This document shows positions 1 through 64,000 of a stretch of 64,000 bases of DNA, piece after piece; position 1 is the first letter of the stretch, and the number at the start of each line of letters is the position of its first letter. Below the pieces are notes generated by a model that was given only the letters and a program-made list of their open reading frames with translations, did no database searches and was not told where the DNA came from. Position numbers and translations under genes: made by a program. Source of the stretch: Thuidium tamariscinum (Eukaryota; Streptophyta; Bryopsida; Hypnales; Thuidiaceae); contig OX344749.2 in assembly GCA_947034885.2 (NCBI GenBank), forward strand, positions 45,909,682-45,973,681. The letters are read 5' to 3'.

Positions 1-789
1 GTTTCTATATCCACTCCTACACAATATACTTCCATGAAAGTGTCCCTCAAAAGTGTCATAAATCCTTAAATGCCCAAGGCACCAATTTTTGGTGTCAAAA
101 ATACTTTGAAGCTAAATAAAATCTAACCAAGTTTTTATTCTTAAGAATTTAATTTTGAAGTCTAATACCAAAAATCTAATTTAAAAAATGAATGATTAAG
201 ATTTTTCTACTCAAGAATTTGTGCAAGGGTTTCAAATACAAGTCTTGATTTTTTAGTATTTAGGATCTTGGAGATGATCCTTAACTAAACTAGATCTTGG
301 ATTTAAAAAATCACATTAGAAGTTCACTAAAAGAAATTTAGAGTAGATATTGAAAAGCAATAAATTGATTGAAATTATGTATTTTATGCTCGTTGACCTT
401 AGATTTTGTATATGTTGGCTTTGCACAATTGATGAAATGAGATTTTCAAAACATTGTAGCAATGATGTGCAAGGCCATTATTGTGTACTAAAAAATTTCG
501 AGTTTTCAAATGTACTTTCTAATTGAAAGTATCTTTGTTCACTTATTTTTCCAAAAATAACTCAATATAAGAAGTTCCTTTAGAAATTTTCAATTTCTGT
601 AAAGGTCAATACATATAGGACTTGACGTTTGGAAGAATTTTTTCAAAATTCTCATTCAAATCCTCACTGTTCATACATATTGGTACTAATCCATTTCTTT
701 ATAGTAATAATTAGGATTACTGATATTTATTCAAATATTAATTTGAATAATTTGGCTGATCGATATATATCCAGATATCAACACTAAAA

Positions 790-1110
790 ATTTCAAGATC
801 TTTAGTCATATGTAGTTCTAAATTATAAATACTAACTATTTCAAAATTTTCATTTAAATGTACATCCAAATTATAAATATTAATAATATTTTGAAATTTC
901 CGTTCATATCTAGTTCCAAATTATGAATACCAATGATTTTTGAAATTCCCATTCATGTATAGTTCCAAATCATGAATACTAATCATTTTTGAAATTTCAT
1001 TCATATCTTGTTCCAAACTATGAATACTAATCATTTTTGAAATTTCCATTCATATCTAGTTCAAAATTGTAAATACTCATACTTATCATAATTTCCATTC
1101 ATATCTCGCT
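790..1110. repeat. Tandem array, ~49 bp unit, about six diverged copies
   Basis: Successive units share the order 'gaatactaatcatttttg', 'aaatttccattcatat', 'ctagttccaaattat'. The best copies lie between about 900 and 1,070, and copies at both edges are more diverged. Unit length measured between equivalent positions is about 48-50 bp. No coding capacity. A minor AT-rich minisatellite. Confidence 0.7.
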
Positions 1111-3173
1111 CGGCCACTGGGTAAAATGCTGTAATTTTTTATTTGTCACACAAATTTTTTTTTAAATTTTGAATTCATATTTGGGATTAGAGACCACAAA
1201 TTAGCTAGGGGGTGAAGAAAGTAAGGGTGATCACAACCCAAAATAGGGGGCTTTTTGTTTTGATTGCACTTCTGGTAAAACATGGTAAGGCCAAGCGAGG
1301 GGGCTAATCCACCCGGATCTTCCTGGGGCCAGGGGATAAGGAGATAAGGTGAACAATAGTATTTTTAATCCATTTTTTGATTAATGACCGTTCATGTTGA
1401 GTTACAAAGAGTCTTCAATAGAATTTGCAATCTAATTGATATTTTTTTTCATGTAATTTAGAAATAATTATGGAAAATGGATGGCAAAGTTTGCTATTTT
1501 AGAGTATTTTGAGAAATTGAAATTTCTCCTTGAAAATGAAATTTTCAAAGTTTGAGCCCAACTAATGAAATGAAGGTCTTCTCTTTTAGTTTCTACTCCA
1601 ATTGGAATTTTGAAGAATTACTCAAAACAAATATTTTATTGCAATTTGAAATTTGGCTGCAATTTTAATGTCCATTGCATCCTAAAAATAGGTGTACACG
1701 GAAGTTGAGTTTACACCATGATGTTTGTCACTATAATTTACACACATGGTGAATTTTTTCAGATTTTTTGAGATAATTTCCTATTTTCTATCATTTTTCC
1801 TTCACTTTTTCTTCAAAAATCTCTTAAAAATCAATTTTACTAAAAAAATCTGAAATTTCTGTGAAGTGTAGAAGACATATACTTCCATCTTTGAAAATTA
1901 AAACAAAAATTTTCAGAGATGATTGGCTCGAGAATGGTAACAAATTGAGTGGTCATAGGCCCGTCCTTTAATGGTTAAAATGTACATAACTTCTTGCTCA
2001 AAGGTCTAAATGGCAAAAAATTTATTACCCCATTATGCTCTCTTGAATCTTCACCTTCAATAAAAGTTTCAGAAAATTTTATAAACTCATATGCTTATAG
2101 GTACATGCACAAAATCCTATTTGTCCCCTGAAGGAACAATGGTTCTTGAGGAGTTAAAAAAAAAAAGTTGGTCTTATCCTTTCTCGATAAAGTAGTGTAA
2201 GAGAGATTTCTTTTTATCCATTTTGTCCACCCACCGAAGGCTGCCGCAGGAGGATGACTGAGTAGAAGTAGGTAAGGCGGAGCCCTTGTTTGTCGTTCGG
2301 TGCGGACAAGGGCTTCAATAATACGCCTCGTAGCTTAGCTTGAAATGAGTGAAATGAGGAGCACCTCGTTGTCAATTTGTGAAGGAAAGGATGAGCCTTC
2401 CTGAACTGATAAGTTACTTTATCAGGTGCAACCTCACTCACTCACTCATGAGTCATGAGTGCATGCCCAGTCGAAGAAACCTTTGAAATTTTATTTTCTT
2501 AAATCTTGTTATGACACAAACTTTGAAATTTTTGGCAGAGAACTGTGGAATTTTTAGATGTATAGGAGGAGGTTTTTCAAACCGCTCCTACAGAAGCTCC
2601 TGAAATCGTGTAGAAGACGACAAAATTTTTTAATTCTATTTACAACACAAAAGCCTGAGCGATTTACAAATTCTTTGCATGTGGATTTGGTGATTGTAAT
2701 GAGTGATCTTCCCTAGAACTAGACTAATGTATAATTCTTTGTTTTTTAATTCCACAAACTGACATATGCATATGAGGTGGTTGTACATGTTTGGTGTTCC
2801 TTACATAAAATATGACACACGCTTTTAAGACTCTATGCAGAGCGTCCAAGGCATGATCTTGATGCATTGTAAACCTCACTTGCACTATTTACATCATTCT
2901 TGGTTTTCATTATTGCTCCTATCTAGGAACACTAATAGGGACCTTAGGTAGTTTAACTTTGATTAAGTTTTTAAAAAATCACTGTGATTTAGAAAAATAT
3001 GCTAAAAATTCACACTCAATCCTCAATTTTTCTTGTAGAATGTTAAATCCTACCATCAAAGGTTGGCCTAGGGAGATAAATATCATTTTACTAGAGGTTG
3101 ACAAGGATTTAGGGTTTATATTTGTGTTGGTTTTTTTGGCATGTTAAAGGGCCTTTTAGCTAATCTGGGGTCT

Positions 3174-3240
3174 CTGAATCTGAATCTGAATCTGAATTCA
3201 TAATTTGAAAAAAATAAAATAAAAAATAAAATAAAAATTT
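3174..3240. repeat. Simple sequence repeats (TGAATC)n and A/T-rich run
   Basis: Four near-perfect TGAATC hexamers are followed by an AAATAAAAT-type low-complexity stretch. A similar AAATAAAAT run is at about 12,785-12,840. Confidence 0.6.
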
Positions 3241-6200
3241 CAACGTTTTCTTTGGGATAAATCCAATATCTTGGCCCACCTTCGATGTTAGGATTTAACG
3301 CTGTGCATTTCTCCTTCCCTGGAATATTTTTACAAAATCTCAGCCACTACCTTTTTCTTGATAGATAACATTCTTTCCTTAGATGGTCCATTATCGAGCC
3401 TCCTCCCTTACATCTCAAAATATGACACAGCTGGGTTCATTTTTTAATATGGTGTACTTATCGTTGGTGGAAAATGAGTCTAGGCATGCCCATTGTAGGA
3501 GAGGGCTCTAAAACCAAGCGGGTATTTTCAACCATCCGGTAGAGGCTTCGAAATGGACCTATGAATTGTAGAAAAATGAACTCTAGATTACAATGGAGCT
3601 TGATGAGATTTGTTTTAACTTCTTCAATGGATGGTTTAAGAGCCACATTAAGTTCATTCCTAACTAATTGGTTAGTTGTCTACTAATTTAATTCAAAATT
3701 AGAATTTGTTGTTCAAGTACCTTCTTACAAGTTGTGAAAAATTTGACACAATGATTAAATCAAGCATTCATTTTAGATTTAGAAAGGGATGTTTTTAGAA
3801 ACCATTTCAATTGCTTTATACATGTTGCATTGTTGCAATGCTAGTTTATGAACAAGGCTTGATTTTTTTTCAAACTATGCATGGATGGGTTTCCAAAGGC
3901 CTATGATCACAAATAGGGGCCTAGAGCAAAATGTGTTAAAAAATTCATATCTAATTCAATAACACTTCAAAAAAATGAAATGACGTGTTAAATTCCTCAT
4001 CTATTTCACTTTGACTAAAAAATAAGCTAAAAATATTTCCATCTCAGAAGATATATGAAAAAGGCACATTAGAACTTAAATGATCAGTTTTTGAGCCTCT
4101 TACCCTACGCATATTTGGGTCTCTTGGCGTAGAGCCATAGGGATGCTCTTAAACAATGACATAAATAAATGTGCATGGAGTATAATGAGTAACACAAAAG
4201 AAACTCACAAGTCACAAGATGAGAGAAGATAGCTAGAGATGGTATACATGTATCAATGCTTAGAATGTGGCTCTTGAATTCAAATTTGGGAATTCATAAT
4301 GTTGAATAACCACTTAACCTCTAAAGACCCAAGGCCATTTTCCTATCAAAAACCACTCAAAATTGTCATTTTTGTTACATTCATCCAAAAGATTCAAAAA
4401 ATCATTTTTATAAAATTTAACCATAGGATCTTTCACTTTATTTGTCTGAGATTATGTGGCAAGAATTTCATGAAGTTTGACCATATAGATTGGAAGATAA
4501 AAGCATTCAAAGTTAGAAAAAAGAGTTTTTTTGAACATTGTCTTGCAATTTCAAATGACTTTGATTGCCATTTGTTGAAATGTTTTACACTATAGACTTC
4601 GAATTTCAAATTTTTTATATTTAAGAATTGAGTTGAAATTATAGGAAAAAAAATTTCAAATTTAAAAAATTATTAAGTAGAAGTAGGTTCAAGATTAAAA
4701 GAAAAATTAGATCGTTAATAGCTCTAAGATGGGATTGAAACACAATAATCCCAATGGTGAGATTGTTTTAGCAAGAAAATTTAACTTGTCAAGCAAATTT
4801 TTTTGAAAAATTGTAAAAATTGCATTCATAAATGAATCTTGTAAGACATTTTTTCCAGAAGATGCTCAAATTGCCCGAAAAACAAGATTGTTCATAACTT
4901 TCATATAACTAATCTAAATGGAATGAATCAAAGCTTCACATGTAGAAAAAATAATAATCTATAAGATTAAAAAAATTAAAAAATAAATTTCAAGTTTTCG
5001 TGGATTTATTTTTTTGCCTACTAAGTTAAAATTTGGACTTTTGTGGTGTACCTTTTGCTCCTAAGCACCAATTGAAATAAAAATTATATTCCCACAAAGC
5101 TAATCAGTTTTTCTATTTTACAGGAGAGTTTCAAAAGATTTCACTAAAAATTGAAGTCATCAAAACCTGTCTAAACTCCAAATTGTCCCTCGAGGAGACA
5201 ATGGGCTTTTAGGGGTTAACCCCTAAAGCCCTGAGGTGCATTTTTTGGCATTTAGATTTCTTGGCATTTTTTGGCATTAGAATCTAAGTACATAGGTGCA
5301 TATATGAGCCTCAACCTTCATTTTCCTTGTTGCTTCTTTTGAAGACTTGTGCATACAATCATGGAGAAAATTTAGTAGATTATTAGGTAAATTATTGTTT
5401 AGGGAAAAAAAGTTTTTTCACAAGATTATTTGAAATTTAGGAGTTTTTCAAAGAAGAAGCTAAAAAGACAAGAATGTTGGACTTCTTGATTTGGAGACCA
5501 AAAAATCCATTCTTCATTGAAACTCTTTCCAACAAAGTCAATAATTCACTTGATATTACAATTATCTATATAGAAAAGTAACAGTAAAAAAATTATAATG
5601 ATAAATTAAAATCTCAATTAGAAGGCACTAAATTCTTTTTTAAAAACATATGACCTTCAAGGGCTACTCCTAGACTGCTATGACACAACAACCAAGGCAA
5701 CTTGGGTAGATTCAAAATTGTTGTAAATACACCACCAAGGGCATTGTGAGAAACACATGCCATTTTTTTCTTGAAAACGGACTATTTCAATATGTATTTT
5801 GACTTTTGAAATGATTTGAAAAAAATGAAATAACATATGGAAAATTTATAAAGCATTGAAAATGGTATGTCTCCAAAAATTTAGACCTAAAAAATTATGC
5901 ACAAATAAGGCATGATGGAAAATATCAAGAAAATGGATTCTATGATGTTTGGCTTTTAGAAATTAGTAAAATATTCAAAATAATAAGTAAATAAATAAGA
6001 TTTTTTTTCTAAATTAAAGATGCTCTTTCTTAATCATTTTCATCTTTGGAAAAAAATTGTATTCTCTACACTTCAAGCTCATGTGGAAGGTGGACATTTT
6101 ACTACTTTAAAAAAACTCTTTGTAGACTTGTTTAACTTTAATAGAAGTCCTTGGATGCCAATCTTGAACTCAAATTTGTATTTTTGGCTCAAAAATAGTA

Positions 6201-9200
6201 CATAAACCCATCAAAATGGCCAAAGTAGACATCCAAATGAAAGTTGTCTTGAAATAGTATAAGAAATTTTTTTCAATGAAAAAATTACTCAATGTCTACA
6301 ACCATTAGATGAAATTTGAGGCCTCAGGAGGGCCGTTTTGGGTTGGTTCTTGAAATGGTTCCCAAAACAGCGATTAGCAATTTCTACCCCCATTTGAAAA
6401 AATTAAAAAATTAGGTCCTGAAATGTGATAATTTTTTTTAATTCAGAAAAAGAACCGATGACATGGCATAGTCTCGACCACGTTAGATTGTGTAGTTTCT
6501 ATGTTTCTACGATGATGAAATGCATTCTCGCAATAGTTTTAGTGTTCCCGCAGTTTGGAAACCCACAATCTTCCGAAGGATTGAAATCTCATCTAATGTA
6601 CCATAAGTACCTTCATTTTGAATTTCTTGTAAAATTGACAAATGGTGCAAAAGTTATGAGCAAAAAAAACACATATTTCAAGCTAAGGGAACAGAAAATA
6701 GGACAAATTATGTTTCTTGCAATCATCCAACAATCTACTACCAATTTGATACTACTAGTAAACCATTCTCAATCTACGAGATGCATGCTTGAGTTGAAGC
6801 ATTCTTAAATTTTAAAGAGTAATCAATTAAAATCCAAAACAATGTTGTTGGATGTTGATGAATATAGTTATCCTTTGGAAATTACAGTTGCAAATTTGTG
6901 CTTGGTGAGGGTTAAAAAAATGTTGATGCAATTTTCTAAACCTCAAATCTTAATACATTTCTTCTTCTTTTTTAGTTTTCAAAATATCTCCTCCATTTCA
7001 AATTTGGTAGAGAATTGATTCTACGCAAAAGGTCCATTGAAGTGAAAAATGGACTTTTCATACACATCTCTTTCTTGGTTAACCCTTGAACGTCACATTG
7101 GCTTTTTTTTGGACGTTGAGAATTTGAATAACATGTTGATCAAATATTATAATGTCAATATCCACATGGTGGATTTTCTTTAAAATTACTCATTCACATT
7201 CATTGACTAGGTGGCTCCAAAATTTAATAATGATGTCTTCAGTAAACAAATCAATTTCAAAGTATTCTAACTTTCCCAAAAAAATCTTCACTTTTAATGT
7301 TCGTCGTGTGACATTTAGGGATAAACCCTAGAGTGTTTGGAATCATGTCCAGAATTAACAATTTGCGAAAAATCATTATAAAGTACTATTTGGAAGAATA
7401 TTTTGGAATTGTGATACAAATGAAAGTTATAAATTTTGAGTTTTAGATTCCATCCATACGGTTAGATTTTCCAATGTTTTCACCAATATTTTTCTATAAA
7501 TACTGAAAGAAAAATTTCAAAAATCCTTCAAAATTCAATTACAAACAAAATATTGTCATTTTTCAAGTAGAACTTGTTGGAATGGTTTGAAATGAGATTC
7601 TCTTCATATGGTGATTTTTTGAAATATTTTTGTTCTTTAATTCTATAACCTAATTTTTGCAAATTTGGTTTTGAACTATAGTCAACACAAGTCCACTACT
7701 TGAGATACTTCTACATTTGTAATTTTAGAGAATTATGTAATCTAGTAATACCAAATTCAATCCTTGGATAGAACAAAAACTTCATCCAATTTTTAAAAAA
7801 TTAGGATGACTTCCATTCAAGCAATAACCTCGGGGGGTGCACTCCCCATTTATTTGATGTCGATGTGCAAACTAATGAAGGATCATTTTAATTGCATTGG
7901 AGGTAAATTTTATACAACCCTTCAAAGTAAATTAGCATCCATAGAATGAGCTTTTAGACTTTAAAAATAATGAAGGGTATACAAAAATACTAAATTTTTT
8001 TTTCTAAAGTAGCCCTACCAAAATTCCCCTCCAAAAAGCTGAACTTTTCATAATATGCTTAGTATAGTTTTAATCTATAAGTTGTACAATAAAATCACAT
8101 TGAATTCACAAAGGTATTGAAATTATGGTTCATTAAGGGACTAGGGGAATCCCAAGTGCTTGGTGTACCAAGAAATTAAAATCTGGATGGATGATATTTG
8201 CAGCCAAGCAACTGGTTTAGTTCAGTCATTGACAGATTGAGTGGTAGGGCGAATTCATTTAATTTAATTTTGTGGACACTAGGGTTTAGGATAACCAAAT
8301 TAGAGCTTTTTGGAATTGTTTGAGTCAATTTCTTTTGAAGTGTTTGAAGATTCAAAGTTTCGTGTTCTCTTCCATTTTCTTTTTATCTTTGTAAATGTTG
8401 TGTGTTAAGTGTTTCTTAACACATAACCACAATTTTATACATTGCCTTGAGACATCAGACTATAACTTGCATTGTAATGTGGATGTTTTTTTCTTGTAGT
8501 ATTGGTTTTTGTTTTTGTGCTTCATTGCTTCATAAGCTTTGGTACTAGTTTTTGAATGTGCTGTAATTTTGTGTTCTTGAGGATTGATAGTTTGTAAATA
8601 CACCATTTAGGATTATATAAAGTATACTGTAATTGTTTTTATGACTTTCTATTATGATGTATTTATAATGAACATAGGATATAATAAATTATCACCAAAT
8701 TTTTTTTTAACTAAAAGATAGGGTATATGAAATAGGCATCCTTTAGAAATTTAGGTAAATTAAGCCCCCTTAAAAAACCCAAAATCACCGACATAGCCCC
8801 TAAATAATAGGGGCTTGTTCTCACATGATCAATAAACTTCCCGAATAATGCACCCCCCGAGGCAATAACGAGACAGAAAAGTAATTTTGAATCCATTCAT
8901 TGTCCATAAACTAGATGTCGGCATGCTCCAGGGTTAAAGAAGTCAAGAAGGTTACCTATCAACTTTTTTGACTATATGAAAGATACCTTGAAAATAGGAT
9001 TTTTTAAAATTAAATTTTTTTTTCCTTTTCCTAGTGGCGCTAGGTTTGTTCCTGGCTTAAAATCAGCCTCTATTCGTGATGGAACCCCTCGTAGTGTGTT
9101 TCCTCAACACGCTTGTGTCAAAAAAAAAAAACCTTAGGAATTTTGGAAGAAGACTTGCTCAGCAATTGTTAAGTTAGAGTAGAAGATTGTTACATGTAAA

Positions 9201-12200
9201 AATTGTCCAATCATTCTTTGTAAAAATGTAGAGACAGGGCTGACATGCTTTGTTCAACATATAAAATATGAATGTCAGAGTGCTTCAAGGTTAAATTTTT
9301 TGGAGAGTTAGATCACTTGATTAATTGTTTAAGAAATGGATTACAATCTAAGCTTAGATGAAATACATTTGTAGTTCTAGAGTGAAGGTTTCTTTGATAA
9401 GGAATTAGTTGGGATTTTTTTCAACCTTCCATACTAGATAGGGATATTGAAGGAACCAAAAAATTGAAGGGACTTATCATGAAAAATTGTAGATGTTTGA
9501 AATATGATGTGTAGCCCCTAAATACTTCAATAACTATTGATGTGCAACAAAGGTACACATTTATGTAGTGCAAAATGTTGATGAATTAATATAGGTTTCC
9601 TTAACTCTTCAACACCTAAGGGGCTCAAAAGTGGCCTCACATAGTTTGGAAGTCCAATTCAAAGTGCTATAATTTTGGAACCAATGTCCAAATTCAATAA
9701 GACTTGTTGGTATATTGATTTCCAAGCACCTTTTAATTTAAATTTTTTTCATTTGAATATGTTTAGAAATCAAATTTCACCTCCAAATGTGTTTTTAGGA
9801 TAACTTTAGCATCTTTTTTCAACACTAAAACATTATAATCTTGCAATCTATGTGGCCATATGACTCCAAATTTGATCCATGCCATCTACAACATGCGCAC
9901 TATGAGATTGTATGGTTGAGATTTTCACTCTATAGTGACATATGGACTTGTAAGGCTTGAAAAGCAATGATGTTTTTAAACCCAAAAAGGCCTTGGGCTT
10001 TGAGGGATTAATGTGAAAGTTATGAAGAGTCTTGTTTTGGAGGCCAAGGCATCTATCTTAAAAAAACTAACCTATAGGGTTTGTCTTGAATTCAATTGTA
10101 CAATTTTCCAAAAGACAAAAAATCCACAAGGTCTAATTTATTTTTTACAACTATTTCACTAGAAAAATTGACATGTGTCAACTTCAATTTATAGTTAGTA
10201 AACAATGTAGTTTTTTCCATCTTGTATTCTTGTATACATAAAATTTTCTTAAAAAGAATGAATGTCAAGTTTCCTCTTCCTAGTTGTTTTTGTAAACTTT
10301 CAACTCAATTCTTTACTACACAATATTTTTACCTCAAATTTAAAGGATCAAATTAAGAAAACCAAGAGTCTTGAAATCTACTATGGAATGGATCAAAAAA
10401 TAGGGTTCTCTTCATTAACCCTAAAAGGTTTAAGAAGTTCAATTTGTGTTGCAATATATTTTATTTGTATATATTTGGCATACATAGTGCATGAATTGAC
10501 ATATACAACAATTATGGAAGTTTATATTTTTATTGAGATAAATTTAATGTCACAATATCCCCTAAAAAGAAGCTGCCATTCTAGTTTGCATTAGTTGCTC
10601 CCATGAGAGAACATTTGAGGCCACTACAAGGCTGCTCTACAACCCTCTGAGGCCTCCTTGAAATGTTTTTTTTTTGCTTCAATTAGTTTTTTCCCCTATT
10701 CCTATAGACCATTTGTTGTAATGTCAAGCAATGTAAATTTCCCAAAACCTATCACTCCATATACGCAAGCAACAAAGCAAAACTCAAGGGATTTGTATAA
10801 AAAATATGTAATTGGAGAATTGGACCAAAGTAGTAGCTTTTGTGCCACTTGTGTTATTTTCTGTCACTTACTTAATTCAACCCATTAGCCAATGATGTGT
10901 TCATCTAGGAGAAGAGAGAAGGTCTTTATACTAGTGGGATAGTAGTAGGTGCAACAAACCATGTGGGATTTGTGATTTAAGACAAAAAGGAGCTCCACCA
11001 CTCATAATTAATTGAAAATGCAAGAATTGTGATGAAAGTCAAATTTTAGACCTCATTTAGGCATAGTAGAATTTTTTTTTCAAAAAACTTCAAACTAAGA
11101 AAAGTTGGAGAATGAAGTAAACTTTCATTTCCAAAAACCCGTTTGAGATTTCAATACTCCACCTAAAAATTATACACAAATTTTAGAGAGGGTGTTTGAA
11201 AATGTCCAAAAAATTATCCCTTCCACCCCCTTCTAAAATTTGTCCATAATTCTTACATGAGGGATCAAAATCTCTAGCAAATTCTTAGAAATAAATTTAG
11301 ATTGGTTGTACAATTTCTTCTAGTTCAATTTTTTTGAAAAAAGCTATTATACTATGTCCAAAATGAGGTTTAAAATTCAACTCTGAGCACAATTCTTGTG
11401 TTTTCACTTACAACTCAAATTCTTTAAAACTTTAAATCAATATTTCACCATTGTTGAAACAACATGACAAACAAAAACTATACACTAAACGTTGTCTCAA
11501 CAATGTCACAAGTTATATTGAATCAATGTTGTCAATTAAAGATATTGTTTAAGTAATTCTAATAATGGTGGTGTAGAAATATAAAATCAACAATTATTCA
11601 AAGGTATTGTTTCAACATTTTCAATATTGTGGTGTAGAATTTCGAGTCAACAATCATTCATGATTTGATTCAACATTTTGATTATAATGATGTAAGGTCA
11701 TTGCAAGATATAGCATCCATTTTTTGTAGAGTTTTGGAATTGGACACTTTTTTTGGGGGAATACTATTTAATTAGAAAAATAATTAAAAAAAATATAAAA
11801 ATATGATCAATGTAAACACCTTAAGGAAGAAGGTACTCTATGAAGGAAAAGTTTAGGAAAATTTTGTAAGTAGGAGAATTAGAAAAGTGCAAAATCTCAA
11901 GAAAATGGATAAATTTATATTTAAATTTGCAAAAAATAGGAAAATTTATTTTTATTAAATCTAAAATTTTTCCATTTGGAAAGAATTGATGGTGATGAGA
12001 TTTCACCAAAAACAATCCTAGTACCATCATCAATATTCAGAAACTGCATGCAATGGAAGTATTGTTTGCACGCATGTGAAGGACATAAAATAATGTGTTT
12101 TTATATTTCCTTTGGTAGGAATATGATTTTTTATTATGCAAATATACCATGAAAGTTTTAGCTTTTGATCATTAAATTTGGGGACTCTTAACGTAGTAAA

Positions 12201-12401
12201 AAAATCCTAAACCTCAAATTGTGACAAATTAATAAAAACAAATTTTAAATATAAAATGATTTTTTAAATTTTTTGAAAAATAAAGGATGTGAAAACCATC
12301 AAGCTAGAGAGGTCAACTAATTATTTTATATTCTTAGATCTTTTAATTCAAAAGATATAGCAAAAAAGAATGGCGTCACTCCAATTGCGACGGAAAATAG
12401 C

Positions 12402-12560
12402 ACTACAAGGGAAAGTGGCCCGAATTGACAGAAATTTGAACAAAAAAGTGTCCTGAATGACAGCCCTAACTTTTGGAACTCGGTAGTTTGTCAGCATGGT
12501 TCATATTGTGGATTCTATCAAAATTTTGTCAATTTTTTGTCAATTTTTTTGTCAATTTTT
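12402..12560 (-). mobile_element. Candidate terminus and subterminal repeats of a CACTA (En/Spm) element
   Basis: The sequence starts CACTACAAGGGAAAGTGG, the canonical opening of plant CACTA transposon ends, and is preceded by TAG as a possible 3-bp target duplication. Just inside are short related motifs (AGTGGCCCGAATTGACAG and AGTGTCCTGAATGACAG) and repeated TTTTTGTCAA, as expected for subterminal transposase-binding repeats. The matching transposase remnants lie to the right on the minus strand, so this would be the element's 3' end. I did not find a convincing partner terminus; TGTAGTGTAG near 27,394 matches only about 7 bp plus the TAG. Confidence 0.5.
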
Positions 12561-13437
12561 ACAAAACAGGACGGTTATTGGCTGCCTTGTGGTCATGTCC
12601 TTGTTGCACCATGTAATCTTTTATTGGAATGCCACCGTGTTTTAGGGATCTGGATTTTTTTTTATCGACAAAATGATATTTCTAATATTCATTAGTCACT
12701 GAAATTGTCAGTAACATTCAATGGGTTTCCATTTCATTCCAAAAAACAAATTAAATAGCAAAATTAAATAAACAATAGAAAGAATAGAATAGAATAAAAT
12801 AAAATAATTAGAAAATAAAATAAAATAAAATAAAATACAAGACGATACAAAACGATATAGGATGATTAAAGACGATTACAGACAATAAAATAGTAATTGC
12901 GAATAGAAGTGATCGAAGAGTATTTGGACTGACTAGCACCTTCTCAGACATTATAACTACAAAACATACAAAACAGAAGAATTATATTGCAAAGGCATTA
13001 TGAGCATTCCCAAATATTCAGCTTTGGGAGTGAGTACATGAAAGAAGTATCTTCTGAGTAGGAGAGGCTCCGCTAGCGACATTGAGGCAATAGCTAAACA
13101 GACATCACATCAACGTTTCGTGCTTCGCAATGGAGGCATGAGACGCTCGTTTCTTCGCCATGCTGAAACTGCGATGATTGCGTTGCTCCGTAATACGAAG
13201 AGCCATAAGCTTCTGTTACTCTACTGCTTCAGTCTTGGCCTTGGCAACCATCGGCTTCTTCATTGCCACTCTAGGATGCTTCCTCTGCAACGTCAAAGGA
13301 GTCAGAAGCCTTTGGATCTTCAGTGCCTTGTTCCTGTTCTGACCTCATGGCAGTGTAACGGAAGTCACGAAGGTAGACAATATATTCACTTCTACAAGAT
13401 TCTCTTATGGTAGTCTACAAGAGAAGAGAGACTGAAC

Positions 13438-13593
13438 CTGTAGCTGACACAAAGCTGTGGCGGTAGGTATACACGTACTTCCTCATGTCGTCCTCCTTGC
13501 TAAGGTTGAAAAGCTTGCAAATTTCAGTGGCCCTCTTGAGACCCCTCACTCTTGGATTGTCAAACTTCGTAAAGCCAAGTACGTCATTGTCAC
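13438..13593 (-). pseudogene. Internal exon on the minus strand, probably from the 3' part of the CACTA element
   Basis: Read on the minus strand, an acceptor (TTTCAG) at 13,594 opens a 156-nt frame without stops. It encodes DNDVLGFTKFDNPRVRGLKR and continues through ...KLFNLSKEDDMRKYVYTYRH..., ending at an ACAG/GTTCAG donor. Further down (about 13,350-13,090) a second, acidic frame is interrupted by TAG and TGA. Exon structure and orientation fit the downstream coding part of the CACTA unit, separated from the main transposase by solo LTR A. I do not recognise a domain; assignment to the CACTA element rests on position and strand. Confidence 0.4.
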
Positions 13594-14309
13594 CTGAAAG
13601 GCATGAGAAGCTATATTACTCCACAGACGTACTCTCTCATTACGAACATTGTCCTTAAGATGACAAACATACATGACAAAATAGCAGCACTGACAGAATA
13701 CTAATCATTTATGAAAAACCAGAAGTTGCATTTACCTCGACTGCTCCTGTGGGTGTCATCACAGCAATTTCAGAAAGTCAATAGTCAAGTCATTGTTGAA
13801 GATGAAAACACAGTACTTTATCCTATTTGAAAATAATGCAGTTGAGGAGTGACAAGTTACGGCGGATGGACTTTGGTCTGCCGTGTCCCTCGGGCCTGCA
13901 GTGCCCCTATAAACATGATACTTTTCGGTGCATGACGATGTGGAGACGTCCTTCAGTGAGGACACCCTCTTTCATTGGAAAGCCCTATTTTCCGCAACCT
14001 CCCATGATGTTCAGAATTTGGATTTCTGTGGCAAAAAAAAATGTTTGAACCCCTCTTTCTTCTACAAGCATAGGCTTTTCGCTTTCTAAGTCACTATATG
14101 CTTGTTTGATAATTCATGAGGACAGCCGTGTCAGTGCGCTAGATTACAATGGCTCTGCATTCAAGTGACAACATTTTCTCTTTTACAGAAGAATTTCAAC
14201 GACGCACGTTATTGGACGCTGTGAACCTTCACTTCTCCACAATACTACTCCCCTCTACCTTCAATTGAATGAAGGAATTCAACCTCAAAGACTCTCATTA
14301 TGAAATACT

Positions 14310-14314
14310 AATCC
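14310..14314. repeat. Target-site duplication AATCC, left of solo LTR A
   Basis: AATCC directly precedes TGTGAGTGC at 14,315 and recurs at 18,138-18,142 directly after CTCACA. A perfect 5-bp duplication is the usual signature of LTR retrotransposon integration. Confidence 0.85.
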
Positions 14315-17300
14315 TGTGAGTGCTCCTAACTCTACCCTCGAGCTAAGAGTTTTTTACACGGGTCCTGTGTCTAATTGAGTTTTCTTTCTAATTGGGTATT
14401 AAAAGAAAGCCTTCCAAGCAATGAACTCTTTTAGTCACGTCTTTCAAGTGTTTCTGATTTGATTTCGTGGTTATAATTCTATCTATTCTATTCTAAAATT
14501 CAACCAAACGAGAGCCTACTCTATTCTATTCTATCAAATGATGTTGCCTAAATCTAATTCCAGGCATTTGGTAAAAAGAAACTTAACAGTAAAACAATGA
14601 GAATAAAAATCAAATGTGAGCGGTTTACCTCCTCTGCGTAAATCTCCATGGTCCCGTCGTCAAACATCATCATGTGTAAATATTCTCCCACAACCTCGCC
14701 ATCAAAATCATCCCGGCTCTCCATCTAATCCATAATAATTCTCACGTTGTTGGTCAATTAATTCTATCCTGATTAAAAAGAAATTAAAGGTTATGTAGCA
14801 TGAATTCAATTGCGTAATTCTTTTAATTCCTACATCCCCGGTAATTAGGAAATACGGCAATTAAATTAGTCTACCTAGTTTGTAATGTTCTATTCTAAAT
14901 CAAAGGAAATCTAATGGTTCATTATTTGTTGTTGTTAGTTTTTATTTTAGTTCTAAATTGATATTATAAAATTCCAACGAATTCTAATTGAATTAAATTA
15001 ATTTGGATGGGAAATTTCCTTCAAATCTTTTCAAATCCAATTAATTTTTGAAATTATTTTAATTCTAAAGAAATTGGTTGTCAATTTGTTTGTTTCCCTT
15101 TTGGCTTATTAGAAGATTTTAATCAAAAACTATCATCAAATCTTTTAAAATCTAATTGATTTTAAATTTGCGTTAGTTTGCAAAGAAATTAGTTGTCAAT
15201 TTGTTCTTTTCCCTTTTGGCTTATTAGGCCTAATAAAACAAAACCAACAAAATCCAAACTTTCTAAGAATCTAATTAATGACTAACTACCAAAGAATGTA
15301 GAACATTCCTAAAGAACGAGAATATTAGTAATAGTGATATTCCTAAGGAAACTAGTTTTTTATTCCCAAGGGTCAACCATCAAGAATAAGAATCTATTTC
15401 TATAGTGTTATTCCCCCCAAAATCAATTGTTTATTCGTAATTGGCTTCACGTGTCAGATTTCGTCACCTTAATCTTCCTAACTACTTCTCCTTCTCTCTC
15501 ATTCTTGCTTAGTATGTTTTGCAAGTTTTTTGTGGAGAGAGGTGGCTATGGAGTTTAGAATGTGAAGAAGGTTATGAAATTTTTTGTGACTTCCAAATGT
15601 TGAATTTTTGTTTAAAAAGCAAGGGTGTGGCGCCAACTGCCAACTATAAGTGTGAATTTAAATCCAACTTTTGAGAGTTCCAAACTTACTTGAGTCCCTG
15701 GATCAAACCCCGACTCCCCTCCAGCGACCCGACTCTTTCCCTCCAGTGACCCCGACTCCCCCTTAGTACCGGCCCGCCTCAGTACCCGGCCCGCTTGGGT
15801 AGCTGTCCGCTTGGGTGTGCTGTCCGCCCGGGGGCTAGTCCGCTCTGGATGTGCTGTCCGCCCGGACTGGTCCACTCACTGGGTGGGCTGGCCGTCTGGC
15901 TGTCTGCCTTAGGTGTGTTGGTCCGCCCCTTATTGTGAAATTTGGAATTTTGGAATTCTCCAACATGTGAAATTTTGGGAATCCTCTCCAATTTTAAACT
16001 AAGAATTTGGGAGGTTTCACTTTGGAATGATTTAATAATGGAACCTGAGAGATTTGGTTCTAAGTAATTTCATTCCAAGGCTAGCATGATTTTTAATAGT
16101 TGAGAGTAAAATTCTCCCAATCTTTCAATAAGCGTTATAAGTGCAAAGCTCCGCCGTGTCTTGATAATTGTAGTATTTTGAGAATTTTATTCGCAAAAGG
16201 AGGTACACATGACAGTGTTTAAACTGGACTTTCACTTTAAATTCTTAAAATTTCCTCATATTTTGGGATTTTGCAACCAAAGGAGGTACACATGACAGTG
16301 TTTAAACCGAACTTTGGCGCTCAATGCTCAAAATTTCCGTGAACTAATATCAGAGAAAGTGTTGAGGCCTTGCCTCTTGAGTGAGGTGACAAATAAATAA
16401 AAGTTGAAGGGGCCCTAAGCCTTCAAATTCGAAGAACTAAACACAAACAAGACTTGGCCAAAACTCTTGGTCCAAGTAGTGCCCCAACTGAGTCGGTGGC
16501 ACAAGTAACAGAAGAACAAAGTGTCGGTGCGAGAAATAAGGGTACTGGCAACCTTGAGGGGGGCCCTTATATACCTGTGGCCGGGCCCCTCTCGATAATT
16601 GCCAGTGAAAACACTTTGTTACTTCCTACCCTAAACTATCCTAATGTAATTCCAAAATAATATTTGTTTAATGGTGGAAATTTCTAAAAACATCCCCATT
16701 TGGCAAACAAAATCTTGGCCAAATCAAATCCAAGATCTTAACCCAAAATATTTTGGAATTAATCCTAATTTACGTAGATATTTTGCAAATTAACCAAAAG
16801 TCATTTTGAAAATTGTCTTTCTTTAGCCCAAAGATGGATTTTTATGCAAGAAAGAGATCTTGACCAAATCCACTCTTTGATTTTCCAAGAGATATTTCTA
16901 AAATCACTTCTGATTAACCGCAATTAACGATTAAAAAGTCAAACTGAGAGCTGACCCTCTCTATCTTTTAGGGAACAACTCAAAACGGAAAACCGTCTGC
17001 ACCATTGTCTTCAGAAGACCCCAATTAGCCTAAAGGATCCCCTACCCCTCACTCCTAAGCCGTTTGCGCGCCCAAATTGGAATTACAATAACTCCAATTA
17101 AAAGTAAAAAATTTAACTTCTAGGATTTGCGCATTTTGATGAATCTATCAGGCCAAGGTTGTTAGGAATGTCCGTGAGAGTAAGTAATGACTCCTTATTT
17201 GCGACAATCGGACATCATTCGCTCCTGATACGCCGGTCAACCCGCTGCCAACTTGTAACTTCTAGTGAAATTCGATGTCAATGCCGGTTCTGGTAGTTGG

Positions 17301-18137
17301 GAATGTCGGAATGTCTTCAAACTTGACCGGGCGCTTATTAAGCACACAAAAACCTATCCTAATTTTTAGTGAGATTTTACCGCATCATACGTAATTTCTA
17401 TGAATTTGCGAACATTTCTATGTGCGGTTGACTTCCCATGGAGTCAACGTGGAATTTCGGAAAAATCCGAAATAAATTGGGTAACATCTAGGGCACTCCT
17501 AGAATCTTGGTGTAAGTCCCACGCAACCTTGCACCTTTCTAATTTTAGTAATTTTGGAATCACTTTGCCCAATTGGACAATTTAATTCCCGATGCCCGGG
17601 AATCTTGGACAATTGTTTGATTCTTGTTCGCTCCTGGCATGCTCCTACCCTTGGAACACCTCTCTGTAGTCTTCAATCTCCAATCCTCCATCTTTTATCT
17701 CGTGAAGTTCGAATTCTCCAAATCCCTTGTAGTGGTTTTACTTTTAAATTCAATTTGTTCCAAAATTGAACTTAAGCCCTGGTAACTCTTCTAGGCTCGT
17801 AGTAGACTCTTTTAGCTTAGCCAGTATGTCATGTGCATCCTTAAAAGGTTGACTTTGCACAGACAATCACTAGGACTGACTAACTCTCGATTCCTTATTT
17901 TTCTCGGAATTACTAAATCTTCACATAAACTTGCTTTGGAGACTTGGAATGATTCAAATTTCTAAGATTAGGAATTTTCCACCTTCTAAGTTGGTTTTCC
18001 ACCATTTTGGCATAAACTGACACCAAAACTCCCTCAACACTCTTTTTATGTCTTTTTCTTGAATATTTTGGATAATTTTTGCTATTTAATCGCGAAAAAT
18101 GGACCCAGAGTCCTGAGTGCCAATTTGAGGGCTCACA
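14315..18137 (+). mobile_element. Solo LTR A (3.8 kb LTR retrotransposon remnant)
   Basis: Begins TGTGAGTGCTCC and ends GGGCTCACA, so the termini are TG...CA with a short inverted TGTGAG/CTCACA, flanked by AATCC on both sides. It has no internal gag-pol, so it is a solo LTR left by LTR-LTR recombination. It aligns in order with LTRs B and C at many points: 'cttccaagcaatg' near the start; a GC-rich block (15,690-15,930); 'gctccgccgt'; a TATA-like box; 'caattagcctaaagga' with 'ctacccct'; 'cggtcaac'; and 'gattttaccgca' near the end. An internal ~88 bp duplication (GGAGGTACACATGACAGTG at about 16,200 and 16,281) is private to this copy. At 3.8 kb it is very long for one LTR. It interrupts the CACTA element. 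Confidence 0.88.
16567..16574 (+). promoter_or_regulatory. TATA-like box inside LTR A
   Basis: TTATATAC lies about 1.56 kb before the LTR 3' end. Equivalent motifs sit in the same ordered context in LTR B (TTTTATAC, 32,531-32,538) and LTR C (TTATATAC, 36,467-36,474), each after the 'agcttcgccgt' region and before the 'cccctacccct'-type region. Conservation across three diverged copies supports a U3 core promoter. No transcription start can be seen directly. Confidence 0.45.
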
Positions 18138-18142
18138 AATCC
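18138..18142. repeat. Target-site duplication AATCC, right of solo LTR A
   Basis: Second copy of the 5-bp duplication; see 14,310-14,314. Confidence 0.85.
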
Positions 18143-19047
18143 CCCCTCCAAAAAGGCACTTCATGTACAGAGAAAAGCAATAGGAGTTTCACAATACCAT
18201 TTCAATGTAATTTCATATGTCAAGTTAAATCGGAAGGTCATCCTCCAATTGAGAACTTTGGTCTTCGTTGGCATCCTGTAGGAAGCATGGACACAGTAGT
18301 TGGACACAGCGGGGCCCTACCATTTGCTTTTTAGTACACCTATTCATTTCATCCCACAATAGATATTTGCTTACTTATTATTATTTCTTTAATACTTTTT
18401 ATTGCTCCTCTCGAGCACTTATGACATGCACATGATGTATGCTTCGGGAACTCTTTTTCTCATAGTCACAGATGAGTTTTATGAAGGTGGCACTTACACT
18501 GAAGTTGACCCTTCTCAGCACAATACTAATACTCCAATTAGGCCAATATACATAAAAAAAGCAAGACGAAGTTCAGGAAATCACGTATTGCCCATGCTAA
18601 AAGAAATCATCAACTTCAGAACCTACAATTGATATGCCATATATGTTTGGGGAGCCCAATTTGTACGTTTCTAGTAGAAGTAGCTAAATAATTTCAAAGT
18701 GGCAGCATTTAGCAACTTACCACAGAATCCTCGCTTTCTTCTGATGTTGTTGCATGACTTGACGTTGATGACGGGCTCACAATACTACCTTCATGTAGTT
18801 AATGGTCTGAGTCCTCATGATTATGGACCGCATCTCCCTGAAGTCTTCAAAGCACTCTTCGTTGGCGACGTTCGGGGCTCCCTGCGTTACGTCTCCGTTC
18901 ACCTGCCATTCTGGTGCCCACATTGTTCCTGTATAACATCTCCTCTTCCAAGAGTTCATTCCCTTCGTCAATGGACTATTCTAAGTGCTCTTGCGCGGAA
19001 GGTCTTCTGTGCATTTCCTGGTCACCACGACCTCCATGCCTTCCTTG

Positions 19048-19941
19048 TCATGGAGCACGACCTTGGCCTCGTTCTTGTGGGACAGTAGCCCTCCTTCGTT
19101 GAGGTCGAACTACGGGTTGCAGTACCACATCTTGACTTGTTGTTGCTGCTTGCTGTAGGTCTTTTCTAACTTCCCTCTCCGGACGGAGACCTTCGAAGTC
19201 GTTATCACGTCCCATGTCAAACAATTCCAGCTCAACTTCTTCTTCTTGGGTCGGCAGCACTCGTTTGCCTCTCACTTCTTTCCGTAAAAGAACTCTCCAG
19301 CCCGGCACCTCGACAGCCTCGGAATAGAAGACTTGTTCACAGTGGATTGGAAATGCAAAACTATCTCGGCTAACACTCCCATACCTCCTCCCGTAGTCAA
19401 CTAACGTAAAGCCCCATTTATCCTTTTTAATGGAAGCGTTGTTGCCAACGTAATTTGCTTTCACGAAATTGCAGACTAGAACTACCAAGCAGTGGCGTCT
19501 GTAATTCAACTCCAAGATCTCTTCGATGTGTCCAACGTATTCAACGTCGGCATTGACTTGATTGCCATCCCTGATTCCATACCTGCAAATCTGCTTGAAC
19601 GTTGTTGCGACTCCACTGTCAGCAGTTTTCAAGGACTTCTCTGCGCTCAGAACTCTGAAGTGGTTACCGAAAGCATATATACCTGTATACGCTGTTGCCA
19701 TAGGTAGCGGTCCTCTAGAAGTATCTACAACTTCTGGATCAACGACTACGCCAACTTGCTGCTCCCTCCTCACTTCGTCGAGGATCCACTCTGAAAAATC
19801 CGGTAATTGCCAAAGCTCTCTTAGATAAGCGAAACGAGTTTTGTGGCCTCTTCTACGTTGTAATTGACGATAGTAATTTCTTTCCTGCTCAGGGACCGTC
19901 ACGTTCTCTGCATATCTCTTGCATAACATTTGCAAAGCCAA
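19048..19941 (-). pseudogene. CACTA transposase, DUF4216-like C-terminal exon
   Basis: A 297-codon open frame contains the block typical of the DUF4216 domain that follows TNP2 in plant CACTA transposases. An ADSGVATTF-like stretch leads into DVEYVGHIEEILELNYRRH, then KKDKWGFTLVDYGRRYGS and a CEQVFYSEAVEVPGWRVLL tail (equivalent to the usual QVFYV.D...GWHVV). A proline/arginine-rich tail follows. Orientation matches the DUF4218 and TNP2 pieces at higher coordinates. The gap between 19,941 and 20,628 begins with a plausible donor (AGAAG/GTAATT on the minus strand), so it is probably an intron. This exon itself is open, but the gene as a whole is broken upstream. Confidence 0.85.
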
Positions 19942-20627
19942 AGGAGTGGAACTTCATAGTCAAGATACTGACGATGGAATTTTGAAAACAAGAACCACGT
20001 AGCAGGTTTCATTTAATGACACTTGACCTACCACCACGCTTCACAATTTGGAAGGGCAATTAACCGATTGGTGCCGTTTCCCTATTCTGAAGACACTAAG
20101 ACTTTCTATCAAGTTCCTATGAATCCCTCCTCTGTAACTTATGTGAAGTAGACTTCGGTGCTAGTAGGACTTGTATCAAACAGTGTGCACTCGTATGCGG
20201 CCAGCATTTGCAAGTAATCTACAAATCATTGTGAATTCGAGGAGAGTGACATCCTTGTCTACAGACATGACTCGTACATTTCATTTGGGAGAGTGAATTC
20301 AACTAGGAAAGTACCGTAAGTCCAGTGACCAAACATAGCTAACTCCATAGGATTGTACACCGTCTTCTAGTTCATGAAATGGCTGTGGAACTGTAGACTG
20401 CCGGAACATGACTTCTCCGGTGACCAATACTCCATCACTAAGCCGTTCACTTCTTCTCATGTATGGGACCCTAGTATGTACAGTACCTTCTTACATAATT
20501 AACTAGTCAAAATACCTTTAAGTTCTAATGCTTACCTAGAAGGCTACGGAAGTACTAAATACCATTAGACATACGTAATGAAACTAAAATATTACAACTG
20601 GAGCATATATATATAAGGTGGCAATAA

Positions 20628-21371
20628 TTACCTTCTATACGGTTCTATGTGTGTCGTGTTGTCAAGAACAAATGCATGAATCAACTTCTGAAATTCTGTA
20701 CTCATTGGTCGGTCCTTCTTTATACCCTCCAGAATTTCATCATACATGGTTGGCTCCTCCTTATCGTCCCACGCTCGCTTTGTTGTCGGTGTATAAGTAG
20801 AGAGATACTTGTTCAAGAACCCAATGGATTCTTCCCTTAAATATACTGCTGCCATACTCCCTTCAGCTTTTGCTTTATTTGTCACAAAGCCTTTCAAACC
20901 CTTCATGTACTGTTCGAATGGATACATCTAGCGTGTATGGATTGGGCTGCAAATGAAGATTTCTTCTACCAAGTGTATTGGTAGATGCATCATAATGACA
21001 AAAATAGATGGTGGCAGCTCCTTCTCGAAAGAGCAAATAGTTTCAGCTTCGTCCTCTAACATCTGCTTTTTCTGTGAAACATCAATCACCTTTGCACAAA
21101 TTTTCCGAAACAGTCTACTGACGCACATGACAACTCCCACCACTTTTGGATCCCCGACGTTTCTCAAATATAGCGGCAGGACTTGCTCCAAAAGAATATG
21201 GAAATCATGTATTTTTAGTCCCCTCAACTTACCATCGTGGATCCTTTTGCTTAAGGCTCCAATATAATTGCTTGGAAACTTCAATTTCTTGAGTGTACTC
21301 AAAAATTCTTCTCTGTCTTCCCTTGACAATACATACGGGGCATCAGGTATGAAATATGTTTGACCATCCAC
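20628..21371 (-). pseudogene. CACTA transposase, DUF4218-like segment with in-frame TAG
   Basis: Two consecutive frames (147 and 99 codons) are in the same reading frame, separated only by a TAG at 20,928-20,930. Together they give the DUF4218 signature: GKLRGLKIHDFHILLEQVLP, then ...LPPSIFVIMMHLPIHLVEEI..., then the segment reading IHTR-stop-MYPFEQYMKGLKGFV. The family normally has Trp between Arg and Met-Tyr-Pro-Phe, so the stop is most simply a TGG to TAG change. The segment continues into ...YLREESIGFLNKYL.... It lies between the TNP2 core and the DUF4216 exon in the expected order. Non-functional as read. Confidence 0.88.
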
Positions 21372-22327
21372 GTTCGGCTACAGATGCAAGTGAGGACGAA
21401 TTTGGCGGATACACATGTCTTCTCTAGATTTGGCGCCATCTGTTTCTCCAAAAAGAGTTTTCAGTAAATTCTCGCAGACTTTTTTTTCAATGTGCATGGG
21501 ATCTAGGGTGTGCCGGATTGGGAGACTCTGTGCAGACACAAAATCCACTTTTCTATCAATCCAGGAAGCTCACATACTATGAGGGAGATTAGGAACTAAA
21601 GACTTTATTTTTCTTGTGCCTTTCACTTCCCTTTACGGTGATCAACTCATCGGTGCGAAAGAGTAATTGCGGACTCATTAACCACACCTCCTACTCTAAC
21701 TTGCAGGTAATTGTACTTTGCTAAGGAAGGCTACAAGACTTGCAGAGGAATTAGACTATTTCAATCATCACAAACTACTATGGTAGTTCGCTAATTTATA
21801 AGAATCAAACATTAGCCTCATTACTGGTTCACGAAATTCTTCACACGTCACTACACATATCTCTAGAGGAAGCAATTGAACCTTGGGAATGAATTCCTAA
21901 TCACTGCGATGCCGCCCTTCATGTGCCAATCAGAAAATGTAACGCATGCAAACATGGCAGCAGTGATGCACATTGCTATCAAAAAAGTGGTACCATGAAC
22001 TGCGTTTTCCCCATCAGATAAAATTAAACTACACATACTGAAAATTAGGAATAGGATTGGCTTCCCCAACCATTCTAAAATAAAAGACAAAATTGTTGTA
22101 CAAATTGACCTGCCAGTACGGTAGTTCAAATAAGATGCTGATCCTCTTGACTCCTGTTTTCTTCATGGGGTCGTCTTTAGAGTTTGGTTGCCCTCCACAT
22201 TGCAGAAAAGCTTCTCTCTAGCCACCACGCTGAACTATAGTCAAACCACATTGGCGTACTAGTGGTCGGTCATAGTTCACCTCTCCATTGAAGGCTGCTC
22301 GTGCACTTCGCCATCTATGATTCTGCC

Positions 22328-23474
22328 TTAACCAGCTTCGGTGACCCAGATAAATAGTCTTGTGCGCTTCACTAGAGTGCTCCGCAAACGTGCTTTCACC
22401 GCATACATGGCAACCAGCATAGCCTTTTCCAACTTACCCTGACAATAATGTGTAAGGTGGGAAGTCATGTATAGCCCACATAAGCATATCTCGCAATGTG
22501 AAGCTTCTATTACGCCCAGGAGGTTCAAACATGTCCACTGCCGCTACTCCCTTCCATAGTTTTTTCAACTCCAATACCAATGGCTGCAGAAAAACATCAA
22601 TCGTCTCTTCCGTTGGAGAATTTGGTCCCGGTATTATCATGGTCAAGCAGATGAAAAATCGTTTGGTGACTAAGTATGGCAGTAAATTATAGAGCACCAT
22701 CATGACCGGCCACACTGAGTACTTGGAAGACTGGAAGCTGTGAAGATTAAGGCCATCCAAAGAGAGGCCCATTCTGACATTCCTAGCACTACTGCTAAAG
22801 CTAGGATATTTTTCATCTATAAACTTCTACTGCTACTTGTCCACTACTGAACGCATCTTGTTGTCTTGTGAGTGGTTTGTTGAGTGCCATCGCAAATGTT
22901 TTGCTATCTCCGGAGATCGGTACATCCTTTGCAATCTCTTTATCAAAGAAAAATACCTAAAAACTCTGAGGGGAACTAAGCTGGATCCCTGAATGTATTG
23001 TGACTTCTCGCATTTGGGGCATTCATTGAGATTGGCATTCTCTTTCCAATAGAGAGTCTTGCCACAATCGCAGCAGTGGATGGCCTCATGTGATAGTCCT
23101 AATTTCCCAAGCATAGTCTTCATTTCATAGGAATTTTTGGGACACTCATTTTTGGTGGGCAATACATCATACTTCAGGAAAGTTAAGATCTTGTCTAAGT
23201 AGTGGTGATTGACGGAGAACAATGTGCACAGTGACATCAGAATGATGCTAAACTGCAGCTTGCTTGTCTGTGATCCCACGAAGAGAGGCAATGAGGACTG
23301 ACGAAGAACTTCTTCGAGGATAGGGGTGGCGTCTAGCTCTTCTTCCTCAGAAGAAAGACTATCAAAATCTAATAAGCCGTCTTCATCTTCAGAATGGTCT
23401 CCATGTTCAGAATGGTCTCCATGAATCTCATCCATGCGGGCAAAACAATTTCCTGCTAGTTCATTGAAATCCAC
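22328..23474 (-). pseudogene. CACTA transposase, TNP2/Transposase_21 core (broken)
   Basis: The minus strand encodes the TNP2 hallmark blocks in order. A zinc-binding pair (CCDCGKTLYWKENANLNECPKC) precedes VPLRVFRYFSLIKRLQRMYR and SPEIAKHLRWHSTNHSQDNK. Two stops around 22,820-22,845 interrupt the link to the block reading SARNVRMGLSLDGLNLHSF. This is followed by IPGPNSPTEETIDVFLQPLV and the AIHDFPPY...LSG end of the domain. A frameshift near 22,440-22,530 changes frame before the conserved GKL...C block. Family proteins read through all these points, so this is a pseudogene. The middle part between 22,328 and 21,371 is too degraded to assign residue by residue. Confidence 0.88.
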
Positions 23475-23689
23475 ATTCGCATTGACAGCAGCAGGTTTCC
23501 ATTCATCGAAGTCCTTTGCGTCATGGAACTGGTCTTCCTCACGGACATGAGCGCCCTCTCTTGCAAGCTCTTTGTCCCCTGAAGCCTATGCATCTGGGCG
23601 ATTATCGTTGCCTTCAACACGATTGTGTAGATTCCTCTATCACAAAGAAGTACGAATTTGTATACCCAGCCAGGACAGACTTTCATTTT

Positions 23690-24610
23690 GAAAATTCAAC
23701 AAGCAGGCAGAATGCAGAGCAACTTACAAGTAGAGGCTCCAGCAAGTACTGGTCATGACTGTGTAATCGATGATGTCGCTCAATAGTTCTGATGGCTTGA
23801 ATCTTGAACCCATGGTAGCGTTGGCAACCACAAGGATAATGAGAAATGCCTTAACGAGACGCCATAGTCCTCTCGATGTGGTATGCTTCTCGCCATCCCT
23901 CCGGCCTCATGTTTGGCAGCTCCTATCCTAAAACCCTTTTAGTGTTTTCAGCAACGGACATGCCATCAGTACAATTATGAAGCCACTCAAACAAGTGATG
24001 CTGACATTTCGGGCACTCATCAAAACACGGTCCATTTCATTCATGAAGGTCTTTTACAGAGAAGATTTCCACTCACATATCAGAAGGTAGAAGGCATTTT
24101 CCTAATCTAAGGAATGCTGTTTGCTTCATCTATTTGTGAACACAGGAAGTAGGCCTTCTCTATAACTACATTGATTGCCTACAGTAGGGTTCGAATTTTT
24201 TTTGTCAATGCCTCCCTCCTCTTTCTACGTTGTTGCATGTCCTCTCGCCTAATCGGCTTTGGTGCTAAAGTCTGATTCTTCATAGAAGAAGAGAAAAGAC
24301 CACGACCTACAGAAGGAGGCTTCTTGATGCATAGAAAACGATCGTCCTCTGAAATTCTCTTGGTTGTAGCAAAAATGTCCTCCGCCTGCTATAATTTCCT
24401 TTGTAGAGGATTATCGCATTTGTCAAAGTCTGCAAACGACAGCGCAGGTAGTGGCATATTTTCGGAAGGTCGAAGGTCCTTGTCCTCAACATCACAAGAA
24501 GGAGCCTTCTCTACACTGAGTACGGCTTTTTGTTTTGGCAATGCTGCCATACTAATAATAGGAATGGATTCGCTGAGGCTGCATGTTGGGATCATGTTGG
24601 ATACATCCAT
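23690..24610 (-). pseudogene. CACTA transposase, N-terminal zinc-binding remnants
   Basis: Minus-strand fragments include PCFDECPKCQHHLFEWLHNC around 24,010-23,940, and YPCGCQRYHGFKIQAIRTIE followed by HHRLHSHDQYLLEP around 23,840-23,750. These resemble the Cys-rich 'transposase-associated' N-terminus of TNP2 proteins (CPC..C......HL..HGF...Y). Several stops and frame changes lie between them. The segment 24,610-24,389 is a further open piece without a clear match. Assignment rests on order and strand relative to the TNP2 core. Confidence 0.55.
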
Positions 24611-24699
24611 CAGCGCTGGGTCCTAATGCTAATGAAGGGGCCAAGGGTTTCAGAGTTTAACTTGCACACGACTCCAGAATTGCTCGTGGTGGATAGTGA

Positions 24700-27600
24700 A
24701 GCCAAGCTTTGTTGCTCCTAGATCAGTGGTACTTCATTGTCGATTTGAACTTTGTAAAATCCATGCACAGGTTTTATAGAGTGGAAGAAGTCAGCATACC
24801 ACTAACCTCTACAACAAAGACTAGCAAGTCCAACTCCACTTTATGCAATAGCAGCATGCTATTGAAAGGGTCTACTGTTTTAGCGCATTGAAATAATATG
24901 GTGGAATATGCTAGCGTTTCATTCAAGAAAATTTCCCACAGTAACATTGAAAAAATCAACGACAAGCGCAGATGCATCTGTCCTTACTTTGGTGCGTATA
25001 TAGATATACAAATGTGCAAAATTGGGATGAAAAAACAAAGGTGCGAGCTACAGTTTCGATGTCAATGCTGGCAAGAAGGACTTACGACTACGATTTTATC
25101 CGACTTCCACTAGATCTTCTGTACAACAAAAAAGGCTCAGCAATGTTAGGTACACAATATCTGCAAACGAAGGGTGGAAAAATCCATTGCACCACGCGGA
25201 CATCACGATGCACCATCTGATAGTGTCTAACAGTGTCCAAGAAATCACTCAGATATGGGGCGGGGTCACCGAGCTATGCCAAAGAAATTGTGAGACAGAA
25301 CTGAACAAGCTAGAACCCTAAACCTTCCACTGCCTATGGACATGAAGACCCGCTCTTCTGTCAACCTCTAAAAATGAAGACAACCCTTTTCCATACATGA
25401 ACCCTAAACCTAATTTGGAATAAGCTAAGGAATCTAAAAAATTATAATTTCCTTCTCAAAAGATAGCATTGCAGACATATGTCAGGCATGTTGGTTGGGA
25501 GCTCGCCCGGTAGTGGAGATAGTCATAGCAAAAGGCAAAACAGCTATGTATTCTACAATTGAACTTGGGACCAGGCGTGCTGTAGCCAGCGGGGTTAATT
25601 ACCGCAGGAAAGAATTGGCGTTCACCAAGCATATGGAACTTTGAAAGGTGAACGCTCTCTTACACCTCTGTTGGCCATACTTGTTGTTTAAGGAATAATT
25701 ACCTCACACCCTGAAAACCTATACTACAAATGCTTCATGGGGAGCACGGACTTCCGCACTCTTGAAGCATTCATGGTTGCTTAAACCCTAAACCCCTAAG
25801 CCGCAATCGTGGACAATAATGGAAATTACAGAAATTGTTGAAATTATAGAAGAAAGAAAGGAGAGTGAAGGTCCGATTCTTGCCTTGATAGCGAATTCGG
25901 AAACGCGTTCAAAGCTGTTGTGTGCGCTTTTTTCAGCGTTGTTACATTTGAATTGCCTTTTTCCGTATGCGTCCAAATTGACTACCATAACTTCTCTGTG
26001 TGCATTGCCAAGGAGTTTCCACGTTCCAGTTAAATCCCGAGTTAAATTTTTTGAAGACGAAGGCCGTAGGTTCGAAAGCACGACTTCAAAGTTCATGCAG
26101 GAATGGTTAATCTGACAAACATAGAAGAGAGCGACATGGAACACAGGCAATGATAGGTGTGTACCTCAAGTCGTCGTGCGAAACTACGGGGAGGAAGCCA
26201 TCACGAAGATATTGTAAAAGGAAGGTGTCCGAGGTTGAGGGCTTCAGCAAAAGCACAGAGATTAGTGCGTCTTCCTCTCGTAGAATGGGAGGTGGTCACG
26301 CGGAAGATGAAGTTCCAATGTAAGTTCGTTACTACTCCGAGTCCGCTGAAGCTGAGAGAAGATTACATGGCGATGCTCTGTAACTCCTTTGCTTGCTGTA
26401 GTTGTCAATTCCATTTGTAGCTGGTTAACGGACTTCGATAGTGCAAGGGCTTTAATTTTGAGCTGCAACGGTCTTACTTAATTTCTCAATCTCGCACCGC
26501 CATCACTAATTGCCACATTTGTTAAGTGAAATTTGTCATTTAATTGTGTGTAGAGGTTCTGTCCACTACTGAAGACAAGAGTCTCTAGAGGTCTTCCGAC
26601 TAGGGTAATTTTGGATGAAGTTAGGACAACATTCGTGCATGATGAGGCACAAACTCCAAGGGCATTCACTAGTTGCTGCCATATACTGTCAGGGCTGCTC
26701 TTGCCAATCCAATGCTTTGATCAGAAGGTCACCTGGATTCACCAAAACATTGTTGGCTTGCAGGTATGTTGGTAATGTTGTCCTTGTCTCCAAGAGTGCG
26801 AGAAGAGGGACAAGCTTAGAGAGAACATGGAATCAAACACCTGCAGCGGTGTCAACATTTCAGTCCATGGAGAACGAGAGAGCATCATGTGAGAACAGAA
26901 CTCCCGATCGCACTTCTAATACTTGCAGTAGCGAGAACTGACTAGCATTTCAACCGGTCTATCCTACAACAGGTCTTTGTAGGTGAGAAGTTCAAGCTCC
27001 GTCATTTCTTTTCTGCATGTATGGAAATGAAAACTAAGTTCTCATAGTGCTTCTACATTGACAGTACCGAAAGTGTTCATCTATGAAGTGGAAGGCCGGA
27101 GCTATAGGAGGCACCTACCAAAGTTCGACTCATACTGTAGAGAAGACATGATTGCGATAGAGCACAATACAAGCTTCAACTGGAAGGTAGGACAAGTATG
27201 TTTGAGTCCTTCCTAAACTCTTACTACAACTAATCGGCAATTACTATAGGCCGTCCACTACTCTAGGCTGTAGAACGCAGGGGATAGTTAACACCAATAA
27301 GACTATGAGATTGAACAAAATATTGAATTGAGATCGTTGGTGTATGAAGATTGTATGCCATTCAGCCTAAGAACATCTGGCAGTACATGTAGTGTAGTTG
27401 GAGAGTCTTGCTTTCTTATCCCACTACTGAAACCATCAAAATAGTAGACATTGGTGATAGACCCGTCCGTGTTTTTCGTATATCGTTATACAACTGTTGT
27501 GCCTAGATTGAGGGGATGAAGGATCTCATTAGTAGAAGTTAGAGACGTTTGCAATACCTACTTCAGAAGATTGTTGGAATAGGACGCCTCATTGAAAGAC

Positions 27601-29320
27601 ACCGTCATTGCCAATGCTTGTATTTTAGTGCGAGTTCCACTTTTATGAAAAAGCAAGTGCATTGTGAATGATATGAACATGAATTTTTACCTGAGCACCG
27701 AACTTAGGAAAGGGAGGACTGCATCATTTGCACAGAAGGATAGAAGTCTGTAGTCAAATTCCTTTCTTTTGAAAACAGTGACACGTAGGTCTGTGAATTT
27801 CATACTAGCAAGTTGGCAACAATTAAGTTTAAGAGATTAGGCTAATGGACAAGCCTCGTCTTTGCATTAGTCCACAAGAATCCAAATTATATTTTCTAGT
27901 GTATAACAGCTCTGTTGTATTCCACAGTATAGTTAATTTTGATGGTTTGAATGTGAAATGGCGTCATGCACCTTTGAAGTAGCACAACAGCGTTTTCAGC
28001 CGTAGTACATGGAATTCCATGGAATATATAGGCCTGTGACTTCACTTCTGAAGGTGCAATTCAATGGTGCCACATCACAAAAGGCACCAGTTAGTATCAT
28101 TGTGATCTTGGAGGCTGGAAAATTCTGTAGATGCCCCAGTTTTTTCACTGAATCAATGGAAGTCGAGGTAATTTCTTTTCCTTTCTGCAAGGAGTTGTGT
28201 CATTCTTGTACATTTGCAGCCGAACAAAACCGTGTACGTCATGGACATGTGTGTAGTACTAGCAGAATGGAATTGGGCTACTCGGGTCAGTTTCGTGCAC
28301 TAGAATGACTTTCCTATCGGCTACCGCGAATGTCTACATTCCATGTGTAGTAGCAAGGCTGTGATAATGTGGATTATGACATTGAAGTAGTGATAGTTCT
28401 TTTGATGATGCAGGAATATGAAGCTCGTGAAGGCATTTGGGTAGGCAATACTGGCGGCTTTGAAAGCGCTCTTTGTCCTATAGAAAAGGTAGGGGGGATT
28501 AGAATTGGGAAAGACTACCCACTACTTCTGAACACGCAATACAGCCATTTTGGGACATGCCCACATACATGAACAACGTCTATTAAGGACCGAGTAAGTA
28601 TTACTCACAGAACGAGGTACGTAGCATGATGTATTATCTATGTCAAAGAAGATAAAGTGTCAATATTCATGTGCTAGAGAATACTGACATCAAAATTGAT
28701 TGCTACACAAGAGTATTGTAGCTACAAATAAGAGGGCAAACCCATTTTTTGCTAACCAACTTAAGGAAAATGTTCATTCACAGGAACAGGGAAATTGTAG
28801 TGAAAGATGCAAGCAGCGTAGTTTTACCGACGACTTGCTCCATTTACCAGTACGCTATTCATGACATCTTCTATCTTCTTTCTATGTATTTTCTTCTGAA
28901 GTGTTGGACAATGCTCAAAACTGAATACTAAGGATTACTTGGAAGTTCTCAGTCTTTTGTATGTGCAGAATGTGTTGGATAAAAAGGTGTGCATGTTGAC
29001 ATCACAAACGGTTTCTGTCGTACAATCATAGTCTTCGTAAGTAGGTTCCACTGTCTTTATATAAATAAACCTTCTTGACAAGGGCAATATAGAAACATCT
29101 GATGCTTGTAGAAGTGACAGAATTGGGTACAGTTTCAATTTCTCACTAGTCTTTTACATTCTTGAATTTCTGCTAGTAATGCCGAGGTGGTTGAATAAAT
29201 TTGTGTATGCATGAATTGCTTTGATCTCCCTCTGTGAATGTGATGGTGGATTTCAGAGATGATGTAAATATCATAATTCAATTTTGAATTGCTAATAGTG
29301 CATATTGAATCAAGTAGAGT
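24700..29320. other. Low-coding spacer of the CACTA-type region
   Basis: Short open frames occur on both strands (for example 25,819-26,115 plus and 26,262-26,468 minus, the latter with coiled-coil-like spacing), but none is recognisable and none connects by clear splice sites. Motifs such as CCACTACTGAA (26,563; 27,421) and ACTTCTGAA recur, possibly relics of subterminal repeats. I see no RNA gene here. Confidence 0.4.
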
Positions 29321-29854
29321 ATGGCCCCAACAAACTCCTCGGGAAGGCATAGAGAGCCTTTCGTGCAATGGAGAGAATCCACTTCCATGGAAGTTAGAGA
29401 GGCAGAGCACCGAAGTGGGCGTCCATCGATGCAAACTACAAGAGGAGAGGAGAGGATAAATATTGGGAAAATGCCGCCACGAATTGACTCCAACGGTAAA
29501 TCACCTTGTCCACTGAGTAGCAATGTTACTAGAAGAGCCGTGGAGACTGAGGAGCAGGTGCTATTACATGGCAGAATGCCTTGGACCCCACAGTATGGAT
29601 CGCGAATGCATGCTATTCCTCGCAATAGGAGTGTGGAGTTCCCTCGACATAATGCAACGTCCCCCTCCTCTGCAATGCCTCGTAGAACAATGACATGCGA
29701 GGATGAAGAGGGGGGACACGGTGAAGGTTTTCAAGAGAGCGATGTTCTGCAGCTTGTGGCCTTCGACGTCATGCGGAGATGTAATTCTTCCATGGTGCAA
29801 GAAAGTGATGACGCGGCCTTGGAAGAAAATACATGCAACATTGAAGGTAAGTAA

Positions 29855-29859
29855 CATGC
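29855..29859. repeat. Target-site duplication CATGC, left of solo LTR C
   Basis: CATGC precedes TGTGGGCGCTT at 29,860 and recurs at 37,623-37,627 after ACTCACA. It is a perfect 5-bp duplication across a 7.8 kb span, which identifies the outer LTR despite the nested insertion. Confidence 0.85.
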
Positions 29860-30380
29860 TGTGGGCGCTTTATTCCTACCCTTGGAATAAAGTGTACACA
29901 ACCAGGTTCTACTACTTTTGCAACGATCTCTAGTGGATGTCTAACCTACGTGTAATCCAGTTACGCCTTCCAAGCAATGGATCTTTCTAATTTCCTACTC
30001 CTAATTGGTCCCCTTGTAATTGTTAGGGTAAAATAACTTTACTTTCAGGTTTGATTGAATTTGGCTAAGTCTTTTGGGTTGTTTTCTAATTTTTTAATGT
30101 CTAGGGGAGTCTAAGCTTCACTTGATTTGGTCAACCCTTTTTGACCTTCGTGCAAATGAACGGGGTTTATCTAAGTATACGTTCTATTCTAGCTTCTTTG
30201 ATGTTTGATCAAATTCAAAGGAGATGTGATTTTTTTGTTCTAAGATATCTTTTATAGAATCTAATCCTAATTTGTTTCTAGGTTATCTTTCAATTTCAAC
30301 AATGGGTTACTTCACTAATTCTAACTACTTGGGTTTAAACACAGGAATAGGTAATTGGAGTAAAAAGGAAATAAGTCTAT

Positions 30381-30385
30381 CCCTT
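30381..30385. repeat. Target-site duplication CCCTT, left of solo LTR B
   Basis: CCCTT precedes TGTGGGCGCTTC at 30,386 and recurs at 33,922-33,926 after ACTCACA. Perfect 5-bp duplication. Confidence 0.85.
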
Positions 30386-30774
30386 TGTGGGCGCTTCATT
30401 CCCACCCTTGGAATTAAGCGATCACAACCAAGCTCTTGTTTACAAAACTACTCCTACGGGTGTCTAAGCGTCAAACCCACTGTGCCTTCTAAGCAATGGA
30501 TCTTTTGCTACCCTAATTATCCTCGGTGTGTACTTGTTTCGTTCCCTTGTCCTACTTCTAATTACTTCCTCACTTTATGTGTTTCGTTCTCTTGTCCTAC
30601 CTCTAGCTACTTTCTCACTTTATGTGTTTCGTTCTCTTGTCCTATTTCTAATCGCTTCCTTCTGCCCAATCTAGGAGGTTATTCCTCCTATTTTACGGTT
30701 TTACCCCCATGGGTTGCCTTTGGTTGACTCTACTCCTTGCTTGGCATTTTCTCTAGGTATCTATCCTTTTGTTG

Positions 30775-31115
30775 ATCTACTCTACGTCTTTGTCTTTGCT
30801 TTATTCTACTCTACGTATTTGTCTCGGTTTTAGTCTAATCTACATCTTCCTCTACTCTATGTATTTGTATTCTTCTACTCTATGTGTTTGTATTCGTCTA
30901 CTCCATGTACTCTTCTACTCTACGTATTCTTCTACCCTACATATTTGTTTTAATCTACTCTACGTATTTGTATTCTTCTACTCTACGTATTCTTCTACCC
31001 TATGTATTTGTTTTAATCTACTCTACGTAATTGTATTCCTTTGGTCTACTCTACATATTTGCTTTAATCTACTCTACGTAATTGTATTCCTTTAATACAC
31101 CCTACGTATTTCATT
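30775..31115 (+). repeat. Pyrimidine-rich tandem array in LTR B
   Basis: About ten degenerate repeats of 'tctactctacgtatttgt' with variants 'ttctactctatg' and 'ttttaatctactctacgta'. This array inflates small open frames in the region. It is absent from the aligned position of LTR A. Confidence 0.7.
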
Positions 31116-31461
31116 CTATGTTCGTGTCTTCGTTAGTTTCCTTCTCTTCTAGTTGTGGTTGGCTTCTTATTCGTGGTTGCTAATCACCGGACCTTAATCT
31201 TACTTGAGATGTTACCTAACTAATTCCCTATTGCATCAATTAACTTAAATCAAAGGAAGGTTTAGAAGCCCACCTCCATTCCGTGTGTCCGGTCCTCTTC
31301 ACTCCATGCCACGTCCATCATTGCCATGTCTTAGCCCCGGCCCTTTCAATTATCCCCTTCCGGGTGTTTTTTTACAAATAGATCTCTTTCTCAAACTATC
31401 CCCCCACCTACTAGTGTCTACTATTTCCTAGCTCAACTAACCTCTAAACTATCCCCTTCAC

Positions 31462-31557
31462 CAACTAATTTCTATACTAACCTAACCAACTAATTCCTAC
31501 ACTAGCCTAAACCAACTAATTTCTACACTAGCCTAAACCAACTAATTTCTACACTAG
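31462..31557 (+). repeat. ~30 bp tandem repeat in LTR B
   Basis: About three to four copies of 'ccaactaatttctacacta' followed by 'gcctaaa'. Non-coding. Confidence 0.7.
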
Positions 31558-32040
31558 TTTTTTGCCCAAGGACTCCCTGGACCCCCGAACCCCCGAGTCC
31601 CTTGACCCCCGAGCCCCCCTGATCCCCGAACCCCCTGCGGTACCTAGCTGCGGACCCGGTTGGTGGCCTAGTTGGCTGCGGTACTCGACCGCGGGAACCG
31701 ACTGGCTGGCTGGCTGCGGGCTCTAGCTGGTTGGCTGGGCGCGGTCCCCGGCTGGTCCAGCGCTGGAATTTGGAAACAAATTTTGGATTTTGGATTTTCA
31801 AGTGAAACTAGGAACTTCTTAACCAAAACAACTAATGTGGCCCAAGGGTTTTAACCCAATGGATGTTGGATGCTAAACGTTGACTTAGTACCAACCGTGT
31901 TGGATACCAAACGTTGATTCTAACTCAAGGAGAAGGTTATTTAACACCCCGCTAAGACTTAGGGGGTTCAAAGCTTCGCTATGAGAGTGAGGCATTTTGA
32001 CACGTGGCTAAGACCTTTAGTTTCTAGGAAAGGTGGGGGT

Positions 32041-32215
32041 TCATAGCTTCGCCGTCCCCTATGGGACTAAATTAACCCCATGACTAAGAGAAGAGGGAGA
32101 AGAGGGTGAACACACAATTTATCTAATGCTATAGTCAAAGCTTCGTCGTCCCCTATGGGACTAGATTAATCCCGTGGCTAAGAGAAGAGGGAGAAGAGGG
32201 TGAACACACAATGCA
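32041..32215 (+). repeat. ~95 bp tandem duplication in LTR B
   Basis: Two near-identical blocks carry 'cgtcccctatgggact' followed by 'gagaagagggagaagagggt' and 'gaacacacaat'. The first starts at about 32,041, the second at about 32,135. Confidence 0.7.
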
Positions 32216-35200
32216 GCATACTCTCGAAGTCACCTCCCTAGTAACCCCTCGGTTGCTCCCAAGTTCTCTCCCACAACACCTCTCAATAGTGGTACAATAC
32301 AAGAGTGAACCAAGATTAAATTGCATAAAGTTCCACCAACTTGGGGGGGGTCTCAAGTCCCCAAGTACAAACCACACTTACCAAAGGGTGTAAAAACCCC
32401 AAAAGACCATCAAAGGCTCCTTTGGCATCAAAAGCCAAAGGAAATCCGGCATAACCCGGGCCCAATAGTCCTCCTCCCTTAAATTGGTAGGAGTGAGAAA
32501 AGAGAGAGAATGAGAGGAGAATGCCGCCCCTTTTATACTCAAAAGGGAGCAACACCCCCCCTTAATCTACTAAGAATAACTAGATGAGGGAATTTAGGAG
32601 GTCCGTACATGTTTACCCATCCCAAATCTAATTATCCACCTAAAATCTACACAATTTGAATTGAGAAATTCAAATCTTACCTAACCTTACAAGAACTTGC
32701 AAAACCACATAATTTACCTTCCCCAAAATCTACAAGTTCTCATATGGGAGAAGTTCCCATGTGTTCCCACCTACTTAATTTGAAATTACTTACACCAAGC
32801 ACTTGGAGCCACCTCCACTAACTTTTTGAGGTGGTACTTGCTCCCACATGTGCCCGGAGTTCTTTACACGTTCCCCACGGCCATTGGGGCCCAAACTCCC
32901 CAAAAAAGCATTGGGGGGCCTTAAACCCCAATTTCTCCTCCATGTACTATCCCCAAAAGGCTAACTTTTGGAGTTTAGCTTCGAATGACAAACGGATTGC
33001 ACCATTGGGTCCGGAAGGCCATAATTAGCCTGTAAAGAACCCCTTCCCCCTAAAACTATGTCCAAATTCTCAAAGAATCTTAGTGTAAGCTAGGGTCAAA
33101 GTTGGGATAAATTCCCAACTTTTGGAGTTTGGCAATTTTGGACCCCAAACCTTCACCAATCTTCTAAGTAGATGGAAGGGGGGTAGGAATAGACCCAAGA
33201 TAGGCTTCGTTCCGATGTCGTATGGCCCCGGTACACCGGTCAACTGTAGCTTCCGTCATTTAATTTGTCAGTTGGGGAGGAATGTCGCCGATTCGGGATC
33301 TTCCAACTATCGATTTGTCTTGAAACTTGGAGAAGCGCTTCGTTGGTGTGAGACCACCTCACCGGATTTTTAGTGGGATTTTACCGCACTTTGGGATATT
33401 CTTTCGAATTCCCACCCAAAGTCCACCGCGGTTGACCGTCTGGGAAAATATCCAAACAATGTCAGAAAATTCCCAAACTTTAGAGGGGACCACCCATGGG
33501 ATCCCCCCACTTGAATGCAAATCTGCATCCCCACTGCATGCTCCTAGAATTAGGAAATCGCCTGGTACCTGCATTTCAAGGTTAGTATTTCGCCCGTATT
33601 CTCTTCGATGCTATGGGGAGTGGGGGATTCCTCCTAGATCCCCCTATGAGGACTTCCTAGCCTAGACAGGGCCTTTTTAGGCTTCTTACCCTAATCCTGC
33701 ACATCTCTATCAGTTTGGCGTCTATTTAGCCAAGACAAGGCCCGTTTTGGATGTAAACTATCCTAAATCCCACCTAATGACCAAATGGCGCATTGGTATG
33801 TGTGACGCAAATACCGGTTTAATGCCCTTTTGGGGGTTTTATAAGCCTAATTACGCCTTAGTTTATGTAGGAATTCGAAAAAAGAACCCGTAAGTCCCCG
33901 GTGACGAATCGGGGACTCACACCCTTCCAACGTGAAAACCCCAATACTTGATCTTAGAGTAAAAGTGAATTCTTGTGGTAAACTTTGACCGTTGACCGGT
34001 TCATCATAATTTACCTCGTTGAATCCTTTTTTATCTAAGTAGTCAAATTCTTTTGGGTTTATTCTTTTACCCTTCTTAGTTTACCAGCATCAATTCTACT
34101 AATTGTTTCTTGGGATAAATTACCGTAAGTAAATTTTGACCATTATCCGGTTCACCAAAATCTACTCACTAATTACTTTCCCTTGAAATTCCTTATGGCT
34201 TTTGACTTTTCTACTTCTACTTCTAATCAAAAATTCTAACACTTAACTATCTATGTTTTTTGGTGATTTTATCTTGTTTAATTTCTAATGATATTGGGGA
34301 CTTTGGTTGGTTCTAAATTCGTGGTACTTCCTAATTTCAGGATAAATAATTGAATTCTATGCAAAAGAAATTATAAAAGAAAATGATAACAAAGGGAATT
34401 TTTCAAAAACTAACTGCCATCATCACGACTTCGAGGTCTTCATGCGACTCCATAAATTCTCCAAATTGCACTCGTTCCACTTCCATCCGATGTCCTTGCG
34501 ATTGAATTTGATTTTAATTTGAACACTTCGAGTGAAGTGTTATCCTTCAAAGCCTTCTTCTTTTCCTTTAGCTCTTTTTTGTAGTTTTCTTTATCCTTTG
34601 GTCTCCTTCCTTTTCTTTTAAATGGTCTCCAAGGTCAACCTATAAAATACCCTAGTATAATCTAATTTTTGAAATTATCTCTAAATGGTCTTGAAAGTCA
34701 ATTCTAACGCAACTAAGGCTTCCCAACTTTTCTCTAATTTAGCCAAATTCTAAACTTCTCTAAAGTCAAAATATTCTTTTATTTGTTTTTTCTATTTTTT
34801 TTTTTCTAAAACTATCGTGGTTAAGAAAGTCAACTATTCTAACTAATTGGGTTCCGAGCCACCCAAGCCTTCTTCTCCGAATGCTTGTGTCTAATTCTCC
34901 ACTTCAATTCTTGCACTTGTGTTGGTGTTTGCGATTTGGGGAGCTTGAGTGTTGTTTGTGAGTGTTTGATCATAGTTTTTGGAGATCTAGCAACCTGTTG
35001 ATCAAAGTTTTTGGAGATCCAGCACTCGGAGGCCTGGCTACTCAGCCTGGGGGCTGATACCCCTCCAAAGGTGGTTGACTTTCAATTGAATTGACTTCTC
35101 AGCTTGGTTGAGGCTGCCTTCCAACTGAATTGATTTCTCAGCCTGTTGAGGCTGCCTTCCAAACTGAATTCAATTCTTAGCCTAGTTGGAGTCTCCCTTC

Positions 35201-38200
35201 CAACCGATCTGTTGATCTGGGGTCTGGTCAAACAAGTTTGACCAGATCAGACCTTACCTTGAGCTCCCTCACTACTTCTAAATCTTTTGGAATTTTGTTG
35301 GAAAACTATTTTAAAGTTTGTTGGAAATTGGCTCCAACCTTCTTCCTCTAAATTTTGTCTTTCTACTTGATTTTTGGAAATAAATGAGAAAACTTGTTTA
35401 CTTGTGTTTCACACTTCAAGCTAATTTTCTTCCCAAAAATCTCAAGCTAGATAGTTCAGAATTCCAAGTTTTGGAAAAAGTTTCTAGGACCCCGCAGGGT
35501 ATCATCCTAGTTTTCCAAATCAGATGATATGGTATGTGAAGAAACCAGTATGTGGTCTAATCAGTATGTGATCAAGCCACCGAGATGCTGAGTTAATGGC
35601 CTATTAGTCGCTGCCTAATCGGCTGGTCAATTGTTGTCTGTTGTTGGCTGGCTAGTCGCTGCCGTTGCCGGCCTTGGTGCCGAGTCGGTGGGGGGCTCCG
35701 GCCGCTACCTTGGGCGGTACTGGTTGATTTGGCTATTGGCTGGCTGGCTTGGCTTGGTTGTCCGGAACTTGGAAAAAAGAAACTAAACTAAACCCGGCAG
35801 TTGCTAGCCATGGGCAAACCAATTTTTAGGTCTCCTTTGGAGACCCTTTCACACAAAACCAAATTGGAAAAAATAGTATGAATAGGTTCAAAGCTTCGCC
35901 GTCCGGGGGGTTTAGGCCCGAATTTTGGAAGGAATTTGATGGAACTTTTGACTAAATTATAAAGCTCCTAGAATTTTGGCGATAGCTTCGCCGTATTAGA
36001 GGTGTTAGCCTCAAATTCTAGGATAAATTTGCTAGAGCTCTGCCCACTTAAACACTAAAAAGAAAGTATGAATCCTACCCACACTTCCACAATGTAACGA
36101 GGACCTTAATCACATATTTAAGCTTAGGGGGATCCTCGATAAGCCAATCCAGGCTGTGAATTCCTTGTCAAAAGACTTAAATCGGATAATTTTGGTATCA
36201 AAGCTTCAAGCAAAAGTACTACTAAAATGATTAAGCGCTCAAAGGTACCTCAAGATCCTTGTGAGTGCCTACAACAAAAGAACTTAGGAAGGTGATGGAG
36301 ATTCGAGTGTGTCAAAGAGACAAGAGTTTGGATAAATGAAATAGAGTGTTGAAAAGGTATGAAAATGATAAGAAGTTTGATAAAGGAGTAGAGGTTTGAT
36401 AATGAAAGAGATTTCGAAAAATGAAATAGAGGTGTAAGAGGTGTGGAATTAAGGGAGGGAGAGGCCTTATATACATTCCCAAGGCCTCCTCCCCCCTCAA
36501 GTTACAAACTAAACTAACTAAGAAAAAACCAAATTAACGATCTAAAAATCTACCCTACTACTGTAGCTATTCTAAATTTTGGAGAAATGGTCCAATCACC
36601 AAACGGATAGCGCCATTATCTCCATAAGACCCAAATTAGTTTAAAGGAACACCTACCCCTTATTCTCAGAGCCTAAATGCGATTCAAAGCTAACATTTAC
36701 GAACCGGTAAAAAGGGTGGAAAACCTATCTTTTGGAATTGATTTTTCCCAAAGGTTTTGACTAGCTAGGGTTGTCAGGAAGATCCAAGAATGTTAGAAAA
36801 GAGTCTAAGTTGACTCAAATCGGACTCTATATGCTCCCTGTACGCTGGTCAACTCGCAAGAATTTTAGTAAAACCGTTAAAACTTGTTGCCACTGCTGGT
36901 TCTGGTACTTGTTGAAGTCAAAATGTCTTGAAATTTGGCAGGACGCTTATTTGTCCTAAAACATACTATCCTAATTTTTAGTGGGATTTTACCATCACCG
37001 TGGAATTTTCTATGAATTTCCAATTGTCGGTAAAAGCGGTTGACTTCCCATGGAGTCATTTCCGTAATCCAGAAAATTACGAAACTTTTAGAGGATCTTC
37101 TAGGAATCCCCCTAATGACAAGTGCAAAGTTTTGCTGAAAACCCACATTGTCTAAATAAAGTATAAATTGCACTATGGTGGAATTAATTCCTCCTCCGAG
37201 GAATCATTCCCGTACAAGGGAATCTCCACCAGTTGGCTTTGCCGTGACGCTCATAGGAGATTGTTGGACTCCTGTGGTTGCTAATCAGAGCCCAATCTTC
37301 TGGGGACCCTTGTCAAGTATTCCAATAATGCCTACTTTAATGCTTTTGCGCTAAGTCGCATCTTGAGTATTTGCTAGTGCAATCTCCTGTGAATTGCGTA
37401 ATATCATGTCTAATCTCCTAATAAGTTGTAGAAATTGGCTCTAAGGAGTCTTTTAACGTACTCCAGAATAATTATACCCATTTCTCCATCATTAGCGGGA
37501 ATTGTATCAATCCTACTTTGAGCACTCTTTTTAGTTGATTTTTAACCATAATAACCCTAAATATGAGCAATAAGCGAAAAAAAGAAAAATCCGAGGCCTA
37601 AGTGACAATGACGGGACTCACACATGCTCCTCAATTCAACTTGGTTTCCCTAAGTTCATAGCACAATGTACAGGGCTCGCGGACATTTTTGACATGTTTG
37701 TATGCTTCTTGTCCTCGAAGCGGTCATGCAGTGCAAGCTATAAATCGAAAAATGCTAATGATTGGAACTTTTGTATGATGAAGAAGCAGTTCCTAGAAAT
37801 CAACAGAGGCAAAATACAAGAACTAATGTGCAGAGAACTGACATTCGAAGGGCAAGTAGAAGATCCACTAGTGGCACTAGAAGTCCTCTATGAAATATCC
37901 CATCCCAAGGAGTGTCAACTACTGGGTCCGAGTCCTTCGTGCCTGTGACATCCAGAAGCTCTTCACAGTGTCCATCTTCCCAGCAAAATGAAAGGAGGTC
38001 TCAATCAACCTACAACAATTCCTCGGAGCGTCAGTATGGAGTTGGGCAAAGTAGTCGCCGGAATGTCATTCCACATCGTCATGATGAGCGAAGTCCTCCG
38101 CTTGCAAAAAGAGACTATCCTCGACTGGGACCAAAGCACAATGACAATGGATAAAGGGGACGGCAACATTGTCGTGAGGGAGTACGGCATGAGCTTCTGT

Positions 38201-39299
38201 TCCTTTCGAGGAAGAAAGGAATGATGGTCTTTATGTCTTGTGCGAAAACGATTTATTTGGATAAATACGTATATAAGACTTGTTAATGCATATATGTTTC
38301 TATATGAAATTCAAACCAAAATCCTTTAAGTGAATACGAATTAAGAAAAGCTGAAGCTAGTGCTAGTAATCTCCTATTCTCATGTTTCATAGGCAAAGTA
38401 GGAATGCAGCTGTCATGCTTAGAAGCCAGTATATGCATGTGAAATTTAGAATGTTAAGGTGACCCTCCTTTTATTGGCAGGAACCAAGTTCCAATTCTGA
38501 TGAGTATGAACGAAATGCAAGGGGCGGCATATACGGAGAGGAAGATGAAGTACCAGCACGACCGTATTCGTTCTACAATGATGACTGTAACATTGAGCTC
38601 AATGCTGACAGTGAAGAGGATGGAGGACCCATGCAAAACTCCGAGGAGACAGCTTCACAAGATGAGCACTATGCAGCACGTGAAGACTCAGACCTCCATC
38701 TAACGGAGACTGAGAAGTGTCGTCAAAGGAGGCATGCGTTATCAACACGTGTAAGGGAGGGCGATCGGCGATTCGCGGAGGGATTACTCCGGAACTACCT
38801 TCTAGTGGATAAATATCGGCAGGAACCATATGGTATTGGTGTCGGAGCTTGGCGGAAAGAATTGATGTTACTGTCCAAGAATTTAGATCCTTCCATTGGA
38901 AACATCAATCATCAACCTGTAAACAAAGTCCAAGAAATAACGGAATGGATACAGCAAACATGGCAATACAAGGTGGAAGTATGTTAATAGGAGCCACTAG
39001 TGGACCTTAATGGACTTCCTTGAATACTGATTTTACACTTAGAAGGTGCCACCTGTTATAGTTAATGGTAATTAAAACTGCCAGAACTCGTTACCTGACA
39101 CATAGTACAAGACTTTAACGCAGGTGCGTAAAATTTGAATTCTTTCCCGCTTCATTGAGGACTCGTCGTCTCTCTCCGCGAATTGGTCCTGTTCCACTTC
39201 CGTCTGTGTTTTGGAACTTGGTTTGAATTTTTTTGTTGTGGCATTGGGTGATTAGGGCTTCAGGCAGTTACCTTGAATTGGGCTAGTGCTGCAGATGCA

Positions 39300-41009
39300 A
39301 TGGAAGAGACGTGGATGCGTAGGAAGAGTTTGAGCAAAGAAGAAAAACGAGGGCGTCGAGAGAGTTTAGGGAAGGATTCTGAAAGGAAACTGAATTTCAA
39401 GCTAGAGATGAGTGTAGAGAAATGTAAAGAAGAGATCACTTTCTACACAGTACAGACAGAGAGTTTTTTTGAGGATGAGCGGGGCTTAATTAGAGGAGGA
39501 CTAAACCCTAAATTAGTTGCCGATGTTGCTTTCGTCACTAACGCAAATGTGGAGGGTTTATTTGGAAAGTGCACGAAATTGCGCACCACAAATACATTCT
39601 TGGATCCCGATGCGAGGAAAGACTTAATAGAGTTGTATTGGAAGATTTACAGATCGCATTCAGTTACCAACAACGAATTTGCTGGATGGCTCGTGAAGGG
39701 GTACATCGCGAACTTGAGAGAAAAAAAAATTAATTGGGCATTGGCAGCTTCAGCAACTGCTTTGGAGAAAGCAGATCGAGCACAGAGGCTCTTATTGAGG
39801 CTCATGAATCCAGAATCGAGTGACAAAGCTCCTGCCTCAGGATTGAAGGAGGGATATTGCACATCCCATCAAGACGGGATTAGTAGTCGTTTAGGAGGAG
39901 CGACAATCAAATCCAAGGGAATCAAGGTGAAGCTCGGGAGCACCTCCGAGGGTTTAGGATTTAGCACCTCTTGTCCTTATGGGGTGTCACCAATTGATTT
40001 GGAAGTGGTTAGGGATGTTTGTAAGCTTCAGGGTGAGAGTCTTATCACTACCACAAGCAAAGTGAAATACGTTGAGGTAGAGTACAAGAGAATATCGGAT
40101 AGGCTGGTCGGATTCAAATTCACTATGGACGATCGCCACATTACCGCAAAAGAAGATGAAGAGAAGGTTTTGCAATTCCAAATTCTGTTTGAGAGAGCGA
40201 CCAAGGCAGTTGAAGAATTGGATCTACAGGTAAACTTATTATTCTTTTTTGAAATGTTTTGGACACCTTACCTGCTATGGATTTCGAAGGGTGCGTTTAG
40301 GGTTTAGGGTGGATGATCCACTTAGCTTGGTGCTCACTGTTGCCTTACTTGGTTGTTGTGCAGGCTTTGGGCATTTCCACAGACTCTGTTCAGCTCAAAG
40401 ATCTGGAGCAGAAGTTGAAGATCCTACGAAGTTAGGCAAATCTGGTTGAAAGAAAGCTTGAAGTTTCCAAATCCGTGGCAGATTCTAGTCGGGAGAGGGC
40501 TATAAAAGGTCAAGATTTCTATGAAGACATTGAATCCGAGCAGATGAGGGTAGAATCTGATCTCCGGATTTTGAGAAGGGAGATTGTGAACCTTCAGCGA
40601 TATTCTGCTGTTGCTGTAGATCAGTGTGCCGAGATGCAAAAAGGAGGTGGCTTGTCATTGTGGCCCAAGCTAGCCCTCGATCCAACTATGCCCAACGATG
40701 GACATGTGAACACTTCGATCTTGCAGCTGCATCCCTGTGTGTTTTGTAATAAAGGTTATCCGTTTTTTGATATCGTCATTGCACCTTGCCGCTACATCTA
40801 CCACATTTTTTGTGCAGCAGCACTTGCCAAAGTTGACCACAGGTGCATCCGATGTCATGAAGTTTTCCATCCTCATTGGTGGCAAAGTTTTGGCTTCCAA
40901 GCTGCATACTCAGGGTTTGAAGAGGAGAGTCTGAGGTTGGAATTACCTGCAGAAGTGGAAGCCATAAAGCAATCTTTGAAGGACAATGGCAGCTGTCAAA
41001 TACTGAATT
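39300..41009 (+). pseudogene. Coiled-coil/zinc-binding protein gene, 5' exons with one in-frame TAG
   Basis: The first ATG in frame is at 39,300 (MEETWMRRKSLSKEEKRGRR). Exon 1 ends at 40,229 (CAG/GTAAAC, phase 0); exon 2 is 40,364-41,009 (acceptor TGTGCAG; donor GTAAGT, leaving one base). Exon 2 begins ALGISTDSVQLKDLEQKLK and hits TAG at 40,433. The same frame then continues open through a charged coiled-coil-like stretch (NLVERKLEVSK) to a Cys/His module: CVFCNKGYP, then APCRYIYHIFC, then HRCIRCHEVF. The spacing C-x2-C, C-x4-H-x2-F-C, C-x2-C suggests a RING/treble-clef type zinc site. The single stop is most simply CAG to TAG. Function unknown. Exons at 61,373-62,184 join in phase and may be its 3' part. 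Confidence 0.55.
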
Positions 41010-41154
41010 GTAAGTGTTTTCTTCCTTTGATTTGCTTTCTACTACACTATTCCTTAGTTTCTGTGATTGCTATGGAGAATGGCTGATAGCGATATATGTG
41101 GTTGCTTGAAGTGGTGAAGCTCTTTTTCCGATTGAATGAAGATGCTCCTACATG

Positions 41155-41158
41155 AAAT
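41155..41158. repeat. Candidate target-site duplication AAAT, left
   Basis: AAAT precedes the AAGGCC end of the left inverted repeat and also follows the right one (60,735-60,738). AT-rich flanks make a 4-bp match weak evidence. If the repeat is taken to start one base further in, a 2-bp TA duplication is the alternative. Confidence 0.4.
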
Positions 41159-41185
41159 AAGGCCTTATTCGTTAAAATGAGACAA
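41159..41185 (+). repeat. Left terminal inverted repeat (27 bp)
   Basis: Begins AAGGCCTTATTCGTTAAAAT and ends GAGACAA; a perfect reverse complement lies at 60,708-60,734. Inside it, TTAAAWTGAGAC-type repeats recur at 41,192-41,205 (inverted), 41,237-41,250 and 41,255-41,270, like subterminal transposase-binding repeats. Confidence 0.88.
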
Positions 41186-41734
41186 GTTCTAGTCTCATTT
41201 TAATGACTTTCTATTTTTAGGATGGAAAAACCTTCCATTAAATTGAGACTCCCGATTAAATTGAGACTTGAAAATGTTAAGAAGTATATTTTATTATTAT
41301 TGGATCATTATGAGTAGCAAAAAACTAGTACAAACATTTGGATTTCTAGTTTTAATTCTTTTTGAGCGATATGAAATTTTCAAAAAACTCATAAAGTGAG
41401 ATCTACTTTGAAATGGAACTCATACATCTTGAAGCACTAATCTTGAAGAAAATGATATCACACTTTGACATGGCAAAATTGTCCACTATTATAATATGCA
41501 AGACAATATTTATAAAAAAATAGAGAGATGCTTTAGTGAAAAGTTTATTTACTATTAATAGACATCAATATCTATTACATAGGTAAACTATTATAATTTA
41601 ACCGTGCCTATGTCCACTTCTAGATAATTTTATGCCTGCAAATACTACTTTCATTAACAACTTATTATAATATGAAAAGCTATCTTGCATTTGAACTACG
41701 GAAATAATATTCTAATACTACAACTAATACATAT

Positions 41735-44587
41735 TCATTCTTGTGCCACAGACTCGCCGTTTTCTTCTTCAATTGGAAAAGCCGCCACTGATGCTTTAAT
41801 GATGCCAATTTGCAAATTTGGAATCGATGCTTTTGGATTTTTAGTTGTCACTCGAAAACGTGGCCTCCAAGCCGTTAGGATACAGTCTGTACTTGACCAT
41901 GTTGGCCTTATCACGCTGTCTTCACGCCACACATTCCCTTGTTTAGTGTCCCATCCTTCATATGTCTCCATGTTGATGTGTCGATTCGAGGTAGGTGTCC
42001 AATATTGAATTTGGATCATATTCATATGCCCGGGATCCGGGCTTGGACCCGTAATGGCCTTCGCAAGCCAAAATGGCTTTAGATCACCATCTGCTGGACG
42101 CACTGCAATAAAAGAACCTTCGTGTACATCACGTGTAATACGAAATGAAGGACGCGGACGATCACGTCTACGACCAACAAAGGGCGCATCTTCTGCATCT
42201 TCTTCACGTAAAGTGCCATTTCGTTGCATTCGATCTGTCTCGTCTAGGGCAATCCTTGATGCCGGCCAAAATCCGTCAAGTAAAGTGTCCCGTACTTGAA
42301 GTGGTGCATCCAAAGCAATTCGAACGCCTTTCCAGTAATCTTCTAGGGAACCATTCTTCCGCCTAATCTCTCCTGTGTAATCGTCATTTGCCATTTTATT
42401 CCAATGTGCAACAAAACCATTCAATCCCTTCTTTACGTGTTCAAGATCCTTCATCTTTTCTGGAACAAGAGGTCAAGGATTCCCACTCGGCAATATAGGA
42501 AGCCCATCTTCAGTTTCAGACCACAACCGAATCCCCTTGCCATCCTCTGGCAACCACTTTGGATCATTACATAAATTTTTATACTCCATCAAAGGCCACC
42601 CATCTGAATTCATGAAAAACTTGAATTGTTGGGCTCTAGAATGTCCCCCTAAGAAATCTCCGCCTGTGCCTAGGTACCCCTGCACGAATGCCTTGAAGTC
42701 AGGAACTTCTTCAATAAAGTGAGGAATCACAGGGTGTGTTTCGCAATCCATAAAAGACTTTATGAGTCTTGGAAGTGTTGGATAGCTACTTGTCTTCAAT
42801 CTTGAGCTCCATCGACCAAAAAGAGCATCAATGTCTTCATGAGTGTGTCCCACAATGAGGAAGTTGATGTACACTTCACGAAAAATGCCTTTGTAGACAA
42901 GCATAGAGCAGAAAGCAAAAACATATCGGTTTTTGTTGTCCCCTGAAGCATTGTCTAATTGCAATATTAATACCGGTGGAAGAGGTTTTGCCGGAAGTGG
43001 GTCCTCTGGAGGAGGAAGGAGGGAGTCCAAGCAAGATTCTGCTCCATCTAAAAATGCCTTTGTTAATGTGGATTGATCCCTCTCAATAGAGAATAACCTC
43101 CGCGATGAATTCTTTGGCGCTCCTTCCAAATCTCGCAATAACCTTGCAATTGATCCAATGGTATGGTTTGAATCCGTTGGAAAAATACTTAATCCATAGT
43201 GTGCATATCGCACATCGCCATGACCATGAGCAATCATACCTGTAACAGCAACAGGCATTTTCATGAAAGATTCTGTCACTTTGGTCTTGTGAGAGAAGTG
43301 AGGAGAAGCTGTCTTTGAATGATCCATCTTATCATGAATAATGCACAACATCGTCTCGGGTTGTAGTGTTGAAGTTCGTCGATTGGAATAATAGTACTCT
43401 CTATGAGCCTCTTGTCCTTCATTATGGATCCTATAAAGATTGGTCCACTTCAATTTCGACTCAGGACCTACACAAGCTTTCCTTAATTGCTTGTAAGTAT
43501 CGCATACTCCACACCTAGCAAAGGTGTCTCCACAAGCTTTTGCAGCATATTCAGGGAAAGAAGCACGACGGATGTTACTTAAACCACTCGATGATATTGG
43601 TGGCAAATCCAACATTGCATTTGAAGTATTGATTTCCCCCAATTGCTCACTCCAACGAAATGAGGATGGCAGAACCATTGCGGTCACTTTCTCTCCGGAC
43701 TCAAGTGTCCTAGTCTTGTGGGGCATTTGATCAGCATCAGACTCAATAAGTGTTCGAAGTGTTGCAATAGCTTGAATAGTGTGCATGCGAGGCTTCTTCG
43801 ATCCCAAATTCCCATGAACCTCTGCCTGCTCCCCACTTTTGGCTTTAGTTTTGTACCTGTAGAAAGTGCACTTCGCAATCCCATGAATAATCCACCAAGC
43901 AGCAGGGCACACCTCTCTACCTTTTAAAGTTATCCACTCTTTGCCTTTATCATCTTTATGGATCTGCCTGTGAACCTCTAGAAGTGTCTTGTTACGAGCC
44001 TTGAAGTCATTTCCTCCATACAGCTCAATCCGTATTGCTTGAATTTGTGCACGAGGGAAAGGCTGCACACAATTCTTCTCACAACACGTCTTGGTAGAAA
44101 CTGCTGTAATTGACTCCATAGTCAAGAGAACTTCTTTCTTTGGAGGTACCTGCGAATCAATTCTTTCACGAGTTGATTCATAAGACCGAACCCCCTTTCG
44201 AGCTCTTCTGCTAGACGGGTTCATAGCAGTGTTGTAAATGTTTGTCTGGTCGTGATCGTACAGTGAAGCTCCATCGAAAAGAAACACTCTCCTAATGTGC
44301 CACGAGCGTAGAGACCACATGTTCCCTGAAGAATATAGCTGCTCGTTCAAAGACTCTGCAATCTGAATGGCAACTCGGTCATCACCAAGTGACTTCCCGT
44401 CATGGTCGACGACCAAATCCGGGTCAACGTTCTGACAGATTCCTCTTGCAATATCAACCCCATGATCATTCTGAAGAGTAACAGGTTGCGAGATCCATTT
44501 CGCACGACAAATTCCTTCGCATGATCGAACATCGTCTGGAAGAGTGGGAACAGGATTCGCGAAATCATCAGGCCCGTGAATATCCAT
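41735..44587 (-). pseudogene. DUF7869-like protein (putative transposase-related), one in-frame TGA
   Basis: ATG at 44,587 follows a TTTGCAG acceptor at about 44,589, so a leader intron is likely. The frame has 950 sense/stop positions to 41,735, with one TGA at codon 705 (42,473-42,475), after which the same frame continues PLVPEKMKDLEHVKKGL. Blocks match the DUF7869 family as I know it: a Cys cluster (CCEKNC); VCPAAWWIIHGIAKCTFYRY (HTH-like); CGVCDTYKQL; IIHDKMDHSKT (D419, D422); ILQLDNASGDNKNRYVFAF (D545); and INFLIVGHTHEDIDALFGR (E584, D585, D587). The three acidic positions have the spacing of an RNase H-like fold, so a DDE-type transposase role is plausible but inferred. The C-terminal part (VHEGSFIAVRPADGDLKPFW) is typical of the same proteins. 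The TGA could be CGA to TGA decay. Confidence 0.7.
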
Positions 44588-44618
44588 CCTGCAAATAATA
44601 AACAAGAATTAGTAGACA

Positions 44619-45263
44619 TATCATCGAGTCGACGATAGAAGAGGTATTCAGAAACTCTCCTTTCACTGATACTAAAGACAAGTTCAATGATTGTATATAC
44701 TACACTCTCAAAGCACACGAGAAGGATGAGATAATAGATATCATAGATACACATATATGAATTCAAGACAAGTGTTTACATTAAGAAATATAACGACAAC
44801 ATGAACAAAAATACATAATCCAATTAAAGTTATCTTCAAGAATACCATTACTTTTATCGAATAAACGAAATACATATTGTAATAAGCATTTCATTCTGAG
44901 ATCTAAGAGTGAATGAGACTAGTATCCTCGACTCGAGGATAATAGCATCCTCATTATCCGGTAAAATAAAACAGATGTCATCATATTTCTGTTAACATCA
45001 TACTTCTATCCTCGAGTCGACGATAACCAGTAATAGTAATGTATTACAAATTCTTTCACCTTATACTTTGAATTACAGACAATAAAGAAAACATGTAGAC
45101 CTACACTGTTTTCAGTAGTAAAACAGTGCATCATCGACTCGACGATGACAGAACTAGACCTTCGATATCCTACTGGATGTTGGATACCATCACTGAAATG
45201 ACATCTGAAATACAGCATAGACCTAGGCAAATACCAGACCAACTTATCCTCGACTCGACGATA
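44619..45263. repeat. Five 19-bp GANTC palindromes upstream of the DUF7869-like gene
   Basis: Sites at 44,619, 44,923, 45,007, 45,129 and 45,245 (each 19 bp) fit TATCNTCGASTCGANGATA. The copy at 44,923-44,941 (TATCCTCGACTCGAGGATA) is a perfect palindrome apart from its central base. They lie 32-676 bp before the ATG of the minus-strand gene, in its putative leader intron. The half-site sequence is TATCNTCGA. Possible roles are protein binding or methylation. Confidence 0.85.
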
Positions 45264-45950
45264 ATCGAAATACTCAAAATGTTCTATTGAACTGTTCATG
45301 TCTTCAGAGTCATGTCTTTTGAATTTCAGATCTCCTATTCATACTAGTTCTCCGTATTTTCCGGCGTCAATAACGGAAGACTCGAACTGTGAAGTGCGTA
45401 CATTTATCAACACAACGATTCTGCTTTCAGAAATTCCCACTCCAAGTTCCAGAGACTTACATGTATCATCTGAAAACGCGATCGAAATGTGCTCACAGAA
45501 GTTCTGAACAACAACACGAAGTATAAATCCTAACGTTACTTCCTCTTACGTACTATGCTAAGCTCTCAGAATACGCGCTTCAAACTGGATCACTCTACAC
45601 TCTGCGCAATATCTGAGAAGTGAACGCCCAAGTTCCTTACGCAGAAGAAGGCAGGAGGCGGTGCACATCAAATGATATGCAAAGAAGCGGTTAACATCGA
45701 AGGTCTGTGCGTGTCATCAAAAACCACAGTCTACTGAGGAGAGAAGCGGAGGCGTCGTGGCGGAACACAAAAAACTGTGAAACTGGTCGAGAAGGAAGAC
45801 ACACCTGCCGACCTGAATGGAGCAGGAAAATATGAGCGGGAAAGCCAACGATTCAAAAAGTCCTCCAAGAAAAGGGTTGCAATGCAACCTGTCGGATGCC
45901 ATTTCAAGAGATGCCTCTAGCAGCTTTTAGCCATAAAGTTGCGGCTCCCA
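45264..45950 (-). promoter_or_regulatory. Probable promoter/leader region of the DUF7869-like gene
   Basis: More GC-balanced than the spacer to its right (for example 45,590-45,900). It lies upstream of the intron that precedes the coding ATG at 44,587. I cannot place a transcription start or leader exon exactly. No palindrome is found here. Confidence 0.3.
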
Positions 45951-48900
45951 TAATTACTTGTTCTGAAAAAAATATTCCATCTACATAGGGACTATAAATG
46001 CAAAAGTACTGGATTCCTTGAACGGAATTTCTCGGACTTCCCAGATTAGCTTCTACTTGGCATACGTTCCTTGAGTCCCATGCCTACATTGTACATTAGT
46101 ACATTCAAGTTCGGGTTGAAGGGTCTTTTGGGTTTAGGGGGGATGAACCTTACGGTTTAGGGTTTAGGGTTTCAGGGTTTAGGGTTTAGGATTTAGGGTC
46201 CATCATGTAGGGGTGAATGTTTAGGATTAGAACATTGGTCAAAGGATTAGCGATCTACATCTACCATCTAGGGTTTAGAGTGTAGAATTGAGGATCTATA
46301 ACAGTTTCAAGTTCAAGTGGCTAAATCACATGTCCATTCAATCACAATTCAAAATGCATCGTGATTTTTCATTCATTTTATTCCTTAATGAAAGTATTGT
46401 TGCAATCGAAGACAAGACATACTGTAAATGTGACCATTTCATTACGCAAAGAAGGAGGTATTGCGTTCCATCAATGTGTCCATTAAATATTTGAATGTAG
46501 GCCTTCTAATGAAGAAAGTGTACTCTTCAGTTATGATAATATGATTTTGTTCAACTGCTTTTTACAATGAAGTGATAATGATCTAATAGAACTAATAACT
46601 AAATGATTTAGTCATTCTCTATTATTTAGTGGACAACTACTGCATTTTAAAAAAATGTGTATAGAAGTAACTGTAATTTCTTTTTTGAACTAATTGTCAA
46701 TTTCTTCATTCGCTTTGAGCTCAGAGAAGGATAACATTCATCTATAAGCTACAAGTTTAAATAGAATTTGTAGGTGAAGTTTGTAAATAATTGATAAGAA
46801 GTAATTCTTTTAAGTGAAGTTCCAAAATTAATAATTGATCAATTTAGGGCATTCCATTCTTTTGTCGAATAATCTACTATCACCAAAATCATAAAAAATG
46901 ATTCTTCTTGGAAGAATGAGGAAAAAAAAAGGTATGGAAAAAGTCCTTGAACTTCAAACAATTCCGATTTCATGAAAGTGCATATCATGTTTTATAAATA
47001 CATGACACTTTCATTTAAATTATTGTTCTCTTTAGGCCAACCATGTCCAAGGTCGAAAATGTAGTCACCATTATTTGTATTTAGAAACCTAGTACATAGA
47101 AGTTATATTTCTCTATTATAAAAGAAATTCATATTTCTTTGAATTTGCTTTGGCAAATATGAATAATGCTGAAGTACATGTATTTTTTTTTATGCTAAGT
47201 CGGAATTGTGCAATTCATAGGCAAGAATGTCAAATTCCTTTGAAGAAATGAATTTTCAATTCGATTTCAAGTTCCTCAACTTCTTCTGGGCTTCTACTAA
47301 CTTGGAGATTTACGATTTTGAAATGAAAATTGCTTATACAAACTTCCAATGGCATTGAAACTTCTCCCAATTTTATTTGGCTACTTATAAGCGTGAACTT
47401 AATGGCATTTGACATTCTTCCAAAAATTTCATCTAAAACTACCCTTTTTATCTATACATGTGATTGAAATGTACGGCTCCAGTGTAATATGAAATTGAAA
47501 TTCCTTATTGGAAATGAATGTTTGATAGCATTGCAACTTCTCCCTACAGATTCAGCCTTCTGCAGATGGTAATAGCATATTAACATGCATTGGTGGTTTT
47601 TATATTTATATGAAGAAATAGTACGGTGTGCATTTTTTTCCCCCTCAAGTGCTTTTTTGGCAATACAATGTAAATGAAAATGGTAATCTCATTTCTCAGA
47701 GAAGCCATTTCTTTGTTTACTATAGTTGAAGTGTTTTCATGTCTAAGGGCAGTGTTAGTCTCAAGAAAATGAGGAAGCACTTTCTTGTAAACATGGTTTT
47801 TATATTAAATTAAATTCCTCTATAAGTCTCACTTGTTTTTAAGAGAAATCATAATTTTGTTTGTAGAACTTTAGGTTTTCAATGAAAACAATATCAAATA
47901 CTTTTGCTTTTATCATTACAACTTCTTGTAAGTACTTTCATTCTTCTAATGCCTTTAGTGAAAGACAAAAAAATTTATTACTATTTCAGTAAAGAGAATG
48001 AAATTTACTTCACTTCGTTCCTATTCAATCATCATTAATATCATTTGAATATATTATTTGTCATTGTGTACCCATATTATTTGAAGTCAAAATTAATAAA
48101 GAGTTCAGCCAATATTATGGAGTGAAACATTCAAGTAATTATAATTTCTCAAAATAATCAGTATTTATTGGCAATTTCTAACAATCATTACGTGTGAACC
48201 ATTCAGATGTTTTGTAGTAGTTTATCATAGAGCCACATTCAGTGACAGAATTCAGTTGAGGGTAGCTTCTTCTTGATGTAAATTAAAAAAAAAAAAGACG
48301 TGCAATTACATTGACATAGTCAAAATTACTGCAAACTAAATGGTGTACAATGCAAAATTCACTAGGATCATTTCTTTCAAAGAAATTTGACTTTCATATT
48401 CAAGAACTTCTGAATGAGGAATTCAATGAACCCCTACAGTTTGATGACTATATACGAAAAGCAGAGACAAATTGTCTTTTTCGAAGGAAGTACCAAATTA
48501 GAATAGAAAACGTGTTTTGGACATATGGAAGCATATGATCTTGTAGTATGCACTCTCCATAGCAGGTGCTACAACAGTGCAAGCATTTCCCCTATGGTCT
48601 GATAGATTTGAGTGTAGCAATATACTAATATCATTGTTTTGGTCCATCAGGAATTATGGCAGTTCCATTTTCCAAACTTACTCCTCTGTAAAAACGGTAT
48701 AAAACGGTGTTCTTCTTACGATTTTTTTCATAGACAAGTTATGCACAGACTTCAAAGTTTTCACAACAGTTTGGATTATACAATTATTTTGTAGAGAAAA
48801 ATTATTAGTACAACGTACTACTTAATTATAGGAGATCATAAACCCTTAAGCGCATCTGCATCCTTGAAGTGGATGCACCTTGGTGAACCTCTATTTTAAC

Positions 48901-50880
48901 TTTAAATATAATCATTTATAGAATTTCACTTTAAATAAGAAAATGAAGGCTCAAGAGTTTTATTTCAATTTCAACTTCAAATATTAAAAAAGTTTCTGGA
49001 ATTGCAAGTTCTATATGTCATAATCCAAAAACCACAATTTCTTGTGTTTTTCATTCATATTTTTTTTCTTTTCTGATGAATTTATAACTTATATTACCTA
49101 ATAAAGTTTTCCATTGTTATCTTCATTAATGATAAAAAATTAAGATTGTTCTAATATATATTGTAGTTCATATTATTATTTCTTTTCTTTAACTTTAAAA
49201 AACAACAATAACTTGTAGTTTTCATCAAGAAACTTTGATCGAACTTAATGACACGAAGTTGAATTTCGTTTTAGTAAAAAACATCAAACTTCTACATCTC
49301 TATTCGATAAAGTATTAAATGTGATTGACGTAAGGCACATATTACTTGAAGGTCTTTGTTATGGTTGTTTGGTGATTTAAAATAAAAAAATCACCACTTC
49401 TATGAAAGTAAAATCCCTGGAAGGCAAAAAGAATCCACAGAACTTGCAACGCTGTACCCAAAAACCACATTTAGTTTCCGTGAGCAAATTGAATTTCATG
49501 CATGTACCTAGAAATTGAAATAACCAGAACTGACCTAAGAAAATGGTTGGTCATCCAATTCCTATTGAGTTGTTCTAATTTAAAAATGCCCTGAAGTAAT
49601 TCGCGTTGCCATTCACTTGGAAAACTACTTCCTTGTATGTGACTTGGGTTTTTAGGTCCTTAAGTGCAAAACATTCTTACTTTTGCTTTCACATATTGGA
49701 TTATTATTTACATGTCAAGGGAACTTGGAATTTGCACTTTGCCAAATCTTTTTTTCTAAGGTATTCACTTCATTTAATTTTTTCTAAAGGGTTTAAGTTT
49801 CTACTTTCTATTGGAGCTTTTCAAAGGACCTACAAGAATGGTTTAATACTCATCTTTTCAGTATATTACTTACAGTCATTGAGAATATTACTTTCTAAAG
49901 TACAAGTATATTACTTGTTCTTCATACAATCTTAATGCGTACATTGCATTTTCAATACTAGAATATTTGATACAATTTATCTTTGAATTTACATTGAGTA
50001 CTTCACTTAGCATATTTCCGAAGCTCGATCCACTCAGGTTTCTTTTGTATGCATTCCATGAAGATGTTCGAATGTTAATGATCAACCCTTCAGTGCCAAA
50101 GGCGTACTTCCTCTGTATTAGAATTTGCTCATAATTCAACAAAATGCCAACATTTTTATAACTTCTATCAAATTTTTTGGAATTGTAACAGTAAAACTTC
50201 AAACTCCACATGTTTTAGGATTCATGGGAAAACAAAACAAAACAATATCACTCACATAGTGCAACATTATAATGTTTGACTCTGAGGGTCTTAGAACTGC
50301 CAAAAAATTTCAATCTTGTCTTCACAAGTCAAATCTAAAACAATGCAGACCAAAAACATGAGGTTTAAGGATCTAAAATATATAACCCCAATTAATTCAT
50401 ACCTTCTTAAAAACTACTTTCTAATTCCAAGAATAGAGTCTTGAATGTGCCTTCTGATGGAAGATCTGCAACATTCGACGCTCTTTTCCAATAGGTTTCT
50501 CAAATACGGGAAGTCCAGCTTGCAATGGGTACCCTTGCATGAAATTGTGTACTGAGAAATCACTATTAGTCATTTTCGGGATTGGATTTTTGATCCTAGA
50601 ACTAGGCTTCCTGAAGTACTTTTGAAAAATACGAACTACTAAAAGTAGAAATTTCATTAGGTATTTTTAAACTTAAAAGTTTTGCAAATACCAAATTTTG
50701 ATAGCTTTGGCATTCACAGGTCTGAAGTTTGGTTGTTCACTCATTTCATCTGCAATATATTTTTTCTTTTGATAATTTACTGGGATTTTTTTTACAACCT
50801 ATAATTCTCACATTATCTCAAAGACAAATACCCACAACATTCATCGTTACATAAATGTAAAGAAGTACCTTAAATTTTGA
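45951..50880. other. Non-coding AT-rich centre of the element
   Basis: About 4.9 kb between the two divergent large genes. Open frames are at most 109 codons and unrecognised. There are no palindromes of the 19-bp family in it, unlike both flanks. It contains a telomere-like block at 46,155-46,199. It might be a later nested insertion or old filler DNA; I found no ends for a nested element. Confidence 0.45.
46155..46199 (+). repeat. Interstitial telomere-like repeat (TTTAGGG-type)
   Basis: Runs of GGTTTAGGGTTTAGGGTTT, then CAGGGTTTAGGGTTTAGG with a few substitutions: about six units. Plant telomeric units also appear singly near 51,650-51,730 ('ggtttaggttttaggtttta'). Too short to be a telomere. 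Confidence 0.75.
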
Positions 50881-50884
50881 CATT

Positions 50885-52099
50885 GAATGTATCCAAAATA
50901 CCTTTCATGCCAAAAAAGTAGGTTTGGTCCGAACCTGATGGCTTGGTTTGGACCGAGCCGTGGGGCTTGTAATCCCAACCCTAAACCCGCATCCGCAGCT
51001 GAGGGCCGGAGGAGCCCGAACCTGGATTGGCGGCTCGGGGTGGCATCGGCTCGTCTTCTCCCTCCTGCTGAGGCGTGACTTCATTCCTTTCGCGCGCTCT
51101 TCCTGCTCCTCGGATTCTGTGCGTGTGTTTCAGAGGTTGATTTAAGGCGTTGGGAGTGTAGGGGTTCTTTCTTTTTTCAGCATTGCTTTCTTCTCGTGTA
51201 GCGTGGCAGCGTTGGAACAGTTTTGTGTTGAATGCGCATTGATTGTGGGAGCCGTGCAAATTCCGAGGTCGTTGTTGTGGAAAAATCTGAGATCGGTGTT
51301 TAGGCTGTGAGGGGTTCTTGAGTCGTTGATGCTTGGACTTCCTTTAGCAACGGAGCGTGTGAGCAACGGAGCATGTGAGCAACGGAGCGTGTGAGGGTCA
51401 GTAATTGTCCGAGGTCATTGCAATTTTTTTCCTTGGAGGAGTTCGGGCTTTCTGTGTATGCGGTGGTTTGGCGATTCGGTTGGAGAGTGCGCTTTCTTCA
51501 ACAGTGTTTGCGGTTGACGGAGCGGCGTGAGAAGATTGAAGCCGGAGGTGCGTGGGCGCTGCAGCAGCTAGCGTCGGGGCAAAATTCAGGTACCTTGCTT
51601 TCCATTTTGTGCTTTGTATTGAAGCACAATTCTTGTCATTCTACCTTGGTTTAGGTTTTAGGTTTTAGGTTTTTATCTGTTTGGAATCAACTAGTGTTAG
51701 CATGAAGTTGGGGTTTAGGGTTTTAGGGGTTCACCAGAAGTGATCACCAATTTTGTTGTTTGTTTACGGAAACATCTGTTTCTGTGCTTTGTATCCTGCT
51801 TCAGCTTGCACATGCTGTTGGGCTCTAGGAATGTTTTTTCAATTTTTCTTATTTTGAGCTTGTACTATTCACTTCCTGTGAACCATTTGCACTTGTCATT
51901 GCATTAGGGTTGAGGGATGCAAGGGTAATCTGTCTGTCTAGTTCGTCCATCTAGCTCATCGTGCATGGGTTTTACAATTTGTGTTACATGTTACAAGTGC
52001 TATAGTTGATGTATTGCTTTTTGTTTTGCAGGATTGATTTTAGGGTTTGCCACATTTCACAGTGGTAGTGCACTGCAGACAATACTGTGAGCAAATACA
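50885..52099 (+). promoter_or_regulatory. Promoter and 5' leader exons of the ParB/methyltransferase-like gene
   Basis: The sequence becomes clearly GC- and CpG-richer at 50,920-51,590. A leader exon can end at 51,589 (TTCAG/GTACCT). A second small exon spans 52,032-52,099 (acceptor TTTTGCAG; donor ACA/GTAAGT). The next acceptor at 53,085-53,086 (GTGAACAG) leads to the ATG at 53,095. The leader exons carry no long frame, so they look like 5' UTR. Exact transcription start unknown. Confidence 0.45.
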
Positions 52100-52315
52100 G
52101 TAAGTGTTTTTCTGAACATTTCACTTCCTCAACTCTCAATTGAATGTCCTTCACCATCTTCAATTGTTAGCTAGGGGTTCAAGTTAGCGGTTAGGGCTGT
52201 TGCCCTTCTGATTTCGACGATAAATTAGGGTTCGTGAACTCCACCCCCGTGAAAAAACGGATTCTATATAACGGGAGCCAACCTGGGATTGAGGGCATGT
52301 AACTGAAAGAACTAT

Positions 52316-52965
52316 TATCCCCGACTCAAGGATACTGACCGCACAGAATTGTTTTGACGGTATCCTCGACTCGAGGATAAATGACCTTGCAGACCAAACT
52401 TCTCACCTAAAGAAGTTCTAAACAATAATCTTATTCGTTTGAAAACGTCAGTATTTCAAGTACATCTATTGTAAAGAATTGCATTATTATCCCCGAGTCG
52501 ACGATAATATAACATGGATGAGTCGCAACAGATTTAAGCGACACTCCAAAATAAGACAGTAGTCCTGGATCCACGTCCAGTTGTGTACTCTAGAACATAG
52601 TGCATTGCAGAGGTTGATGTAACCATCTTACATGTGAACGAGTAAAGAATCTGGGACTTATCGTCGAGTCGACGATGAATATGATAGGAAGACTGATATA
52701 CAATATCCAGTTCAATGTTCTAGAGAGATTTTTGTGTCATAAATAATAGATCTCCTATTCATGCTTCAAATGTAGCATGAAGCGTCGTAGGTCTTTACAT
52801 GATAAAACATAAATAATATTCAGTTCGTTTACGGTCCCGTCATTTAAAAGACTTTAGATTACAACCAATTAAAATACGCATACAATATTCTGAGGTTTGT
52901 CTCATCGTCTCCGTAAACATGTACACGAATTCTTCCTCACAGAATTTATCATCGACTCGACGATA
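52316..52965. repeat. Five 19-bp GANTC palindromes in the leader intron of the large plus-strand gene
   Basis: Sites at 52,316, 52,361, 52,488, 52,659 and 52,947. The copy at 52,361-52,379 is identical to the perfect copy at 44,923. They lie 130-779 bp before the ATG at 53,095 and mirror the five sites before the divergent DUF7869-like gene. Confidence 0.85.
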
Positions 52966-53094
52966 AGTATGTATACATGTACTGTGAAATTCAATATTGT
53001 CATAGAATCAGCACCCTACCCTCTCAAAGTAGAGAACTCTGTATCAGTTATGTGTAATGTAACTATCCTATTCTTTGTGTGAACAGGATTCCGG

Positions 53095-56000
53095 ATGGAG
53101 GTATCCGATGGATATGACTACTCCGTCACGAGACATCACCTTGACCCGTTTGCCAACCCACTAGTGGATGAGCCGTTCATCACTGACATGGAGGAAACAT
53201 ACGGGTCGCTTTGGCAGTTCAAAGCTCATATTGCTGCATGGAGTTTTGGAGTGAACCGGTTCAAAAACTATGTGTACCTTAGATACCATGTTCAGGGTAC
53301 CAGAAACTGCATGGTTTGGAATTTGAAAGAGAAGGTGACCTTGATCAAAGAGCATCAACAAAACTATGTTGTCATCGTTCTTCGTGAAGTAGACGAAGTT
53401 GGGAAGTCTAGAGACCACTCTCACTCCATTGTCATGAATGTTCTTTCCGATCACGGGAAGTTTGATTTGGAGAATCTGATGGCTTTCTTGGAGGGATCAA
53501 AGATGGAGTCTCTGAATGAACAGTTTGTGAGATCAGGGTATGTCCCATGGAAAGTTGGTACAGCAAAATCTAATGCTACAAGATTGGGGCTTATATTTCA
53601 AACGCTAGATCGATACGCATTAGAGAACGTGGAAGTCCGTCCGACTGTTGGTGGAAGTGCTTCGAGAGAACGTAGAGTGGAGTCAGAAACGCGTTCAACG
53701 GAGCCTCCTGTCCGAAACGTATCTATAGGGACACGGGTGGTTCAAGGACAGACGAGATCAGAGCCAAAGAAGCGAGGCAACCCCCCTCCTCAGGAGGGGC
53801 AAATGTCCAAAAAACGGAAGAAAAGTATTACAGGGACAGCGGCTGCAGGCAGCTTCGGGTCAGCATTGACGACAGTAACAACCGCGCCTTCATCGTCTAC
53901 AGCGGACGTGCTGGACCATGAAAAAATTGCTGAGATTCAGAAGTCATTCTGGGCTGAGCACAAGAGGTGTTTTCTGTTTGACGAGGAACCCATGAAGGTA
54001 GACATAAAGCAGTGTATCATGGCATCACCTGAGTTTGTCATTCGTACATTGCAACGGGATATAGTGGACTCCGTTAAGAAAGAGCTGATTCAGCTAATTG
54101 ATGTGAAGCAGCGGCAAAAAGTTTGTCTTACACCTGTTGACAAAGATAGTCAATTGCTCAAACGGAAGCCCGTGAAGTGGGAGGAAATTAAAAACGGTAA
54201 ATTTATGATCATCAACGGGCAGCACAGCGTGACAGCGTCACAGGAACTCCAGAAGGGGGGATGTGGGGAGGCGAGGAGAGTGGAACTTCAGACCTGGGAT
54301 GCGTATATCATTTGGACCGTTGACCATAACAAGCTCAGGAGTATCTCGAAGTTCTACAACATCACTAATCACTTAGATCACGCTCAACCCAATTGGGGTA
54401 ATCAAATGATCAGTTGTCGGAAAATTTGGGAGACTTACGACCGCCCGACCGACGATGGCGCTGATTCTGTGAAGAGAAAAAATAATTCAGTATACGACCT
54501 ACCCAATTATAAGGTAATGGTGTGCATCTCTTTATCCCCGATTCGACGATAAAACGTTAGGTTTGGCTCCTGTGTTACGTGTTGTAATAGTTCATGATGC
54601 TTTCATCATAATGTCTGAGACAATTAGAAATGTTTACTAATTACTTCCAGTGTTCTTATCGTCGACTCGGTGATAACTTTGAAACAATGCATCCATGAAT
54701 TCTCACAGGTTTAATAATTTTCTTTGCAGAAATTTGCGGATGCAGTGATCGAGAGGTTCCAGAACATCAATCCCGAGAGGGATGGTTCTTCAATAAGCGG
54801 TACTTCAGATCTGAAGCCTAAGATCCAGATCATCACTTTGCGTGATGAATTATGGACAGACTGGGAGACTTTTTTGACAAAGTACCCCATCGGTGAAATG
54901 ATGGACCCTTATGCATTGAAGTTGTACAAAGATGTGAAAGGCTTCAAAATGAAGAACGTCGCACTCAAGCGAGAGTTCTTCAAGCATTTTGGTCATTTCA
55001 TAGACAATGACTACGGAGTCAACACGCAACATCTTGTTGGTGCAACACCAGGACGAAAGGCTGTGTATCCGAAAGTTTCAGTGAAAGGGAACACATACCT
55101 GGTTCCAGACAACATGACCCACCGGGATTGGGTGGATCGGAGGAAGCGGAAGAAAATTGTGATCCAGGAGTTGATGGCAGTTAATCCTGCCCTTCATCTC
55201 TTCGACAGTAACCTGGATGTTGTATACGAGACATGGAAATCCTGGAAGGAGAGGCACAAATTTTCATCAGCCACATGGGATTTTCTCACTACGTACCCGC
55301 CTGCCGACTACTTCAAGAAGCGACTCCGTAACGACGCCTGGTTGAAGAGAGCAAAGGACTTGGGAAAACAATTTCCACAAGTTCTTTATATGTTCAACAG
55401 GTTCATGAAGCTGAAGTACCAGCTGCCTGAACCTGTCGAAGGAGTGGCAATTCGAGCATTCGATGTGAATGCAAGAGCGTTTGTGAAGGACTCCACGTAT
55501 CGGTACGTCAGCCGAGAGGTTAATCTCGTTGTTCTGGATGTGCGAGAGATGCCGAGAGCCAGTGCTACGAAAAGCGGTTCTCCCATCAACCCGTTTCTCA
55601 ATTTTCTTCACTCCAAACTTGAGCCACGAATGATAGAGGCGAACGTCTGGCTTTTCATTTTAAGTGATCGGGAGGACGCAAAGGCTGCAAATACCTTTGC
55701 AACGAATAAGATGGTCACGTACGACCGGATTATGTCGAGGTACATTCCTAGCAGAGCAGAGTTGCTAGACAATGTAAGCAACCGAAACACTGCTCCAGAG
55801 GTACCACTCCTCTTCCTCTTCAGAAAAGGAAACAAGTTCGCAACTAGTGCACGTGAGCTGTTGAAGACAAAGTACCAAACGTCTGTCACAAATGTGTACT
55901 ACTGGGACTGGGGGCGTAACACGGAGGCTAAGTGGAGAATCGAACCAACAGAACTTCGGATGGAGTTTTATCTAGAGATTCTTCAAACCTTCGCAAAGCC

Positions 56001-57955
56001 CGATGACAACGTTCTTGGCATTTACACTGGAGCAAAGTTTATGCTGGCCTCAAAGGTAATTCGCGACACCCGAAATCATCCTCGACTCGGTGATACCATG
56101 CACCTAACTGTAATACTTGTGTAAATTGTTTATTTTTGTCTGCATGGAATGTCTTTTATCATCGACTCGATGATGTATGTTGCACTGGTACTTACCTTAC
56201 GACTTGGTGGTTGTCCAGATGTTTGGGGCGTATTTTTATGGGTTCGTCGCAAAAGGAGAGGTAGAACAATATCTTAAAATTGCGGACTTGGGCAAGAAGT
56301 TGGATAGAAACGACTTCATGTTCTCAAATTCCCCATACACAATGGAGTACGAGAAGCCTACTCATCCTGAATCGGAAGAGGACCGGTTGAACTCGCCTGC
56401 GTCTCCACCCATGACTCTTGTTTCACCCGTGCATGTCAATCCACTTCCCCCAACGAGAGCGGGAACGTCTGAACCTCATGTGGCCTCTGACTCCGTCGTT
56501 CTCGGTATTGACGAGTATGGAACAAACACGTTCCAAGTTTATACGTGGATGACTGTTCCAGCGGTGATTGCAGGAGCCGCTGACTCTGACGTGCAAGAAG
56601 CTGGCGATACACGGGTGCAAATCGTGGACCTTGATGCGTCTCCAAAAACACCATCTAACACTGTCACTGCTTTGAATTCATCATTTGAGATAGATGAAGG
56701 GATGGAAACTGATTCCGAGTTTGAGAGACAGAGAGCTGAGCATGGGGGACAGATTGACAATGAAGATGAAGATGAGTTGGGTTTTGGGGGGGAAGAGGAC
56801 CTCTTCATGAGGGAGAATGTCGCGGACGATGGCTTGCGTTTAGGGGGAGAGGGAGACGCCTCCATGAGGGACAATGCGTCGGATGAGGACGTTGTCGTAG
56901 AACATGCGTCGCCAGTGATTCCCAGAGATGCTGTTGACAAGGATGGGAAGCCGTTGTTTTACAACTTCGGTAGTGACGACGATCCACTGGACCATCCTCA
57001 CGAGTCAGATCATGATGACGAAGACCATGACGGGGCTCCTACGGTGAAAGAGTTGAAACCTCTACTGACCCCTGGAGGCAAAGTCATCAAAGTGGAGAAG
57101 GATCACTGGAAGGAAGAGGAAGCGAAGCGCGTGAGAAGAATAGCTCGAAATGCAGAGAGAGAAGCAAAAGACCAAGCACTCGCCGCTGCAAATGCTAAAA
57201 TCATCGAGGTGGAGCGGGAGTCGCAGGTGAGGATGTCTTCACTTTCCATCGAAGTGCAGGAATTGAAACAGTTGATCCAAACTCAACTGAGTCAGCAAAT
57301 GCCCATTGCGCCCTCGCAATTACCGTTGCCACCACCGGCAGCATCTTTGCAACCTAGTCCTGCTGTAGTTCAGCATCTCGTCTCTGGGCTTCCTCGAGTC
57401 GAGGATGATGACCACGTGACCTCTTTGGCGAACGACGAGGTGGTCGCGTGCACCCCTGCTTCTCAACTGAGCTTGAGTGTAGCATCTCCAGAAGTGGGTG
57501 CCTTCGAGGTTTCCATCCTTGAGTCTCGGCGGACGCCAGCAGAAGACACTAAGGAGTATCATCGAGTCGACGATACTCTTGAAAAGACTTCTGGAAACCA
57601 ATCCGGTTCAGAGAACACCCCCCAATGTCAAGTGTCAGAGCAGGTGGATGTTCCCGTGGAATTGACTTCTTCTATGTATGAGGAGGAAAGAGTGGACTAT
57701 GGCGACAATGAGGCCCATGACAACGTTCCTGAGGAAGACGAATTGCGAGCTCTTACTGCGGCAGTTGAATCAGAGCCTGTACCCCAACCAACTGATTCAG
57801 TGCAGGTACAGTCTTCTAACCTTTACAATATCAATTAACTGTCAACATTTTAAAGTCGTATTGTCCTCTAATAACCCCTATTTAGTATTGGGAAGGGAGT
57901 TGCAAATCTCATTCCTATTATTGCTGTCTTACAGGAGCGGGTCGTCACTCCTTGA
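53095..57955 (+). CDS. ~1,450-aa protein with DGQHR/ParB-like motif and degenerate N6/N4-methyltransferase-like region
   Basis: Coding segments 53,095-54,513, 54,730-56,055, 56,219-57,805 and 57,935-57,955 join at phase 0 through good GT-AG sites, giving 473+442+529+6 residues. Residues 1-190 are unrecognised. A basic, low-complexity linker follows (SKKRKKS). FMIINGQHSVTASQEL around 370-385 resembles the DGQHR/ParB-type NGQHR motif, with a following ARRVELQ...KFYNITNH region. At 863-945, YYWDWGR, EPTELRMEFYLEILQTFAKP and DDNVLGIYTG, then the next exon's FGAYFYGFVAKGEVEQYLKI, resemble the end of N6/N4 DNA methylases (KP.EL...FS.PGD.VLDPF.G...A...R..G.E). The Asp-Pro-Pro-Tyr and VLDPF residues are not kept, so activity is uncertain. 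The tail is acidic with a coiled-coil-like Glu/Arg/Lys stretch (~1,200-1,270). The last short exon is the least certain part: skipping it would join the FCP1-like frame in phase. An AATAAA lies at 58,079. Confidence 0.7.
54533..54675. repeat. Pair of GANTC palindromes near both ends of one intron
   Basis: The intron is 54,514-54,729. Palindromes at 54,533-54,551 (GATTC centre) and 54,657-54,675 begin 19 nt after the donor and end 54 nt before the acceptor, separated by 105 nt. The two could pair with each other in RNA or DNA. Confidence 0.8.
56077..56175. repeat. Second intron with a pair of GANTC palindromes near both ends
   Basis: The intron is 56,056-56,218. Palindromes at 56,077-56,095 and 56,157-56,175 start 21 nt after the donor and end 43 nt before the acceptor. 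The arrangement is the same as in the previous intron. Confidence 0.8.
57389..57575. repeat. Two GANTC palindromes inside a coding exon
   Basis: Sites 57,389-57,407 (core TCCTCGAGTCGAGGATG) and 57,557-57,575 (TATCATCGAGTCGACGATA) are translated as LPRVEDD and YHRVDDT. Both are in the same reading phase, and the frame stays open across them. Confidence 0.8.
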
Positions 57956-58078
57956 TTGCCTGGCGCTGACGGAGAACCCGTCTGCGGCGGACAAGTTGTA
58001 CTATAGTATAGAGTAGAACTCTCGAATTGTATAGTTTTGGCGGCTGAAGAAATTTTGAAATGTATCTAAAGCCATGTG

Positions 58079-58084
58079 AATAAA
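58079..58084 (+). terminator. Polyadenylation signal AATAAA
   Basis: AATAAA lies 124 bp after the stop at 57,953-57,955, in an AT-rich stretch. Suitable for the end of the large gene's mRNA. Confidence 0.45.
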
Positions 58085-58347
58085 AATATATACTTCACTA
58101 TATTCAAAGTGTGCGTTGCCTAATTGCATTCTTTTGTCCATGTTTTTTGGTTCAGCTTGAGAAAAATGTAAGCTTGCATCGCCCACTATCCAAAAAAGCA
58201 CTTCCTACTGGGAGGGCGCAGTCGAGTAGAGAATTACAATGCGTGGCTTCGCACTCTACCTTTACCAGTTCCGCATGTAACCAGGTAACTCCAAAGTCTT
58301 TGTTGTCCTGCTTTAATCAGGTAGGATCGGAGGGGCGAAGAGAGGTC

Positions 58348-59148
58348 ATGCGGAGGATAGACCGTCCTATGATGCCTCTGCCAAGGAGGAAATGGCTGAA
58401 CATTGTCTTCGACCTGAACGGGGTGTTGTGCCACACCACATTGAAGTCCTACGGCGACAAATTCAAACCGTACAGACTCGAAGACAATGTTCTGAGCCAT
58501 CGGAACCCCACAATCATCGGCCAGAAGGCGGTGTTCGCGCGACAGAACGTCGCCGAATTTCTCCGACACGTTTCGGAGATAGCCAATAAAATCGTAGTGT
58601 GGTCGTCCATGGCCAAGCGGAACGCGGAACCGATCGCGGAATTCTTGTTCCGGGGGTGCAGACCGCCCTACAATGTCTTAGGCCAGGAGCAATGCACGAA
58701 AATAGAAATCGCTCCTGGCAAATTCTTTCGTTGGGGGAAGTCGCCCCTGTTCATGAAATTCCTCGAGGGCGATCTCATGGGCACTGACAATCAGGGCGCG
58801 TCGTTCTTTGCGCACGACACCATTCTTATTGATGACTCTCCCGAAAAGAATGTCCTCAATGTGAGTGGCAACACGCTCCTTCTGGAGTCGTGGACCCACG
58901 ATATGCGTAGGGACGACGTACTTATGGGGCAGCTCCTGCCGTGGATCCGCCGACTCCATTTGGAGTGCGACCCGGAGGGGCAGTTGCTCGAATACGTCGA
59001 CGACAATCGGATCGGCGTCAATCCGCTTGGCCGCGACGACGCCCACTATAAGGAAATAGTGGGAGCGATGAGGGAGTCCGCCGAGGTCATGGGGGCTCGA
59101 TTTGATAGCTTCAACACGGGCCTCATTGCACCGAGGCAGCGTCGTTAG
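58348..59148 (+). CDS. FCP1-like (NLI-interacting-factor type) HAD protein with altered catalytic motif
   Basis: From ATG 58,348 it encodes 266 aa. WLNIVFDLNGVLCHTT (D22-L-N24-G-V) is HAD motif I, where FCP1/SCP phosphatases have DLDxT; the second Asp is Asn here. KIVVWSSMAKRNAEPIAEFL fits motif II, and ILIDDSPEKNVLN (D162, D163) fits motif III. The spacing matches an FCP1 homology domain. The second Asp is the usual acid/base residue, so activity may be weak or lost, though plant relatives with DVNGxL or DLNGxL are, as far as I recall, common. The frame is open upstream to 58,111. An acceptor at 58,154-58,155 (GGTTCAG) would join the CAG end of the preceding gene at 57,805 in phase and give a fusion of about 1,774 aa. 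Function is probably protein dephosphorylation or binding; the substrate is unknown. Confidence 0.78.
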   Translation: MRRIDRPMMPLPRRKWLNIVFDLNGVLCHTTLKSYGDKFKPYRLEDNVLSHRNPTIIGQKAVFARQNVAEFLRHVSEIANKIVVWSSMAKRNAEPIAEFLFRGCRPPYNVLGQEQCTKIEIAPGKFFRWGKSPLFMKFLEGDLMGTDNQGASFFAHDTILIDDSPEKNVLNVSGNTLLLESWTHDMRRDDVLMGQLLPWIRRLHLECDPEGQLLEYVDDNRIGVNPLGRDDAHYKEIVGAMRESAEVMGARFDSFNTGLIAPRQRR

Positions 59149-59242
59149 TATTGGACTTTTTTGTAGTGGCGCGCATTCAGGGAGCACAGGCATATCGTAT
59201 AGTATCGTATCTTATTTTTTCATGTATGACATATTTTTTGTA

Positions 59243-59248
59243 AATAAA
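59243..59248 (+). terminator. Polyadenylation signal AATAAA
   Basis: AATAAA lies about 95 bp after the stop of the FCP1-like frame, in an AT-rich tail. Confidence 0.5.
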
Positions 59249-59529
59249 ATATATTCAGCTGTATGTATATCACATTACTTCGTTGTTTTGAAAGTTGTAT
59301 TCGATAAATGGATGCAAAATTTTACATGTGTCCATGTACTCATGGACAAAAATGCATGAAGGCCTTTTGAAATATGTAATCATTTCAGGTTGGAGCCTTT
59401 CGCCTCTTCGAAACACCAAAAAAACAGAAGCTTACAAGGAGCCTCCTCTCCTGATCAGAGAAGTCGCCGTCCACGAGATCAGAATCGGATGGAGGGAGTT
59501 GCGAAACGGCTCCCGTGTCTAAGCCCTAT

Positions 59530-60324
59530 ATGTTGCGTTCTGCTGCGGACGCGGAGTCCGCCGCCATAGACTTTAGCAAGGGAAATATCAATGATGGTGT
59601 TGTTGATAGTCCACCGAGTCGCACAGCGGGGAAGACTCTCGTCTGCTCGCCTTCGCCATTGAAACGGGCATCCTCGAGTCGAGGCCGGTCTTGGTCTCCG
59701 ACATCGCGAACAGATGCTGCAACAGTTCAAAAACTTGAACTGACGGTTGACAATGGTGGGCGACATCCTCGACTCGACGTTGAGGTTCCTCTCACTTCTC
59801 TGGTGCCCACCAGTCTCACCATTGGAGTAACGTCGACGGGTGGACCAACGGAGGGGATCAAGGTTCAACCTACCTTGTCTGATGGAGCTCTCCGCTTACC
59901 TCCAGTCAACAATATTTCAACTCGCCCTTCACGTTCCTCAAGGTCTGGAGGACCTAAACGTTTGCCATCGGCGGACAGTCTTTTTCGTCAACGAATTATT
60001 AGAGATCATCGGCGCTCTCTTGACGCCAAGTATACCGGAAATAGCGTTGCATGCATAGATAGTGTGAAATTGTTGGTGTCGGGGCCGCCACAACGAGAAT
60101 CTCAATCTCTTTCGACTTCGGGGACTTTCCAAAACACGTGCGAGTCAAAACGGAAAGCTAGTGATTGTCAAAGCGTGAGTGAGGGTGGTTCTCCGTACAA
60201 TGAAAGTGGGTTACAGCATCATTCTCGACGCAAGGATATCCTAAGAGGTCTTGCGAAGCTAAAAGCCATAAAGGCAGGGAAGGTAGTTTATGAAACCAAG
60301 AGTAATGTTTACGGAAGCCACTGA
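59530..60324 (+). CDS. Small basic Ser/Arg-rich protein, unknown function
   Basis: ATG at 59,530 (MLRSAADAESAAIDFSKGN) opens 264 codons to TGA 60,322-60,324. The frame is open up to 59,455, so a start in an upstream exon is possible. Composition is rich in Ser, Arg, Pro and Thr (SSSRGRSWSPTSR, STRPSRSSRSGGPKR) with a basic C-terminus (RRKDILRGLAKLKAIKAGK). No domain recognised. It contains two of the 19-bp palindromes. An AATAAA at 60,522 could end it. It is the gene closest to the right terminal repeat. Confidence 0.5.
   Translation: MLRSAADAESAAIDFSKGNINDGVVDSPPSRTAGKTLVCSPSPLKRASSSRGRSWSPTSRTDAATVQKLELTVDNGGRHPRLDVEVPLTSLVPTSLTIGVTSTGGPTEGIKVQPTLSDGALRLPPVNNISTRPSRSSRSGGPKRLPSADSLFRQRIIRDHRRSLDAKYTGNSVACIDSVKLLVSGPPQRESQSLSTSGTFQNTCESKRKASDCQSVSEGGSPYNESGLQHHSRRKDILRGLAKLKAIKAGKVVYETKSNVYGSH
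59669..59782. repeat. Two partial GANTC palindromes in the small basic protein frame
   Basis: Sites 59,669-59,687 (CATCCTCGAGTCGAGG, right arm degenerate) and 59,764-59,782 (CATCCTCGACTCGACG, right arm degenerate). Translated as ASSSRGR and HPRLDVE. The second is in the same reading phase as the two sites in the preceding gene. Confidence 0.65.
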
Positions 60325-60521
60325 AATTTTAGTAGTCCTATACTTACTATAAATAGATAAATTAAAATACGTAAAATTACCTAGACTAAGTACTTCATGT
60401 TAATTTTTCTGAGTACCCTACAGTGGACATAAACAACAGCGAAGAAGCTGAGGGTCTATGACTGTACATTGAAGGCCTCGTAAATGTATAAATATCTCCT
60501 TCGGCATTTTCATTGATTCAA

Positions 60522-60527
60522 AATAAA
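60522..60527 (+). terminator. Polyadenylation signal AATAAA
   Basis: AATAAATAAA cluster about 200 bp after the stop at 60,324 and about 180 bp before the right terminal repeat. Confidence 0.4.
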
Positions 60528-60707
60528 TAAAGAATGATCACCTTCTATACTATGCTTTGCTTCTCACTTGATTCAAGTCATTTGGAGGAACAGTTTGAAA
60601 ACTTTGAATCATCGTTGAAAGCCTTGTTGTATTTATCCTTGCATTCAACAACTATTTACAATGATTGAGAGTTTTAAACCAATTTTCAAAGTCTCATTAA
60701 TGCCATT

Positions 60708-60734
60708 TTGTCTCATTTTAACGAATAAGGCCTT
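60708..60734 (-). repeat. Right terminal inverted repeat (27 bp)
   Basis: Reverse complement of the left repeat, without mismatch. A subterminal copy of the same family, AGTCTCATTAATG, lies at about 60,689-60,702. AAAT follows at 60,735-60,738. Confidence 0.88.
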
Positions 60735-60904
60735 AAATTCTTATGAAAATGGTTGGCCAAAAGTGCTCAAGTACCATTGTAGCTACAAATGTCCAATGCT
60801 GCTTATGAACAAGGCCATGGCTGCTTAGACTTCAATTCTGAGTTCCTTACATAAGGACTGTCACTGCCGAAAGAAGAAAGTGCTGTATATCGTTGCTTAT
60901 TTGT

Positions 60905-61092
60905 ACTTGGTGGTGCTCGTTGTTCCTTTGTGGTGGTTATGTGATATCTGCAAGTGCTTGGTGGTGCTCATGGTTCCTTTGTGGTGGTTATGTGAACCTG
61001 GAAGTGCTTGGTGGTGCTCATGGTTCCTTTGTAGTGGTTATGTGATCCCTTTGTGGTTATGTGATACCTGCAAGTGCTTGGTGGTTTAGGGT
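60905..61092 (+). repeat. ~51 bp tandem repeat, three to four copies
   Basis: Units share 'cttggtggtgctcatggtt', 'cctttgtggtggttatgtga' and 'acctgcaagtg'. The third has an internal partial duplication. The 70-codon frame across it is a by-product of the repeat. Confidence 0.75.
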
Positions 61093-61372
61093 GGTGGTTA
61101 ATTGTGCTTTGTATTGCTTTAGTATTCCTTCCTGCTTATTTTGTAAGCACCTCCTTGCTATAACTGCTTCAGTCATAATGCATTGGTGCTTCTTGCTTGT
61201 TCCTTATGTGTGAGTGCTACACTCTTTTGGAAGTGCTTTATGACTCATTGTTGCTTATGTCCAGGGACGCAATCAAATTTGAAGCACTCAGATTTGGGGT
61301 CATGTGGATCCGAAGTGGATGTGATTTGGGGTCAATAGGATCCGATTAACGGGGAATGTAGCATACATACAG

Positions 61373-62184
61373 CAGGTGGGCACAGGCTGCCTTCTCGTGC
61401 TAGTTACACTCCATTTGAAGAACCGTTATGTACTGAGGTAGAGCTAGTTGTTTTAAATTCCAGAGGAGATCAAGAAGCCGAGTCGCCAGTGAAGACTCGT
61501 GGGGTGGAATGTCATGCAATTGATGCTACAGATGTCATTGCTAATCCAGGTTTGGACACGAAGGCGTATTGGTTGTGTAATTACTCTCCCCTTAGTTTAG
61601 GCTACTAGAATTTGCACCTTGAAATGTCAGTGATATTGATGTTCTGATTCTTTGGATTTAGATTTGCAAGAACCTTTGGGGATGGCACAAGATGGGGGAC
61701 ATGGTAAGCTTGTTTAAAACCTACTTCACTAGTTTGTTGTTAATTTTGAGGGTCCTTCAAATTTCTGTTTTTCAAGTTTTGTGCAAATCTTTACTATGCA
61801 ATGCCATTGCTTGAGGCTTTTTGGGTGACTTTCCCTTGGTGCAGACAAGTCAAGACTTAGCAGTGACTGTGAGCTTCGATTCTTGGTATTCCAAAGTTCA
61901 GATGCTCTCTCTTGAAGAGACCTGCTAATCTCTTAGACGACAATGAAGACAGGAGGAAGAAAGTAGCTTTGAGTAGCTTAGTACAAAGTGGACCACTTGT
62001 GGCAGTTGAATCAGATCCTATCATACAATCAAGTGGCAAGGAAACAATTAAGCGTAGGTCTTTGAATTCCGTCAGTCCCAAGGGAAAGGCCAAGACAAAG
62101 ACTTCCAAGAGAAAATCCCTTGAGGCCCTTCCATATACACTTGCAGGCAGAGTTTCTACTCGAGTTGACACTAAGAAACGATGA
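61373..62184 (+). pseudogene. Three 3' exons, probably the continuation of the gene at 39.3-41.0 kb
   Basis: Exons 61,373-61,549, 61,662-61,703 and from 61,845 have AG/GT borders and consistent phases. The first starts with CA, which completes a Ser codon with the T left by the donor at 41,009, giving ...QILN-S-GGHRLPSRASYTPFEEPL... The third exon opens as DKSRLSSDCELRFLV, then needs a +1 or +2 shift to enter the long basic tail (KRPANLLDDNEDRRKKVALS to RVSTRVDTKKR, stop 62,182-62,184), so an indel or a missed splice site is likely. The Lys/Arg-rich tail looks like a nuclear localisation region. Linkage to the left gene is by phase and strand only. Confidence 0.45.
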
Positions 62185-62426
62185 CAACAGAATTGCGCAA
62201 ACCTGTCATTGTTTCACATGAGGGTCTCATGTGTTTGTTAGTTATGCATCTATTTTCAGTTTTGGGCTCCCTCTTGTGGGCAAGTTGAATCCAAGATGTA
62301 TATTTATGGTCTAGTTTGGTATGTATCTCTTTTCTATAGGTTGTTAGACAACAAAAGTTATCATGAGCTACTACCTTCAATTCTGTGGTTTCATGTAGGA
62401 TCTACCTTGAAGCTATGCATGGGCAC

Positions 62427-62658
62427 TAGAAGAAAAAAGCAGAAATCCCTGTTTATTTCAACAAAATACGTTAGGTAGATTGTGTTGAGATTGCGTTGCT
62501 GAAAACACAGGAAAACACAGAAAATGTAGAAAAAACGCAGAAAAACACAGAAAATGCGTTTTTTTGTGTTTTTTGTATTTTTTTCCGCGTTTTCAGTAAC
62601 GCAGTCTCAACACAATCTACTTGACGTGTTCTGTTTAAATAAACAGGGATTTCTTCTA
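62427..62658. repeat. Hairpin-forming MITE-like inverted repeat (~230 bp)
   Basis: Arms read inward from both sides share GAAATCCCTGTTTATTT, then GTAGATTGTGTTGAGA and TGCGTT(G/A)CTGAAAAC, with a few mismatches. They extend from about 62,427 and 62,658 to a short A/T-rich centre around 62,530-62,580. The left arm has a ~10 bp insertion. No coding capacity. Target duplication unclear. The near-perfect arms would form a long RNA hairpin if transcribed. Confidence 0.75.
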
Positions 62659-63334
62659 ATAGAAGGGTACTTTGAATTGAAGATTTACAGTAAGTATAGA
62701 GCACAGTTGGAGCCCCCCGAATTTGGAGCGGAATATGGCATTTTTAACACCATCAGGTATTATGTAATCAGTACGTTGAGAGTTTACCATTCTTGATGTT
62801 TGTCATCATCTCAGTGAGGCTAAAAAATTGGAACACACGTTAATGAGTCTCATTTCTTGTATTCAGTAGGTATATGGACATGTAGATGTGCTAGTTTGTA
62901 TTTTTTACAGATACCATACGACAATGGACATATATATGTAACTCAGACTTACACATGTGTAGTATCACATGTTGGAGAATTACGATTTAACAACTTTTGA
63001 ATGCAATCTGTGCTAAATCTTCTCGCAGAATCAAAATGAGCCATTCCGACACATGAATGACTCCTGGGTATGGGTTGGGGTTTAGCCATGGGATGCAGAC
63101 TGTCTTTTGAAGCTTAGAAGAATCGCTTGTGATGGTGAATTTGGATTTGGAATCTACTGACTTCACTTGCAAGTGTTCTGTGTCATGATAGAGAGAGTTG
63201 TATATACTTCCTTCTCTCTTAACTACAAGCCTACAAATTGAGCGTTGAGGCTGAAGAGGTTGCCACTTTCAGGGAGTTTGAGTGCTATACTCTTACTCAA
63301 GGTTCTTGTCTTTGAGTTTGTTTTCTCCATTACC
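62659..63334. other. Intergenic stretch and probable B3-gene promoter
   Basis: No open frame of note. The last ~150 bp before the ATG at 63,335 are the likely 5' UTR of the B3 gene. No clear TATA box. Confidence 0.35.
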
Positions 63335-64000
63335 ATGTCGTCTTCTGGCCAAGATAGAAACACATTGTGGAACCCGGATGGGAGTTGTGTAGACTTGGGC
63401 CAGTTTCCTAGCTTTGAAAGGGAGGTCAAGAGGTCAACATTTAGCACTTTGGTGCGTTTTTATAATCTTGCGCTTCAAATGTTGGAAGTAATGGTTGAAT
63501 TTTTGTGTTCTTTTTTTGATTGAACTTTGTCCTTTTTATAGCACTGTAGTATGAAGAAGGGATTGTGTTATTTTTAGGAAGCAGTTGTCCCATGCAGGTT
63601 TAAAGAGCGGTTTGTCTTGAGGCTCACGTGGTGTACATGAGGGGCTACTGTTGACTGTTGTAGGTCTCTTGGACATTAGTGCTTACTGAACTTGCTCAGA
63701 GAATTACGATTTAAGTGTGTAGAAGTAGCACTTGACATTCACTTGACTTTGTGTTGTTGTGGCTTTGCATTTGTGGCTTTGCCTTGTAGACGCTGTCAGC
63801 ACCTTTTATGCGTGACTATGGAGAGCAAATTGGGAACTCAGTACAAATCCAGTCTAACGAAAAAAATTCAAAGTGGGAAGTGAACGTGAATGTGCAGAGC
63901 AAGGAAGGAGAGCCCCAAGTGAAAATGGGACACGGGTGGAAACAGTTTGTGGCCTCTCATTGCCTGCAAGAAGGTGACCACTTGACATTTTCTCTCACTG
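63335..64000 (+). CDS. B3-domain (REM-like) transcription factor, 5' part, cut by window end
   Basis: Exon 1 (63,335-63,451) encodes 39 aa ending FEREVKRSTFSTL with a TTTG/GTGCGT donor. Exon 2 starts at 63,790 after a CTTGTAG acceptor and is phase 0. Joined, the residues read through a B3 fold without a gap: ...STFSTL-TLSAPFMRDYGEQIG, NSVQIQSNEKNSKWEVNVNV, then GHGWKQFVASHCLQEGDHLT before the window ends. The hallmarks are the LP/LSxxF strand, the K-W-x-V strand, and GW..F...H.L..GD.L.F. B3 domains bind DNA; the plant-specific REM/VRN1-type is the closest in appearance. The gene continues past 64,000. Short by design of the window, not broken as far as seen. Confidence 0.8.

Follow-up and report, generated by a model that had tools for sequence, protein, structure and literature searches.

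The window, a 64,000-nucleotide stretch of Thuidium tamariscinum DNA, holds a large element whose ends form the only one of the three exact inverted matches of at least 18 bp in these 64 kb to exceed 18 bp. The match is 28 bp long and 100% complementary (41158-41185 and 60708-60735). Since AAAT flanks the element on both sides (41155-41158 and, directly after the right end, 60735-60738) and is taken as the target site duplication, the terminal repeat measures 27 bp, at 41159-41185 (plus strand) and 60708-60734 (minus strand), exactly where the first-pass annotation had placed a perfect inverted repeat. The ends read AAGGCC. The subterminal repeats that had been noted within both ends were also recovered, A(T)TGAGAC on the left (41177-41267; starts at 41177, 41192, 41242, and 41260) and GTCTCAT on the right (60691-60716; at 60691 and 60710), and the four left offsets were kept, within 1 base, in all 11 full-length copies read from the genome.

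The DUF7869 gene lies on the minus strand (42473-44587; Pfam PF25273; E = 2.4e-44; 151.7 bits against a curated cut-off of 26). It is ended prematurely by a TGA (42473-42475), beyond which the C-terminal part continues in frame (41735-42472); the 10 other copies read all have the gene, with CCA or CGA at this position, and the longest homologs among the matches listed are uninterrupted single proteins of about 945 amino acids. The protein has 185 homologs (of which the best 120 were listed), and in 30 aligned rows H425, KMDH (427-430), DN (552-553), NKN (558-560), and D594 were invariant. The predicted model, of poor quality (pLDDT of 63), could not reveal an RNase H fold, and its DDE region was not matched to any known fold. 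We consider this protein the likely transposase, which would act on the terminal and the TGAGAC subterminal repeats.

On the plus strand, a gene for a ParB-fold protein was read by eye as three exons: exon 1 (53095-54513; 473 amino acids), with an N-terminal beta-rich domain followed by a ParB/Srx-fold domain; exon 2 (54730-56055; 442 amino acids); and exon 3 (56219-57805; 529 amino acids, acidic and of low complexity), separated by intron 1 (54514-54729; GT..AG) and intron 2 (56056-56218). Its 3' end is uncertain: the gene may include a fourth, short exon close to 57935 or read through to 57838. Exon 1 has 64 homologs, exon 2 was present in all 11 copies (95 copies of this exon were scored out of 455 candidates in the genome), and exon 3 was matched in all 11 with 69 to 100% of its length covered. 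The next gene (58348-59148, plus strand) encodes an FCP1/NIF-like HAD protein (PF03031; E = 2.1e-12; 47.5 bits against a cut-off of 21.8) with 38 homologs, which was matched in all 11 copies. In place of the usual FCP1/NIF phosphatase motif, DxDx(T/V), it has DLNG in 9 of the 11 copies, including that in the window, and DFNG and DLNS in the other two. Both Pfam matches bear out the DUF7869 and FCP1 likenesses of the first-pass annotation. An open frame for a basic protein (59455-60324, plus strand) had counterparts in each of the other 10 copies, 46 to 97% identical, with a dN/dS of 0.25 to 0.42 between lineages.

Copies in the genome and transposon class

The 13-bp tip of the terminal repeat occurs exactly 223 times in the T. 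tamariscinum genome, against 1 occurrence of a control. Eleven full-length copies (17.5 to 19.6 kb) were read. All 11 had the 27-bp ends (with a single base change in the right end of two copies) and the same gene content in the same order, the cargo comprising the DUF7869, ParB-fold, FCP1-like, and basic genes and 19 to 26 dispersed palindromes per copy. The target duplication was 4 bp in 10 of the 11 copies and 5 bp in one, and an empty site was supplied by a tandem repeat in which one element copy is inserted. With its shared terminal inverted repeats, target duplications of fixed length, and empty site, the element in the window is one member of a multicopy, autonomous-type, class II (cut-and-paste) DNA transposon family of a plant genome.

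The large composite eukaryotic transposon that had been proposed thus stands as a large DNA transposon, on its ends, gene order, target duplications, and empty site, but not as a composite, as the 11 copies read are one unit. The further copies that the first-pass annotation had suggested looking for exist at many loci, with the same gene order in all those read; the 223 tips and 11 full copies exclude a solitary locus, and an empty site was found once, in the tandem repeat. Ends bounding unrelated sequence were seen in none of the 11 copies, a statement that covers a minority of the 223 tips, and short derivatives do exist in the form of 254-bp MITEs bearing the element ends. Two of these were read, and both retained the two ends and two palindromes, one of which lay 43 bp from an end. 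That the locus might be two unrelated MITEs facing each other draws on the occurrence of such MITEs, and it is refuted, with next to no probability left to it, by 11 copies whose ends enclose the same content and by the single target duplication across the whole.

Membership in three known groups, CACTA/EnSpm, VANDAL/MULE, and KDZ/Zisupton, was rejected. CACTA/EnSpm elements have CACTA ends and a 3-bp duplication, and VANDAL/MULE elements have a target duplication of about 9 bp; the present element has AAGGCC ends and a 4-bp duplication. KDZ/Zisupton elements, with an 8-bp target duplication in the excerpts of PMC12730594, were likewise set aside on the 4-bp duplication. For Polinton/Maverick elements, which encode a protein-primed polymerase and a retroviral-type integrase, a Pfam scan of seven element frames gave no match to either protein.

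An endogenous virus or virus-like element could account for the size near 20 kb, the several genes, the ParB fold, and the NIF phosphatase domain, but is highly improbable: capsid, packaging, and polymerase domains were absent from the Pfam matches of the seven frames (five of which match nothing), introns were read from splice sites, viral contigs held no relative, no element end, and no palindrome, and the ends with 4-bp duplications are of the cut-and-paste type.

The ParB-fold protein and the palindrome family

The AlphaFold2 model of exon 1 has a ParB/Srx fold, and its structural matches include ParB proteins, among them KorB. By sequence, no Pfam match to the ParB family was obtained, including in a scan of 31 members of the ParB-fold family; the PHROG ParB match was weak (E = 0.075), and hhalign comparison of profiles against bacterial ParB and ParB-methyltransferase proteins gave nothing significant. 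The ParB likeness noticed at first pass therefore goes unseen by Pfam but is supported by the predicted fold. In 30 of 31 rows (the remaining row is truncated), the domain reads GQHS rather than the GERR-type nucleotide-binding motif that was present in the seven ParB proteins read out of 33 loci, a selection pattern that itself favors GERR; CTP binding is therefore only putative. No DNA-binding domain was detected by Pfam downstream of the fold.

The methyltransferase likeness of exon 2, seen by eye only, and the "modification-type protein" built on it were not supported. A working DNA modification system, in which ParB and an active N4/N6 DNA methyltransferase would methylate the palindromes, is very unlikely. 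It could appeal to the exon 2/3 junction, which resembles motif I of beta-class methyltransferases, to NSPY in exon 3 of all 9 copies for which the start of this exon was read, and to bacterial ParB-methyltransferase fusions, 12 examined examples of which share the order of a ParB domain followed by a methyltransferase-like region. Of 10 weak phage tblastn records, four were annotated as methylases (E of 0.5 and 4), the other six being a record that bears no annotation and five Dickeya phages, in which the gene is a different one. Against this, the second half of the protein had no methyltransferase match in Pfam, NCBIfam, or PHROG, a search of the whole genome for PF01555 was empty, and profile comparison gave an E of 0.29, compared with 0.38 to 0.42 for reversed controls. 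The DPPY-type catalytic motif ([DNS]PP[YFW]) expected of a PF01555 enzyme was absent from exon 2 in 11 of 11 copies and from the exon-3 start in 9, whereas DPPY or SPPY was present in 11 of the 12 bacterial fusions.

The private palindrome family reported at first pass was borne out. With at least 14 positions of the 19-bp consensus required to match, there are 19 sites, all of them in the element and none in the remaining window; 40 dinucleotide shuffles of the element averaged 0.475 sites and never exceeded 2. Five sites lie upstream of the DUF7869 gene (44619-45263; at 44619, 44923, 45007, 45129, and 45245) and five upstream of the ParB-fold gene (52316-52965; at 52316, 52361, 52488, 52659, and 52947); the others are in intron 1 (54533 and 54657), intron 2 (56077 and 56157), exon 3 (57389 and 57557), and the basic gene (59669, 59764, and 60220). 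Palindromes were present in all 11 full copies, with none within 496 bp of either end. At the place of intron 1, a translated palindrome was seen in 10 of 30 homolog tails and was absent from 16.

The palindromes are read as pairs of TATCxTCGA half-sites spaced by one helical turn, which vary by lineage (V-type and T-type, the latter with x = T). On one contig (C1), separation of V-type and T-type clusters was weak (741 of 20,000 shuffles were as extreme), and both types occurred together in three of 13 clusters. In copies B and F, the two x letters agreed somewhat more often than expected under independence. As the copies with the change (D, E, and L) are closely alike, it counts as one event, and because it falls on one branch of any four-lineage tree, it cannot identify the protein that reads the sites.

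Candidate self-recognition and related systems

A ParB-fold protein together with the element's own dispersed palindromes suggests that the element recognizes and marks its own DNA. The explanation that we favor as a whole, with slightly better than even confidence, is a transposon with a DUF7869 transposase and ParB-fold self-marking on the palindromes. The specific claim that a ParB-fold dimer binds the palindromes, spreads, and marks the element as self is more tentative and falls somewhat short of an even chance. The dimer would bind TATCNTCGASTCGANGATA on its two half-sites and spread along the element DNA, thereby marking it as self; such marking might regulate the element's promoters and keep the element from silencing, or ready it for mobilization, and lineages may diverge through half-site change, as the x = T lineage suggests. 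Loading of the ParB-fold protein on these sites would mark the element in the manner of VANC in Arabidopsis or VirB in Shigella. A full ParB-type scheme, with a clamp on parS-like palindromes, spreading, shielding from silencing, and lineages isolated by half-site, is more doubtful still. To our knowledge, no natural ParB-site system working in a eukaryotic nucleus has been known, and this one, if true, would be the first.

The same transposon could instead have palindromes that serve a different reader, whether a host transcription factor, the basic protein, or the DUF7869 transposase, and the ParB-fold protein could have some other task, for example nucleotide-dependent assembly or choice of target; we give this a realistic chance, well below even. 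It fits the lack of a detected DNA-binding module in the ParB-fold protein, the presence of all four genes in every copy, and the two MITEs, whose retained ends and palindromes (one so near an end) would suit a role in transposition. It fits less well with full copies, in which the 496 bp next to either end are free of palindromes and the ends are marked by a different repeat, and with the placement of the sites in the window's copy, where they precede genes or fall within introns and exons; for a host factor, a lineage-wide half-site change is unlikely.

Under the favored reading, self-marking by the ParB-fold protein, the element bears an apparent self-recognition module with a fold of bacterial type, within a many-copy DNA transposon family whose likely transposase domain has no assigned function. 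VANDAL elements are MULEs; their transposase is a different one, their target duplication is longer, and VANC is not known to have a ParB fold. Anti-silencing by VANC is known, whereas site binding and anti-silencing by the moss protein are putative. The likeness, in the excerpts of PMC5735166, lies in an accessory anti-silencing protein encoded by the transposon and in a short private motif across its own noncoding DNA and introns, with C-type and T-type variants by subfamily where the moss element has V-type and T-type; the VANDAL motif, YAGTATTAY, is not palindromic, unlike the moss sites. VirB of Shigella (PMC10770331, in part) and KorB of plasmid RK2 (PMC11790492, in part) belong to the ParB family and influence gene expression through dedicated sites, which may be distant from promoters; they are bacterial and have a DNA-binding domain and a CTP switch, whereas the moss protein belongs to a plant transposon and has GQHS instead of GERR. 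Fungal KDZ, Plavaka, and other transposons carry accessory TET/JBP dioxygenases thought to counter silencing, but these accessories are enzymes rather than a ParB fold, the transposases differ, the duplications are 8 bp (Zisupton) or 2 to 3 bp (Plavaka), and no palindrome array is reported in the excerpts of PMC12730594. If the palindromes are indeed ParB-fold sites, plants would possess, besides VANC, another sequence-specific marking system that was built independently, and self-recognition could be tested directly in a moss amenable to gene targeting.

No description of a 20-kb element around the DUF7869 proteins of Ceratodon and Physcomitrium was found in the literature, and these relatives bear no more specific names than hypothetical, predicted, or DUF7869 protein. 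They contain the same Pfam domain as the window's protein, and the seven named matches from these mosses among those listed are 42 to 56% identical to it.

Ends, copies and target sites

The window's element (41159..60734) belongs to a transposon family. Its 27-bp terminal inverted repeat, claimed to be perfect in the first-pass annotation, is exact and is the sole exact inverted match longer than 18 bp in the window. The 13-bp tip of the element end was found at 111 forward and 112 reverse places in the 363-Mb genome (reversed control, 1 and 0). Copy pairs were drawn from the first 100 of these 223 places; plus-minus tip pairs lying 17 to 25 kb apart numbered 17 besides the window's own, and the 10 of these that were read all measured 17.5 to 19.6 kb. 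The further copies with the same ends and gene order that the annotation had proposed to look for were thereby recovered: in 11 of 11 copies, the window's included, the element ends were present (the right end of two differing by a single base) and all gene parts stood in unchanged order. Coverage across the 11 copies was 95 to 100% for DUF7869 (the likely transposase), 98 to 100% for exons 1 and 2 and 69 to 100% for exon 3 of the ParB-fold gene, 84 to 100% for FCP1, and 88 to 100% for the basic protein; stop codons interrupted one or more gene stretches in most copies.

Target duplications were 4 bp long in 10 of the 11 copies and 5 bp in the other, and the ten 4-bp duplications comprised nine different sequences with no evident consensus. 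One copy (E) was inserted in a 172-bp tandem repeat, and its flanks, joined minus one TTCT, were identical to a neighbouring intact repeat unit at 166 of 169 positions, ungapped. A repeat in the window at 30400-31100 has a relative elsewhere that is the insertion site of another copy (B). Two of eight 3-kb tip loci held 254-bp MITEs with the element's ends (few mismatches) and 4-bp target duplications (ATAA and ATTT); they look like one family and are not independent.

We place the family among cut-and-paste transposons; its transposase is unusual, and it carries an accessory system of the ParB type. No description of it was found among the listings of open-access papers searched, and it may be catalogued under another name in Repbase or in papers with restricted access. 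It was absent from the parts examined of a review of giant transposons and of a paper on TET/JBP transposons (PMC12730594).

Genes of the window's copy

The DUF7869 gene runs leftward, and the ParB-fold (at least three exons), FCP1-like and basic-protein genes all run rightward, parted from it by an AT-rich spacer of ~6 kb. By blastn (E 1e-5), the spacer (45259-51658) aligned to copy J alone (99%); unlike the genes, it gave no alignment in the other nine copies read. Within it, at 46100-46220, are TTTAGGG tracts resembling plant telomeres, and similar tracts lie at about the same place in 11 of 11 copies.

A TGA at 42473-42475 ends the DUF7869 gene early, at a codon that is CCA or CGA in all 10 of the other copies read, so that the window's copy probably encodes a shortened transposase, cut off downstream of its Pfam domain. 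A change from CGA to TGA would fit methylated-CpG decay. Judging from a 711-aa open frame at C11:2346537, one more genomic copy may have the same stop. The FCP1-like protein (58348-59148) has DLNG at the position of the usual phosphatase motif, DxDx(T/V), and may therefore not be a phosphatase. Elsewhere in the window, the open frame at 22833-23585 resembles a fragment of an EnSpm/CACTA-type transposase and may be one.

Genomic distribution and homologs

Genome-wide there were at least 95 exon-2 matches (95 scored among 455 candidates) and at least 63 DUF7869 matches (63 scored among 855), and these copy numbers are therefore lower bounds. Exon 2 lay within 30 kb of 51 of the 63 DUF7869 matches, 49 of them divergent; random placements gave 3.5 on average and no more than 10. 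Contig C11 holds 42 of the 95 exon-2 and 22 of the 63 DUF7869 copies, with matches reaching up to 16.5 Mb within the 363-Mb genome; it is possibly a sex chromosome or another non-recombining region.

Among the protein-database homologs compared (64 ParB-fold, 38 FCP1 and at least 120 DUF7869), DUF7869 and ParB-fold homologs occurred on contigs of identical size (460842, 46150, 446153 and 406742), as did ParB-fold and FCP1 homologs (9838, 10519, 276186, 5311, 547624 and 8588); from the size match, we infer that these are the same contigs. The seven named DUF7869 homologs among the matches listed all belong to two mosses, Ceratodon purpureus and Physcomitrium patens, which suggests a moss as host. 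The intron-containing transposon gene also occurs on a contig (L001; CADCWO010000074.1) assigned to an uncultured Synechococcales MAG; this contig is probably moss contamination.

A private palindrome and its putative reader

The sequences themselves show the palindromes, their conservation and their lineage change. The window has 19 palindromes inside the element and 0 elsewhere; one cluster stands upstream of each of the divergent genes, and further sites fall in both introns, exon 3 and the basic gene. Each of the 11 copies carries 19 to 26, none within 496 bp of either end. The consensus pairs two inverted TATCxTCGA half-sites across a single central base, which is C or G in most cases. 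The variable letter x was T in 0 of 76 half-sites in the lineage of the window's copy, 0 of 110 in that of B and 1 of 202 in that of F, versus 93 of 114 in the lineage of D, E and L. Because D, E and L are closely similar to one another, this shift counts as a single evolutionary change, recorded at about 19 sites in each copy, and not as three. Exact palindromes numbered 710 with x not T (V-type) and 179 with x = T (T-type) genome-wide (controls, 0 and 0). On contig C1, for which both site lists are complete, 50 V-type and 8 T-type sites formed 13 clusters, of which 9 held V-type sites alone, 1 held T-type sites alone and 3 were mixed, a weak separation (shuffle test, 741/20000).

Five palindromes were also found on L001 (4.2 kb), which encodes a 38% identical gene; one lies in intron 1 and the other four are upstream. 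Of the 64 homologs, 34 had no tail of 12 aa or more reading on into intron 1; among the 30 tails, 10 contained a translated palindrome (14 allowing one difference), and 16 were without one.

The element ends and the TGAGAC repeats, which at the left end lie at the same offsets (within 1 base) in 11 of 11 copies, would suit binding by the transposase. The palindromes would form a second recognition system, separate from the ends and sited where regulation happens. Their natural reader would be the element-coded ParB-fold protein (the fold being predicted for the exon-1 protein), because ParB proteins read palindromes as dimers; we infer the identity of this binder, its spreading and its anti-silencing activity. 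In the parts examined of the respective paper, VirB, a Shigella ParB protein, reads its palindrome as a dimer and exemplifies such a protein acting as an anti-silencer (PMC10770331). Among plant systems, we regard VANC of the VANDAL elements as functionally the nearest model: it is element coded, reads private motifs that lie in non-coding DNA and introns and vary between subfamilies, and removes silencing (PMC5735166). Each of the two MITEs kept two palindromes, with 16 to 18 of the 19 consensus positions matched, a result seen in 0 of 1000 shuffles; their retention in gene-less derivatives suggests that the sites may aid persistence or movement of elements without genes.
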